From Schizochytrium sp. TIO01 (Eukaryota; Sar; Bigyra; Thraustochytrida; Thraustochytriidae): a stretch of 64,000 nucleotides of DNA. The notes under the pieces are model-generated. The model made no database searches. It was given only the letters and a program-made list of their open reading frames with translations, and had not been told where the DNA came from. The DNA lies in NCBI GenBank assembly GCA_004764695.1, contig SMSO01000034.1:2364501-2428500 (forward strand), given 5' to 3'. Shown piece after piece: positions 1 through 64,000 of this stretch (within the stretch, counting starts at the first letter, position 1; each line of letters opens with the position of its first letter). A program made the position numbers and the translations under genes.

Positions 1-3000
1 CATCAAAACGATCGCGACCTGTCAACTTCGGTGCTTCCTCCACAATATGAATGCCCTCGTAAGCCTTTGTGCGCAAAAGAGACTTTCGTTGCGCACTTCG
101 GCTTTCATTCACCAACCAGGACGAAAGGTTTACCTTGCGCTTGATGTTATCATCCTCTTCCTCCATGTCCTCCGAAGTGTTTGCCTTCTCTCCAAGAGTC
201 CGCAATGACTTTTTGCCTTGAAGAGATAACAAGTGATGCACATAAACCAACAACTGGTTCACCTGAACACTCTCGTTACGGGAAATGCCCACTTGCACAC
301 GACGTAGACCTTCCTCGACTGCACGGAGTTCTTTAAGGTCTGTACTTATATCAATGCGTTGCAGGAATGGACGCAACAAGATATGAATAGATTCAGCAGG
401 AAGAAACTCAATGTATCGTGCAGTGAGTTCCACAGTATCAAACGACTTGTTGGTACGAGATTCCATGAGCTTCTTCACACGAGACTTGTACTCAGTATCA
501 GAACGTTTCTGAAGAGACAGAGATCCAAACATTTCCTCCTCAATGACTGAGACAATTTTGGGCAAAAGCTCATCGATATTTCCGCGGAGCATGGACTCAA
601 CACCAGTAAGAAGTGCATTAAGGCTGTAGCCACGAATATGCAGCTTGTATCCTTCATTGAGCGTGTCGGTCATCGTTGTGATGATGTTTGACAAGTGGCT
701 TGGGCCAAGCTCCAGAGCAACAGCAACGAGGGTGTTGCGCGATTCGTTACGGGCATCCAAGTTGATACTACGCATAACTTCGCAGATCTTGCGGAGCAGG
801 CGCGGAAGATTCAAGGCCATGGCCTCTTCCGGCAAACGATGCAAGACCTTTACAATGGCAATAGCAACGTAGATTCGCACATTGTTGTCATTGCCAAGAT
901 GACGCTCCAACGAACGAAGTACCTGAGACTGCATGACACTACGAACTGCAACGTCATTCAACGCGTCAAAATGGAAGACATCAATAATTGAGCACGAAGC
1001 GCGAAGCAAGCGCTTTTCGTTTGCTTGGTTCATGCGAATGAGGCCAAGCAAGTTGCGGAGAAGTGCACTGTAGTAAGTCCATGACAAGTGCCGAGCCATC
1101 TCCTGCAACATCTCAACATCCTCACCATGCATGGTATCGTACTTCGTCTGAGAACTTTCCAATACAATGTGCATGGTCAGTGGAAGGATGATATCGATCA
1201 TACTCTCATCGGAAAGCTTAATCTCTCCTGCTGACATCTTCAACCGAAGGGATTTCAAGGCTTCACCCTGACGGTGTGTCTGCACGTGTACAATGCTGTG
1301 AAAAAAGTCATTCTCGAGATCGTCCGGATTCATCAGCGCTCGCATCTCTTCATAGCGATCGAGGTTTTCAACATTACGAATAGCGTAACCGAGAACTTGC
1401 ATCACAGATTTGCGAGCAAGAGCATTGGTAAGCTTCAAACTTGCCCGGAGCGAAGGGAAGACGATAGATTTGAGAATGTGTTGATTTTGGCTGTGAACCA
1501 CAACCTTGGTCAGGTAGTTTGCAGCAGCACTACGCAGAGGATATTCGTCCTCAATGAGATCAAACAACGCATGGTGAACCACTGCAGGGTGAATAATATA
1601 ATTCTTCTCAAGACTTTCATATGCAGTCAAACGCTGGTCAAAATCTTGCAAGCCTACGCGCCTGCGATCAAAGGCGTTGAGACCCAGCAACTCTTCAGGT
1701 ACTTCCAAGCTTGAGTAAACATTGACAAGCTCACGGCGGGTTTCAATATCGTAAAGGGGGTCGATACGAAGCACACCAAAGAGCGGTGCAAGCTTTTCGG
1801 CATGAGTTTTAGATGGAACCACCTTCATAAGACTAGCAATCGTAGCAAGCAGCGAAGCACGCCTGTCCTGGCCTACCTCTTCGCGAGGACGCACACGGCC
1901 AATTAGCATGGAAACATTTAGCTCACCCTGCTCGGAGTTAAAATCGGCATAAGACATGCTAGTACGCGACGCATTCGCAAAGAACAAAAAGTTGGACAAT
2001 AGCTCAACGAGGCGAGAACACTGATCCTTGTGCGTGGTTTTCACAAGCGGAGCCACTTCAGTTAAGATCTTAAGGGCGCGGCTTGACAAAAAGCGGCGCT
2101 CCAAACGAAGGTACAAAACATCCAAAATCAAAGGGATGTGCTCATCTATGAGGTCAGTCAAACCTACAAACTTATCCAAGATATCATATACAACATTGGA
2201 CACGTTGAAACTCGGAAGACGGTTATCCTTGACACCTTCACCGAGACAGCGAATAACCTGAGGAACAATCTGTGGAGATGCCTTGCGAACAGCCCATTCT
2301 AGATGTGTGGGACTGCTGGAAATGGCATATACCATTGCCAATGTGTTTGGAATATCATGTGCATTAATCATAGTTTCAGGCAAGGTCTCAAAGGCCGGGG
2401 CAAGATACTTGGAGAAGCTCGGAATCCAGTGCTCTCCAAGAGGCTCATCTGGAAAGTCTCTGAAAATCTGAGTCAGACGCTTGAGAGCCTCTAAGCGCAA
2501 CGGTTTAATGCGGGGGTCCTCCAGAGGTCCAAGACCATATTTGATAAGCCCAAACAATACACAAAGAATACGATCAAAGAATGGCACACAGAGATGGCCG
2601 AGCTGACGGAGCACCTGTTTCAAAGTGTTGACGAAGCCAGAAAGTCGCTCAACTGCCACATCAGTCAAGTGCAATGTTTCCATGGCGGCCTCGGGATCTT
2701 CAGCAATACCCTTCTTAGGAAGAAATGGGAACACACGAAAAAGAATGTCAAAGAGCGGCTCAATCTCTTTCTTTTCGTCTACGCCAGTGAAAAAGCTGAA
2801 AATAGCAGCGCGTCGGTTGTTCATATTGATGCTGCGCTTACGAATTAGCAAACGTGCAAAAAGCAAGCGGTAGAGAATCGGAAGGAGTTCAGGGCGTTGC
2901 GCGGGGTCGATATCTGTAATCTTGAAGATTGTGATCGTATCACGGAAGGTGTCCTCCTTGATGAGTTTCTCCAAAGTTTCCTGGTGCCCATGTAGGCAAG

Positions 3001-5630
3001 GTAAACGCATGTGCTTGAGACCCTCAAGACAAAGTTGTTGCACCTTGGTTTCTGTCTTGAGCAAGAATCGCTCAAAGATGATACGCATAACTTCAGTTCG
3101 TGCATGAGGACGGAACTTTCTAAAGGATGACAATACCTCGAGCCAGGAAACTAGCTTTGTGGATGACACCTTTCGCGAGGAATTGGTTGCAACTTCGGGC
3201 GGCGGAGTTCTCAGAGCAGCAAGGAAGTCGTTCTCTGCCTCGTTTGCATTAGGCTGATCAAGATCGTCACGACCTGGCGCAGTGTAATACTCATCACGAA
3301 GAAAACGGAAGAAGAGGGGGACAAGAGTCTCAGCATGAGATTCCACCTTGGGTGCAATTGGAATCATTGCTTGCAGGGTGGACTGGAAAAACCTGCATAG
3401 TTGTCGTCGTACCAAAGTTTTTGGTGGGGTCGTCATCCTTCTCGAATTCCAAGTCTGCGTCCGTGCGCACCAGATACTGAATGTGCTTCCAGAACAGAGG
3501 CCAGCAGATTTCGTGAAAACGCTCAGCATCCTCTGCAAATGATGTCATCGCCTTAGTCACCCACTTCCAGCAGGGGCTGTACTTTACGAAGAACTGACCA
3601 AGGTAGAACGCAGAGATAGGGGCGTAAAGGTTCTCAGGTACACGACCCAACCGAACATAGCGCTCGAGATCAAGAACGTCCTGTTGACGATAGCGGTCGT
3701 TTTCAAAGGTGACCGGAAGCTCTTCCATGTGAGCCATCTTATCGAGAACATCACAGCGTCCAAGGTCAAGATCTGGCTGGTCATCTTCCTTTGATACAAA
3801 ATCTTGGGGCGGGCTCAAGTCACGGAGAAGCTTCGCAGCACCAAGGCGGATACGGTGAGATGGGTGCATGAGGTTTTCAATGAGTTGATTGCGATGCTTC
3901 TTCAAAACACTTTCCTTTTGCTCCTCGGGCAGCTCAAGCTCTTCAAGCTCAACAAGGTTCGCCAAGGTCAGCAGTGATGCTGGCTCGAGAATGATGTGTT
4001 CAAGCTTGTCAAGAAGCACTGACAAAAGCTCCCGGCGTGGTCCTTGGTTTCGTGACCAGTCAGCAGTAGATGAAAGAATGTCGATGGCAAAGTTGCGCAT
4101 GTCAGACTTTTCATTGGCGGTTTCCGGGTCAATCGATATAACAAACTTTACAAGTTGTTTCACGATTGCGTTGTTTGCTTTACCAGGCGCCGCAAGCTGT
4201 GTAGTGGTCATGGCAGCATGGTCTTCTAGGTTTTCGAGGCAATAGTTGATAATTCCATTGGGAGTAAGCTTGAGCCAATTACGTTCAGGTTTCGCGACCA
4301 TGGCGGTAGTCTGCACGATAACATCTTTTTCTTCAATGGCTTCAAAACGGTTGTCGAGATCGCGCACCAATCTTTCCAAAGAGGGTTCTGCATCCCTGAA
4401 TTTACGAGCACTGTCTACAAGACGAATCAAGTCTTGCACCTGCGCATATTGAAGCAAGATACGCTGTAGCATGGTCGGCGGGGAGAGCTCTTCGCCGATG
4501 GCAAAGTGCAACTTAAGCATTTCGTCCAAAGCATCAACTCGGTGGATATCCCCCTTTTTATCCCAGTGAGGTTTGCCTTCCTTGGACTCCAAAAATGCAA
4601 GAATCTCTGCAGCTACCGCATGGTTAGCACAACGGTAGTGCTTATAACGCAATGCAAAGTTGACAAGACGAGCATATTGCGCCGTGTTAGCAGGGGAGTT
4701 GACCTTGGAAGACACTTCTTTCAGAGCAGTCCAAATGGGCTCCGCAGTGTCCTTCTCTGTGTAATAAAAAGCCAATTCAAGGAATCGCTGCGTAACTGCA
4801 GCTCGTTGCTCAAGTACCTCGTCGTTGTCCGTGGTGAACAAAGTTTTGAAGAATGCCTTGAGAACTTCAGGGGCGCGAGAATGAAGTTTACGTTGCACGT
4901 TGCGAACAGTAGAAAAGAGAAGTTGAGCAGCACCATCCACAATCTCTTCTTGCTGTCTAGAGTCTCGTTGCGGAGCGTCAGAGCCGGCAGCAAAACGGCA
5001 GACGATAAGTTTGATTTGTTTGGGGAGAACCTTGGGCGAGCAGCGACGCACAACTGGCGCAAATGAGTCTGCTGCAAACTTGCGTACAAAGTCGCGACGG
5101 TGACCAACTAAGTTAACCATACGATCGCGCACGGTTTCCAGATTAAGATCCAGCTCTGTGAGAATACCACCGAGCGTGCGGAATGCTTCCGCACATAATG
5201 TAAGGTCAGTGTCAACTACCTGTGCAGTCACCATGTCGAAAACCTGGTTCAGGTACGGCATGAGCTCTCCGCGAACATCTTTTGCGAGCACTGGGATAAT
5301 TCTCAACAAAGTAAGCTTGGTTTCGCCTGTGTCCTCTGCCATAAGCTTGTCCTCAATTGCAACGAGGAGTTTGGGAAGATTGTGGAGAATGAGCGGAAGA
5401 CTGTGAACGTAAGGTTCAACTTCGCGCCAGAACTCTGTGAAAGGTGCCGTCAGGTCAGTTCCACATGCGGTCTCAAGCGCCTCAAGCGTCCAGCTTGACG
5501 AGGATCCATCAAGCTCAAGTTCATGCTCGCTAAGGAGCTTTCGTGCGACGCTCACATCGGTTGCTGCGACGCGGTCCTTGAGCTTTCTAAACTTGTGGCG
5601 TCTTGCGTAGTCCGCCTCAGATTGCGGCAT
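1..5630 (-). CDS. UTP20: UTP20-like U3 snoRNP/SSU processome HEAT-repeat protein (partial, C-terminus beyond left edge)
   Basis: Start is the ATG at 5630. The frame stays open to 3413, shifts, then stays open from 3369 to the left edge; a 43-nt GT-AG intron (3370-3412) joins the two. About 1,860 residues are visible, and the family has roughly 2,500-2,800. UTP20 (DRIM) is a giant HEAT-repeat scaffold of the nucleolar small-subunit processome, acting in 18S rRNA processing. Support: the N-terminal pattern, including GHRRDFVRKFAADSFA near residue 180, which matches the conserved UTP20 block where a helical repeat ends in a hydrophobic FVRKFAAxSFxxLxR signature; continuous helical repeats throughout; and VESHAETLVPLFFRFL just after the intron, matching the family's basic 'RADLFPILMRIL' block. 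The second exon also reads as HEAT repeats to the window edge, ending near KLTGRDRFD. Family assignment is by recognition, not a database search. Confidence 0.88.
3370..3412 (-). other. 43-nt spliceosomal intron in UTP20-like gene
   Basis: On the minus strand the reading frame before 3413 reaches a stop about 60 nt later, while conserved HEAT sequence resumes in the next frame. Removing GTACGACG...CCTGCAAG (43 nt) joins ...KNF to AMIPIAPKVESHAETL without a stop. The 43-nt length (1 mod 3) gives exactly the shift needed. The alternative is a sequencing or real frameshift. Confidence 0.6.
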
Positions 5631-7320
5631 TTTTTTCTTCTAAAGGTGTATTTTGCGCGTGTTCCAAAGCCAATCTTTATCTTCACGAATCCACAAATCC
5701 ACAAGCCACGCTCTGTTTTGACGAGATACCTCAAAAGTGGCGAATCGAACGATTGAGACAGCCTTTACTTGTAAAAGATGATCAGACTTCCCGGCGTTTA
5801 ATGGTTTTCGAAGCTGTGTAGTTCGATCAGAAGGTATCGCGCTACAAGACCCTGAGTGCTATGATTCTAGAATTAGTCTCTGGAGGCTTGAGCGTTAATC
5901 GTTCACCTCTGAAGCCTTCGTTTCGTGGTCCCGCGGCGACGATTCGAGCAATTCCAAGTCCACTCTTGCAGCGCTAAACGTGGATCTCTAAGAAGAAATA
6001 TCCGGAGCCGTCTGGGTCCACCAGGAAACCTACGGTCCTCTTACAACACACCTCTGTGGTGCTCCAAAGCGTCCTCCAGCCACAGAGGGTCTTGGTCTTG
6101 CTGCAAATGCTGCGCGAGAACTCCAATGCTTGGCCAGGGAGGACCTGCCACCCAATCACAACCACGGACTGCGCAACCCGAATAGTGGTCCTCAATAGAA
6201 GTCGAGGACCCCAATGCCACAAGGTGTGCACTTTCCTAATGAGCAAATGGATAAATTGTCCACAGGAGAAGTTGCTATTTTGCTCTAAATGAAATTGGTT
6301 GAGGCTGGTTGTTTCTCAGTGGTGGTGCAATTTGGGGATTCGGGGGATGATTTGTTTCGCTGACAATAACCTTTTGAATGCATGACCGACACAATGCTGG
6401 ATTTCCTGATTTACTTACAGGTACTATTTGAAAGCCATTTCCTTGGGTCATAGTGGAAAGTAAATAAGGTTCGGGTGGTGATCCTTGCGGAGAGAACATC
6501 ATGTACTATTTATGCAGAAATAGGACAGGTCTGTATTTTCTTTCAGATTCCTAGGATTTCAATCGAGGTCGTCAGAAAATTATTTAGAGTGGTTTCTTAA
6601 TGTGTGTTTTAAGCGGGAAACTGTCAAAAAATGGAGCAGGCTTCGATGTTTGAGCAGAGCTACGAAATTCTTCTCGGCCAACTAGGTGCTCTTTAATTTC
6701 TTTTTTAATAGGAAATAAATAAGGCTTATGCTACAGCAGCCTGAGCTGACAAAATTACAATCCATGCAACTATATAGAAAGTGCAATCAAAGCAGGTGTA
6801 TGAGAGAGAAGATTTAATCGATTTCAGCAGAGCTACGCAAATATGCAAATAAGTTGTAGGAGAAGATATCAAATACAGTTTACATGGAAACTTTAGTCAC
6901 ACTGCTTCACGTTGCCAGCGTATTAGGTCTTGGAAGGCCAACTTCAACGTAAAGATCATGATGAGATAAAGACGTGTGCGCTTTTTTACCCTTGGCGTAA
7001 AATTTATAAGTGAAGGCCTAGTGATTAATCTATATACACCATTAGTCATTGCACGCGCGCACCACCCCGCATTGGGTACTTGTGCGTGAGCATTGACCAC
7101 TTACATGAACCAGGCTAGGAAGGATCAGCGAAGTAGGGCTGCACAATCGGTAGCAGCAAAACCTAATTCAATCCATGCACAGTAAGCTGAAGGGGTGATC
7201 GCGTACTGTGCTTCTTGTCGAAGAAAATCAGAATACTGTCGAGACCGCTGTGCAGTTACTTTGTCGCGGCGATTAGAGACAAGCAAAACCAGTTGCACAG
7301 CAGGGACACGCCAAAGGACC
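5631..7320. other. Intergenic stretch; possible decayed glyoxalase-like fragment
   Basis: No intact gene is supported. On the minus strand around 5975-6100 a short open stretch ends in VGFLVDPDGSGYFFLEI, reminiscent of the DPDG...IE end of glyoxalase/bleomycin-resistance proteins. A neighbouring frame reads LEDALEHHRGV, so a frameshifted remnant is possible. The rest is AT-rich and without recognisable signal. Part of 5631-5760 must hold the UTP20 promoter and 5' UTR. Confidence 0.25.
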
Positions 7321-8062
7321 ATGAACACGTCAAGCCCAATAAGCGTTGAACCAAAGGGAGAAGGTGATCTTGAGCAGGCACAAGGTTGCACCTTTAAATG
7401 AAGCCAATGACGCGGACGATGGTGACGACGTAGATAGTTCGGAATACGCAGAACCTGTGGTAGACGAGAATTGGCTTGCAAGCTGGGCCACAGAGGTGCT
7501 GGGAACGCAATCTGAGGCATTCTTTGTGCTTGGTGTTTGTTTAGACACAATATCAGGTATGCCACTCTCAGACATACAGACCAGCTCCATCATTGGTGCC
7601 TCAGTCAGCGGTCTTTCCATCCTGATTACGAGTTGTAGACTAATTAAAACTGCAGGTTATGTTCTTAAAAACCACGCTGCGAGGCCCAAAATGGATGATA
7701 GAATGTCAATGGCCGTACAGAAGGTTTGCTCGGTGCTTTTTATGGGTCTCAGTTGCTATCTAGCCACCAGCATTGAACAGGCTGCTATGCGTCAATACTC
7801 CAGTTTGATGTTTCTTGTCATTGCGACTTTTACGGATATGGTTGCTCTTGTTGACGTTTGGCGTGACCGTTTGTATTACTACAACTGCTTGTATTGTGCT
7901 GACGATGCTCAATTTTACGAGGGTAAATATGTTTATCGTACTTTTCCCCAAGCCTTCCGCCATGCTATGAATATTGCAAAATATGATACAATTGCTTGCA
8001 TCTTTTGCTTTTTGGATGCAGCATTGAGTGTCATTCTGTGGTTTCTTATCTTTTTCCTTTAG
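7321..8062 (+). CDS. Multipass membrane protein, copy 1 of a tandem pair (unknown function)
   Basis: Best model: ATG 7321 (MNTSSPIS), a 40-nt intron at 7345-7384, then an exon from 7385 to TAG at 8060-8062, giving about 233 residues. The start is chosen because the downstream paralog at 9326 also begins MNTSS, and removal of GTTGAACC...GGCACAAG is the only local GT-AG excision that restores frame. After an acidic Asn/Asp-rich N-terminus come about five hydrophobic segments. The last sits at the extreme C-terminus (VILWFLIFFL). Blocks shared with copy 2 include SSIIG, LKNHxARPxMxxRMxMAV, AMRQYxSxM, DxWRDRxY and DTIACIFCF. The charged DxWRDRxY loop between membrane spans is the most conserved part. 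I recognise no known family, so no function is assigned. The protein probably resides in a membrane; topology is uncertain. Confidence 0.75.
7345..7384 (+). other. 40-nt intron in membrane-protein gene copy 1
   Basis: The ATG-containing MNTSS frame and the conserved downstream frame differ by one base. GTTGAACC...GGCACAAG (40 nt, 1 mod 3) links SerIleSer to ValAlaPro without a stop. It ends in CAAG, like the 43-nt UTP20 intron. Confidence 0.5.
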
Positions 8063-9325
8063 ACGTTTGACTACCGTTTTGAATACTCTTGTTATTATTT
8101 GCCAGAGCTACTTTTGGTTTACTTGTTTAAGAAAGAATGTTGTTGTTCATCATATTTTTCTATTTTTATTCCCATTTGTAGTCCCGGGGTTTGATCTAGT
8201 TATCCACGCATTCTCTTAGCGGCATGATACGCGTGGAGGGGAGAGCAGAAGTTATAGACAAAGAATCATATACTATGTATTTTGGTGGGAAGGAATGGCT
8301 TTTCTTTTCAACATATGGAATTTATCTACTCTACTCAAGATTCTCAGCAGAGTGAAGAAAATGTGCATCTATGCTAGTAGAAATCGGTAATTGCATTTTT
8401 CTTCTTAGGCTAGATTTAGATTACATTATCTATGACTCCCGATGCATTTTAGAGTTCAATTTAGGGGACTTGAAATCTGAGATATTGAGCTACAAGTATA
8501 TCTCATCTACAGTCATAGTAGCCTCTTTGATGAGCCCTTGTTCGCTCAAATGAATTCGTTTGATCTGACAGTAGGGGGGCACATCTAATTCAAATATACA
8601 GACTACCATGTGCCAGTTAAAGCAGCATCCGTACTTGCCGCTGCATTGTTTCCCACCTCTGCAGCTGCAGTAAGAGACGAAGGTTTAATGAACCATGGTG
8701 ACAAAACAGCATATTCATCAAATATCCAAAGAGTAGGGAGGTTACATGGTGACAAAACAACACAATCATTTAATATTCCAGGAAAAGCATGCTTCTTTTT
8801 GGTCACCAGATAAATAATTTACTTCGTACAGTTCGTAAACAAATTTATACAAGAGCGCCTGCCAAGGCCAAATTGGAAACTTGACAACACCTAGCAGTCT
8901 TTCGTTGACGTGACAGATGGACTTCCCTCCCCTATCGAAGATCCCTCGTTGCGTTTGCTGAGCCGGCTCTAGTCCTCGCACCCACGATGATTGGGGTCTA
9001 CGATTCCAATTCAAAGTTACCAGTGGAGAGATCTTCCCTTCCCAGTAGTACTATCCTAGTGAGAGGTAGTACATAACTTCTGTGCCCTTTCGAAGAGGGT
9101 CCCACGCTCACAGTGTGCGCCGATCAAATTATCAATGTATCAATGTATCAATATAATCGATCCGCCATGAGCTAGTGAGGGAGACGCGGGTTCTTCAATT
9201 CCTGTGTTTGTTGGTGCGTAAGCAAACCCAAAAAGACTGGTATCGGGGGGCGAGGAGTTCCTTGTTAGGCCGGACTCGAGTTACAGGGTCTGGAGTTTGG
9301 TGAACTGCTTGCTATCAGACGGCAT
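8063..9325. other. Intergenic stretch between tandem membrane-protein genes
   Basis: No gene is supported. It contains two imperfect copies of a CATGGTGACAAAACA-type motif (8693-8729 and 8752-8783) and a short TATCAATG repeat near 9135-9156. It must also hold the 3' end of copy 1 and the promoter of copy 2. Confidence 0.5.
8693..8783. repeat. Short imperfect direct repeat
   Basis: CATGGTGACAAAACAGCA followed by ATTCATCAAATATCCA recurs about 60 bp later as CATGGTGACAAAACAACA followed by ATCATTTAATATTCCA. The function is unknown. It may be a small tandem duplication. Confidence 0.5.
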
Positions 9326-10045
9326 ATGAATACCTCAAGCGGAGAGATGGAGGACGACTTTGACGAAACAAAAGCTCAAGTTACACCCTGGACTCGCAGA
9401 AGCGCAGAGAGAGATGAGAAAACCGAGGAGGAGACTGTCTATGATGACAGTTGGCTTGCTGCGTGGGTTTTTGAAGTGCTCAGTACCCAAATCATGGCCT
9501 TTTATGTGTTAGGAATCAGCCTAGATGCTGCTGTGGCAGCGGTGCCTCAATCCGAGGTGAGAGCAAGCTCAATCATTGGCATTTTGTTTAGTAGTATTGC
9601 TATATTGGGCGCAGTCAGTTGGCTCATTTGCAAATCTTATTATATTCTCAAGAATCATTTTGCAAGACCTTGCATGGAAAAGCGCATGGCCATGGCAGTA
9701 CGTCAAGCAAGTACATGTTTTTTTCTGATCTTAAGCTGTGGTCTTGCGTCAAGTCTTGAAAACTTTGCCATGAGGCAGTATACAAGCATTATGATACTTG
9801 TGATCGTGACTTGTACGAATTTCTCTGCCTTAATTGATATCTGGCGAGACCGTGTCTATCACAGATATTGCTTGTATGGATCTGAAGAAGGCCAGTTTTA
9901 TGATGGTAACTTTTCCAAACGCTCTCCTTTGAATGCCCTTCAATATGCTCTCAAGGTGTCACGTTTTGACACAATTGCGTGCATCTTTTGCTTTGTGAAT
10001 GTGCCCTTGACATTGATTGTGTGGCTTCTTATTTTCTTGCTGTAA
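9326..10045 (+). CDS. Multipass membrane protein, copy 2 of a tandem pair (unknown function)
   Basis: A single uninterrupted frame runs from ATG 9326 to TAA 10043-10045 (239 residues). Residues 1-45 are hydrophilic and acidic. Hydrophobic segments lie at roughly 50-70, 82-104, 126-143, 151-170 and 215-239. The strongest conservation with copy 1 is Tyr-Ile-Leu-Lys-Asn-His-x-Ala-Arg-Pro after segment 2, and AMRQYTS through DIWRDRVYHRYCLY around segment 4. The protein ends directly after its last hydrophobic helix (VWLLIFLL). It lies 1.26 kb downstream of copy 1 in the same orientation, so the two look like a tandem duplication; here the 40-nt intron is absent. Family unknown; I see no enzyme motif. 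Confidence 0.8.
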   Translation: MNTSSGEMEDDFDETKAQVTPWTRRSAERDEKTEEETVYDDSWLAAWVFEVLSTQIMAFYVLGISLDAAVAAVPQSEVRASSIIGILFSSIAILGAVSWLICKSYYILKNHFARPCMEKRMAMAVRQASTCFFLILSCGLASSLENFAMRQYTSIMILVIVTCTNFSALIDIWRDRVYHRYCLYGSEEGQFYDGNFSKRSPLNALQYALKVSRFDTIACIFCFVNVPLTLIVWLLIFLL

Positions 10046-11600
10046 GGTGAGGGAGATGTTGTTCTATATTGTCAACAAGTAATGGTAACGGCTAACATAT
10101 TACATGCATGTTTCGCTATAGCTTTGAGATTGCGAAGCAAGATTCCCTGAACAAGAAAAGCTCTCGAAATGATCATCCATCACGATTGCATAGTTTTATA
10201 CCTATCTCCATTTGTTTCTATAGCAAGGTCAGAGCTAGCTACGTTGTGTCATTTTTTAAATCCCATCGGTTAATCGTGGTACAGCCGTGTCTCCACTCTG
10301 ACAGCCTTCTTCATAAAGTTCTGAAATTTATACAATATCACACAGTATCTAAACTCTTTACAAAATTTCAAATCCAACCGAGACGAGCTTCATGTTATTT
10401 ATTCTATATTGCGACGCGGAGTTATATTCTGGAGCTTTACAAGCGTGTAAATAATCAGCTTTCAGTGATTGAACGCGTATGGGTGGGTTTACCATTCTAG
10501 CCAGGCATTTGCCCCTCGGCGCAAACTCTCCTTTTCCCTTGCGAGAATATGAATCCTTTTTCTTAAGAGAGTTTACTCTATAGTATAGCATTGGAATGCG
10601 ACATATGTAAATTCTACAAAGGTTTATCCGACTTCTTTCTGGCCATATCTATAATCCAATTTTGGAAAACCTGGGATCTACGGAACCCGGGTTTTACGAC
10701 GATGATAATGACGAGAGTCAAGTTTTAAGCACAGCTCGGAGAAGCGGCATTTAATTTTGTTTGGGATGAGGTGGATGTATGTGCATTCTTCCTCATCGAA
10801 TTGACTGCATTCATACCTGTAACTCGATCTGAGAGAAGTCTCGGATCTTCGGAACCCGGATTTTAATGTCCTTGCAAGTTCCTCGGTTGCAAATTGCGGC
10901 GTTTTGTTCGCAGAACTTTATCGGCACGAGATACTCCAGAGGCGCTGCTCATCTCAGGATCGCTCGTGCAACTTTCTTGTAACCCTGGGAATTTCACCAA
11001 GCTCATCGCTGGCCAAAGACCGACTGCAAATTATTTATGCCCATCATCATTCGCAGAACACTCTTGAATTCTGTCCAGCATTCATGAACTAGGTAGGTAG
11101 CAAGTAGTACCAGTACCAAGATAGTTAATTGTATTCCTTCTCTAGCTCTCTAGAGAGAGTGCAGAAAAAAGGATAAATGGTAATCAATACAGTGATTAGC
11201 TGCCATATTAGCAAACTGCAAATGTGACCACTGGAAGCTGGCAACTATCTATTTTACAATTGGTCAACAACAACACAAATCATCGAACGATGGCCATTTT
11301 GAAGCTTCGGTCGTGTCTTTCCAGGCACACCTCAATCTGCCGCCACTGAAATCAGCGTTGTTGCGAGCCTTGGAGTTATTATGATGGTCTTCTTTGTGCT
11401 TTTGCCGTGTACAAAAGCGTGGCACGAGGAGCTTCCAACAAAGCCGTGGACAAGTGCAATCGCCCATCTTGAAGATCACAATCATGACAGCCTGAATCAA
11501 ACCAACCCATCACTCATCGCACAGAACGAGCTGCACTGCTGCACGCACAGTGCCATCGACCACCTTTTATTCATCCATCTATCCATCACTCCTCGAGCGT
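10046..11600. other. Intergenic; paired 23-bp motif
   Basis: No gene is supported. Two near-identical 23-bp elements (GGATCTwCGGAACCCGGrTT plus TTA) lie at 10674-10696 and 10843-10865 in the same orientation; the first contains the palindrome AACCCGGGTT. Possible regulatory sites or remnants of a repeat. Confidence 0.45.
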
Positions 11601-11612
11601 GTATATACACGC

Positions 11613-11616
<4 letters not shown>

Positions 11617-11654
<38 letters not shown>
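11617..11654. repeat. (AT)n dinucleotide repeat
   Basis: About 18 AT units in an uninterrupted run. Confidence 0.95.
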
Positions 11655-11657
<3 letters not shown>

Positions 11658-11916
11658 AAATCAAGCTCCTAAGCAGAATCGTTCGTGCCACAGATTTCAT
11701 GACAGCGTAACGGTTGCGGAACCCCATAGAAACCCAAGGTTGAATAGGAGGTGCTACGCGCCACTTACTGCCCACCACACAAACAATCCTCGAGATTCTC
11801 TGCTGCCACGTAGAGCCTATTGCGTAGCGGTCAACGCTTCTTCGCAATCACGCCTTGGTCTTTGACGCAGTCTGAAAGCGAACCACATGTCTTCCTTCGA
11901 TCCTGTCTGCATTCTT

Positions 11917-11943
11917 GATTGATTGATTGATTGATTGATTGAT
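11917..11943. repeat. (GATT)n tetranucleotide repeat
   Basis: Six to seven consecutive GATT units. Confidence 0.9.
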
Positions 11944-12499
11944 CCATGAATGCATTTGCTCGCCGTCCTTTACTTGGAGCCTTCAATCGCATTACATTTC
12001 AATCATGCTCTTTTCCCACTACACGCTCTGTAATTGCTATTAGCATTATTATCATGATAGCATAGTTATAATACGAGAGAGAGAAAGGAAAATTTGTTTC
12101 AGAAAGTTTAGGTTGAACAACCAACCACCAATCCGAGGGACGCCTCGCGCTCGAGCGGCCCGTGAACGCTCGCTCGGGTGTCGCGCCAAATGCACACACC
12201 TCACTTCTTCTCTGCAGACTCTGTGTCCGCGTTCAAAGACCCCTTTAATCTTCATTTTATCATTCTTTTAATTATTAAAAAAATATACCATCTTAAAAAA
12301 AATTAAAAAGTCAAATTAAAAAAATACATAAATAAATCAATGGATAAATATTATGTTTTGATTAGTGCCAAAACTTGAGGAATGGAAGATTTAACTGCGC
12401 AGGCATATATATATATGATGATTAGCGAAGCGATCGATCCCTCGTAGAGCGCCGTCTAACAACAAATAACAACAAACTTAATCATCAGCTACGTTTGCA

Positions 12500-13317
12500 A
12501 TGGCGCGAGGCGGACGTTTGCAGAGCAGCGGCTGCTCGGAGCCGAACCGGCAACCGTCGACCTGCGCCGTAAGTTCTGTCGAGCAGCTTCCCTTCCGGGA
12601 AGCCTTGGGTGACGGTTTTCTGCTTCAGAGTCTGCTAAATTCTGCAGAAATAGCGCGCCTGTGAGTGAGCTGGCTGGAAGCCCTGTTGTCATCACAATCA
12701 AAAATGCTCCAGAGCGATGCATGCATGTGCATTTGATCGTTCATTCCATCCCATCTGCCACGATCATCGCCATCGCCACGGTCGAAGGTCTCGATCAGGT
12801 ACTTCGCGATGTGCTTTGCTTTGGAGCGAGTTTCGCGACGCCTTCCCTTATCGAGGCCTCCTTTCGACTAAGTAAGTAAGTTGTGCAAAAACGAGCTCAT
12901 CGCGGAGCTCTTCGACCTCTCGCAGGGCGCGTAACCGGGCCAAGCGCAGTCGTACCTAGGGCTTACTTTCTCGCAGTGCCGCCGCAGCTCGTAGTATGCA
13001 CCACCTTTAGCTCCTTCAGGTCGCCCAAGTCGTACGTTGACGCAGTCGGCGAGCGAGCCCTGGAGCACGCCGCTCATGCATGCATCATGAGGTACCGTCT
13101 CCGCGACAGTCAGCCGAGCGAGTCTAGTCCAGAACCTCCTCGGGGACCTGGAGGACGATTTCCTCGGAGTTTCCTGGTTCCTGGAGGTCTGCCTGCCCCT
13201 CCCTCCGCCGGCCTGTCTGTCTTCGCGAGCGGGCTCCAGGACCAGCACGGAGTACCTGACTGCCTGAACATAATCTTCTCAAGTTGGCAAGCTGCCCTAA
13301 AATTCTGGCAGCGCTGA
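12500..13317 (+). pseudogene. Possible F-box-like gene fragment, probably decayed
   Basis: An ATG at 12500 opens a 53-codon frame ending LPFREALGDGFLLQSLLN then SAEIARL, which fits the F-box pattern (LPxExLxDxxLLxxLxxxELxRL). It stops in a GTGAGTGAG donor-like sequence at 12660. A later open stretch from about 12978, after a TTACTTTCTCGCAG acceptor-like site, reads VVCTTFSSFRSPKSY and ends at TGA 13315-13317. This resembles the V(C/S)xxFR segment that follows an F-box. The two do not join in frame with simple GT-AG splicing, so the locus is either broken or mis-modelled. F-box proteins recruit substrates to SCF ubiquitin ligases. This is a by-eye resemblance only. Confidence 0.2.
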
Positions 13318-14202
13318 GGCCCGAGCGCTACGGGTTGCCTACCGGTATCTATAGGACCGCGCGCTCATTCCAGCTCTGAAGCCGCCGGTTCTGGGATCCC
13401 GCTCCACGATCGTCTCCACGCCGCCGTTGGAGTCAAGTCAAGCAAGTCAAGTCAGGGCCAGCCAGGCCGAATTGGAGGCTGGTCGGGCTGCCGCGTGGCG
13501 GCCTTATGGACCTCCGTTTTACCCTCGACTGTCGGCGGTGGCGAGCCTTAGTGTGGACGCGATTGCGCGGAGTGTCTTCATCGAGTCCCTCTTGAGTTTT
13601 GAAGGAGTGCAGGAACTCGTAAATTACAATTTCTTAGAAGATGAAATAATTTGTGATTTTTATGTAAAAAAAAAATTAAATTGAAAATAAATAAACAGTC
13701 GCTATATGGAAGGAAGCGTTTCCATGTTCATTCCATTTTTAATTTTTAATTTTTTTTCCTTCAAGGAAAAAAAAAAAGTGGAAAAAAAGACTGTTTCGAC
13801 AAGTCCAGGACTCCTACGCTGCAGATAGGCGAAACTCGCGACGAAACTGCCGGTACACACTTCTTCTTCTTGGGGGTCTAATGTGTAGAGACTGTCGTCC
13901 TCCTGGATAGTAAAACGAAGGATTCCTTCGATCCAAGATCTTTGAGGAATTCGTTCGTGGATTTCGGGCTCCACGCGAACGGTTGACCTGCGCACCTGAC
14001 TTGACAAACACAAGCGCTGGCCACGCCTCGAGGAGGTGGCATTCTCTGGAGACGCACGTAAGAAATGGTAATATCCACCCGCTCCCCAAGAGCACATGGG
14101 TGGACGGAGACGGCCTCTGAGACTCAGCTGTGCCTTTGTTTGGTTGGTCTGCATGAGCCGGGAACCCAATCAATGCAAAGCGGCGATCAAATCGAATCGC
14201 AA

Positions 14203-14234
14203 GCACGCAAGCAAGCAAGCAAGCAAGCAAACGA
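14203..14234. repeat. (AAGC)n tetranucleotide repeat
   Basis: Consecutive AAGC/GCAA units, slightly degenerate at the edges. Confidence 0.9.
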
Positions 14235-14765
14235 AGCAAGCCAAGCTTGAAGACAACTTCCGCTCGCGACGGCTTAGGTCTTTTCCAGAACTGTCTTCAG
14301 AGGCAGCGAGTGGCCTGAACCCTGCGCGAGAGAGCGGTTGGAGATCATGGCGGGCGTTTCCGTGCCCGAGAACGCGAGAACTGCTACCTCGTAGAGGATG
14401 AGATCACATCAGATGAGCTCAGGAATCCTGGAATCGAAATTGGACTCAGGCGTGAGCAAGACTCGAAGTAGGCAGCAGAGCAGGAGCTCGGAATCGCAAT
14501 GAAATCTGAAGCCAAGCGGGGCAAACATGTAAACATAACGCAATTTATCAGTGTCCAATTCTCAAGAATCCACACGGAGCGCGAAGGAGGACAGCGCACA
14601 AGCCTGGAGAAATTCGTTTTGGCCTCGTGCAGTTGAGCTGTTCACAGACACGCACACTCGCAGAGGGGTCGCAAGGAGGAGGACCTGGCGTTTGTCCCTG
14701 CCCGCAAGCGATCGTGACTTCATTCCGGAGAGACGCGAAAGATACTCAACTCCAGTAGATCGTAC

Positions 14766-14796
14766 TATGTATGAATGTATGAATGTATGAATGTAT
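14766..14796. repeat. GTATGAAT short tandem repeat
   Basis: GTATGAAT repeats about four times with minor variation. Confidence 0.85.
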
Positions 14797-16012
14797 ACAC
14801 ATGTACCTTTCGGAATTGGTGGCGAAAGGTGTTGGTCGCTGAGATCACAGCTTCGTCAAGAAAATTGGCAGAACTAACATCCCAAGACAGGCTGCTGAGC
14901 CTGAGGGCAGTGGCATTGGTCAGCGTCCATCACCTGCATGCCATCACCTGCATGGCAGCCTTAAAACCTGGCAGCTGCACAGCCAGAGCTTGGCACAAGT
15001 ACCCCGAATTACGATGGCGACTCGCATGAGGGTGTTGCAGCATCTTGACCTCTTCGCACAAAGGCAAGAGCTTCAGTCGAGCGCATAGTAGAGCGTACAG
15101 GAATGAGTGCAGAACACGAGTTCTACCGCTGAGCCAATCAATAAATGTGCCATTATCGTGCTGCACTGTTTCCCAAGCGCGATCATTGGATACCTTGCGC
15201 TTCCAGCCGAATTCATTTCAACTCTGCAATTTCACGAACGCCCTTCGCGAAAGGACTCTGCCATTCGCCCGCTGTACCATGCATGCCCAGCTTGGCGCTT
15301 TGGCCTTTCTCGCGGCATCTTCAGCATATTTCCTCCCTCTGATCGAATGCCGAAATCCACTCAAATCCGGCGGCCTTGATCCTCGAATTTCGATACCGGC
15401 CATCCACGCGCCAACCTTTGACCCTTCTCTATCTTGCCCTGGCCGCCACCCTTCGCTGCTCCACCAAGCAGCCGAAATGTCGCTTTCTGTGAGGTCTCAA
15501 ATCACAGCGTGCTGCGTGCCGTTGATCCCTGGCAGTTCTGGCAGGGAGGGAGGGGATTCTGGGCTTCACGGCTTACCTTTATGCGCCAATTCGCCTCAAA
15601 GATAAGGATCGATCGATCATGCCGCGGTCTGAAAGAGGTCAAATTCGAGCCACCCATTTGGTTCCAGATCCATCGCGGTGGTCGTGAGTTATGCACGCCG
15701 CGCCCCACACACACAAACACACTCACACACGCACAGCTCGAGGCCTTCCTTGGTCTTATGGCCGTTGACCTCGCGTGCTTTAGCTAGGACTCAGGGTGTA
15801 AAATGTAATTGCGCTGACCGTGGTAGCAGAAGGCGTCGTCGACTTGGGTGCCACAACTTTGGCCAGAGCAGCACATTCTCCGCAATGGGTGAGTGAGTGA
15901 GCGAACGAATGCAGGACACAGCAAAGGCCTGCGCCACAGCTGAGATTCGATGTCGGCGCGTGCGAATCCAGCGGAGACGAGGACCTTGGGCCCAAGGAGA
16001 ACGGGTTGTTAG

Positions 16013-16037
16013 ATTGATCGATCGATCGATCGATCGC
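16013..16037. repeat. (GATC)n tetranucleotide repeat
   Basis: Five to six GATC units, a self-complementary repeat able to form hairpins. Confidence 0.9.
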
Positions 16038-16541
16038 CGGGCTCTGAGGTGAAGACCGACAGCGTCGAGTTCTGGACGTCGCCGGCTTGGACTTGCTGCT
16101 GCCGAGGAAGGTCCAGACCTCCTCCTCCTCCTCCGTGAAGTAGTTCGAGTTCTTGCGCTTCAGCAGAGCAGTGCAAACTCGAAGAGGGAAAATCCAAGCG
16201 TTCAACGCATCAAATCAAATCAGTGCACCCTCGTAAGGCGCCAGCTTACGCAATCCCTGACTAGTCCCTGCTACTGCCTCGCTAGGACTTCATTTCATTT
16301 ACAACATTCATTCGTCCTTTCTTATAATCAATGCTTTTGTGTAAAATACTTTTACATTTATACATTTATATTTTATATTTCCAAATAGAAGCTTTGAAAA
16401 CATTTTGCTTTTCTAATTTGTAACTTTAAAAATTGGAGGAATTCTTTCTCCAACTTACAGATAACAGTAGGTGCCTCCCTAACGGTAGCACCAGTACTAT
16501 GATAGAACAAGTATATTATCTCTCCCAGGTTTCTTCTTTCG

Positions 16542-16545
16542 TGAA

Positions 16546-16624
<79 letters not shown>

Positions 16625-16660
16625 AAAATATGTAAATAAATAAATAAATAAATAAATAAC
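16542..16660. repeat. Long (AATA)n tetranucleotide repeat
   Basis: About 20 perfect AATA units, a short interruption (AAAAAATATGT), then about eight more. It is the longest microsatellite in the window. Confidence 0.97.
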
Positions 16661-17644
16661 TTGAAGTAAACACGGAACTCTGGAGCACTTCGTTTTAACT
16701 AAACTTGTTTACAGGCCCCTGGAAAGTCAACGATCACGAGCACACCATGAACTCTGGACCGAGCTCTTCTTTTAGGTAGTGAGCATCTGCTCTGATGCTC
16801 CATTTACACGTACCTTCGATCACTGTGCGAATAGTATTCGGGTGTTGTAATTAGCGGCGGCGCTATTATCCGCTCATTCACACTTCTTCAGGAACTGACA
16901 CCCTTTTAAGAAGGAGTGCTAATGGTGCTATAGTTTCCGGTAATGACCATTTCTGTAAGGAAAAACGTAAGACAGGTACGTACTTGCAATTCTTGTAGGT
17001 CTCGCAAGTTTTTGTTTAATTGTATATTTGGTTTACAGGTATGAAAACCGGGTCACGATCGAGATTAGCTCTCGAGACGCAGCCATCGCCTCTGCTTCAG
17101 GAAACTAATTCCGCGGCGACACTTCAAATTGGCGAGCAGTGCTCCCTCAGTTTCAGCCTTATGGGTGAAATGAAGTCATACACCACTACTTCGCAAGTTT
17201 ATTAAATCGGGTGATCCGCAACGAGCTTTCAGAAAGACAGGAGGAGGTGATTTAAATGGCATGTGGTTTTAAAAGTGCCTGGTAAGCCTAACTAGCCGCC
17301 TGCTAAGAGCTGGAGCCCTATGAAATGTAAGCTTTCATTCATCATATCATGAACTGTCAGTGCAACAGAGGAGCAGGATCTAACTTGCAGAGATTGGGCT
17401 GAGCGTTCACGCTGCGCCAGAACTAGTTGCTCGTGGTTGGCAAGCGGGGCGAGGCAGGCAGGCAAGCTAGCTCGCTGGCTGGCTGCTGTCCGCCACTGGC
17501 AACCCGTGGCGGGTTGGAGAAGGAGCAACGAGTTCCGGGAAAGATTTGAAATCGCCGTTCGACCACTCTCAAATCGATCTTCTGCAGCGAGAATCCAAAG
17601 CAAAGTCAATCTTCGCAAACCAGGACACCGGACTCGAAAGGGGC

Positions 17645-17862
17645 CATGGCTGTGCTCAGCTCGCAGCTCATCGATCCCTCAAGACACCTTCCGCGTTCGC
17701 GCAGGCCTGCTCAAATTGCCGCCCGTGGGAGGCATCCACGCCAACGATTATATCCTCCTGGGCTTGAAGGCTGAGCTGGAGGTTGAAGTACTTCGCGCTG
17801 CGACAGAGCATTGCACCCTTCGTCGCCGCAAGGACGTCACCCTCGACGTCTTCGACTTCTAA
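17645..17862 (+). pseudogene. Possible histone-fold-like fragment
   Basis: The plus-strand frame ending at TAA 17860-17862 reads RAGLLKLPPVGGIHAND, then an amphipathic helix-like stretch (LKAELEVEVLRAATEH), then LRRRKDVTLDVFDF. The order RAGL...PVGxIH - long helix - basic loop - VTxxDV resembles a core histone (H2A-like start, H4/H3-like end). The expected spacing between the PVGxIH loop and the long helix is shorter than in H2A. An ATG at 17645 in good context (GGCCATGG) lies in another frame, so a frameshifted or spliced relic is possible. Coincidence is a real alternative. Confidence 0.2.
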
Positions 17863-18019
17863 TTCGTCTCCATGCGTCTCATCTTCATGTGGCTTCCCCT
17901 CGAGTTCGCAAAGGCCACGGCAACGCTCTGAGCAGCCAAGGATCTGAGGATCTGCCTCAGCTTGACTTCTTCAGGTTCTCCAGAAATCCCTCTTCCGCGG
18001 GCGAAGAGCGAGGATGCAA

Positions 18020-18073
18020 AAGCCAACCAATCCATCAATCAATCAATCCATCGATCAATCAATCAATCAATCC
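18020..18073. repeat. (AATC)n-rich repeat
   Basis: Repeated CAAT/CAATC units with a few substitutions (CCATCAATCAATCAATCCAT...). Confidence 0.85.
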
Positions 18074-20200
18074 TCAAGGACTTGACGCAGGTGCAATTCC
18101 TCGAGTTTGTCTAGAACGCGCAGGCCATTCCGCGCAATTCAATTTAGTAACCCACTCTTCCTCACTCCCAGTGCAACCACAAATCAGCTCGTTTCTTTGA
18201 GGGTCTCTGACAATACGCCAAATTCATGGCAACTAGCCGCGAGGGTCGTGGCCAAGACATAAGTCAGACCTCGAGTTCTTCGTTGGACTTTGTAAATATA
18301 CCCAATCTCCTCCAAGTCTTCGGCTCATCTTTCCAAGATTTCATTTTTAAGATCATAACTTCTAATTTAATTTAATTTAATTTTTAATTTTTTTTTTAGT
18401 TTTTTACCTATTTAAAAAAATAAATAAAAAATCATTCATGGCCATCAGCACCGCTATGATAAAACCATAACTTCTAATGATGCATATGGTAAACAAGCAC
18501 TAAAGAAGTGCTCCATCACGTCCAATTGAAGGGCAAAGCTCACACTTGTTTTCTTTTCAATAAACACATGGCTGCTAGAAGCACCGAGGAACTGTGAGGA
18601 TTGCCAAGAGGAACGATTTCCGCTCTTCTCAAGTTTCCTCTAGCCCTGGCCTACCCCTTCTTACCGTTTACACTCTTCAGGGAACAAACAAACAATCAAA
18701 CAAACCACACCACAAAACCCAATAGAAACAAAACAGTCTTTTCGACTCACCAACAAAAACAAAAAAGCTTTTGCGCGATCCTCTATTTTCAGACGCTGCG
18801 CGTCTTTTATTCGCCTTTTCGGACACGCACCTGGGAATTCCATGTATCTTCCTTCTCCTTTGTGCGAAAGCCTGAAAAACCACCAGACCTGGCCTCATTC
18901 CCCTCGCGAGCTCTGGCCAAGGCGGCGTGACGGGACCGTGTTTCCGGAGCCTTAGAGATGGCCGCTGACGCTTTCTGAGCGAATTTCCACCGACGCGAGG
19001 ACTCAAAAGCTTGGAATATCTGCGGCGCTGCGCGTTGAGATTCCTGCACCTCAGGACCACACAACTGTAAAGTACCTCAAAGGCCGACACTGCTACCATA
19101 AACCCTAGTAGTAATAGCCCACTTCTTCCCCTCCTTCTTCTTCTTCATGAGCAGAACTATCGTCAATAGGCCATTTACTCGAGCCAGGCCGAGCGCTACT
19201 GGTGCGCTAGCAGGTCCTAGCGACGCTGGAACCGTGGATGAAATGCAGAACTTCGCCACGAAGCCGAGACAAAAGCTTGGCGCCAGGAGCATTGCGGCGA
19301 CGAAAAGTCGATGCAGCCGCGGCGAGGGCGAAGCTCAAAATACGGAGCTCCTGCTCGAAAAAAAACCACTCGCTGGGAGAAGGTTGCGGAGCAGATATTG
19401 GGCGGCGGAGATGCCGAATTTAGAGGTCCAAATGCGAGATCTTGATCGCGAATTTGAGGCACGAAATGCAGTACAGGCAGGAATTCGAGAGACATTCTGC
19501 TCCCACCAATTTGGGCTTTTTGCGAGCGAAGGATCGGGCTTGGAAAATTTGAGATAATCACGGGAGGAACCGGGGTCAGACGCGGTGCCGGCGAGGCCCA
19601 CGCGTGCCAGGCCGCCGGCTTCGTTCACATCGAGCGGCGAATTTGCCGCGTTCTCAAAGCTTGACCTGAGCCATCTTTCTCAACAGCCATTTTTCATGAT
19701 ACATGTACAGACATACATACAAAGAGAGGGAAGCAGACCAAATAATTTTCAATAGCAGTTCTCCCTCTTTCTCCTTTTAATCGAATTTATTTAAAACGTT
19801 TTCCTTTTCCTTAAAGTCACGGTAGTTTTTAGTGTTGAAATATTAAAAATTAAAATATAGAGGGCATTGATAAAATTCGAGCGATCCTTCAGCATCATTG
19901 ACAAATCTTAAATACCATAATCCAATGAAGATCCTCAGACTAATCAAATTGGTTTCAGTCCTTCAGTCCATACACGACCCTTTAGTTGAAGAGTATCAAC
20001 AGAGCAAGAACTGCCTACTGCTAACCAGCCCATACCAGCGCTTAGGTACCTTCCCAAGCTTTTCAAAGCCTACATTTCATCCGAAAATCCCAGAAAGTGA
20101 AAGAACAGCCTACCCAACCCGTAGTAAGCCCCTACGTATTCCTACTCCTCGCCGCCGAACTTTCTTACATTCGCACCGAGCGTCCCTCCTACCCTAAACT

Positions 20201-22382
20201 ATAGCACTTCCCCCGCCTGAAGCGGCGTCCGAAAATAATAAACGACGGCTCGCGCGGGGGCGATAAAATACATGAGAAAAGGCAGAATAAAATACAGAAT
20301 AAAATACCTGTTCCTGCCCCCTAGCAGTTGGTATCCCACGTTAGTTCTTTCTTTCTGTTCGACCTCATTTACTTCGCTCGCTTTTCTTCGGAGAGAGTGA
20401 GAGAGAGTGCGAGAAAGAAAGTCCATTCGGGCGCTCTCCCTCTTACGGGTCCAGCTCCAGAGAGAGCGGAAAAGTCCTTTGCAGAGGGAGCGGAGAGCTT
20501 AAATGAGTACGTGCGAAGGAATGTGAACGAATGTGTGAAAGAAAGAAGAAAAGCAAAGAACCGCCGCTGATCAGTGAGAGATCGATCCGCCAGGGATCGC
20601 GCCAGGCGGAGGACTGCGCAACCCGCGCTTTAGGCGGCGCGCACACCCCACGCACCCGCGGGGACCCCTCGGGGACCCCTTCAACGCGCGTCTCTTTCGG
20701 AACGTGTTTGGACCGACACGCGGATCCTCTGTGCTTCGCCTGGTGTTCCGAAGAACTTTCCCGCAAGCGCGCTCGACTGCACCGCCCGACACCATGTTCC
20801 CGTCCCCTCCTACCTGAGCGTTCCCAGTGTGGCCTTCAGTCTGCGTAGCTTCGGAAGTTTTGTGAGGGCCTCCGGCGTCCAATGCGGTGGCTCTGAGGGG
20901 CACTGCGCCGGAACTTCCTGCAACTTTGCATAAAAAAACCTTGGAGGGGGGTATCATTCGCCAGTGGAGAAGTGTGATTATTGTTTCAGGTAGAGCTGAG
21001 TTATCAGGCCGGAGGTCAGCGAGCTGTGAGCAGAATACAGCGGCAGAGTGTGAGCGGCGTCAAGGAGGCGCTAGGAGGAGGCACTGTGGAAAGGCAGTGA
21101 GGCGCCTCACGCTACCACTGGAAGATTTTCCGGGACAGCCTGCGGCCGCTCGACCATCGCTTTGTCTTTCTCGTCTGCGTAGACTACCTGAGTAGAGACC
21201 GCTTTGGATGGTTTGATTTGTCGTTCGATTGATCGATTGCTGCGAAGAGAGTGTTTGCCAAAGGAAGGAAGTCTTCGAAAGGAAGGAGGCGGGAAAGAGG
21301 CCAAAGCTTCGTTCTCAAAGCCTTTTCTTTCGCATCGAAGAAGATCGATCGAATCACTCTGATTGATTGGAGGATTTTCAGTTTTTTTTTTTTGCTTTTT
21401 TTTGCTTTTTTTTGTTTTTTTTTCTCTTTTCTTTCTTCTTTTCTTTTTTCCTTTCCTTTTTCTCCCTCTCTCTCTGATAAGGAGAGACCTTCTTTCCCTC
21501 CTTTCTTCCTGCTTTTCTTTGGCTGTTCCGCTTTCCTTCCTTTGGCGTGTTTGAAATCGCGGAGGCAAAGGCAGCAGACTTGGATTGGAGAAGAAGAGCT
21601 CGAGCGAGGTCATCGCCGTGGAGGTCGCCGTCTTCTTCGCCGGGCATCGCTCATAGCACATACGTATCGCGGGGACTTGCTTGCTCGGGTTTCTTTCTCT
21701 CTTTGGTTGTTGAGGTAGGTTCGCTTCGCTCTCGTTCATTCGTGGTGGTCCGATCTGGCTGCGCTACCTTTCTTTCTTTCTTTCTTTCGTCTCTCTCCCC
21801 TTTGTTTGCATGGCGTGGCGTCGCAACGAGCCGAGCAGACAGACTCCCACGCCGGGGCATGGCGCGTGTTGCTGCTGCTCGCGGTCTGGGCCCTGCTTGC
21901 TGCTGCCAGGCGAGGCGCTGGAAAGGCGACCTGAGAGGATTATGTTGGTTGAAGTCGGCTAGTGAAAGAAGACGGGATGACTAATGGTTGTGAATTGTAT
22001 CGTTGTCGTTGATGTGTGTGACGCTGGACCGTGGACGCCTCTTTGCTTCGATGGATGGTGATGTCCACAGAATCTCGTTGGGTGTCGAGAAACTTCATCC
22101 CTTTAGAACTGGACAGGTTCAACCGGAATTTAAGTTTAACGAAGAGTAAGGGTAGAAAAGAATGATTGTTGATATTGCCATTCGCGTTGCCGTTCGCAAC
22201 TAAATCGTGTGCCATTTATCCGTGTATCTACCCCCCCCCCGTAAATCGATCCCCTAAGATTCTCCTCTAAATTGACGAGCTTCCCACCCCGCCCGTGTAA
22301 CCTCATCGCACTAGAATAAAAACCTTTCTGTTGTGCTAACCAACCCCTTTTTCACATCTTACCTAATTCATCCCAGCCAAAA
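20201..22382 (+). promoter_or_regulatory. Upstream/leader region of KA1-ARM gene; pyrimidine-rich
   Basis: No gene is supported here. It contains a long T/C-rich stretch (21380-21475, mainly T runs with C interruptions) and a TTTC microsatellite (about 21768-21788). The A-rich start context GCCAAAAATG follows at the end. This probably includes the promoter and a long 5' UTR of the gene at 22383; a 5' UTR intron cannot be excluded. Confidence 0.35.
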
Positions 22383-23777
22383 ATGTTCAGCCGTAACTTT
22401 GACTCGGATGATGATGACAAGAAGCAAGATAACCTCCCGCGCTCCCAGCGCGAGGAGGAGGATGATAACGATGATGGCATGTCCAATGAGCTCTACAACC
22501 TGCTTGATGTTGATTGCATGAGCAGCTCTGCTAGCCTCGCTGCTGGCCTCTCCCTCTCCAACCTTTCCCTCGAGGGCCAGCCGGACATGTCCTTTCGTAA
22601 TGGAAGTGACCTCTTAAACCAGACCGAGTCAGTCGTCTACAACGACGTCTACCGCTCGCTCAGTGTTATGAATGAGGCCACTCAATTTAACATGGCTGCT
22701 GTTGGCGCTGATTATCTGGACCGTCCTAATGAGGTCCAGTCTTTTCTCCCGCCCACTGCTGTTAAAGAGCCCGAACCTCGCGCATTCGGACGCATCCCTC
22801 TCATGCACTCACACCTCTTCGTGCACAAATCATGGCCTGCTCTCCAGGACATGGTTTCTACACACTTAAAAATCAAGGAGGTTGATGCCGAGTATACGGA
22901 GTCCGTTTGCGAGTGGCGTGGTGTCGTGTACCCTCGTGCTCCTAACCAAGCCATGCAATTTGTGATTCACGCTAATGCCTGCCCTGATATCGGTGCCAGT
23001 AGGTATCTTCTCGAGTTTATTCGTCTTAATGGATGTGCTGTCGCATTCTATGAGCTCTTTACGGAGATTCAGCGCTACCTCATGGACTCTGGAATTGTGA
23101 CGCGCTCTGATGGAGACTCCCTCTCCCAGCAATCGGCGCTTAACCCTATGGCGGCGACGATGGGACGTCCCGCTGGCCCAGCATTTACCCTCACTCGCAG
23201 CTCTTCTATCTCTTCCTCTCCTCTCGCCCTCGATGCTTTCGATGATGAGGACGACGAAGAGGACTTGGACCCGATTGAGGTGAAGGATGAGGACCTGTAC
23301 AGGCCTATTGTCGAGATGAGCCGTGTTCCTTTTGTCGACGTGCACGTTCAAGGTCTTGCCTTGGTCGCCAGCGAAGCTCAAAAGGACGCTGCCCGTTTTG
23401 CCAAGGCCGCGCCCAGCATTGTTGAGCTTCTTGTTGAAAGACTCAGCTCTTCTACACATGCTGAGGTACAGCGCCTCTGCTGCGCTGCCCTCGCTGCTTT
23501 TGCTTCCGCAAAAGACTGTGTGAAGGACTTCCTGACTGCCCGCGCTCCCGAGGCTCTTGCTCGGGTCGCAGCTGTTGATTTCAGTGTCAAGGGTGCAGAG
23601 GCTCAGCGCCAAGCTGTTGCTGCCCTTGCTGCCCTTGCTGCTCATGTCGAGGCTCAGGAGCCAATTCTCCTCGCTGTTGCCGGCTACGAGCAGGCATTTA
23701 ATCAACTTGAGAAATGCAACGATCGCCGTCTGGTCTCGTGCATTGGACAAGTACGCCAGGCTCTTTCCCTGGCTTGA
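22383..23777 (+). CDS. KA1-like plus armadillo-like repeat protein
   Basis: A single frame runs from ATG 22383 (context CAAAAATG) to TGA 23775-23777 (464 residues). Residues 1-45 are very acidic and probably disordered. Residues 130-250 contain MQFVIHANACPDIGASRYLLEF and RLNGCAVAFYELFTEI; this matches the KA1 pattern (FxIxV...YxLxFxRLxGxxxxFxxLxxxI), a fold that in kinases binds acidic phospholipids or autoinhibits. A Ser-rich and acidic linker follows (residues 265-300). Residues 305-464 are Ala/Leu-rich helical repeats (LCCAALAAFA, AVAALAALAAH) of armadillo/HEAT type. No kinase domain is present, so this looks like a stand-alone adaptor or scaffold. Codon use is GC-rich compared with the genes to its right. 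KA1 is an inference from pattern only. Confidence 0.72.
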   Translation: MFSRNFDSDDDDKKQDNLPRSQREEEDDNDDGMSNELYNLLDVDCMSSSASLAAGLSLSNLSLEGQPDMSFRNGSDLLNQTESVVYNDVYRSLSVMNEATQFNMAAVGADYLDRPNEVQSFLPPTAVKEPEPRAFGRIPLMHSHLFVHKSWPALQDMVSTHLKIKEVDAEYTESVCEWRGVVYPRAPNQAMQFVIHANACPDIGASRYLLEFIRLNGCAVAFYELFTEIQRYLMDSGIVTRSDGDSLSQQSALNPMAATMGRPAGPAFTLTRSSSISSSPLALDAFDDEDDEEDLDPIEVKDEDLYRPIVEMSRVPFVDVHVQGLALVASEAQKDAARFAKAAPSIVELLVERLSSSTHAEVQRLCCAALAAFASAKDCVKDFLTARAPEALARVAAVDFSVKGAEAQRQAVAALAALAAHVEAQEPILLAVAGYEQAFNQLEKCNDRRLVSCIGQVRQALSLA

Positions 23778-25608
23778 AAATTCTATACCATTCTATACTC
23801 GATACTCTTTCCTACAAAAACCCTGTGATGATTTGACCTAAAACACATTATAAAAGCTAAAAAGTTGAAAAACATGAACATTTTTTTTGCATTCAATTCG
23901 TTGTCTCGCATTCTGATTATGTCCATGTTTGTTCAACACTATGCACATTTAGCTGTAATGATCCTCTGTGCAAGTGATGATTCGCAACCTCCACGATTAT
24001 ATAGCATACGAGAAGAGCAGCGCAACAAGCAATAACAATAACAAGTACAGGGGCAACATTTTATCCTTCACGATCCCATATTTTCTAGGTTTTAGAGCTT
24101 TTTTCAACTTTTACACTTCATCAACCAACAAAACTACTCCTTCCTAGTGTGTTTTTATTTCCCAGACGGATTGTTCATTGGTCGTAATCAACTTGCTTTA
24201 TCATCACTTTCAGACGTGCATGGTCAGATCGCCAGGAGCATTACGAATGATTTATTTGCATTGTCCTCTTGGACTCAATATGGTTTCTGGTTTGTTTTTT
24301 CTAACTGCAAGAAGAGAATCCTGTTTTAATGAGTGTCTGAAGCTTGCCATCGAAGCTAGCTAGGATAGGATAGCATGGTCTATCCAGGAGGTTGCTTCTT
24401 CCGTTGAAGTCTACATATGTGAAGGGGAATGTACAATTTATAGCGTATATCCTGCTCTTAGTACAGAAACTAGTATTACTTCTTATTGTGGTCTGATCAG
24501 AAGAAAAGAGCGCAATATCTCTCTTGCTTTTGGCATTTCCATTTAAAGTCTCCCTCGCCAGGAGAAATGAAAGATACATTTCAGGATTAGTGCAATCTCT
24601 ATTTTTGTGTGTCCTTGTTAATCACGTTATCTCATTCATCAACTCGCATAGCAAAAAATGTTTTTCATCAAATCATTTGCAGGGAAACACCCACATTTAA
24701 GGTTTCATTCTTAGGTCTTCAAACAAGTATTACCTAGTATTGAAGCAATATAGCTAATCTGCGATACCTAGGTAGTCAAGTTTTTGGCTCTAAAACCAAA
24801 TAATAAACTGATCACCAGAAACGAAAGACTCGGTTCAAAGAATTATAGATAGTTGTAGTACAACGTTACTTCTTCATTCCGGTGCTTTAAATTGTTAGAG
24901 AAGGGTTTTATACTTTCAGCTGTCATGCTTTAAAGATGGCATTCGGTTTTCAGAAATATGGTTATGGCTCTGTACAGAGTAGAGCAAAACCATATAATAT
25001 GCTGAAGAGAACATGTACATTTAAATGCAAATAATGAGATCATATACATTGGTATAACCCTTTTTATAGACTTTTAAGGTTGAACTTACTTCTTCTGTAC
25101 TGAAACAAATATTTCAAGGGAACACATTTGTGGTTTTGTGTCAATGCCCTTCGGATATTGAATTGCTCTACTTATAAACAAATGATCCTTGAGCAGGGAC
25201 GCTTTGTTCATAACTAAAACAGAAAACACTATCGTTTTTTTTGTTTTTGTTTTTTTCCAAACCTTTGGAGCAGAATCTACTAACGCCAGTTGCCATAGAA
25301 GAAGAGAATACGTGCAGTGCGAATCAGCGAAGCAGATTCGAGCGCAAGTCACACCACCTTCTTCTCTACACCAATTCATACTCAAAAAGTTCTCTAAATT
25401 GTTGAACGCTTGTGAAGTATCCTTTTTCAATAGCGCCTTTTTTTTTCTTCCTCTTAGCAGGACTGAAAAGTTATGTCATCAGTTTCTGGACAAAATAGGC
25501 CTTTATCATTTTACAGTTCTTTAGTTTGGGAGCACATATGTTTATCGGGAGCAGGGCTTAGCAGAATCATTTTTGCTACTTGAATTTTAATACATCACCT
25601 AAGCAAAA
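23778..25608. other. Intergenic, AT-rich, no gene seen
   Basis: Both strands lack a supportable coding region. It contains the 3' end of the KA1-ARM gene and the upstream region of the lectin gene. Confidence 0.6.
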
Positions 25609-26498
25609 ATGTTATACCGCTATTACCTATTAGCTTTGTGTGCAATTCTTTTTCTAGTATTCAAATTGTATCAAAGTGACAAGGCATGGAATATGAAGTA
25701 AACATATGCAACCGTACATTATGGTGTAGGTATCTCTGGTACCAAGTTATTTTTTTTTTTTTTTTACAAGGTTTAAATTGCGTACTCCTCTTCTTAAGTA
25801 AAAGTGGAATTAAAATCGAGGCGCCTCCACTTCAATTTTTGGGCAAGGACAGTTCCAGCAAACCCCAAACTCGGGAGGTCAAACATAAGCGAAGACAAAC
25901 TGGAGAGACTCTGTTCGAAGTACAAGTAGCAATGGGGAACTTCTTTGCACACAATGAGGTAGAGTACATCCACAATACGGATGCCAGAATGACATGGTTT
26001 GCAGCCCTGGAATACTGTCAACGTGAACATGGAGCAAGCCTTGCTACAATTCATTCTCAGGCTGAACAAGAGCGCATTGTTCAAGAGTTTTGCAGAGATG
26101 GCCGAGACTGCTGGCTGGGGATGGTGCCAATCATCAATATTTACGACACGAGCGGCTGGATTTGGCTCGATGGAACTCGTGTCGATTTCAATGGCTTTGC
26201 TGCTGGGGAGCCAAGTGGCAACTTTGACATGAACCCTGGTGCAACATGCGTGTATACATGGACGTATTTTGGCAATGCCTGGGACGACACCACGTGTTTC
26301 TATGAGGCAATGCCGCTATGTGAAATACGCTATAACAACAACTCCTTTGGTGTCAAAATTGCATTTATCATATTTCTTGTCTTTACAATCTGTACACTAT
26401 GCTGTCTCATCTTAAGTTGCTGTTCATCATCAGAGAAGAACGAGGGCGACTCCTCATCCGACATTGAAAATCGCTACAAGAACACGTCAGTAACCTAG
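25609..26498 (+). CDS. Single-pass membrane C-type lectin-like protein
   Basis: The certain part is a frame open from 25686 to TAG 26496-26498. It holds a C-type lectin domain with TWFAALEYC, WLGM, WIWLDG, EPSGN, AWDDTTC and MPLCE; the disulphide cysteines and the WLGM core are present. The EPSGN and WDD positions correspond to the EPN and WND sugar/Ca2+ sites, altered from the canonical motifs, so binding specificity is unclear. A transmembrane helix (FGVKIAFIIFLVFTICTLCC) and a short acidic/Ser tail follow. The N-terminus is uncertain. ATG 25609 (context CAAAAATG) starts a hydrophobic leader LLALCAILFLVF; a GTAAAC donor at 25698 and an AG at 25798 would join it in frame. The ATG at 25686 reads through a T17 tract that looks like an intron acceptor. 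The protein is probably a surface receptor. Confidence 0.75.
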
Positions 26499-27523
26499 CT
26501 AGAGCAAATAAATGCAAGAGAATGCAGCCAGGCGTACTCAGTACAAGGGAATAGGGATGAAAAGGGATGAAAAGAAGAAGATACAAGAGTATGCTCTATA
26601 TAAAAATACTGTTTCAAAATTCGCTCACTTATCTAAATGCCAAAATTGTTTACGTTCTCCAAACATTACTGTCCTTGAGATGACATGCAGATGTTCAGAA
26701 GAAACCTCTTCAGCATGCAACTTTCTTCCTGTCATTAGTATCTAGTTCTTGGTACTACCTATTCCCTTATGCAAAGACAGATAAAAAAAGTAAAGGAAAT
26801 ACTTCAATGTTTAACTTCCAAGATTGTGAATCAGTCAGGATTGCCAAAGTAGGTAGACTGCTCTAAGCACCATGATGCAGAGGTTCTTAAGGAATGTTCT
26901 TCGTCTCTGCACTCTACCGCGGAGGCGAACATACGTGGCTCAGTTCGACCACCTTCCTCGATTCCCTAGAGCTTGCTCCTTGTATGCACAAATACAGGTG
27001 CATATGCCTCTGCCAATCTACCAAGGTAGCACATGTCAAGGTGTCCAGTTGCAAAGTTTCAGTCAGGGGTGATTGCACACCTACAAATGAACAAACTCTT
27101 AAGGTACTTTCTTTCTTCTAGTGAAAAAATACAAAGGACCTGCTCAGTTACAAAATGATCTTTCCCTGCGTCAACGAATGGGCTGGCACGTTTGTTCTTA
27201 TTCGAACTTGACACTACTAGTACCTTTCTGATGCGAAAGTAGTATCAGTGTTGAGCAATCGATCTTTTAGCTCATGAAGGGAGTTGGTATTGAATTCGTA
27301 GATCCAACACTATAATAAGACACTGATGAGGGAAGGTAGCTGTGCCACCTTCAACGTAGGTGTCATAACTGAAAGTAACTTTTACATGATTAAATCAAAA
27401 CATAGAATTTTTTAAAACAAACCTGAAAAAACTGAGAGCAAATCTCAGACTATTGAGATTTCTTACAGTGATCCTTGAAAAGTCAAGGTACTAGCCGCAG
27501 TATGCCAGGGGTTGGCTTAGTGT
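26499..27523. other. Intergenic, no gene seen
   Basis: Lies between the convergent lectin and Hint genes, so it must carry both 3' ends. Short open frames are not supported. Confidence 0.55.
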
Positions 27524-29152
27524 TTATTCCTTAGTTTTGGCTTCGAAGCTGGTGAAAATCGGAAAGAACATGCCCAATGTCATAGGAGCATCAAACATAA
27601 AGGCTGCTTGTAAAATGTATAGCTGGCTAAAAACCTGATCATGGAAAAACTTGTAGACCGATGGCGTAAGTACATCATGAAAGAATCTGGCGGGGCGAAG
27701 TATGGAGCTTATGGTTGAAGCAGGTAGTGATCCCAGTGAAGCGCAAGAGACTATGGTATTGTCCAGAATCATCTTGCAGCTAGGTGTCAAAGGCAAATAT
27801 ACTTCCCGACTTTCTGTTTCGTCTTTTGATGCGACAACGGAGATTTCGCCTTTAGTATTAAACAGGAAATCCCCGACAACAACGTCTGAGGCTGGAATGG
27901 TTCCTTTGTTTTTGGTAAGAATAAGATGGTCTGGAGTAATTGAAACCACTGACATATCAGAAGTGGTAAGCTGCACTAGTCTGAAAACTCTTTGCTTCTG
28001 AGTTTTTGTGACAGGAGGTAAAGCAAGAACAGGCTCAAAGTCAAATGCTGATGTGCGAATCGAATCTCCTACTGAAAGATCTTTGACATACTTGTATTCC
28101 CCAGAAGCAAGCTCCACCCGGTTGAGTCCTCCAAGACAACCCGAGGACGATTTGGTGACAGCTGTTTCATACCCGCCTGCATCAGAAGAGCCAGGAGACG
28201 ATGTTGGTGAGAATGTTGGTCTAAGCGTTGGTGAGGGTGTTGGTTCAAACGTTGGTGAGGCTGTAGGAGGATCTTGAATTTGTAAAGATTCAAGACCGGA
28301 TACATTTACACCATAACAATGGTTTGACTCAGTTTGAAATGCAGAACCATCACCCCGAATGGTCATTGTACATCCAAATTTCCCACCAGATCCCTTCATT
28401 TGAACAAAAACATCAACGGCTGCAATAGGCCAGTAAACGGTTCCCTCATTTCTAGGTGTCCCTAATTGCCACGAAACTACCTTTGTCCAACAATTAAACA
28501 AACCAGTTTCATCTTTCTTAATGTTGAGATCAATGCCTGCCATCAACGCTCCTTGTGCGCCATTGATCTGACCTCCATAACTCCAAACGACATCATAGCG
28601 AAGATCTGCGCACTGAGACCCCCAAAATTTAGCCTTGAGGGAAGCTGCCCTGATAATCCTCTTCGTAGATGTGAATCCAGAAAGCTGGTTCCAACTAACG
28701 TCAGCAGGGTACGTCTCTCCATCGATTCCGAGGTAGCCTGAATAGCCGCCTCCTAGACCAATATCTTCCCCACATAGGTCGCCTAAAAGGCTCCCTCCGA
28801 TTTTACAAGCAATCTTGATCATTCCACCAATAGCGAGCCAAGAAAGTCGGGGCTTAACACCCACTGGCGAGGACCTACTAACCACTTGCTTCGGGTGGTA
28901 TGCAGGACCGCTATCGATTTCAATCTTCTCATCTGGCTCATCTAGGATAAGGGTTGTATTAAAGGCCCTTACAAGCCGCGGGTACGTATAGTTTGTTCCA
29001 TTAAGCTCAGCCGGAAGCGTGTAGTTATAGTACTCCTCGAAATCTTATTGAGAGTGTGACAACGCATATTCGAGAAACTCATTATAATCTTCTTCTACTC
29101 CAAAGCTAAAATGAAGAGCAAGGAGTAGGAGAAATGCTGATATGATACGCAT
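27524..29152 (-). CDS. Secreted Hint (Hog-type autoprocessing) domain protein with an in-frame TAA
   Basis: ATG 29152 starts a clear signal peptide (MRIISAFLLLLALHFSFG). The frame then runs on to the stop at 27524 except for one TAA at 29045-29047. Domain order: Asn-rich N-terminus with NYT glycosylation sites; an unrecognised globular Cys-containing region of about 230 residues; a PTxSPT repeat linker typical of stramenopile surface proteins; then a Hint domain. Hint evidence: the catalytic Gly-Cys junction (SSSGCLGG, Cys about 339), DLSVGDSI, the block-B histidine in ITPDHLIL, and YLPLTPSCKMILDNTIVSC resembling the hedgehog C-terminal domain. Expected chemistry is N-S acyl shift and self-cleavage at Gly-Cys, possibly with transfer of the N-terminal part to an adduct such as a sterol. 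No Hedge signalling domain is seen. A 63-nt intron (29036-29098, GTAGAA...TTCGAG) would remove the TAA in frame. Confidence 0.75.
29045..29047 (-). other. In-frame TAA in Hint-protein gene
   Basis: TAA follows ...LSHSQ and is followed by FEEYYNYTLPAELNG in the same frame, which continues with no further stop. Other genes here use TAA as their terminal stop (for example at 10043 and 33938), so a general codon reassignment is unlikely. Confidence 0.7.
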
Positions 29153-31695
29153 TCTAGCCGCTATGGGTAGTCAGTATATACGTGCAGGCTGATCGAGGTA
29201 CTAACGCAATGTTATGTTGATGTGAGCTGCGGCTCTGGGTTGCAGGTCTGCTGATACGAAAGGATGCTTCAATGAAGTCGGCTGCTGCTAATATTATATT
29301 GGGGGCGTATAATTCTGTATCTTCTCTTTTCGACACGTCTCTCTATCATTGCTGCATTCTTTCTACTTTAACTGAGAATATCCATTTTGCCTAAAGGGTG
29401 CCTTTGGTCTGGCATACTTGACCATGCTTAGCGATGAGTTTCTGATTACTTCTTAGTGCTATGTAAGATGTATCACATGTTGATATCCGCGCCGAGTTCA
29501 CAACTTGAGCGGATATGCTGCTCATAACCTATTTCAAACACGATGGAACATTTATATTTATTCCTCCTTGAGTCCTTAATGATTAAGATCTCAACGTACG
29601 GGTCTAACGAAATACCAGAAATAAATATGTACTTGTTATCATTGTGGTCTTTTGTATATGGACAATCTGGATGGTCAGTCATGAATGATAACCGAAAAGC
29701 ATTTGAGTGTTTTTTTTCAAAGCCTGAATTGAATGAAGCGAAAAAGAACAACTCTAATTTTAAAATGATTTAGAACCTTCCATTCTACTTCATAGGATGC
29801 TAACTGAAACCACCGGCTCCTTCTATATCGCTGTTTGGCTGAGGTGAATAATTATTTTCCTCTCCTTCCTTCACCTATTTTCCCTAGTTTCTCTCGAGCT
29901 TTTCTTTAAGTCAAGAGTGCTATACCGAATTAGCTGAGATGGAGCTTTTTTCTCGTCGTTTTCTTTTTCTTTTTCTGAGTACATAGCAAGCATGAATGAA
30001 TGTGCCAAAGCAACTCAAGGTCCGAGATTTTGCCTTGTCTTGAAAACGACTCCATTGTTAGCGCACCCTTTTGCTATGACATACTAAATGTCTTCAGAGG
30101 TGGTTTCTCTTTAACATGTGGATAGTCGGAATTAAAAAATGGGTTTCCTGCGCCAAGACTTGATTGGAAAACGCCACTGGTCTAACCTCAAATACCCTAA
30201 GCAGAGATTATTTAGCCCAGTCCTCTCGCAGCTGATATAATTGATTTTATCTCATCGTTTCCCAAACCACTGCCGTTGATTATATCAGAAGCCATCAATA
30301 ATCTTTTCTAGCACTTAGTTACAGTATAACACAATACGAGAGAGAGAACCTCGTTCGAGAAACTATTACTTACCGCGCGGGGACGGCGCGGAGACTGTGT
30401 ACTGCGCAGGGACATTGCGAAGTAATTCTTGGTTGGGCTGAAGATTCTCAACGTATAATGTTGAGCACACAAATCCTTTAAAATGCGTTGACCCAGGAAA
30501 GATCTTAAGTCCGAGAAAGACTTGGCCGGTAGATGGTGGACTATGGCTAAAACGAATATAAGTCAGTGCACAACTTAGCAACACGCTTTATGTGCTTTAC
30601 GATGCTATCAAGAGATCCCAGACTAAAGGTAAGAGTTAGACTAGGTCCAAGATCGGCACCGCGCATAGGCTAGTCACATTTCATAGGCGTTTGAAACATC
30701 CATAAAACAAGTTGTCTTGATTGGATCTTAATCTGCTATCAGATTGCTAATTTATATATCTAAAGGGTTTCCACAGCATTTCTATAGGCTGGCTTTAAAA
30801 TTAGAGGTAACTTGGCATCAGATTTCTCATAAGCTGGACGACATCTCTCTCGTGAGATCAATTTCCTCACATATCCCATCTCTTCTATCCAATATTCCTC
30901 AATGATTTGCACCTGTTTTTTTAATTTAATTCCTGTCTCTGATCTTCAACATGATAAAAGTGATGCATTATATTAGTTCACCTATCCGGGTAAATCCTTC
31001 AAGAAAATGCTGCAATTTAAATTCTTGTGACTGTACTAATTCGCATATCTATAATGTAGTGTAGCAGTAATACAGGGCTGGGATCACTAGAAAGTTCGGT
31101 CATTACAGTGAATTACAGTCTAATCACGGCGGAATACAAGGAAAGAATGATCTAAAAGAAAAGTGAGTCCCGGCCAACACGGCATATTTACCACGCCCCA
31201 GCAATGCTAGAACAGGGCAACTTCTCCGTCTACATTAGCTCGAGATGACGTCTTAAATTGAGCAAGTTTAAATTGCTTTGTATCGGATATCGCACTTATG
31301 CAATTTTGTGCGAGGAGATTGGAAGCTCATCTGACCTAGACATAGTTCTCTACAGAGTGAGTAGTAATAGTTTCTCGATATTACAGTCAAATTTGGTAAG
31401 GTAGTTTTACTCCTTTGCGAGAAACATATTCTTCATATTCTCTTACGTCAACTCTCAAACAGTGGATCTTGAAATCGACAAACACCACACAGACAACCGC
31501 CCAGCTATGATTATACTTTGTCTTACTATTGCCATGGTGAATATTGGGATAAAATTGGGGAACTGGGAGCGTTCTATATCCAGCATATAGTAGACTGCAA
31601 CACAGAGTTACTCAGTGATAAAAGTGTAGTTTGGTAGGCTCACCACTTCGCACTGTGCTGGTAGTTTCGCTTCTTCAGTCTGCTCTGAACGACTG
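29153..31695. other. Intergenic, AT-rich, no gene seen
   Basis: Several short open frames occur, for example an ATG frame at 29543-29773 and the opposite strand over the same interval. None shows a recognisable domain or signal peptide. The tract separates the Hint gene from the Cys-rich receptor cluster. Confidence 0.5.
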
Positions 31696-31752
31696 TTTCT
31701 CTTCAATGTTCTAAATTTCTTTCCATTATAAACTGCAGGCTGTAGTAGGAGT

Positions 31753-32898
31753 ACTGCGGGGCTTTGCAAGCTTTATTTTACATCAAGGTAATATATCGCA
31801 GTTGCACGAACAGCAGTTTGGGTAGAACACTGCCGCTCGTACCAGAAGTTAAGCACAGCCAGCTTTTGCTTCTGAAGCACTTATCTTCCAATGCCAATCA
31901 GCTACCATCTAACTAGTACCCACCACTTGCCACCAAGCTAAGCTGGATACTTCGTAAAGACCGTCAACACAATTACCAAGCTTCAGTGCACGTCCGAAGG
32001 ACTCTGTAGTAAGTCTACTAAAATCTCATGAGTCCTCGCTCTCAATTGGAATAGTTTTCCTAAGGTGTGCAAAGTGCAGCCACTATTAATTTAAGAACTG
32101 CAGCAAGTGCTAATATCGAGATACGAGATACTTTCTACTGATTTAGCGCCCCAAACGGCCCGATTGGTGATTCATGCAAAACCTTCCCGCACACAGATAG
32201 CTGCTCTGATGAGTGGCTGAATGCAGCTGGACCTCCAACACGCAGGGCTTGCCATTAAATCGAAGATTCCAGTTTCTTTCTGGTAACGTTGACTTATAGT
32301 GTCCTATAGCACTCCCAGGCTTCACTGTCATCTTTAAGTTATACAGATACTGAGTAGTTGGTACTAATAGTGAAGTACGCACCCACCCTTACCTTACCCA
32401 GACATTGGGACCTTGTCCAAACTGAAAGCAAAGCAAATCTGTATTAAATATAACAACTTGAATAAGAACTTTACTCTTTACTAAGCTTTATAGGCTGAGA
32501 CACATCCAAACAGAGACATTGTACATAGTCTCGAAGAGTCTCGCGGCAGTTCAAAGAGATCAAGTTCAACTACTCCAAAATCATTTTGACGTGTTGTCGT
32601 AAAGGAGGTGTAGTCACTAGCTCCCAAATCTTGCAAACGATTGGCATATTGCTTCAAGGTGCGTCATTTCTGAAGTGCTGTTTGGCTGGTGCACAAGGAA
32701 ATTTACGTAGACATTCATTCACTTGCTCGGGCAAGAGGTCCTGTTTGGTTTACGCTATAAAGGTACCGAGGCGAGTATTTTAGGTGAGCGTAATATTACA
32801 TTTGCACATAGACCGGTCCTGATGCGAAGTCATTGGGCACACATAGGTGTTGTGTTAGCGTTGCTTTCCGCATTGACGCTGGCAAATGCCCAATCTAA
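31753..32898 (+). repeat. 1.15-kb direct repeat, copy A (upstream region plus signal peptide)
   Basis: Nearly identical to 34761-35904. I count about 11 substitutions in roughly 1.14 kb and one 2-nt indel at the left end, with a constant 3,006-nt offset thereafter. Weaker similarity begins about 55 nt further left. It covers the whole upstream region and the first ~77 nt of the coding sequence. Identity stops abruptly after the signal-peptide codons for NAQS. It includes a minus-strand 79-codon open frame without an ATG (32143-32382), identical in both copies and probably not coding. Confidence 0.95.
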
Positions 32899-33940
32899 TC
32901 CGAATTTAAGAAATGTACAGAATTTTCCGAATAATGGGCTGCCATGCAATGGTACAGGTCCGGACAATTGCAATATCTGTTACTCAAAAAAAGTATGCGC
33001 AGTGTGCGATTCAGGCTACTTTATTGTGCATGGAGATTGTATCCCAACTTTAACTTTCACTTTAACTGTCTTAGTATTCGTGGGGTTCTTTATATGTTGT
33101 TCTCTTTGTATGTCTGGGGCCTGCGATAATTGCTGTCATGCTGTCTGTCATGCTGTCTGTGAGGACTGCTATGATAAGTGCTCTTCTGCATCCTGTCATC
33201 ATCGCTGGGATGATTGCTGTGATAATTGCTGCGATGATTGCTGTGAGGATTGTTGTGATGATTGCTGTGATGATTGCTCCCTTAACAGCAATAGTTGTTG
33301 CTGTCATAACAGAGACTGTTTATGCGCTCTCTGTGTTGGCTGTTGGAGTAGCTGCTGGTGCCTTCAGCAGCGAAGCGCAAGCAGGCTCATGGCAAAGTTA
33401 CCATTTCATAGACACCACAACGAAGTTGCAGGTGTTGTGAGCACGAATCTGAATCAAGGCGATGAAGACAAAATCGAAATTCAAGCAACCGAGCTATTGT
33501 TTGTAGAGAGTAGGCTAAAAACTATAAACGGAAATGGGACCGTCGTGTTTCTGAAAAGAGAGGGAGCAATGCAATCAAAGAAGGCAGCATCAGAATCGTC
33601 AGATTATGGATTTCTCTATTTTGAAGAAGACGCAGTGCGTATTGTTCTGACGCTGGGCTCCGCAGGTGTCAGCAGCGAGCATATTGATCGGACAATTCAG
33701 TATGTAGATTTAATAGTAAGCGATGTACTGATGAAGGATTCCAATTCAAGTTATGAGGCGGATCCTGAGAAAGTCGACGTCAACGGGACGGTTATTACGA
33801 GTGCTGCAGAGCACATTGCTAAAATTAAGAGAATGTTTTCTGAGTACAAAAATGCTTACATGACAAACCAGTCGCCCAGCCAAAATGAGGCATTCGAGCG
33901 ATATCCGATGGCCCACACCGTCTCTGAGCAGCTCAAATAA
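32822..33940 (+). CDS. Cys-rich single-pass receptor-like protein, family member 1 (with juxtamembrane Cys array)
   Basis: The start is the ATG at 32822, directly before signal peptide IGVVLALLSALTLANAQ; the frame extends upstream only with non-ATG codons. About 372 residues. The ectodomain is short: CNGTGPDNCNIC, then CAVCDSGYFIVHGDC, the family's CxxC..GY...C pattern. TM helix about residues 77-97 (FTLTVLVFVGFFICC). Next is an extraordinary Cys array, about 31 Cys in 90 residues, including a run of CCDD-type units (33209-33277). Then LQQRSASRLMAKL and a cytoplasmic domain of about 130 residues shared by the family (LLFVESRLKT, TVVFLKREG, DYGFLYFEEDAVRIVLT, VDVNGTVITSAAEHIAKIKR), ending YPMAHTVSE. 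The pattern resembles a PH/GRAM fold. The Cys array could be palmitoylated or bind metal. Function is unknown; a surface or signalling role is an inference. Confidence 0.8.
   Translation: MRSHWAHIGVVLALLSALTLANAQSNPNLRNVQNFPNNGLPCNGTGPDNCNICYSKKVCAVCDSGYFIVHGDCIPTLTFTLTVLVFVGFFICCSLCMSGACDNCCHAVCHAVCEDCYDKCSSASCHHRWDDCCDNCCDDCCEDCCDDCCDDCSLNSNSCCCHNRDCLCALCVGCWSSCWCLQQRSASRLMAKLPFHRHHNEVAGVVSTNLNQGDEDKIEIQATELLFVESRLKTINGNGTVVFLKREGAMQSKKAASESSDYGFLYFEEDAVRIVLTLGSAGVSSEHIDRTIQYVDLIVSDVLMKDSNSSYEADPEKVDVNGTVITSAAEHIAKIKRMFSEYKNAYMTNQSPSQNEAFERYPMAHTVSEQLK
33209..33277 (+). repeat. 12-nt tandem repeat encoding CCDD units
   Basis: About six degenerate GATGATTGCTGT units, in frame inside family member 1. 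In-frame 12-nt units allow length change without a frameshift. Confidence 0.85.
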
Positions 33941-34760
33941 TCGCGTGGGCTGATGGTAACCTGCAATCCTCAACTCATCACACTATTATAAGTCCTATAA
34001 GATCTAATTAAGATTAGACTGAATTTCATGCAACTCATGTGCCACTCTTTCTCTCTCATTTGATTCACAACTCGATAGATGAAGAGCACGCAGCGTGTGT
34101 CAATCTTTGCCTATATGTAGCAGCTATCACCAGCTCACTCCAGTGACTTGCAGCAGTGATGACAGAGTCCTTAACATGACAAACAATCTGACTTAAAACA
34201 AGCTACAGTAACGTAGTCATATCATCCGTGTCTCCTATCATAACAAAAGTTCCAGGAATAATTATCAAAACCACTGCGGCATCTCCTAATTATACTAAAC
34301 ACATCCCAGTATCTTGTTCGTAGAGCGAGCATTCTAATATCGTTATGAAATGGTCAAAATGTTTCGCATATTTTCAGTGACTTCGGGACAAGCAAGCCTC
34401 TAAGCGTGAGATGAAAACGGATTTCCTAAAAAGAAGAGCGCGTTGGAGAAACTCACGAGACTCTTTTCATGCCATGAAGAGAGTTTGTGCAGATCCGGGA
34501 AACTAAGCACCCAAGTAGTAAATCATTAGTTCTCACAATTAAAAAAATACATATTAATCTCTAGAACTTCAATGTCGGATTATAAACCTTACTTTCCACT
34601 TTTCCAATGCCATATAAATGCTTTTTATTATCTTGAACTCTTCAATACCTTTCTGTTCAATGTCAAGACAGCTCTCACGAGTGTGGTTCGGATCCCAGTG
34701 TTTCTCTTCAGTGCTCTAGATTTGCTTACATTTTAAGCTGCAAGCTGCAATAGTAGGAAT
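33941..34760. other. Intergenic, no gene seen
   Basis: Lies between family members 1 and 2. It ends where copy B of the 1.15-kb repeat begins; the last ~60 nt show weak similarity to the sequence left of copy A. Confidence 0.55.
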
Positions 34761-35904
34761 ACTGCGGGGCTTTGCAAGCTTTATCACATCAAGGTAATAT
34801 ATCGCAGTTGCACGAACAGCAGTTTGGGTAGAACACTGCCGCTCGTACCAGAAGTTAAGCACAGCCAGCTTTTGCTTCTGAAGCACTTATCTTCCAATGC
34901 CAATCAGCTACCATCTAACCAGTACCCACCACTTGCCACCAAGCTAAGCTGGATACTTCGTAAAGACCGTCAACACAATTACCAAGCTTCAGTGCACGTC
35001 CGAAGGACTCTGTAGTAAGTCTACTAAAATCTCATGAGTCCTCGCTCTCAATTGGAATAGTTTTCCTAAGGTGTGCAAAGTGCAGCCACTATTAATTTAA
35101 GAACTGCAGCAAGTGCTAATATCAAGATACGAGATACTTTCTACTGATTTAGCGCCCCAAACGGCCCGATTGGTGATTCATGCAAAACCTTCCCGCACAC
35201 AGATAGCTGCTCTGATGAGTGGCTGAATGCAGCTGGACCTCCAACACGCAGGGCTTGCCATTAAATCGAAGATTCCAGTTTCTTTCTGGTAACGTTGACT
35301 TATAGTGTCCTATAGCACTCCCAGGCTTCACTGTCATCTTTAAGTTATACAGATACTGAGTAGTTGGTACTAATAGTGAAGTACGCACCCACCCTTACCT
35401 TACCCAGACATTGAGACCTTGTCCAAACTGAAAGCAAAGCAAATCTGTATTAAATATAACAACTTGAATAAGAACTTTACTCTTTACTAAGCTTTATAGG
35501 CTGAGACACATCCAAACAGAGACATTGTACATAGTCTCGAAGAGTCTCGCGGCAGTTCAAAGAGATCAAGTTCAACTACTCCAAAATCATTTTGACGTAT
35601 TGTCGTAAAGGAGGTGTAGTCACTGGCTCCCAAATCTTGCAAACGATTGGCAAGTTGCTTCAAGGTGCGTCATTTCTGAAGTGCTGTTTGGCTGGTGCGC
35701 AAGGAAATTTACGTAGACATTTATTCACTTGCTCGGGCAAGAGGTCCTGTTTGGTTTACGTTCTAAAGGTGTCGAGGCGAGTATTTTAGGTGAGCGTAAT
35801 ATTACATTTGCACATAGACCGGTCCTGATGCGAAGTCATTGGGCACACATAGGTGTTGTGTTAGCGTTGCTTTCCGCATTGACGCTGGTAAATGCCCAAT
35901 CTTC
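34761..35904 (+). repeat. 1.15-kb direct repeat, copy B (upstream region plus signal peptide)
   Basis: Partner of copy A at 31753-32898, about 99% identical. After codon ~26 of the downstream gene the two copies cease to align at nucleotide level until the cytoplasmic-domain exons, which are only moderately similar. Confidence 0.95.
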
Positions 35905-36877
35905 GGATTACTTGCGAGGCACAACAATTATACACTGTAATTACACAGCTTTCACGCATTGCGTCACCTGTGTCAACGCGCAATGCGTAGAGTGCGCATC
36001 AGGGTATACACTTCTGGACGGCGACTGTTGGACTAAGGCTGGGAAAATTGCAATGGAAGTGGTCCTTGGCACGGTTGGATCAGCCTTCCTATGTGCTTTG
36101 TTGGGATGCTGTAATCATCCATCCTCCTTAACGGTATGTTGGAACCTTTTGAAGAGAGGGGCCAGCAAGATGGTTTCTTTTCTGAGTTATCTCAGAGATT
36201 GTTTGAGTAGTTGCTGGCGCCGTCAGAAGATACGGGCAGACAAAATGGTAGCTTGTTTGTGTGGTCCCTGCGCTCCCTGTCTGAGTAGTTGTTGGCGCCT
36301 TCAGAAGAGAGGGACAAACAGACTCGTAGCGAATTTTCCATGTCATGGATGCTGCAACAAAGTCGCAGCTGTTGTGAGCACAAATCTTAATGAAGATGGC
36401 GAAGATATATCCGAGGTCCACGCAAGCGAATTGCCATTTACGGAGAGCAAGCTACGAACTATAAACGAAGCTGGGACCTTTATGTTTCTGAAAAGAGAGG
36501 GACAAATGCAATCGAAGAAGTCAGCACCGGAATGGTCAGACTATGGTTTTCTTTTTTTTCAGGAAAACTTAGTGCGTATTATTTTGACTCGAGGATCAGC
36601 AGGAATTGGCAGCGAGCATACTGATCGGGCAATCTCGTATGGGGAGCTAGTAATTAGCGATGTGCAGATGGAGGGTTGCGAGTCAAGTGATGATATAGAT
36701 CATGAGAAAGTTGATGTCAACGGTACAGTTATCACTAGTGATGCGGAGCGCATTGCGAGAATTAAGAGAATGCTCTCCGAGCGCAGGGAAGCTTACATTG
36801 CGAACCAGTCTCCCGACCAAGAGGGCGTTTACGGACCCTATCCAATTGCGGAACCTGTTTCTAAGTACCTCGAATAA
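35828..36877 (+). CDS. Cys-rich single-pass receptor-like protein, family member 2 (repeated CWxxQKR juxtamembrane units)
   Basis: ATG 35828 is the counterpart of 32822 in member 1. About 349 residues. The signal peptide is nearly identical to member 1 (LSALTLVNAQS), but the mature ectodomain differs: CNYTAFTHCVTCVNAQC, then CVECASGYTLLDGDC. TM is in AMEVVLGTVGSAFLCALLG. The juxtamembrane part carries three degenerate 25-26-residue units with CWxLxKR...KMV (CWNLLKRGASKMV; CWRRQKIRADKMV; CWRLQKRGTNRLV); the last two are 78-nt tandem repeats starting at 36200 and 36278. The cytoplasmic domain follows (PFTESKLRTINEAGTFMFLK, DYGFLFFQENLVRIILTRGS, VDVNGTVITSDAERIARIKR), ending YPIAEPVSKY. Same architecture as member 1; function unknown. 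Confidence 0.8.
   Translation: MRSHWAHIGVVLALLSALTLVNAQSSDYLRGTTIIHCNYTAFTHCVTCVNAQCVECASGYTLLDGDCWTKAGKIAMEVVLGTVGSAFLCALLGCCNHPSSLTVCWNLLKRGASKMVSFLSYLRDCLSSCWRRQKIRADKMVACLCGPCAPCLSSCWRLQKRGTNRLVANFPCHGCCNKVAAVVSTNLNEDGEDISEVHASELPFTESKLRTINEAGTFMFLKREGQMQSKKSAPEWSDYGFLFFQENLVRIILTRGSAGIGSEHTDRAISYGELVISDVQMEGCESSDDIDHEKVDVNGTVITSDAERIARIKRMLSERREAYIANQSPDQEGVYGPYPIAEPVSKYLE
36200..36355 (+). repeat. 78-nt tandem repeat in family member 2
   Basis: Two in-frame 26-codon units beginning TGTTTGAGTAGTTGCTGG and TGTCTGAGTAGTTGTTGG. A third, more diverged unit lies just upstream. Confidence 0.8.
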
Positions 36878-38527
36878 ACGCGCAGACTGAATCCTATACC
36901 TTGTCGCAATATTAATCTTGCAAGTTAGTCGAGAGCATCCATATGCCGCTATTTTTCTGCGATGTATTTCACAACGACTTGATCGATGGAGAAAATGTAG
37001 CACATGAATGATGAGTTTTGACCTTTGATTTTGTAAAATATTGTTGTAGCAATGAATTCTGCTAAAAATTCGAATTTTAGCTTTCTCTTTCGTAACATCT
37101 ATGAACATGGAATACTAGTAAGCTAAAACAACGTGGTCGAGCGAATGGTACGGTCACATCATGAGTTTGGGACACTTGAACAGGAGGTGGTTACGAATAT
37201 ACAAGATCGTATCGATTTACTGAATGATGCCTTAAACAACCTTGTAAGCAGTTCTCAGCCATCTACTTGCCACATCTTTTTTAATGGTGATTTTCTCAAT
37301 ACTCAGAATAATTTTCAACTCACTGTGGAAAGCTTGAAAAGGGCTCCACCACGTTCCCAGCGAGGTTTGACAGAATCAATACTCACCAGTGCCGTGAGAG
37401 ATAACCAGTTACATACAGATCAGCACCCTGTGACGACCTTTCTAAAGTGCAATGCATAATTTTTCATTAGGAGCCAGGACTGCGATACAAAATATGGAAA
37501 AGCCGCCACAATGCAAACTTTGGCAGACTCAATCGAGCTAGAAGCAAACTGTATATTAAGTTCAAGTCAAAGGGTTGCTTTGCCTCATCAATGAGGCTTG
37601 AAAGCCTTTGTTGAACCTATAATTAAGTTTTGCGTACTATTTTCATTCTTTTAATAATATCACAAGGAAATAAAAGATACCCTATCTGCTTGCGTTTCGA
37701 GCGGAATTATTTTTCCAAATTGAGAGGGATATTCACTACTTATTCCCCCAACTACTCGCCTTCAGTGACCCAAGTTCACTCAAGCCACGCAATCGTTTCT
37801 AATTCCCCAATATCAGGATTGGCGTATGCCTTTACTTTCCCTACCGACCAACTAAGCGATCTATACCTATATAACTTTAAATGATCTCTCATATTCCGTC
37901 ATTAGTGACTCTTAAATAGATCTACTAGTGTGCAAAATACTCACTTTCATGGCACGATGTCGAGAGGATTTGGACCACCAACACGAAGCTGATACTGGTC
38001 TAACCTCAACCATTGGAGCGAGTAGCGCACCTCTTGCAGGTCTCTCTTCTCAGGAAGCACCGCTGGTTTAATTTGCTTATCCTAAAGCCATTGCTACTGT
38101 TTGTGTACGCCATCTAAATAGAACAATCCAATTAATGGTAGAGGTTGTTTATATAATACTATAGGACCCAGAGGCTCGAATGCTAAACTTGTGCGGAAAC
38201 CAGCGCGTGCCTCGCTGGACTACTCGAAGTAGTTCAAGTCCTTGCCGCAGAGATTCAAGCCAAGTGCTCAAACCACATTTGAATGGGGCAGCACAGAAAA
38301 GGTATTCGTTAGCTCTCTGGTGTTGCAAATAGTCGACCGGTTGACTGTGACTTCAGAGTGATCATCAACTCCTTGCTTGTGCACAATTTGACGAGGATCC
38401 CTAAGTTGTATTCTCAAGTGAGCTGCTTTCTCAAGCAAGAACGCTTAGAGCTACTGCTGGGTAATCAAGAAATAAAGGCAAGGGTTCACCTGGGTCCAAG
38501 AGCACTGGTGTGCATAATTTGGTCCTC
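36878..38527. other. Intergenic; one unsupported open frame
   Basis: A plus frame at 37133-37459 (internal ATG at 37145) reads HEFGTLEQEVVTNIQDRI with helical character, but it has no recognisable domain or homolog here and may be chance. Otherwise nothing was seen. Confidence 0.4.
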
Positions 38528-39379
38528 ATGCAAAGGGGTCCAACGTTTCTAGGTGTCTTAGCAGCGCTGCTTTCTGCTGCGGCACTTGTGGAGGCCCAAA
38601 TTGCACAACATGTAGAAAATGTACAACATGTTCGAAGCGTGTCGGGTGTTATATGTGATACAACCTTAACGCACTGCTTAAGCTGCTTCTCAGTGGGCGT
38701 TTGCGCAGAGTGTGACTCAGGCTATGAAGTGGTGGCGGGAGCATGCGAGGAATCCACATCTTCATCCTCCAGCGGTCTAAGCACTGCTGCTAAAGTTGTT
38801 ATTGAAGTTGCAGTCTCCCTCTTAGTGCTAACATGTTTTTTGTCAACGTGTTGCTGCTGCTATAAGAAACGGATGAAGAGCGAGCTGACATTTACGGAGA
38901 GCAGGCTGCAAACTGTAAATCCTGATGCTGGAACCCTTGTATTTCTGAAACGTCCCGGACAAATGAGCTTCGCGGACTCGGCGCCATCATGGTCAGACTT
39001 TGGTTTTTTGTTTTTCCAAGCTGCTTCTGTACGCCTTGTACGATCACGGGGCTCTGCTGGGGTTGGCGAGGATCTTACGGATGAAAATATTCCATACCAA
39101 GAATTACGAGTCGCCGATGTACTAAAGCAGGATAGCACGGTGGATCCTGAGAAACTCTTCATCAATGGAACAGTCGTCACAAGCGATGCAAGGCGTATTG
39201 CAAAGATCAAATCAATGCTTCACGAGTACAAGGAAGCTTTCACAGCGAGCTTGTCGCCTAGCCCTTATGTTGAAAAAGATTTCATTCCTACAGCCCAGGT
39301 GGTTCCAGACAATGAGCGCTACGAGGCTTTCGGGTCAGCACTAGAAACAACCAGAAGGAAACAACCTCATTGGATTTGA
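38528..39379 (+). CDS. Cys-rich single-pass receptor-like protein, family member 3
   Basis: ATG 38528 aligns with the start of members 1-2 (context GGTCCTCATGC vs GGTCCTGATGC). About 283 residues: signal peptide 1-24 (LGVLAALLSAAALVEAQ), Cys-rich ectodomain about 43-73 (CDTTLTHCLSC, CAECDSGYEVVAGAC), Ser-rich stalk, TM 91-112 ending in Cys run STCCCCYKKR, then the cytoplasmic family domain about 120-240: LTFTESRLQTVNPDAGTLVF, WSDFGFLFFQAASVRLVRSR, IPYQELRVADVL, LFINGTVVTSDARRIAKIKS. The tail PTAQVVPDNE is the clearest form of the shared C-terminal motif. Lacks the long Cys array of member 1, so that insert is optional. The compact domain order makes this the reference member of the family. 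Confidence 0.85.
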   Translation: MQRGPTFLGVLAALLSAAALVEAQIAQHVENVQHVRSVSGVICDTTLTHCLSCFSVGVCAECDSGYEVVAGACEESTSSSSSGLSTAAKVVIEVAVSLLVLTCFLSTCCCCYKKRMKSELTFTESRLQTVNPDAGTLVFLKRPGQMSFADSAPSWSDFGFLFFQAASVRLVRSRGSAGVGEDLTDENIPYQELRVADVLKQDSTVDPEKLFINGTVVTSDARRIAKIKSMLHEYKEAFTASLSPSPYVEKDFIPTAQVVPDNERYEAFGSALETTRRKQPHWI

Positions 39380-39606
39380 AATGCTTGACTATGATCAAGG
39401 AGGAAAGTAATATGAATTATATGCACTCACCCGTTTTACTTTTTCTCTCATATAATTTACAACTAATTAAGAAGCATCTTAAAATTTCAAATTTATACAT
39501 CCAGCTTGCAGCTTTTTACTTTTCTGCGAGGAAAAAGGTTTCGATTGACAGAAGCTTACTTGAATTATCAAATTAGTACAGAAGCATACTCACATAGCGA
39601 GACGAT

Positions 39607-39610
<4 letters not shown>

Positions 39611-39641
<31 letters not shown>
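39611..39641. repeat. (GA)n dinucleotide repeat
   Basis: About 15 AG units. Confidence 0.95.
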
Positions 39642-39646
<5 letters not shown>

Positions 39647-39882
39647 TGCTTCTGAGATTCATTTAGCGCTCATTGCAACTTGAGTTCTAATATTCCACGG
39701 TATGACTCTTTGCATAAAACCAAAACCGCATCAGCATCACAAGAGTAAAGGAATTGATAAAGTCTATAACGAAGAGGACAGTTCTATCACAAAAGGCAAC
39801 ACACTTGATCTATAAAAAACATAAAAAAACAAAATAAACAAATATGTAATCCTCTAGACTCGTCTTGAGATACTCCTGGCAC

Positions 39883-40863
39883 TTACACTCTGCTAGCCTG
39901 GACTCCCCTTTCCACATCAAGGTCATCTGTGCAATCCTCGTCAGGAACAAACTGTGCCATGGGAATTTTCTCGTCAGAGCTTATTCCAGCTCGTTCACGC
40001 CTGTCTATGATCAGATCTCGAATTATGTTTAGGATCTCCTTAGTAGAGTTAATTGCAACATGCTTTCTGCTACCTCCAATAATGAGGCTGTGAATTGGAT
40101 TGATGAGGAGAATGCTTGCAGAGCTTACTTTGGAAATCTCGGCCTCCTCATATGTAAAAAACATATTTTTCCGGCCTTGGACAGGAGTATCGAAGTTATG
40201 ATGAGTTCGCACAACTTCGATGCCAGCGTCAAGGAAGTTGACAAAGCCTAGGTCATGAGCTTGTCGGTCGTTTACATACGATCTGGTGCTAGCCCATTGC
40301 ATATCATTTTCTGTGTGTAGCAGAACCATTTTGCCGGGACGAGACCTTGCCTCTGCGATGAGAACCTTTACCCACCGAGCATCAGACAAGGTATCATCTT
40401 CGCTGCCATTCCCGAGTGGTTTTCGCTCGGCATCTGCAATTATTGTGGGAAGCGCCTGTGAAGATTCGCCTACGCTTGTAAGGCTTTGAGAATGTCCAGA
40501 GGAAACCACTGGAGCCCTGGCAATTTCTCGTGGGTTTACCTCACTTTCATAGTCAATCTTTTGAGGATAAACCCGACTTAGACAAAAACACAATAGAATG
40601 AGGGCCAGGAAGGCAACTATGCCGCACGCCATGCCAATATAAGCTCTTGTGTCTGACTTATCATCCTCACATGTTGCCCACGTGCACTGTCCTCCTGTAG
40701 ATGAGAGATCATAACAGTCTTCACATGCTGTACATATGGTTCCATCAGAATAAGAGCAGGTGACACAGTTCGCAATCCCTCCGCATCCCGCCAGGACGCC
40801 AAATGCCTGAGCCACTATGACCGCTGATGCTAAAATCACTCGCGCTTGCGCTATTGTCAGCAT
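39883..40863 (-). CDS. Cys-rich single-pass receptor-like protein, divergent member 4 (opposite strand)
   Basis: ATG 40863 precedes the signal peptide (ARVILASAVIVAQAFGVLA). About 326 residues, ending at 39883. Ectodomain: CGGIANCVTC, CTACEDCYDL, CTWATC. TM: AYIGMACGIVAFLALILL with trailing Cys. Next comes a linker of about 80 residues (Ser/Pro/Gly, charged) longer than in other members. The family domain is then recognisable though diverged: GKMVLLHTENDMQWA, DLGFVNFLDAGIEVVRTHHN, FFTYEEAEISKV, HVAINSTKEILNIIRDL. The tail is IPMAQFVPDED. The shared order GFxxF..xxxVxVR....Y.E...V, then a terminal helix and PxAxxVP, places it in the family despite low identity. The only intact member on the minus strand. 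Confidence 0.75.
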   Translation of the reverse strand: MLTIAQARVILASAVIVAQAFGVLAGCGGIANCVTCSYSDGTICTACEDCYDLSSTGGQCTWATCEDDKSDTRAYIGMACGIVAFLALILLCFCLSRVYPQKIDYESEVNPREIARAPVVSSGHSQSLTSVGESSQALPTIIADAERKPLGNGSEDDTLSDARWVKVLIAEARSRPGKMVLLHTENDMQWASTRSYVNDRQAHDLGFVNFLDAGIEVVRTHHNFDTPVQGRKNMFFTYEEAEISKVSSASILLINPIHSLIIGGSRKHVAINSTKEILNIIRDLIIDRRERAGISSDEKIPMAQFVPDEDCTDDLDVERGVQASRV

Positions 40864-43232
40864 TGTGAACACCCGTTCAGCCTGTGACAAGCTAGGTACC
40901 TTTAAATTGGAATTGGGATTTGCCTGCTGCTGATGCACCTATACACCAAAGGCCTCAGAATTCTGTAAGTGCTAACCAGTATTACTACTACCTACTACCG
41001 CCAGAACTATTCTTGCTGCGCAGCTCCACACATGACAGTCACGAGTATTCTCGCAATCTATGAAAGCTGTACACAAGTCGTGTGCAAAGCTTAAGGAGCT
41101 TAGTAGCTTGCTGCTCGCCGCGGTGGTTTCTGCTGGACTGTATACTTGTTGGGGCTGTTACCGACAGCGAAGGAGGGAAATTGAAGGCGTTTCTGAACCA
41201 AAGTGAGCAACAGGTAAAATAGAGCAGCAAGAGCAGACTGGCTGCTTAACTTGGCAACCCTCGCGAGCATTCATCGGTACTTATGCCCGTCTCGAGACTT
41301 TGAACTAATCCAAGGTCTTCTATATGGGTAATCTGCTAATGATGTATCAAAAGTCTAAGTCAAAATTCTTATACAAGTCTTGAACAAATTGACGAGGGAG
41401 AACGACGCCTCAGCCATTAAGTATGCACTGTCTTTGTATTGGCTAGCTTCTGAGCAACCATCAAGCTCTTAAGAGTTAGTGGCTGGCTGACGATCCTCCT
41501 ATTTTAGTGTGACAGGCATAGTGGAAGTTATCGAACACCCTACACTAGCTAGGTACAAATCGTAGCAGATGAAGGCGAAACTTCAAAGTTGAAACCGTTG
41601 CGGTTTAAGCGCATCCAGACCGGCTGGCTAGCTGGGAATTCATGATTCGTCCTTCATTTCACAAAGTGACTACCCGACCTACTACAACTTCACGAGTTAT
41701 ATCTACGATGGCACGGTGGTGCCATCAAACTCTATGCCTCTTTAGCATGAAGGCTGCGACCCTACTCTAGGGACCTTGCGATGTATACAATGTGTGCAGG
41801 CAGGTACACACCCCTTCGCTAGGCCATGGAACTTCTGAAACTAGCACGTGCAAATTGAACAGGAACCTCATGAACTGATGCTCTGACTAGTCAAACCATC
41901 TCCTTTATGTCACAAGAGGAAAAGCCAAACGACAAAGAGGACCAGAAAGAAAAGCTTGATAACTAGAAGTGCCTGCTTCGATAAATTTGAGCTACAAGAA
42001 GTGCTCACACCACCACCAAAAGGTCTAGGCGTAGTTTAGGCATTGATATCTGGCTAAATACTTAACTTTTGAGCCTCTTGTGGTCATGTTGATTTGGAAA
42101 TCGCCCCGTGTTGCGGAATAGCACTGTGCAAACAGAGTAGCAACGTAATTTTTTTGATCTCTTAAAATGAAAGGGTTTTCTAGTTATTTCTTTAAAGATA
42201 AAAGAATAGAGGTGGATAAATCCTCGCAGTCTTAAGTTCTCTAATGAATATAATAACTCGCTCTGCTGGTTGGCCACGGAACTCAAAGAGAAACAATTAA
42301 AAAAAATGCATCAGCAGAACTACTCTCATAGTTATCATGTAGAAACGTGAAGAAAATTGATATTTTGTCCACGAACATGGAAAACAAATCAATCAAATTC
42401 CCAGAACCCTCTCAGTAGGACGCGAAAGCTTAAAACCAAGGAGCAAAATAGTTCGGTTATCAAATTTCTGCAGAAGAAAGGAGATCGATAGCCTAGCCCA
42501 TCTGAACTATGGTTTCAATAGCCCGAATTTCTCAAGTAGATCATGTTTGACTAGTAGAAACAAGATTACTCTTTTCAGTGTTGAGTATGCCTTTGTATAA
42601 CATGGCAATACAGACTTCCTCTAAAAACAAGAACAAGAACTGTGAACAAGAAACGGGAAGTCTTTTTAACACCAAAAGTATTTTAGAAATTAGAATTAAA
42701 CATATGTAAAATTGTTCCTCAATTGAACTGTATAACCTAAAATGCTCACAACAGTATTCTTATTTCATATGTACACAGCCTGTGCTTTTACCATGGCTGA
42801 AACTTGTTTGTTTTTAAAACCTGGTTGGTGCACTCGCAGACTACTTTGGGCAGAGTCTTTGCATAAAATACTTGTCAAAATTTAACTCTTATCTCTGGAC
42901 ACGAAGTTGTCAGAAAGGCAATTAGAGGGAATGCTTCAATTCGCTTTACGTAAAAAGCTCTCCGCGCGAAGAGAGCATGATAGCAGCTCTCCTCGGCATT
43001 GGGATTTGCTCTCGCCATCGGGGCGGAAGGAACTCTCTCTGGTTCTGATTTGCAAGCTGCCAACTCGAGGTTGTGTTCTTCTTTGGCGAGATGCGTCAAT
43101 GCGAGGGATGCCTTTAGTAGGGACATAACAGAATCATTTAGACGTTTTCGTCATTTCTTTCTTCAGTTCAGACAACCCCAAGACGCGTTGATTCGCATCT
43201 TGCACATGTTATCCGCTGTCTCCTGATGTTAT
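40864..43232. other. Intergenic; one possible small membrane ORF
   Basis: No standard gene is supported. A 48-codon ATG frame at 41060-41206 (plus) is described separately. The rest shows short frames without features. Confidence 0.5.
41060..41206 (+). CDS. Possible small single-pass membrane peptide (48 aa)
   Basis: ATG 41060 to TGA 41204-41206. It holds one hydrophobic segment (LSSLLLAAVVSAGLYTCWGC) followed by a basic stop-transfer (YRQRRREIE). The CWGCYRQRRR end recalls the short Cys/Arg tail of family member 7 (IRCCRHRNN), so it could be a remnant of the receptor family. No Cys-rich ectodomain. Chance is possible. Confidence 0.2.
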   Translation: MKAVHKSCAKLKELSSLLLAAVVSAGLYTCWGCYRQRRREIEGVSEPK

Positions 43233-43693
43233 TCAAATGGGGCGTGCAGCCGGTATAACCGAATTGGTCTGAGTAGTTGAAAACCCTGCAGTATCTGAAT
43301 CTGTGATTCCTGTTGTAACAGGGACAATAGCGTCATGATTAGGATGTGTCGAATTTGTGTGGCCATCGTGGGGATGCGTTGGATATAGGCAGAGGTGCAG
43401 TTTGTCGGGCATCTTGCTAGCCCAACAACACAGCATGGGCATTAGAAACGCAAAAATTGCTCCACCAAAAGACAGCCGTACAAGTGTTCGTTCGTCTGGT
43501 TTAAAGCCTGTTGATGAATTTGCTGAATTTGCTGAATTTGCGTAACAACTAGACGTGTAATCATCGAGAATGTAACCTTAACACATACGCTACAGTAGCA
43601 TTGAGTCGCAATGGTCTCGCAGAGGCTGCTACGCGGATATAAGTTTCTCAGGTGAGATGCAACTGCTTCTAGAGAAGCAATCGGATCTAGCAA
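43233..43693 (-). pseudogene. Frameshifted copy of the Cys-rich receptor family
   Basis: On the minus strand one frame reads SLCETIATQCYCSVCVK and stops aligning. One base out, the next frame continues GYILDDYTSSCYANSANS, then TM GGAIFAFLMPMLCCW and a tail with PTHPHDG and Ser/Thr-rich residues. The junction (CSVCVK-GYILDDYTSSC, near 43576) fits the family pattern CxxC..GYxL...C exactly if one base is restored, so a 1-nt deletion or an unseen intron is indicated. The first part has no ATG-initiated signal peptide; upstream frames contain stops. The cytoplasmic domain is absent. A sequencing error is a competing explanation for the frameshift but not for the missing leader. Confidence 0.6.
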
Positions 43694-46494
43694 CGGCTTC
43701 GAAACATGGACGTCATTGCTCTTAAGACAAATATCAACTCACGCACAAGCCTGGCTTTTAGCTAAATGAGGTTATGACTGAGATGTAATTTGTGTTACGT
43801 TTTAATAAACGTGGTTGACTCCTATCGTCCCCCCGTCGAGTAATGTCCCTCTAAACCACCTTTGTTATGTACAAGGTCCCCGTAGTACACTGGGTTTGCC
43901 GAAATATTGTAGCATGTGTTATTTTCATATTCTGAGTTATTATCCAGTATATGATCTTTACTCAAAGTAAAAATATTTAAAGGAATAGTTACTTCAAAGT
44001 GATTCAAGTTGAAGGTCACGGTAGAAGAGAAGAGACATGGACTCTTACTTTCCCTTGCAATGCTTCTAATTTAAAATAATAATTCAAGGAACAAGAGCCC
44101 ATACCTAGGCCAGAAAATAATAAGAGAAGGTATCTGACGACAAGACAACGCATAGTCGATTGATTGTTAAGCAGCTTGGAATAAACTTCTTAATTTATCT
44201 TCCGGCTTTACTCCTGAGCAGCAGCAATGAATGTTATGATAGTCGTATCGTAGGTATGCTTCAAGTCTGCCCTGAAAAAACTTCAGATAGACTGAGAATT
44301 ATTTTAAAACAATAGAAAAACATCCATGGCACTCTATGAGCGTGCTGTACATTTTTGCGTTGCATTCTATTGTGCATTACGACGAAACTTGTACATACTT
44401 TAGATATAAATGGTTGTCCTTAAAGTGAGAACTTTTTTCTGGTTTCTTTTCTTCCAAATCTGTCGAGCACGTGCAGTTGCGTTTTTTTTGTTTTCTTTTG
44501 TTTTAATTTAAAAATTGAAATTAAATATATATATATATATTTATGTATTCCAGCACAAACGGTAGTAGGTACATGGTAAAATACATTTGTCTCACACCAA
44601 TTCGAAACTGAAAGATTGTTCTTGTAGTTCAATCATAACAGGAGTCATGTTTCTCGTCAAGCTTGAAGATGCATGAGACATTGCCAAGGAAGTTCATTCG
44701 GATGTCCGGGAAACTCATTTGGGAAACTGGTTCGAAGCGATGACAGCGACTGTGCCTAAAGGGTACTTCTACTTATATTTCCACATGAAAGAGGGATGTC
44801 AGCTATGAAGAACAAAAATTCGCGCGAGTCTTTTCTCGGGAAGGACAACTAGGTGGGTGAGATCTTTGTTTACTGTGTACATAGCTGCATGTGGTACTTC
44901 CGCTGTTAGATCTAACCATCATAATCAAAACGTTCCGCACTATAGCTAGTAGTTGAAAGTTTGTATGATAATGGTTTATATAGCACAATAATGATAATAA
45001 TAATAATATTAATAATGGAAGAAGAAGAAAACTAGTTTCTATTTTATTCTACTTTTCACATTTTCTCTTAAAGTTTGCCCCTTCTTTTCTATTTTCGGTT
45101 TTCTCACGCTGACATCGTCTCAGTTGTGAATGGTTGAATCACACTTGCAGCAAGTCCTGTTCAACCACGATTCGAAAATATAAAGAATATAGTTTAATAC
45201 GAGGGGATACAACTCAAGCTACATTTTCTATGTGCCTTGAATGTCAGCTTCGACATCTCGGTATTAGAGTAAATGCCTTTGTAGATTGCTGGAGCGTACC
45301 CTTGACCGTGTGTACCTCCATATGCAAATTGAAATGATTAGTGTGGGTTTGCACACCAGCTGACTGTTGCGCCGTATTGAAGATAGTAAGCTTTTCGATT
45401 TGGCGTTGACTAACCGACTACGCATCTTTCTTCTTACAAAGACGGATACCCTGTGCCCTCACATAAACTGATGTCTTTGGATCATCTTCATGATGGTGCC
45501 TACATAAAAATTCCAGCTCAGTTGTTTGGGGTATGTTTGCAGTTTTAGAATCCTTGGTATTAGCTGCTTCGGAAAACATTTTCCGAGGCTTCGCATTGTT
45601 TTGTTTTGTTATGTTTTTTTTTTTAGTGAAAGGGAACTGCAAACAAACAAAGAATGCACCAACTTTTACCTGCAAGGTATAATCGATGGTTTTGTTGTGC
45701 ATGTGTCATCTTTCGTTCTCTTCCGTGCGAGAACGTATGTCTTCTGATGGTTTATCTAGAACTGGGGAGAACTGAGTAAATGGCTTTTGCGTTTTCAATA
45801 TCGAGTGTCAAGGTATAGTAATTTCATAAATATGTCACCTTTTAAAAACCTGTGTTGTTGCATATGGGGATCACTTCAACTTTGTTGTTTAAAAATGCCC
45901 TGAGAACCTAAGGCGACCCAACCCATTCATTGTTCTGGCACGGCATAAAACTAATCTTATGTATTGCAAGCAAGTCGAGGCTAGTCTGAATGTAGGCAGC
46001 ACTATAAAATTATCCATCTGAGCACTAAATGGTATTTCTTCCTACAAAATCGTGCACAACATGGGCGCGTGGTTGCTCCCTCTTTCAGGCGTGCATAATT
46101 ATCCGGCCTACCATTATACAGACAAGGGTGCATCTTCAGTTGCAGGCGTGTGCCTAGACTTGGCTCATGCCCATTATGTACAGATGTGCGAGCTCGAAAT
46201 CATCTTTGAACCATCAGGGATGAAGGAGCATGGCCTAGCAGAGAATAGTGTGCTTCGAGAATAACTTATGTCAATTTACCGAGTATAAATGGTGATCTCC
46301 AAAGTATTGAGGAAGGAGAAAAGAAAACAAGAGATTTTACTTCTATATAAAACGCTTACAATTATAACAGTAGGTAGTCTATTCCCTAAGGTAAAATAAG
46401 ACCTGGGCTTGGAGCTTGAGTAGTCGCAGCAAACTAAACAAGCAAACCCGTAACTAGAAATTGCAAGGCGACCAAAACAAAGAAGAGGGTGACC
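43694..46494. other. Intergenic, AT-rich, no gene seen
   Basis: Contains an (AT)9 run near 44524-44541 and (AAT)n near 44990-45015. Short frames such as 46061-46264 lack any recognisable feature. Confidence 0.55.
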
Positions 46495-46971
46495 ATGAAA
46501 ACAATGGCTGTATTGGCAAGCGCTCTGTTCTTATTTTTTGCTCAGCTTACTCAAAGCTATGCAAGCCTGTGCCCATCGCATTGCGAAACATGTGATTATG
46601 TCACAAACACAACATGTCTTACATGCGAGGATGGATATTATGTTAGCAATGGCTTCTGTGCAGTAGATAATGACACGGACACTTCCACTGGAATGGAATC
46701 AACCATCAGAACGGTCATTATAGTTGTGTGTTCATTAGTTGGAGTGATGGTGCTTATTTGCTGTGGTTGTGCATGCGCATATTTAGGAGTCTTTGCATAC
46801 TGTGTCAACAAAGCCGACAATGATGGTACTTTAAAGAACATGAACTTTCAAGCAAGTCATATGGCCGCCTATCCAGGTTCAAACTACCCTAACACACAAA
46901 ACCCTGGCTATCAGAATGAAACTAACCTTACCTCACAAGGTGCGCGCCGTGATTCACACGACATAGCTTAA
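46495..46971 (+). CDS. Small Cys-rich single-pass membrane protein, family member 5 (short tail)
   Basis: ATG 46495 (a second Met at 46504 is also possible) to TAA 46969-46971, about 158 residues. Signal peptide MAVLASALFLFFAQLTQS, then one compact Cys module with CPSHCETC and CLTCEDGYYVSNGFC, the canonical CxxC......CxxC..GY.....C spacing. TM TVIIVVCSLVGVMVLICCGC. The tail has about 55 residues and is Asn/Tyr/Pro-rich (YPGSNYPNTQNPGY), without the PH/GRAM-like domain. The ectodomain and TM place it with the receptor family. The YPxx tail repeats may be interaction motifs. Possibly a decoy or co-receptor form, by inference only. Confidence 0.75.
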   Translation: MKTMAVLASALFLFFAQLTQSYASLCPSHCETCDYVTNTTCLTCEDGYYVSNGFCAVDNDTDTSTGMESTIRTVIIVVCSLVGVMVLICCGCACAYLGVFAYCVNKADNDGTLKNMNFQASHMAAYPGSNYPNTQNPGYQNETNLTSQGARRDSHDIA

Positions 46972-48687
46972 TAACACAAAACTGAAGCAAAACGTATGCC
47001 CAGAAAAATTATGATTCGTAAAGGCTTGTTTACCCCTTGACGCGACTATCATTAGCCCAAGCGAGCGTGCCTTTTTCCTTTTGCTGATTTTTGCACCCCT
47101 TCAAAGTTCTTGAACAGATAAATATATGGTAAATCAATATACATAGAACGTTTCAGCATTTTCTTAATTCTTCCACAGGACTTGATTTTATGATTCGCCC
47201 AAGTTCATACATTACTGCAACTTTGATCTGATATATACTACAGGATTTTGTAAAGACGATCTGCTCATTTGAGTGAAGACAAGGAGAATAAACGTCACAT
47301 GATCATACCTAATATTCCATTAGAAAAATGCTCTTGGGATTTTTTTTTATAAATTCCTATGTAGGCAAGCACTCCACAAGTCTCTCCTTGCAGCACACCT
47401 GAGTTACTCTTAAATACCAGGCCCCTTTTCAACGACAATTCTTTGATAGAAGAGGTTCCCTGCCGTACTGTCTGAACAATGATATTTGAGAAACCATTGT
47501 AAGTCACTATTCCTAAAACACAATAACTTGCTGTAAAATTGAACTTTGACGTTATTAAAGACGCAAGAATCTATGCAAATGTTTCTTTACAGAAAAAGAC
47601 TTTGCCAATTTTCCTTTTAAAAAAAAAAAAAGCTGAGTTGATGGCATATGAACTTCTGAACGAGTCCTTTTTATCGCATACAAGCACGATTATTCAAGGT
47701 AAGAAGCAGTAAATTGCAACTTTTTCAAAAGGGATCCGGAAAATTGCCAGGTCTCAAAGGTAAGTCAGCAGGGCGGTGCAGCCTTCCCTGCCGTTGGATT
47801 TCACCTCTGGCTAAAACTAGGTCGAGTTCAGAGAGCCCCGAGCTACATTCAGGACGAGGTTGCTTGAAACGTGCGTGCAGTCTGGGGCCAATCACTGATA
47901 CCGCACTCCCTCGCTCGTTCGCTGGCCAGATTCGTGCTTACTCAGTCCCCTTCGAATTCGTTGTATTTCACCAATTTAACGCTACAAACATACCTGGCAA
48001 CACAGCATACCAGGACTTCGGTTCTTGGAACCGGTCCCGCTGCCCTAGTGAGCTTGTTTGTGTCTTGCTCATGACGAAGATCGTAATGATCATGGACGGC
48101 CATACTGTTACTAGTACATCATGTCTGATTCCTAGTACCTTTCGCCTACTGCACACGCTAGGAATCCTGTACGTGCCAAGGTGTGTAGGCAGACACGCGC
48201 TGCTCTCCATTTGCCGATACCTGTTGCATAAACAAGAGTCTTACTACTTTGGCTCAATTTATAGCCATCCGTATTTACTTGAGGTTAGCTAGAGTGAAAG
48301 GGTTGTTGAAGGAGCAGTACCTAGGAACCAACGCTGAGTGAGTAGCTAGCTATCTCTCGCTTGGGAAGAAGGTGTCAATTCACTCGCGGAGTAGTAGGTA
48401 GCGCCTAGTACTCGTATAGATTGAACTAAAGGCCAATGCTCTCATGCAGTTAATAGCGGCTATTGCACTTCCCTGAACGTCGGGAGTTCCAAGTTGAAGA
48501 GCGTCTTGCGCTGAGATAGATTAAATTAGAAGCCGAATTGGCTGGAGGCTTTGAGTGTGTAAGGGTTGCGGATATAAGTAGGCATGGTAGACGTGAAGCC
48601 GACAGCCAGCTCGCGTCGATCAAGCAAACCCGAAATAGATCGACTTGTTCACATGACGCTTCTGCGCACAGATTTGGACAAAGATTG
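46972..48687. other. Intergenic; open frames without support
   Basis: A plus frame at 47714-48292 has no ATG-supported start and no domain. No gene is recognised. The right part must hold the promoter of member 6. Confidence 0.45.
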
Positions 48688-49533
48688 ATGGTAGGGGAAA
48701 TGCGATCTAGCTTTGGCGGGCTGCTGAGGGTGCTTATTGCGGGGCTCCTGACAGTCGTTTTGCAAGTACAGGCCAAGTCATGTGGCAGCCTTCAGATAGA
48801 CAATTGCCTCGCGTGTAAATACGATGGTGTTGACGTCCTCGATGAGTGCTGGACATGCCACGCAAGGTACAAGCTTCAAAACAACGCGACGAGCTGTGTA
48901 CGCTTTCACCTGGTCCCAATATATGGCGCCGTGCTCATAACCGTTGGCGTGATCGCGATCATAGCATTTGGCGTTTACTTGAAAATGTACGGATTTCGCT
49001 TTGAGTCTGACCAAACCTGGCTCAAGAAGCGTTTGGAGAATGAAAAGAGCGCCAGTGGCAATGGACTCTTTCTCTACTTTCTTCGTAAGCCAGAAAACAG
49101 CCCGCCAGGCTTTGGAGATGAAGGATTCGAGCGGAACAAGAAAAATAAAGATCGGTGGAAGGCCCCTGCTTTTCGCAGCTATGATATTGGTTTTGTAGCC
49201 TTTCGAGAAGACACGGTGCGAGTTGTTCTGTGCTCTTCACCCGAAAGCAAGGCCAGAAGACGCTGTGATCAGGTTTTCAAATATGAAAAAGTCACCCTGG
49301 TCTCCATGGTGAAACCAAATGGCGACTATGATCCCACTAGAATTCGTATTGGAGATTTGGCTATTGGAGCAGAGGTCAACCGTATCAGCGTGGTCCGCAA
49401 CCGCTTCAAAGAGTACAAGCAGCATGCACTAAGCACCCATGTTGAAGGTCAAGAGGTTGGCCTTCCCACTGCTACTATCGTCCCAGAGGACAACGATCAA
49501 CATTTCTCATTCTCAAACCCAAGTACACATTAG
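48688..49533 (+). CDS. Cys-rich single-pass receptor-like protein, member 6 (divergent)
   Basis: The start is ATG 48688 (or 48700), just before the signal peptide LLRVLIAGLLTVVLQVQA; the upstream extension is non-ATG and hydrophilic. About 281 residues. Ectodomain: CGSLQIDNCLACKYDG, CWTCHARYKLQNNATSC (GY replaced by RY). TM IYGAVLITVGVIAIIAFGVY. The cytoplasmic family domain: WLKKRLENEKSASGNGLFLY, FLRKPENSPP (an insertion of charged residues follows), SYDIGFVAFREDTVRVVLCS, FKYEKVTLVSMV, YDPTRIRIGDLAIG, VNRISVVRNRFKEYKQHA. C-terminal motif LPTATIVPEDN. The terminal helix and PTAxxVPxDN tail are the clearest links to member 3. Codons are more GC-rich than in the neighbouring intergenic DNA. Confidence 0.8.
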   Translation: MVGEMRSSFGGLLRVLIAGLLTVVLQVQAKSCGSLQIDNCLACKYDGVDVLDECWTCHARYKLQNNATSCVRFHLVPIYGAVLITVGVIAIIAFGVYLKMYGFRFESDQTWLKKRLENEKSASGNGLFLYFLRKPENSPPGFGDEGFERNKKNKDRWKAPAFRSYDIGFVAFREDTVRVVLCSSPESKARRRCDQVFKYEKVTLVSMVKPNGDYDPTRIRIGDLAIGAEVNRISVVRNRFKEYKQHALSTHVEGQEVGLPTATIVPEDNDQHFSFSNPSTH

Positions 49534-50407
49534 TGGTAGCGTTCAATTATCATACGTTTGGGCCTTTGCAAATACACTTTGCGTCAGTTGGGGTTTAGCC
49601 TCAGCTTTTCATGTGATCATATTATAATCAAGCAAGTTAATTCAGGTGGCTACGAGTCATCAACTTTGGAATCCTAACTCTACAATGAATACGAAGACTT
49701 TTTCGATATATACTTCAGAATAAAATCTCTATAAATTAACAACTGATTGTGTTCCGGCAGGTTATACCTGCTTAGATTTCTAGCTCGACTGTTTGTGTCC
49801 ACGCAAAGAAATTACGTTCACGTGGCGTGTGCAGCACGTACGACTCATCCAATCGTATCATTTCTTTGCCGAGCATTCTCATTATGTCCCATAGGGACAC
49901 TATGATAAATAATGGTGTGCACTACGAGGCATTTTCTGAGGGCATACACCCCTTCAGTCGTAGTCGTAATTGCTGGTCGAAATTGCATGTAAAGGATGTA
50001 ACTTAGTGCTATTGCCATGACACTTCAAAGCAAAGCTTTGCGGTGACATGCTTTTCTATAATGCTTTTTGGCACCATGGTAGCATTGAGACTTTCAATCT
50101 CTTTCATTTGATTTTAAAAATCCAAGTTTGCCATTAGTTTTGAAGGTACATGTCTGTCGGTGCACACTATGTCACCACCATTATGATGGCCGCCGCGACC
50201 ATGGTAGTCATGATCGTCAAGTCATTCCATTGACAAGGCCAATATTATGACTCTATTCATCAGCCGTACACTTTCAAATTCGCATCCCAATCAAGCAAAC
50301 GATTATTCTCCAAGCAGAGGTTGGTCGTTTTTTATACAGCTTTCAAAGTCTCAGCAGTTCTACAATCAAACGAGTTGACTAAAAGGCAGGGCTTTACATC
50401 TTGCAAG
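49534..50407. other. Intergenic, no gene seen
   Basis: AT-rich separator between members 6 and 7. Confidence 0.55.
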
Positions 50408-50758
50408 ATGAGACACGAGGCCGCCATGAGCTTTTTGAAGGTCTCCATGATCTTAGTTGCCGTGGTAATATTCTTTCTCACGGATATAGTATATGCTATT
50501 GATTGTTCTGGGAAGGACATCACGCATTGCGAAGTCTGCGTTAAAGATGATCAACTATGCCAAGAGTGCAGCTCTGGATACCACCTCAATTTTGATGGAG
50601 ACGATTGCAATGTCCGTGGTGTCACAGAATCCTCGAACACCACAAGTTCTGCTGCTCTTAATGCTACATCACGCATCCTTGTTGGCGTTGGCGCAGCTGC
50701 TTTCGTTATTCTCATTTGTGGGTGCATGATAAGGTGCTGCCGCCATCGTAACAACTAA
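50408..50758 (+). CDS. Small Cys-rich single-pass membrane protein, member 7 (tailless)
   Basis: ATG 50408 (MRHEAAM; a second Met at 50426 is also possible) to TAA 50756-50758, about 116 residues. Signal peptide VSMILVAVVIFFLTDIVYA; Cys module CSGKDITHCEVC and CQECSSGYHLNFDGDDC (exact family spacing); a Ser/Thr/Asn stalk with N-glycosylation sites (NTT, NAT); TM RILVGVGAAAFVILICGC; a six- to eight-residue tail IRCCRHRNN. The cytoplasmic domain is missing altogether, so it cannot signal in the way the long members might. With member 5 it shows that the ectodomain-TM module occurs without the domain. Confidence 0.75.
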   Translation: MRHEAAMSFLKVSMILVAVVIFFLTDIVYAIDCSGKDITHCEVCVKDDQLCQECSSGYHLNFDGDDCNVRGVTESSNTTSSAALNATSRILVGVGAAAFVILICGCMIRCCRHRNN

Positions 50759-51683
50759 GGTGATTTTCCAAGATAACCACTGTCACTTTTATTAACATTT
50801 GAGAAAATCAAGCACATTTATTCAGGCAACCTTTATATCGAAAGCGATTCAACTAAAGGATTTTTAGCTCTTTAATTTAGGCTCCAACAATAAATCTCTT
50901 CAACTATACTTTCTAAGTCCAAACATTCGTGTGTGCTCCAATAAATCCCTAATCACATGGCAGACAAATTCATTCTACTCAACGTCACGTTGCATGTAGA
51001 ACTTGGATACAAGACAAAAAGAGAGATCAAAAGCTTTTGTGCATCTGGTTATTTGCAAGGTTTAAAACGCAGTGAAAATCATCAAACTGCCTCGATGTCC
51101 TCACCTCATTGTGGCTTTAAGTGACTAACAGTGACGAGCGAAGTTTATATTGCGAAAAAAAATAAATCCCGAAGCTGGGCATTTGTTCTGCGGTATTGAG
51201 GAGCACAATACTGTGAATGAATCTAGCAGTGAAAATGGACTATAAAATCTACATGGTGCTTTGGAGATTGTCGCATGAAATGACTGATATCGTTCCTCTG
51301 CTGTACGGATGTAGGAATACACTGCAGCATTTGTCAAACACACAATTGTCCTTTTGGCGGAGTTTATCTTTTGTAATTTATGTGTAACTCAGTCTTCCTT
51401 AAGTAAAGATGAAGATCCGAAACAGTGCTCTGGAGTGTAATGCATCAGTGTTGTCCTTATGTAAAATGCAAATTGTAAAAGCACATGAATAGATATCTTG
51501 GAATTCTAGGACGTCTCTTATGTCATCTTCAATATTCAAGTTGGAACTTTCACAATTAAAGTGCACCATTAGAGAATTGCAGTCAAAATGAAAGAATCTA
51601 ATATGTAAGAAATTGGCTTGATGTTGCCATCTTGCCATTGCATATATAATATGTAATATGTAGATATCGTTAAATATTTCACT
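50759..51683. other. Intergenic between member 7 and the first FAAL gene
   Basis: AT-rich, with the convergent 3' ends of both genes. No further feature seen. Confidence 0.55.
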
Positions 51684-54600
51684 CTACACACAAGAATCTG
51701 GGATTTCGCCAGCATAGGGAATTGAGTCTGATTTAGTGCTGTCTGTATCTGAGCTGTCCGAGGTGGGAAATCGTACAAGTTCTTCGGGACCAACCTCAAC
51801 ATCACCCTTTTCTTTGGAGAATTTTTCGAGAGTGTCACCCTTCTCGCTAGCAGAAATATCCTGTAGTGCAAACCGGCGTGGGTACATGGTGCTGCCTGAG
51901 GTAACAGAGCTGTGTGCTAGACAAATGCTACCTGGGTGAAGCAGAACCTCACAACCAACGTGAGTAGGGCCCACATCAAAGTACCCATTGGTGAACTGAT
52001 GGCCTGTAACAAAGCTATTGCAATCAATAATCGTCTTTTCCTCAACAGTTATCAGTTGATGCTCACGAATGATACCAGATTGAATAATGACGTCGTTTCC
52101 AATGCGTGCTCCCATAAATCGAGCAAATGCATTATAAAATGGTGTACCATGCGTTACAGGCAATAAAAGATTTTCAAAGTACCATGTGTAAAGCTGATAT
52201 GTGCAGTAAAAGCAGAGTTTGCATGGAAGCTCAAGTAGATCAGGCCGAGTTCCAAGGATGGCAAGTGCCATAAGCTTCTGAACAATGATAAGCGATAACA
52301 TTGCAAGAAAGAAGCTTACTGCAATAAGCGAAATTGCAGCGTCTCGCTGCATGCCAGTTTCGTAAAGGACATAGTTTGCAAATTCGTATGCTGGAACCAA
52401 TGAGAAAACAGTTGCTGTAACAAGAACAATCCTCATGAATAGAGTAATGAGCTCATCAAGCGGACTCCACGTGCTCGACTCTGAGTTACCTTCAATTGGG
52501 AAAATGCCTCCTTGAAATTTACGTTGCCCAGATGGGAGTACTTCTCCGGGTTCCAAAATACTGAGACTACCAAGGCTTGAACCACTCTCAATAACAGCTC
52601 CCCGACCGATGACTGCCATCAACCCTAGCTCAGAGTGATCACCAATCGTGATATAGTCGCGTCTTCCATTAGACTCTGGCTCAACAATAATAGGGCTTGA
52701 CATCACAGAGTTGCCCATCCGAATCATATCAGCATTTGACGGGCAGATCCATCTTAATTCGGAAGACACACAACCCTTACCAATTGATGCACCAAGAGCC
52801 CGAGCATAAAACATGATCGACCGGGTCTCACCTAACAAAACAATCCAAGTTGTGTATACAAGTCCGTACAAGTAATCTGACGTCCAGACACGTACACTAT
52901 GTCTTGCACTCACCAATCCTGGTTTTACACGACCCAACAAAACCCACTTCAGCCCAATCGCGACAAGTGACATTGTAAATCCAGTTACAAGATAGGAGGA
53001 AGCCCATGCAATCAATTGGGCATAACGGAAATGCTCAGGATATCCACAATATTCCCAGATGAGCCAGTTCACGAGTGATGCATTAAAGTATAACACTAGA
53101 AGCAAAACCATGATGGTAAATTTTGCAACCAGTTCATATGCAGTCCAACATAGATCGCCACGAGGGCTGATGTCTGGAACATCAGCTAAGCGCTCGCCTT
53201 CACTAAGAACTTGGAGCGGACCAAGTTGAACGCCCCGACCAACAACGCAACCAGGCATTACCACCGACCCAGAACCTAGCTGACAACCAGCATCGAGTGT
53301 CACCCTGCGGAAGCGTAAAGTTCTATTTTGTGTGTCAAAAACCCTGCAAATCACCATACCTTTAACGTTTGCTGCTGCATTGATTTGCAAAAGGTCAAGA
53401 TCTCGTAACGTAGTTTTTACCTTCGCTGTTGGGGAGATTTTGCCGCCAAGCATGATGTAGACAATATTGATCATAGGTGTATTGAGAATCCAACGTCCCA
53501 CAGCAAGCTCCCACATATGTAACATGCGATCAACAAACCACCAACGCATGTGCGCAATCGAATTAATGCGAATTTCACGAGGAGCCCAGCGGCCGAGAAA
53601 AGACCACTTGATAAGAATAGTGAGGATAGTAAAAGAGAGCAGCCAAATTGGGATTACGAAAGGAACAAGTAAACCGAACATCTTGACTGAATTTGTCACA
53701 TTGTAAGATGTCCACGGCTGAGGCAGATTTGATTCATACCGGATGTAGTAGCCATAGTGATATGCTGGAATAATTGCTACTGACATCGTAAAGAAGATTG
53801 CCCATATCCCGATGAATTGTAGAAAGGTGGCAAAAGGCGAAGGCAGTTCTATTGAGTTTGACATAGGAAGCTCGTCTAAAGTGATGCATTGGGTGCGTTT
53901 TATTTCAACTGCCTCTGCAAGTTTGCGAATTGTTCGATGCTTAGCAATAAAGTCTGGGTCCAAAGGCTCGTCAGATTTTGTCAATCGCTCTAGTTCGGAG
54001 GTAATTTTGACCATTGCCATGGAGCTAATTCCAGCATCGAAAAGATCGTCATCGAGTTGTAATGTTGGAGCTTGAATAGAGCGTTTGACGCATTGAAATA
54101 GCCACTCCATTCTTTCTTCAGGAGTATCCCCTACGTCATCTAACGAATCAAGCTCTCCCTCACTTTCTGGCTCTGGGCTTGCAAACATCTCTGGCCAAAT
54201 TTCCCTTCCATAATTTTCACCTAAGAGATTATCGTTCCCGTTTCGGAGATGCTCACGAATCGTATCACAAGTTGCTTGAAGTGAAGTTGGTGCACACTCT
54301 TGTTCTTGCGACGCATAAAGTCGCATGAACGTTTGTACAATGTCACCACTCTGCCCATTTTGCTTCATGCAAGTTGATGCGTGTTCAAGAGCTGTGTCCA
54401 AAGCATTCATGTTCGAAACCATAGTATCGGTGAAGCAGCTAAAGACATGGCTCGTTTGGGATCCAAGTTGTAGAATGAGAGTGTTCACACGAGCAACGTG
54501 AAACTCCCTGAGGGATGTTGACCCCATTACACTCGGAAGCAGGAGCAAGGCTTGCGTAGATAGGTCTTGCGGAAGGTTATTCTGGGGTCGGTAGCATTCC

Positions 54601-57014
54601 ATGAAAACATAGTTCCATGCTACACAAACCTCAATTATAGACTTGAAGTCATCATCCACAGGCTTGCTTAGCATTTCCTTGACAAGCTTTTCGGCACAGT
54701 TTACTGTCGATGCTCTTGATGTAGCACCTTTCAAAAGTTCGGCATTCATTCCAATGAGAATGTTGAGCTCCATCTCACGTTTTATCTCTTCATCAGACAA
54801 TTGAAAATTGCCAGCCTGAAGGTTCAGGTTTGCACATTTAGCAAGCAGCCCACTCTGGACATAAGCGAACCATGACCGCTGTTTGCAGGCAAGCATCGTT
54901 TCGGGCAATGTCCCAAGGATTCTTGTCAATATCTGGCGAAAAATACCTTGATCATGCTGCATAAGCTGCACAATATCTTCAGCTAAGTAAATATAACTAA
55001 GAACGCCGATGAGGTTATCTTTCCCACTTCCCGGTGGCAATTTAGCTGCGCATACTACTTGGCCAAGAAAACTTGCAAGGGTACTTCGTGTGCTAAGTAT
55101 AGCCTGAAAAGTTTCCACGATAGGAATCAAAGACTCAGGTTCATGCATACAAGGCATAGCTTCAATCGCTTCAACCCCTTCAAGATTCAGCTCTTTGGCA
55201 ATCTGCTGCATCTGCTCTGGCTTAGTAAATAATTCCATCTTCAACATAACATCCATGAAATCATCAATCTCTTCTCGTCCTGCTGCAGCTTGGGGAGCGA
55301 TACTTTGTACGAGGATGGAAAGTTCATTACGAACGTACGAATCTCTTGTGCCTCGGCGCTTGATTTTCCCACTCGTTGTCTTTGGAATGCTTCGAGGCTT
55401 GATGAGAACAATGTCGTACGGCCGAAGGCTGTGCTCACTGATGATGTTAGCACGAATTTGCTCTGCGAGCCCGGTAGCATCCTTAACTTTTGGATCGCGA
55501 ACCTCAGCAACAACTACAACGTCCTCTGTGTTCTCTAACGCAAATACTGCGCAGCAACCCGGCCGAATCTCTTCGCTTGTAGCATCAACGGTCAGTTCCA
55601 CATCCTGGGGAAAGATATTGCGCCCTCGGACGATCATCATGTCTTTAATTCGACCACAGATAAAAAGCTCTCCTTTATGAAAGAAACCCATATCCCCTGA
55701 ACGGAGGTACGTTTTGCCATCAGGCTGTGCTAGCTCAGCATTGAGCTCTTCCTTTGATTGTTTTGGACGATTCATGTACTTGCTCACTTTAGTTGGTCCG
55801 GTTACCCAAACCTCTCCAACAGTGTCAGTTGGAAGCTTTTCGAGACTATCTGGATGAACGATTAGCACTTCAATGTCATAGCCCGGCTCGCCATTACCAG
55901 CAATGTCGATTCCCTCATCTTTTGGATCTACAATTTCAATCGTTGTTCCAGGCTCGCGAGTATAGGTTGCACTAAGCCGAATGATCAAAGGTGGGGTTTG
56001 CGAACGATGCGTGGAGATTAGCACAACATTTTCCGCCATACCGTAGAACGGATCGAGGTACTCAGGTTTTACACCCTGGTCAGCAAAAGTTTCAGCAAAG
56101 TGGTGAAGTGTTTCCACCCGGACAGGCTCTGCCCCATTGGAGTAACGCGTGCATGATGATAAATCTAGTTCTGCGCGCTTTTTGGACGAAATCTTACGAA
56201 CTGCCAAAGCATATGCAAAATTTGGTGCACAGGTAGTAGTTCCTTGGTATTTAGAAATGGCGTTCAGCCAGATGAAGGGGTCGCGTAGAAAGGTAACAGG
56301 AGACATTGCAACCATTAAACATCCCGAGAAAATTGTAGTGAGGATTGCACCGACAAGGCCCATATCGTGGTAGAAGGGAACCCACGTAACGCCTACAGTG
56401 TTCTCTGTCATGCCCATTGATTGTTTAATACTAGCCAGATTACTGTTGAGATTGCCATGAGTAACACACACACCCTTGGGATCTCCAGTGCTTCCACTGG
56501 AAAATTGGACAAATGCAACATCATCTTTTGCAACAGGCATCGAAATAGAAATACTTTTCGCTCTCTTAGCCTTGCCAATGTCAAACCACTTCAGATTCTT
56601 TGGAAATTTGCCGATGCCTATGATGAATCGTCTGACATGCATAAATTTGGAGTGTGAAAGAACTACCTCAACATTAGTGACCTCAACAGCTTTACTTAGC
56701 TTAAGTAAACCAGCTTTAGGTGTGTTTGGATCAGGTGGATAAACAGGCACAGCAACATAGCCACCTAAGAGACACGCTAGCATGGCAACCACAAAATCGG
56801 TGCCAGGAAAGAATACCAGAAGGACATGTTCTCCCATTTTCATTTTCCATTTGGTTTTCATCATCGATGCTAGACCTTGGGCACGAAAGTAAAGATCACC
56901 GCGCGTCAGCACGGAAGATTCTTTTCCCTTGTCATCTAGCCAGATTAACATTCGTCGGTCAGGTTGTTCACTCGCAAAGCGAGCAATTAGCTCACGGACA
57001 TCCTGGTTTGCCAT
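51684..57014 (-). CDS. FAAL - carrier - membrane beta-helix megaenzyme, copy 1
   Basis: Start ATG 57014 (MANQDVREL; the open frame continues 57 nt upstream only from TTG), end TAG at 51684; about 1,776 residues. (1) Residues 1-580: fatty acyl-AMP ligase with FVQFSSGSTGDPKGV, SNGAEPVRVE, YGMAE, KDMMIVRGRNIFPQDVE and the catalytic-lysine loop PKTTSGKIKR. The 'RGRNxFPQD' and 'YGMAE' forms are typical of FAALs. (2) 580-970: an all-helical region I do not recognise, conserved in copy 2. (3) About 970-1040: carrier domain, LDDDLFDAGISSMAMV, phosphopantetheine Ser about 998. (4) 1060-1720: three units, each two TM helices plus a hexapeptide left-handed beta-helix (for example GSGSVVMPGCVVGRGV), the Pls/NRPS-terminal architecture. 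Expected: ATP-dependent fatty-acid adenylation, loading onto the carrier, membrane transfer. Confidence 0.85.
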   Translation of the reverse strand: MANQDVRELIARFASEQPDRRMLIWLDDKGKESSVLTRGDLYFRAQGLASMMKTKWKMKMGEHVLLVFFPGTDFVVAMLACLLGGYVAVPVYPPDPNTPKAGLLKLSKAVEVTNVEVVLSHSKFMHVRRFIIGIGKFPKNLKWFDIGKAKRAKSISISMPVAKDDVAFVQFSSGSTGDPKGVCVTHGNLNSNLASIKQSMGMTENTVGVTWVPFYHDMGLVGAILTTIFSGCLMVAMSPVTFLRDPFIWLNAISKYQGTTTCAPNFAYALAVRKISSKKRAELDLSSCTRYSNGAEPVRVETLHHFAETFADQGVKPEYLDPFYGMAENVVLISTHRSQTPPLIIRLSATYTREPGTTIEIVDPKDEGIDIAGNGEPGYDIEVLIVHPDSLEKLPTDTVGEVWVTGPTKVSKYMNRPKQSKEELNAELAQPDGKTYLRSGDMGFFHKGELFICGRIKDMMIVRGRNIFPQDVELTVDATSEEIRPGCCAVFALENTEDVVVVAEVRDPKVKDATGLAEQIRANIISEHSLRPYDIVLIKPRSIPKTTSGKIKRRGTRDSYVRNELSILVQSIAPQAAAGREEIDDFMDVMLKMELFTKPEQMQQIAKELNLEGVEAIEAMPCMHEPESLIPIVETFQAILSTRSTLASFLGQVVCAAKLPPGSGKDNLIGVLSYIYLAEDIVQLMQHDQGIFRQILTRILGTLPETMLACKQRSWFAYVQSGLLAKCANLNLQAGNFQLSDEEIKREMELNILIGMNAELLKGATSRASTVNCAEKLVKEMLSKPVDDDFKSIIEVCVAWNYVFMECYRPQNNLPQDLSTQALLLLPSVMGSTSLREFHVARVNTLILQLGSQTSHVFSCFTDTMVSNMNALDTALEHASTCMKQNGQSGDIVQTFMRLYASQEQECAPTSLQATCDTIREHLRNGNDNLLGENYGREIWPEMFASPEPESEGELDSLDDVGDTPEERMEWLFQCVKRSIQAPTLQLDDDLFDAGISSMAMVKITSELERLTKSDEPLDPDFIAKHRTIRKLAEAVEIKRTQCITLDELPMSNSIELPSPFATFLQFIGIWAIFFTMSVAIIPAYHYGYYIRYESNLPQPWTSYNVTNSVKMFGLLVPFVIPIWLLSFTILTILIKWSFLGRWAPREIRINSIAHMRWWFVDRMLHMWELAVGRWILNTPMINIVYIMLGGKISPTAKVKTTLRDLDLLQINAAANVKGMVICRVFDTQNRTLRFRRVTLDAGCQLGSGSVVMPGCVVGRGVQLGPLQVLSEGERLADVPDISPRGDLCWTAYELVAKFTIMVLLLVLYFNASLVNWLIWEYCGYPEHFRYAQLIAWASSYLVTGFTMSLVAIGLKWVLLGRVKPGLVSARHSVRVWTSDYLYGLVYTTWIVLLGETRSIMFYARALGASIGKGCVSSELRWICPSNADMIRMGNSVMSSPIIVEPESNGRRDYITIGDHSELGLMAVIGRGAVIESGSSLGSLSILEPGEVLPSGQRKFQGGIFPIEGNSESSTWSPLDELITLFMRIVLVTATVFSLVPAYEFANYVLYETGMQRDAAISLIAVSFFLAMLSLIIVQKLMALAILGTRPDLLELPCKLCFYCTYQLYTWYFENLLLPVTHGTPFYNAFARFMGARIGNDVIIQSGIIREHQLITVEEKTIIDCNSFVTGHQFTNGYFDVGPTHVGCEVLLHPGSICLAHSSVTSGSTMYPRRFALQDISASEKGDTLEKFSKEKGDVEVGPEELVRFPTSDSSDTDSTKSDSIPYAGEIPDSCV

Positions 57015-59054
57015 ACTGTCTGCGGTAGTGCGAAATGGCAAATGCTTTCTAAGTATAGGCAATAATTGCAATCAGCTTGTGACGATTATCGTGGTGTTTT
57101 TGAAACTAGGGGTTTTGCGCAGAAGCTTTCTGTGGCGTTACGAAGGCTTCTTCTTACAATTTCTAAGATCTTTACGACCTGATTTCTTTTTGACTGTGGC
57201 TATTTTTTAAATCCAAAGTTTCGGGTTTGCACGAAATGTTTCTCTGAAATTAGATTTTCCAGCCGCGGCGAGAGAAGAAAATATTATAGGAATATGTACC
57301 CGTAGTTGGCCTCCACTCAAGCAGGGGTAGACTTCGTTGATTGGTCGAGCTGCACACTTCGTTGATAGCTAGTCCAATCAAAGCAGCCTTTTCGTGAATC
57401 TAACACGGTGCAGGAATGTATTTTGCGAGATTTAGAGATTGAGCCTAAATGGAAATTGTATAATACCCTAGTGCAGCAGGTTTCTTCCAGCATTTTGTTA
57501 CCTTATTCATTATTAATCTTTCAGCATAGCGACATGACTGGATTCACACGAACATGACCACATTATTGAAGGTATGAAGGTATACCTTCTAATATAAGCC
57601 AAAGCGCGGATGTTGGAAGACCGTGGCTCGATGCAAAAAACCATATCTATCTTTGCTTTTAAGCATTGAGGGATTAGAGTCAATGACTTCCACAATCTCG
57701 CGCAACAATGAGTGAATATCACATGGCTTTCACATCCGGCTGCTCCGATCAATTCTTTTCTATCTATGTTCTCTTCCTTTGACAGAAAGAATAAAATGAT
57801 AAGAATTACCTTGTGGATTACCTAGGTCAAAACGATACCATCGTTTTTAGCACTATCTTGGTTAACAAGTACAAAATAAAAAGTCGCCTGGGTAGATGCC
57901 TCTGAGACACTTTTTTTTCCTTCCCCACAACTCTAATTTTTTTCCTATCCATTTTCATTTTGCCTCGTGTGAGCTGGTGCGATGGCATGAGTGTCAGATG
58001 GTGACAAAAATGATCTTGGCTCAACGGATTTATTCAGTCTGGAATATGGCTGTGGTCATCTGCTTTTCGCATTCTCTGCCTATTCCAAATGGCTCACTAT
58101 GTAACAGTTGTAATTGACTCCTAGTACCTCACTGGAGCGGCGCATTGACAATTTCTCGTAGAGGTCTCGCACCAGCCGATGAAAGATGTTATACTTGTTT
58201 TTTGGTTTTGATTTTGTTTTTTGTTTAATTTCAAAGGAAGCAGAAAGTCATCAAGGAGCTGCTGGGAGTATTAAGGCTCAAGCTGTTTTATAGTGGGAAG
58301 GTTTTGAAAGAGTCAACTGTCTGTCACAACGTGACTGCTAAGGGCGGTTGAGAAAAAACTCGGGTGGCAAAATAATTCAATAAGTTCATTTAAGTAATGA
58401 GGGGCCTAGTGTTGTTGAATACTTTTTCTCCCACGGAACAAGTACTCAAACTTCGCACCAAACGTAAGTCCTATGTGGGTATAGTGAAAGGTTATTTTAA
58501 AGAGCATTTCGTTCGCTAATCTGTGCTTTGTGCAACTGGGAAAGCAAGAACCATACCTCATGAATATAAACCGTAGTATATACCATCTATTGAACGAACT
58601 CAAGACTTTGCAGGTCGCTCTGCATGCACCGACAAAGTATTGATTAGAGTATTTTTGTATATGGTTAATCAACAAATTGATTTTTAGATAATTGGAAGGG
58701 GAATGTTTTAGTTTCCAACTTGATTGTCTGTGAGAATACCACAGATGCTACATAGGCGGATCAAATGAAAGGTCAGAAATCAGTAAAATATTGTACTTAT
58801 GCAGGACAGAAGTTTGCTGCTCTTGCATTTTGATGCTTTTGAAGAGAGGCGTTCTATTATCGACCCTTGTTGTGGTTAGTGTAGTGTGCGAGCAAAAACT
58901 GAGTATGGTATGTGCCCTAAAGTCAAAGATTATGCGAAAAGTATCTGAGGCGGCGCGAAGCCAGGCAGCACACTTCTGCCCCATTCCTTCTTCGGATATT
59001 GTTTTATCTAAGATTGCACATAGGTGGGCAGATAGTTATGTAGTTAGGTTTTAT
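57015..59054. other. Intergenic between FAAL paralogs
   Basis: AT-rich, no gene supported. It must hold the 3' end of copy 2 and the promoter of copy 1. Confidence 0.55.
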
Positions 59055-62000
59055 CTAAATGTGATCCAAGACTACGACCTCGACATGCTCTTCCTCCGGC
59101 TGCATACCAGACAGAATCTTAATCTTGTCGTTCGATGCATTCTTGCCAATCATTTGCATAGCAAAACGGCGCGGATGTAAAACAGCACGATTAGCAACTA
59201 TACCATGCGCTAAACAAACAGCACCAGGATGCAAGAGAGCCTCGCTTTGCACCCGAGTTGGCCCCACATCAATGCCACCATTTGTAAATTGGTGGCCCGT
59301 TACGAAACTCCCGCAATCAATAATTGAGCCTTCGTCAATAGTGAGCAGCTGGTGTTCTCGGATTATCCCTGATTGAATGATTACGTTCGTACCAATATTA
59401 GCTCCCATAAATCTTGCAAAAACATTGTAGAATGGCGTACCGTGAGTTACTGGTAAGAGTAAGTTTTCAAAATACCAAGTATACAATTGGTACGTGCAGT
59501 AAAGGCTCATTCTGCATGGCAGCTGCTGTAAATCTCTACGTGTTCCAAGAATGCAAATGGTCATGATTTTTTGAACAATCATAAACATCAACATTGCTAG
59601 CACAAGACTAATGGCAATAAGAATAATTGCAGCGTTTCTCTCAGCATTTGAGTCGAAGAGGATATAATTGGCAAACTCGTAGGATGGAACTAGAGCAAAT
59701 ATTGCCATTGTCACAATTAGAATTCGCGCAAAAAGAACCATGATTTCGTCGAAGACAGTCCAGGCACCAGGTTTTGGCTTAACATCGATTGGAAATATCC
59801 CACCTTGAAATTTGCGATGACCTGAAGGAAGTGTCTCATCTCTTGTCAAAGTACTGAGACTACCAAGACTTGAGCCGCTTTCCATAACAGAACCGCGCTC
59901 AAGCATGGCAAGGAGACCAATCTCACAGCGATCACCAATGGTAATGTAGTCTCTCTCACCCTGTGTTTCTACTTCGACTAAAATGGGACTTGAAATAACA
60001 GTTTTCCCCATACGAATCATGTCTGCATTAGACGGACAAATCCATCGGAGTTCGGATGAAACGCAGCCTTCCCCAATAGAAGCTCCCAGACCACGAGCAT
60101 AAGCGTTAATTGTACGTGTCTCGCCAAGCAAAACAATCCATGTTGCATAAACAAGACCGTATAAATAATCTGCTGCCCATGCGAGAATACTAGGTGTGGA
60201 GCTAACAGGACCTGGGCGTAGACGACCAATTAATATCCATTTCATCGCCACAGCTACAAGTGACATACAGAATCCTGTCACTAGGTAAGATGATGTCCAC
60301 GCGATGAGCTCTGCATAGCGAAAATGCTTGGGATAGCCACACGCATTCCAGATGAGCCAGTTTACTAGCGATACATTGAAATATACGACAAGAAGAACCA
60401 CCATAATGATAAATTTGGTAATCAGTTCATAGAGTGTAAACCACATATTTGGCTTGCTGTATGCAGTAGCTTCATCTCCAACTTGCTCTCCTTCACTCAA
60501 AACCTGTAGCACGCGCACTGAGGCTCCTTGGGCAACAACACAGCCAGGCATGATCACCGCACCTTGGCCAACTTGACTGCCTGCACCAAGTTTGACCTTG
60601 CGAAAACGCAACGTGCGATTTTGGGCATCAAAAACACGGCATAGGATTGTGCCTTTCACGTTCGCACCTTCCCCAATTTGGAAAAGATCTAGATCCCTTA
60701 ATAGTGTCTTCATTTTTGCCGTGGGGGAAATTTTCGCGCCAAGCAGAATGTAAAAAACTGTCAGCATCGGAGTGTTAATAAGCCAACGACCTACTGCGAG
60801 TTCCCAAATATGCAGTAGACGGTCAACGAACCACCATCGAAGATAGGGCAAAGAATAAATTCTGACCTCTCGAGGTGTCCAGCGTCCAACTACAAGCCAT
60901 TTGGCTATCCATGTTAACACAGTGAATGCCAATAGCCAGATTGGAATGCAAAAGGGCACAAGCAAGCCAAACATGTCAACGCTATCATTAACTTGGTAGG
61001 AAGACCACGGTGTGCGTAAGTCAGCGGTGTAGCGAATGTAATAGCCATAGTGATATGCTGGCAGGATGGCAGCTGCCATACAGAAAAAAATTACCCAAAT
61101 CCCAATAAATTGAATAAACAGCACAAGAGGGAGCGGCAAAACTTGAGCCTCAAAAAAGGGCACTTCATCAAGCTCGATTGACACAGCACGTTTTAGCTCA
61201 ACACCATGCGCAAGCTTTCGAATAGTCCGATGGGTTGCAATAAAATCAGGTTCTAATGGTTCATCTGAGCCAATCAGGAGTTCTACCTGAGAAGCAATAT
61301 CTACGATTGCAATCGAACTCATACCAGCCTCGAAAAGGTCGTCGTCGACATCTAAATCTGGGGCATTGATAGACTCCCGTGCACTAGCTAGAAGCCAAGC
61401 AAGGCGTTCCTCTGGACTATCTCCAGCCTTCGTAGCCGTCGAGGCTCTTGAAATGGTAAACAAACTGTCCCAAACGTTGTCGAAAATATTTGCACGTAAA
61501 TGCTGGTGTGCATTGTCCAGCACATAGCGACAACGTGAGATCATCGAAGCAGGGTCAGCAGAACGCTCTCCAGCCAGATAGTTTTCCGTATAGCAATCGA
61601 TCATGCGTCTGCTTAAAGACGGCCCGATAAAGCGCTGAATCGGGTCGATTGCGTTGTCGAAGTCGTGTTGCGTCCATGGAGTCCTGTTCGTATGAGAAAA
61701 CAGACGCGATGAACCAGACATTGCCATACTTAAAAGCAGAACAAAGTTTCGTGTATATGCAAAAGACATTATTGATGTCTCCTCAAGCACCGCGGGCACA
61801 AACATGGCAAGGGCGCATGCTTTGTTTCGCAAATTCGAATCTCCCTCTGGCGAAGAACTTAACATCGCAAAATTCCAGGCTATATGTGCTTCAATCAGCC
61901 CAGATGTGGAAACATCTTCTTGGTATCCTTCCACTGTGAGAACGCTTAAATCCGCACCACAGGAAGCTATGCGAGAACCATTTTCTGAGCGAAAGGCCAC

Positions 62001-64000
62001 TTTTGGTTCTTGATTGGCAACCAATGCAAAGATATCAAGCGCCATGATGCGTCTGAATGCTTCCTCTGATATGGTATCATGATTCTGCCTGCCATGTTGC
62101 TGAAGCAGAACTTTAGATGGTAAAGCAATGAGGCCAGCCCGAACCTGAGCAAGCCAACTTGTAGATTCTAGTGCGTCATCTCTTAAAACACTCAACAACT
62201 TCGCTACTACGTCGCAACAGATGCTTGAGTCTTGCATAAGTTGCAAGTAGTCTCCCATAAGTAGTAAGAAGCTTAGACAACCTCTACACAAATCTGCATC
62301 CAAAGATTCTTCTTCAAAATCTACCAGTAGGCGACCAAAGAAGTCCGAAAGCATGGGACGCGCTTGCAAAAGTGCTTTTAATTGGTCGATCAACGGTGTC
62401 AAGCTTATAGACTCTGTCATGTATGGAAGGGCCTCAAAAGCACACACCTGACTCAAATGCAACTCTTGCTTTAACTTTTGCATTTGCTTTGGTTCAGTAT
62501 ATAAATCCAAAGCCAGGGCATAATCAAAGAGTTGGCGTATATCTGCGGTGGAAACTTGTTCTTGGGGCTCAAGTTCAACCTCTTTAAATTCTTCCTTGAA
62601 CACCTTTTGCATGGCGGGGGTTGATGCTTGGGGAATCTTCTTTTGTGCAACAATATCTAGGGAACCGTTCAGAAAAGCTTCTCGAGTTGCTCGACGCTTG
62701 ATCTTTCCACTAGTGGTCTTGGGAATTGAACGCGGCTTAATAAGTACGACTGCAACTGGCCGAATACTATGGTCGCTGACAATGTGAGATGTGATTTCAT
62801 CAAGGAGCGCCGACGCAAATTTACACTTCGCGTCACGGACCTCAGCAACTACAACAACATCTTCGGTGCCCTCAAGAGCAAAGGCGGCACAACAACCAGG
62901 GCGAATCTCTGCACTCGTCTCGTCCACTGATACTTCAACGTCTTGTGGAAAGATGTTTCGCCCGCGGACAATGATCATATCCTTAATACGACCACATACA
63001 AAGACCTCACCTTGATGGAAGAAACCCATGTCTCCTGTTCGTAGATAAGATTTTCCTAGGTTTTCAGTATCAAGACTGCTATTTGAATCTCTGTTTGGCG
63101 CCAGTCGCGCATTTAGTTGCTCAGTAGATTGTTCTGGTTTGTCCATGTAATTAGCTACTTTAGAAGGACCAGCGACCCAAATCTCGCCAATTGTATCTTC
63201 GTCAAGTTGAACATGAGAGTCAGGGTGAACGATCGCAACTTCGATGTTGAACCCAGGCTCTCCATTTCCTGCGAGATCCTGTCCTTCTTCATTTGGACCT
63301 GCGAGCTCGATTTTGGTTCCAGGCTCTTTCGCGAAAGAAGCTTTCAAGCGAATAATAAGAGGAGGGCTAGGTTTGCGATGCGTTGAAATTAGAACGACAT
63401 TCTCTGCCATTCCATAAAAGGGATCGAGATACTCAGGCTTGACACCCTGGGGAGCGAAAGTCTTGAGAAATTCTTGAAGTGTCTCAACTCTAACAGGCTC
63501 GGCACCATTAGAGTACCGTATACACGAGCGGAGGTCAAGTTTAGCTCGTTTTGCAGCGGGGATTTTGCGCACTGCTAAAGCATACGCAAAATTAGGTGCG
63601 CAGGTAGTAGTCCCGCGATACTTTGAAATGGCATTCAACCAGATGAATGGATTCTGCAAAAATGTGATTGGAGACATTGCAACCATTGTACATCCAGAGA
63701 AGATTGTCGTTAGGATCGCACCGACAAGTCCCATATCATGATAGAATGGAACCCAGGTGACACCAACGGTAGCCTCCGTCATCCCCATGGAAGCTTGAAT
63801 GCTTGAGAGGTTACCTTGAAGATTTTCGTGTGTGACGCAGACACCTTTGGGGTCTCCAGTGCTTCCACTCGAGAATTGCACAAAAGCAAGACTATCGGCC
63901 CCAACCTGCATTGGTGTGTCAATAGAAGAGGCTGGCTTTACTTTTGAGCAGTCATGCCACTTGAGGCCTTGCGGAAATTTGCTTGTGCCAATGACCAGAC
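59055..64000 (-). CDS. FAAL - carrier - membrane beta-helix megaenzyme, copy 2 (5' end beyond right edge)
   Basis: Open without stop from the right edge to TAG at 59055. The 90 nt right of 63911 still translate as FAAL sequence (VIGTSKFPQGLKWHDCSKV, matching FIIGIGKFPKNLKWFDIGKA in copy 1). About 1,648 residues are visible, lacking roughly the first 150. Motifs: FVQFSSGSTGDPKGV, SNGAEPVRVE, YGMAE, IIVRGRNIFPQDVE, PKTTSGKIKR; the unrecognised helical region; carrier VDDDLFEAGMSSIAIV with its Ser; three TM-pair plus beta-helix units ending in HLVVLDHI-like residues (VVVLDHI). The adenylation core is about 85% identical to copy 1 by eye, the helical region much less. Tandem same-strand duplication, about 2 kb apart. 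Substrate specificity may have diverged. Confidence 0.85.
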   Translation of the reverse strand, partial: LVIGTSKFPQGLKWHDCSKVKPASSIDTPMQVGADSLAFVQFSSGSTGDPKGVCVTHENLQGNLSSIQASMGMTEATVGVTWVPFYHDMGLVGAILTTIFSGCTMVAMSPITFLQNPFIWLNAISKYRGTTTCAPNFAYALAVRKIPAAKRAKLDLRSCIRYSNGAEPVRVETLQEFLKTFAPQGVKPEYLDPFYGMAENVVLISTHRKPSPPLIIRLKASFAKEPGTKIELAGPNEEGQDLAGNGEPGFNIEVAIVHPDSHVQLDEDTIGEIWVAGPSKVANYMDKPEQSTEQLNARLAPNRDSNSSLDTENLGKSYLRTGDMGFFHQGEVFVCGRIKDMIIVRGRNIFPQDVEVSVDETSAEIRPGCCAAFALEGTEDVVVVAEVRDAKCKFASALLDEITSHIVSDHSIRPVAVVLIKPRSIPKTTSGKIKRRATREAFLNGSLDIVAQKKIPQASTPAMQKVFKEEFKEVELEPQEQVSTADIRQLFDYALALDLYTEPKQMQKLKQELHLSQVCAFEALPYMTESISLTPLIDQLKALLQARPMLSDFFGRLLVDFEEESLDADLCRGCLSFLLLMGDYLQLMQDSSICCDVVAKLLSVLRDDALESTSWLAQVRAGLIALPSKVLLQQHGRQNHDTISEEAFRRIMALDIFALVANQEPKVAFRSENGSRIASCGADLSVLTVEGYQEDVSTSGLIEAHIAWNFAMLSSSPEGDSNLRNKACALAMFVPAVLEETSIMSFAYTRNFVLLLSMAMSGSSRLFSHTNRTPWTQHDFDNAIDPIQRFIGPSLSRRMIDCYTENYLAGERSADPASMISRCRYVLDNAHQHLRANIFDNVWDSLFTISRASTATKAGDSPEERLAWLLASARESINAPDLDVDDDLFEAGMSSIAIVDIASQVELLIGSDEPLEPDFIATHRTIRKLAHGVELKRAVSIELDEVPFFEAQVLPLPLVLFIQFIGIWVIFFCMAAAILPAYHYGYYIRYTADLRTPWSSYQVNDSVDMFGLLVPFCIPIWLLAFTVLTWIAKWLVVGRWTPREVRIYSLPYLRWWFVDRLLHIWELAVGRWLINTPMLTVFYILLGAKISPTAKMKTLLRDLDLFQIGEGANVKGTILCRVFDAQNRTLRFRKVKLGAGSQVGQGAVIMPGCVVAQGASVRVLQVLSEGEQVGDEATAYSKPNMWFTLYELITKFIIMVVLLVVYFNVSLVNWLIWNACGYPKHFRYAELIAWTSSYLVTGFCMSLVAVAMKWILIGRLRPGPVSSTPSILAWAADYLYGLVYATWIVLLGETRTINAYARGLGASIGEGCVSSELRWICPSNADMIRMGKTVISSPILVEVETQGERDYITIGDRCEIGLLAMLERGSVMESGSSLGSLSTLTRDETLPSGHRKFQGGIFPIDVKPKPGAWTVFDEIMVLFARILIVTMAIFALVPSYEFANYILFDSNAERNAAIILIAISLVLAMLMFMIVQKIMTICILGTRRDLQQLPCRMSLYCTYQLYTWYFENLLLPVTHGTPFYNVFARFMGANIGTNVIIQSGIIREHQLLTIDEGSIIDCGSFVTGHQFTNGGIDVGPTRVQSEALLHPGAVCLAHGIVANRAVLHPRRFAMQMIGKNASNDKIKILSGMQPEEEHVEVVVLDHI

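Follow-up and report, generated by a model that had tools for sequence, protein, structure and literature searches.

The window analysed here, a 64,000-nucleotide stretch of the genome of Schizochytrium sp. TIO01, contains a cluster of seven open reading frames (ORFs) that the original prediction had described as five full and two short members of one family, and all seven are present at the coordinates and on the strands it had given. The five long members consist of a Cys module, a transmembrane (TM) stretch, a cytoplasmic domain and a PxAxxV tail; the two short members stop after the TM stretch. The features of the locus are as follows.

31694..32896, + strand: 5' block, copy 1; upstream region and first 25 codons (signal peptide) of M1, delimited by blastn self-comparison and a base-level view
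32822..33940, + strand: M1, 372 aa; furin-like module between signal peptide and TM, then a long juxtamembrane stretch rich in Cys, the PH-like domain and the tail YPMAHTVS
34699..35902, + strand: 5' block, copy 2; upstream and signal-peptide block of M2
35828..36877, + strand: M2, 349 aa; layout as M1, tail YPIAEPVS
38528..39379, + strand: M3, 283 aa; full member, tail IPTAQVVP
38654..38746, + strand: M3's furin-like module, counted from its first Cys to its last; profile match to R-spondin FU repeats
38795..38851, + strand: transmembrane stretch of M3 by hydropathy; cysteines cluster on the cytoplasmic end
38927..39250, + strand: predicted PH-like core of M3, seven strands and then one C-terminal helix; AlphaFold2 model and PH-superfold matches
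39287..39307, + strand: C-terminal tail motif PTAQVVP of M3; P, A and V invariant in the five long members
39883..40863, - strand: M4, 326 aa; full member of a divergent branch, tail IPMAQFVP
46495..46971, + strand: S1, 158 aa; furin-like module and TM, without PH-like domain
48688..49533, + strand: M5, 281 aa; full member, tail LPTATIVP
50408..50758, + strand: S2, 116 aa; furin-like module and TM, without PH-like domain; the weakest member

In 200 simulated 18-kb stretches of the local intergenic composition, the longest ATG-initiated ORF arising by chance was 191 aa; the long ORFs are not chance products. At 158 and 116 aa, the two short ORFs fall within the chance length, and their membership therefore rests on similarity. 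A signal peptide and a single TM segment had been predicted for each protein, and six of the seven do pass the hydropathy cut-off both at the N-terminus and in one TM stretch further on, but in S1 the TM stretch alone passes; signal-peptide cleavage sites were placed by eye. Cysteines often come after the TM stretch. A broken copy had also been placed at about 43233-43693, and this claim found no support: with the seven ORFs of the window masked, nine family proteins used as tblastn queries had no match there at E up to 5, and reading all six frames revealed none either. A search with the 5.1 kb from 41200 to 46300, in which very common words were skipped, returned itself and two short matches on a single other contig (C24), and the window contains no Rfam match above the gathering score and no tRNA.

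Two relatives, L013 and L014, sit elsewhere on the same contig as the cluster. Both are matched by M4 (E 6.6e-17 and 4.9e-11, respectively), and S1 and L013 match each other reciprocally (E 1.9e-7 and 5.8e-8, the latter from S1 to L013). L014 retains the cytoplasmic block and L013 most of it; L013 stops short of the last helix and the tail, and the L014 frame lacks the ectodomain. Random length-weighted placement would put both loci on the cluster's contig with a chance of 0.006, a figure that leaves out of account how common nearby duplication is and that rests on non-exhaustive searches. Within the cluster, the genome-wide search with M5 matches M3 at E 4.4e-6. S2 is weakly supported as a member by the sequence comparisons: it is matched from M3 at E 0.029 and, in the nine-protein comparison, at E 1.6e-5 or 0.028 depending on the direction, while as query in the genome search it recovered no other member and gave two weak matches on other contigs (L029, E 0.07; L030, E 0.15). 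Three further candidates were rejected: a Furin-like_2 match (L040, E 0.0078) that is interrupted by two stops and runs antisense to an open frame of 890 codons, and a match containing short frames only (L010, E 0.39), were both taken as chance, and an M3 match at E 0.55 (L011/L037) is a large Cys-rich ORF that is not a family member. Pattern searches of viral contigs with M3 and M4 gave 8 and 3 matches and those of genome contigs with the cytoplasmic part of M2 gave 80, none of which was confirmed, and a search of phages with M3 found no relatives. The family is so far known from this genome alone.

All eight aligned ectodomain modules (seven from the window plus that of L013) share five invariant Cys columns and one invariant Tyr column, and they follow the spacing C-x2-C-x4-10-C-x2-C-x3-Y-x6-8-C. 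Compared with PDB sequences up to E 10, the eight-module profile gave 17 matches, the top 13 of which were R-spondins (best E 1.6e-4), and R-spondins also made up 13 of the 14 matches of the full-length profile. The best match of the Pfam model Furin-like_2 (PF15913) in the whole genome was the M1 module, at 22.8 bits against a cut-off of 28, and the model was absent among the Pfam matches up to E 1 of the seven proteins. Judged from these comparisons, the Cys module is one furin-like (FU) repeat, with R-spondin as its closest match. The original prediction was right about the Cys module itself, but the ectodomain is not of an unrecognised kind, because it is a single furin-like repeat. R-spondins are secreted proteins. 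Their repeat fits the spacing of the family, with F replacing Y; the family differs in having one repeat, below the Pfam cut-off, on a membrane protein. The available text of PMC4926470 describes R-spondins as having two furin-like repeats and a thrombospondin domain. The Pfam search of the seven proteins gave no thrombospondin match, and the R-spondin combination of two FU repeats, secretion and a thrombospondin domain was not found.

The cytoplasmic block that had been described as common to the five long members is indeed marked by invariant residues (G, L, D, GF, F and Y, together with P, A and V of the tail), but the string NGTVVTSDAxRIAKIK is limited to M1, M2 and M3, where it occurs with small changes. 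The cytoplasmic parts of M4 and M5 are 19-25% identical to those of M1, M2 and M3; profile comparison joins the two branches (hhalign probability 96.9, E 1.7e-10) and shows them to be homologous. The predicted PxAxxVP tail is better written as PxAxxV: this consensus is present in all five, but the final P is S in M1 and M2. When the 54 ORFs of at least 80 aa in the window were scanned for the tail pattern, it was found in the five members and at one internal position of an unrelated ORF of 1176 aa.

The M3 protein was the one for which the original prediction had proposed structure prediction and a Foldseek search. Its AlphaFold2 model, built from a five-row alignment and with pLDDT at least 90 in 61 of 166 residues and 60-78 in loop blocks, has seven strands and a 21-residue C-terminal helix (104-124), and the separate model of M4 has six strands of at least 3 residues and a helix. 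PH-superfold chains accounted for 49 of the 50 Foldseek matches listed, of 315, for M3 and for 42 of the 50 listed, of 391, for M4, as well as for 49 of the 50 rows listed by VIA for either model; chains were assigned by their titles and the folds known for them, and for multi-domain chains in the Foldseek search with M3 the matched part was assumed. PH-superfold matches thus dominate, but the Foldseek scores are moderate, with no E below 0.001, and nothing in the viral structure library matched with an E of 0.001 or lower. Taken together, the models support moderately well the view that the cytoplasmic domain has a PH superfold. The PH/GRAM-like guess therefore holds at the level of the fold, because two models point to it, but GRAM is not singled out, because PH, PTB and FERM-F3 domains score alike, and neither is any other PH subtype, because rows within 1 Z unit tie. 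The predicted strands followed by a C-terminal helix are the arrangement of PH, PTB, FERM-F3 and GRAM-like domains; unlike these, the domain studied here would be the tail end of a membrane protein of type I, and it reaches no sequence family of the fold.

M1 and M2 share a 5' block of 1.2 kb of upstream DNA plus the signal-peptide codons. The two copies are 97.5% identical, are the only ones found in the 64-Mb genome, and their identity stops at codon 25, which is the end of the signal peptide. Identity between the two proteins is 23/24 in the signal peptide, 16/47 (34%) in the ectodomain and 122/207 in the part after 33317. Over 150 codons, dN is 0.25 and dS 0.76; dN/dS is 0.32 for the cytoplasmic part and, over 57 codons of the juxtamembrane stretch, 0.34. 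With dS at about 0.8, the mature parts are, by sequence, old duplicates. With its abrupt stop at the signal-peptide boundary, the block makes this pair a clear case for studying common upstream DNA versus diverging mature proteins in clustered surface genes.

No family protein reached a Pfam cut-off, and no description of the family was met in the literature searched, in agreement with the original prediction that it has no name. PH or GRAM models were absent up to E 1 for the seven proteins and up to E 10 for five, a search whose filters remove most matches above about 0.1. The hmmscan of the family proteins gave no model for the cytoplasmic protein kinase domain that marks receptor kinases with Cys-rich ectodomains. 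Isolated matches to a CD4 tail, a plant CR domain, cytidylate kinase, SARAF and BRINP were below cut-off, occurred in one protein each and were rejected. The combination of an FU module outside and a PH-like domain inside matches no named family that we found. To our knowledge, no established receptor class consists of type I receptors with a PH-like domain as the tail itself, and we know of little work on how protists of this kind sense their surroundings.

We propose, with about even confidence, that these proteins are type I single-pass surface receptors or co-receptors that work via a protein-binding PH-like domain and form a tandem-duplicated family. The small, fast-changing FU module would bind a ligand or a partner chain, and the PH-like domain would be a membrane-held platform that binds proteins in the manner of PTB or FERM-F3 domains, perhaps aided by palmitoylated juxtamembrane cysteines. 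The PxAxxV tail may dock an adaptor or fold back onto the PH-like domain, and S1 and S2 could act as co-receptors or dampers. Tandem duplication would expand the family; the upstream region and signal peptide of M1 and M2 would have been homogenised later, by gene conversion or local duplication, and the matched 5' blocks would keep the expression of the two genes matched while their mature parts differ. Partner binding by the PH-like domain is possible. The original prediction had also considered lipid binding, and a PH superfold would suit receptors that bind a phosphoinositide and thereby control clustering or trafficking. Phosphoinositide-binding PH domains have the motif K-x(3-20)-[KR]-x-R in their first strands. 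This motif is missing in four of the five domains (fragment residues 11-75), and its lone match, in M5, spans the first strand into a long insert; moreover, over their first 125 residues the domains carry net charges of -5 in M1, -6 in M2, -3 in M3, +1 in M4 and +6 in M5, so that three of the five are acidic. We therefore consider the lipid-binding reading improbable.

A role as receptors for cargo or sorting in the secretory or endocytic route, in which the FU module binds lumenal cargo while coat or tethering factors are recruited by the PH-like domain and the tail, seems to us unlikely but deserving of attention. The tie among rows within 1 Z unit gives it no particular PH subtype to build on, and clustered genes with fast-changing ectodomains suit variable ligands better than constant cargo. 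It might also be argued that this is a lineage-specific family undergoing turnover and left with little function, whose likeness reflects recent shared descent, since S1 and S2 lack the PH-like domain, L013 lacks the last helix and tail, and L014 has no ectodomain in frame. However, the M1/M2 dN/dS of about 0.3 speaks against it, as does the fact that members with an identity of only about 20% still have the GF..F...Y core and the PxAxxV tail, and we give this explanation little credence. The family offers compact targets for expression and testing, with a domain of ~110 residues and a tail motif of seven.

A bolder version, which we regard as a long shot, is that the cluster is a receptor locus for self/non-self or mating recognition, with fast-diverging FU ectodomains, tail-less partners within the cluster, a new PH-like signalling tail, and gene conversion that spread a shared cassette of promoter and signal peptide. 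The Giardia variant surface proteins have a CxxC-rich ectodomain with many CxxC repeats, one TM and a very short constant tail; the Schizochytrium family shares the CxxC-rich ectodomain and the single TM, but has one module and a cytoplasmic domain predicted to be folded. The Tetrahymena mating-type proteins MTA and MTB, as far as the available text of PMC3608545 and PMC10901506 describes them, resemble the family in combining a furin-like Cys region with TM segments, arrayed genes and a variable extracellular part. They differ, however, in having five TM helices (PMC10901506), whereas the family has one beside the N-terminal hydrophobic stretch, and in the available portions of both sources a PH-like domain is not mentioned for them. 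MTA and MTB are proteins of 161 and 194 kDa encoded by head-to-head pairs that are completed by programmed DNA rearrangement (PMC3608545, PMC10901506), whereas the long members described here have 281-372 aa and six of the seven cluster genes lie on the same strand.

The cluster encodes a family built from known modules in a combination that we could not match to any described one. The original prediction named seven reading frames, five of them long and two short, all of which appear in the ORF listing as stated; the long ones have a signal peptide, Cys module, TM segment, cytoplasmic domain and tail, and the short ones end after the TM:

32822-33940, plus strand, long member, 372 aa
35828-36877, plus strand, long member, 349 aa
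38528-39379, plus strand, long member, 283 aa
39883-40863, minus strand, long member (40863), 326 aa
48688-49533, plus strand, long member, 281 aa
46495-46971, plus strand, short member, 158 aa
50408-50758, plus strand, short member, 116 aa

The five long frames are not due to chance, since the longest ATG-ORF in 200 simulated 18-kb stretches of local intergenic composition was only 191 aa. Moreover, dN and dS between 32822 and 35828 (0.25 and 0.76 over 150 cytoplasmic codons; 0.28 and 0.82 over 57 juxtamembrane codons) indicate that a protein is under purifying selection. Similarity is what assigns the two short frames to the family, and it is weak for 50408; as a query of its own genome, 50408 did not find the other family members. 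A broken copy proposed at 43233-43693 was not confirmed when family proteins were compared with the window.

The genome (64.06 Mb, 37 contigs) was searched with the proteins of 38528, 40863, 48688, 46495 and 50408, and then with those of the two further members that emerged, L013 and L014; the 32822 and 35828 proteins were left out as queries. Both new members lie on C33, the 4.85-Mb contig that carries the window:

C33:2473419-2474219, minus strand, L013, 267 aa; has the module, the TM and the larger part of the cytoplasmic domain, the frame stopping ahead of the last helix and tail
C33:3206423-3207139, plus strand, L014, 239 aa; the frame lacks an ectodomain but holds the TM, the cytoplasmic domain and an IPMAKMV tail

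Based on these seven queries and their best candidates, the family so far comprises nine genes, all on C33, and matches elsewhere in the genome were weak (E 0.07 and 0.15). Because the searches score best candidates only, distant members may exist. The family has two branches, 32822/35828/38528/48688 and 40863/L013/L014, whose homology is established by a profile comparison with hhalign (probability 96.9, E 1.7e-10).

Eight modules, the seven in the window and that of L013, share the pattern C-x2-C ... C-x2-C-x3-Y ... C. When their profile was compared with PDB sequences, 17 matched, and the top 13 were R-spondin furin-like repeats (best E 1.6e-4); the top match of Pfam Furin-like_2 over the whole genome was the 32822 module (22.8 bits, cut-off 28), with a below-cut-off match in one of 14 control genomes. 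The ectodomain is therefore best read as one furin-like repeat. The sole other Furin-like_2 match in the genome contains two stops, lies antisense to a long frame and was rejected.

The original prediction suggested that a PH-like domain would make these proteins lipid- or partner-binding receptors. Lipid binding is made less likely by the absence of the canonical phosphoinositide motif from four of the five domains and by the acidity of three, so that putative protein binding, of the kind known from PTB and FERM-F3 domains, is the better guess. All five window members that have a cytoplasmic domain keep the P-x-A-x-x-V tail, as does L014; its persistence at family identities down to about 20% makes a docking motif probable. 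PMATTVS, which resembles this tail, occurs in an other-frame ORF after a Cys-rich ORF of 1665 aa elsewhere on C33 (L037:3667-8959, minus strand), hinting that other membrane proteins may use the motif too. However, one unrelated ORF of the window has the tail pattern at an internal position.

At the 5' ends of the first two genes, positions 31694-32896 match 34699-35902 at 97.5% identity (1206 columns), including long runs without a difference. This block comprises the upstream region together with the first 25 codons, where the likeness stops, and only two copies of it were found in the genome. The signal peptides share 23 of 24 residues, the ectodomains 16 of 47 and the parts after 33317 122 of 207. 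The downstream dS of about 0.8 shows that the gene duplication is old, which places the copying of the 5' block later, via gene conversion or local duplication. The 32822 protein has 37 cysteines and, in its cytoplasmic juxtamembrane part (33110-33391, plus strand), repeated DDCC units; this stretch is missing from 38528, and 35828 has a different sequence there.

Among the papers listed for thraustochytrid or labyrinthulomycete receptors and for single-pass furin-like proteins with PH domains, none was seen to describe such a family. By parts, R-spondin FU repeats and PH-superfold domains are nearest; by genetic layout, the Tetrahymena mating-type genes, which have furin-like repeats (PMC3608545, PMC10901506), although their TM number, their size and the way the genes are arranged are different.

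Upstream of the cluster lies a C-type lectin domain protein (25686-26498, plus strand; Pfam Lectin_C, E 4.4e-12) in which inspection by eye shows a hydrophobic, cysteine-containing stretch near the C-terminus, and a Hint (hedgehog-type self-processing) module protein (27524-28822, minus strand; E 1.7e-9) adjoins the cluster. The low-complexity, lysine/arginine-rich ORF at 21107-21739 (minus strand, 210 aa) is probably not a gene. Two small tandem ORFs (7559-8062 and 9326-10045, plus strand) are related (66% identity over 254 bases) and hydrophobic by eye; the former has no Pfam match at E 0.01. Tandem giant ORFs at 51684-57014 and 59055-64000 (both minus strand) share 67-69% DNA identity in two stretches; the former has domains of the AMP-binding, DIP2-like and carrier types, and its hexapeptide match falls just under the cut-off.
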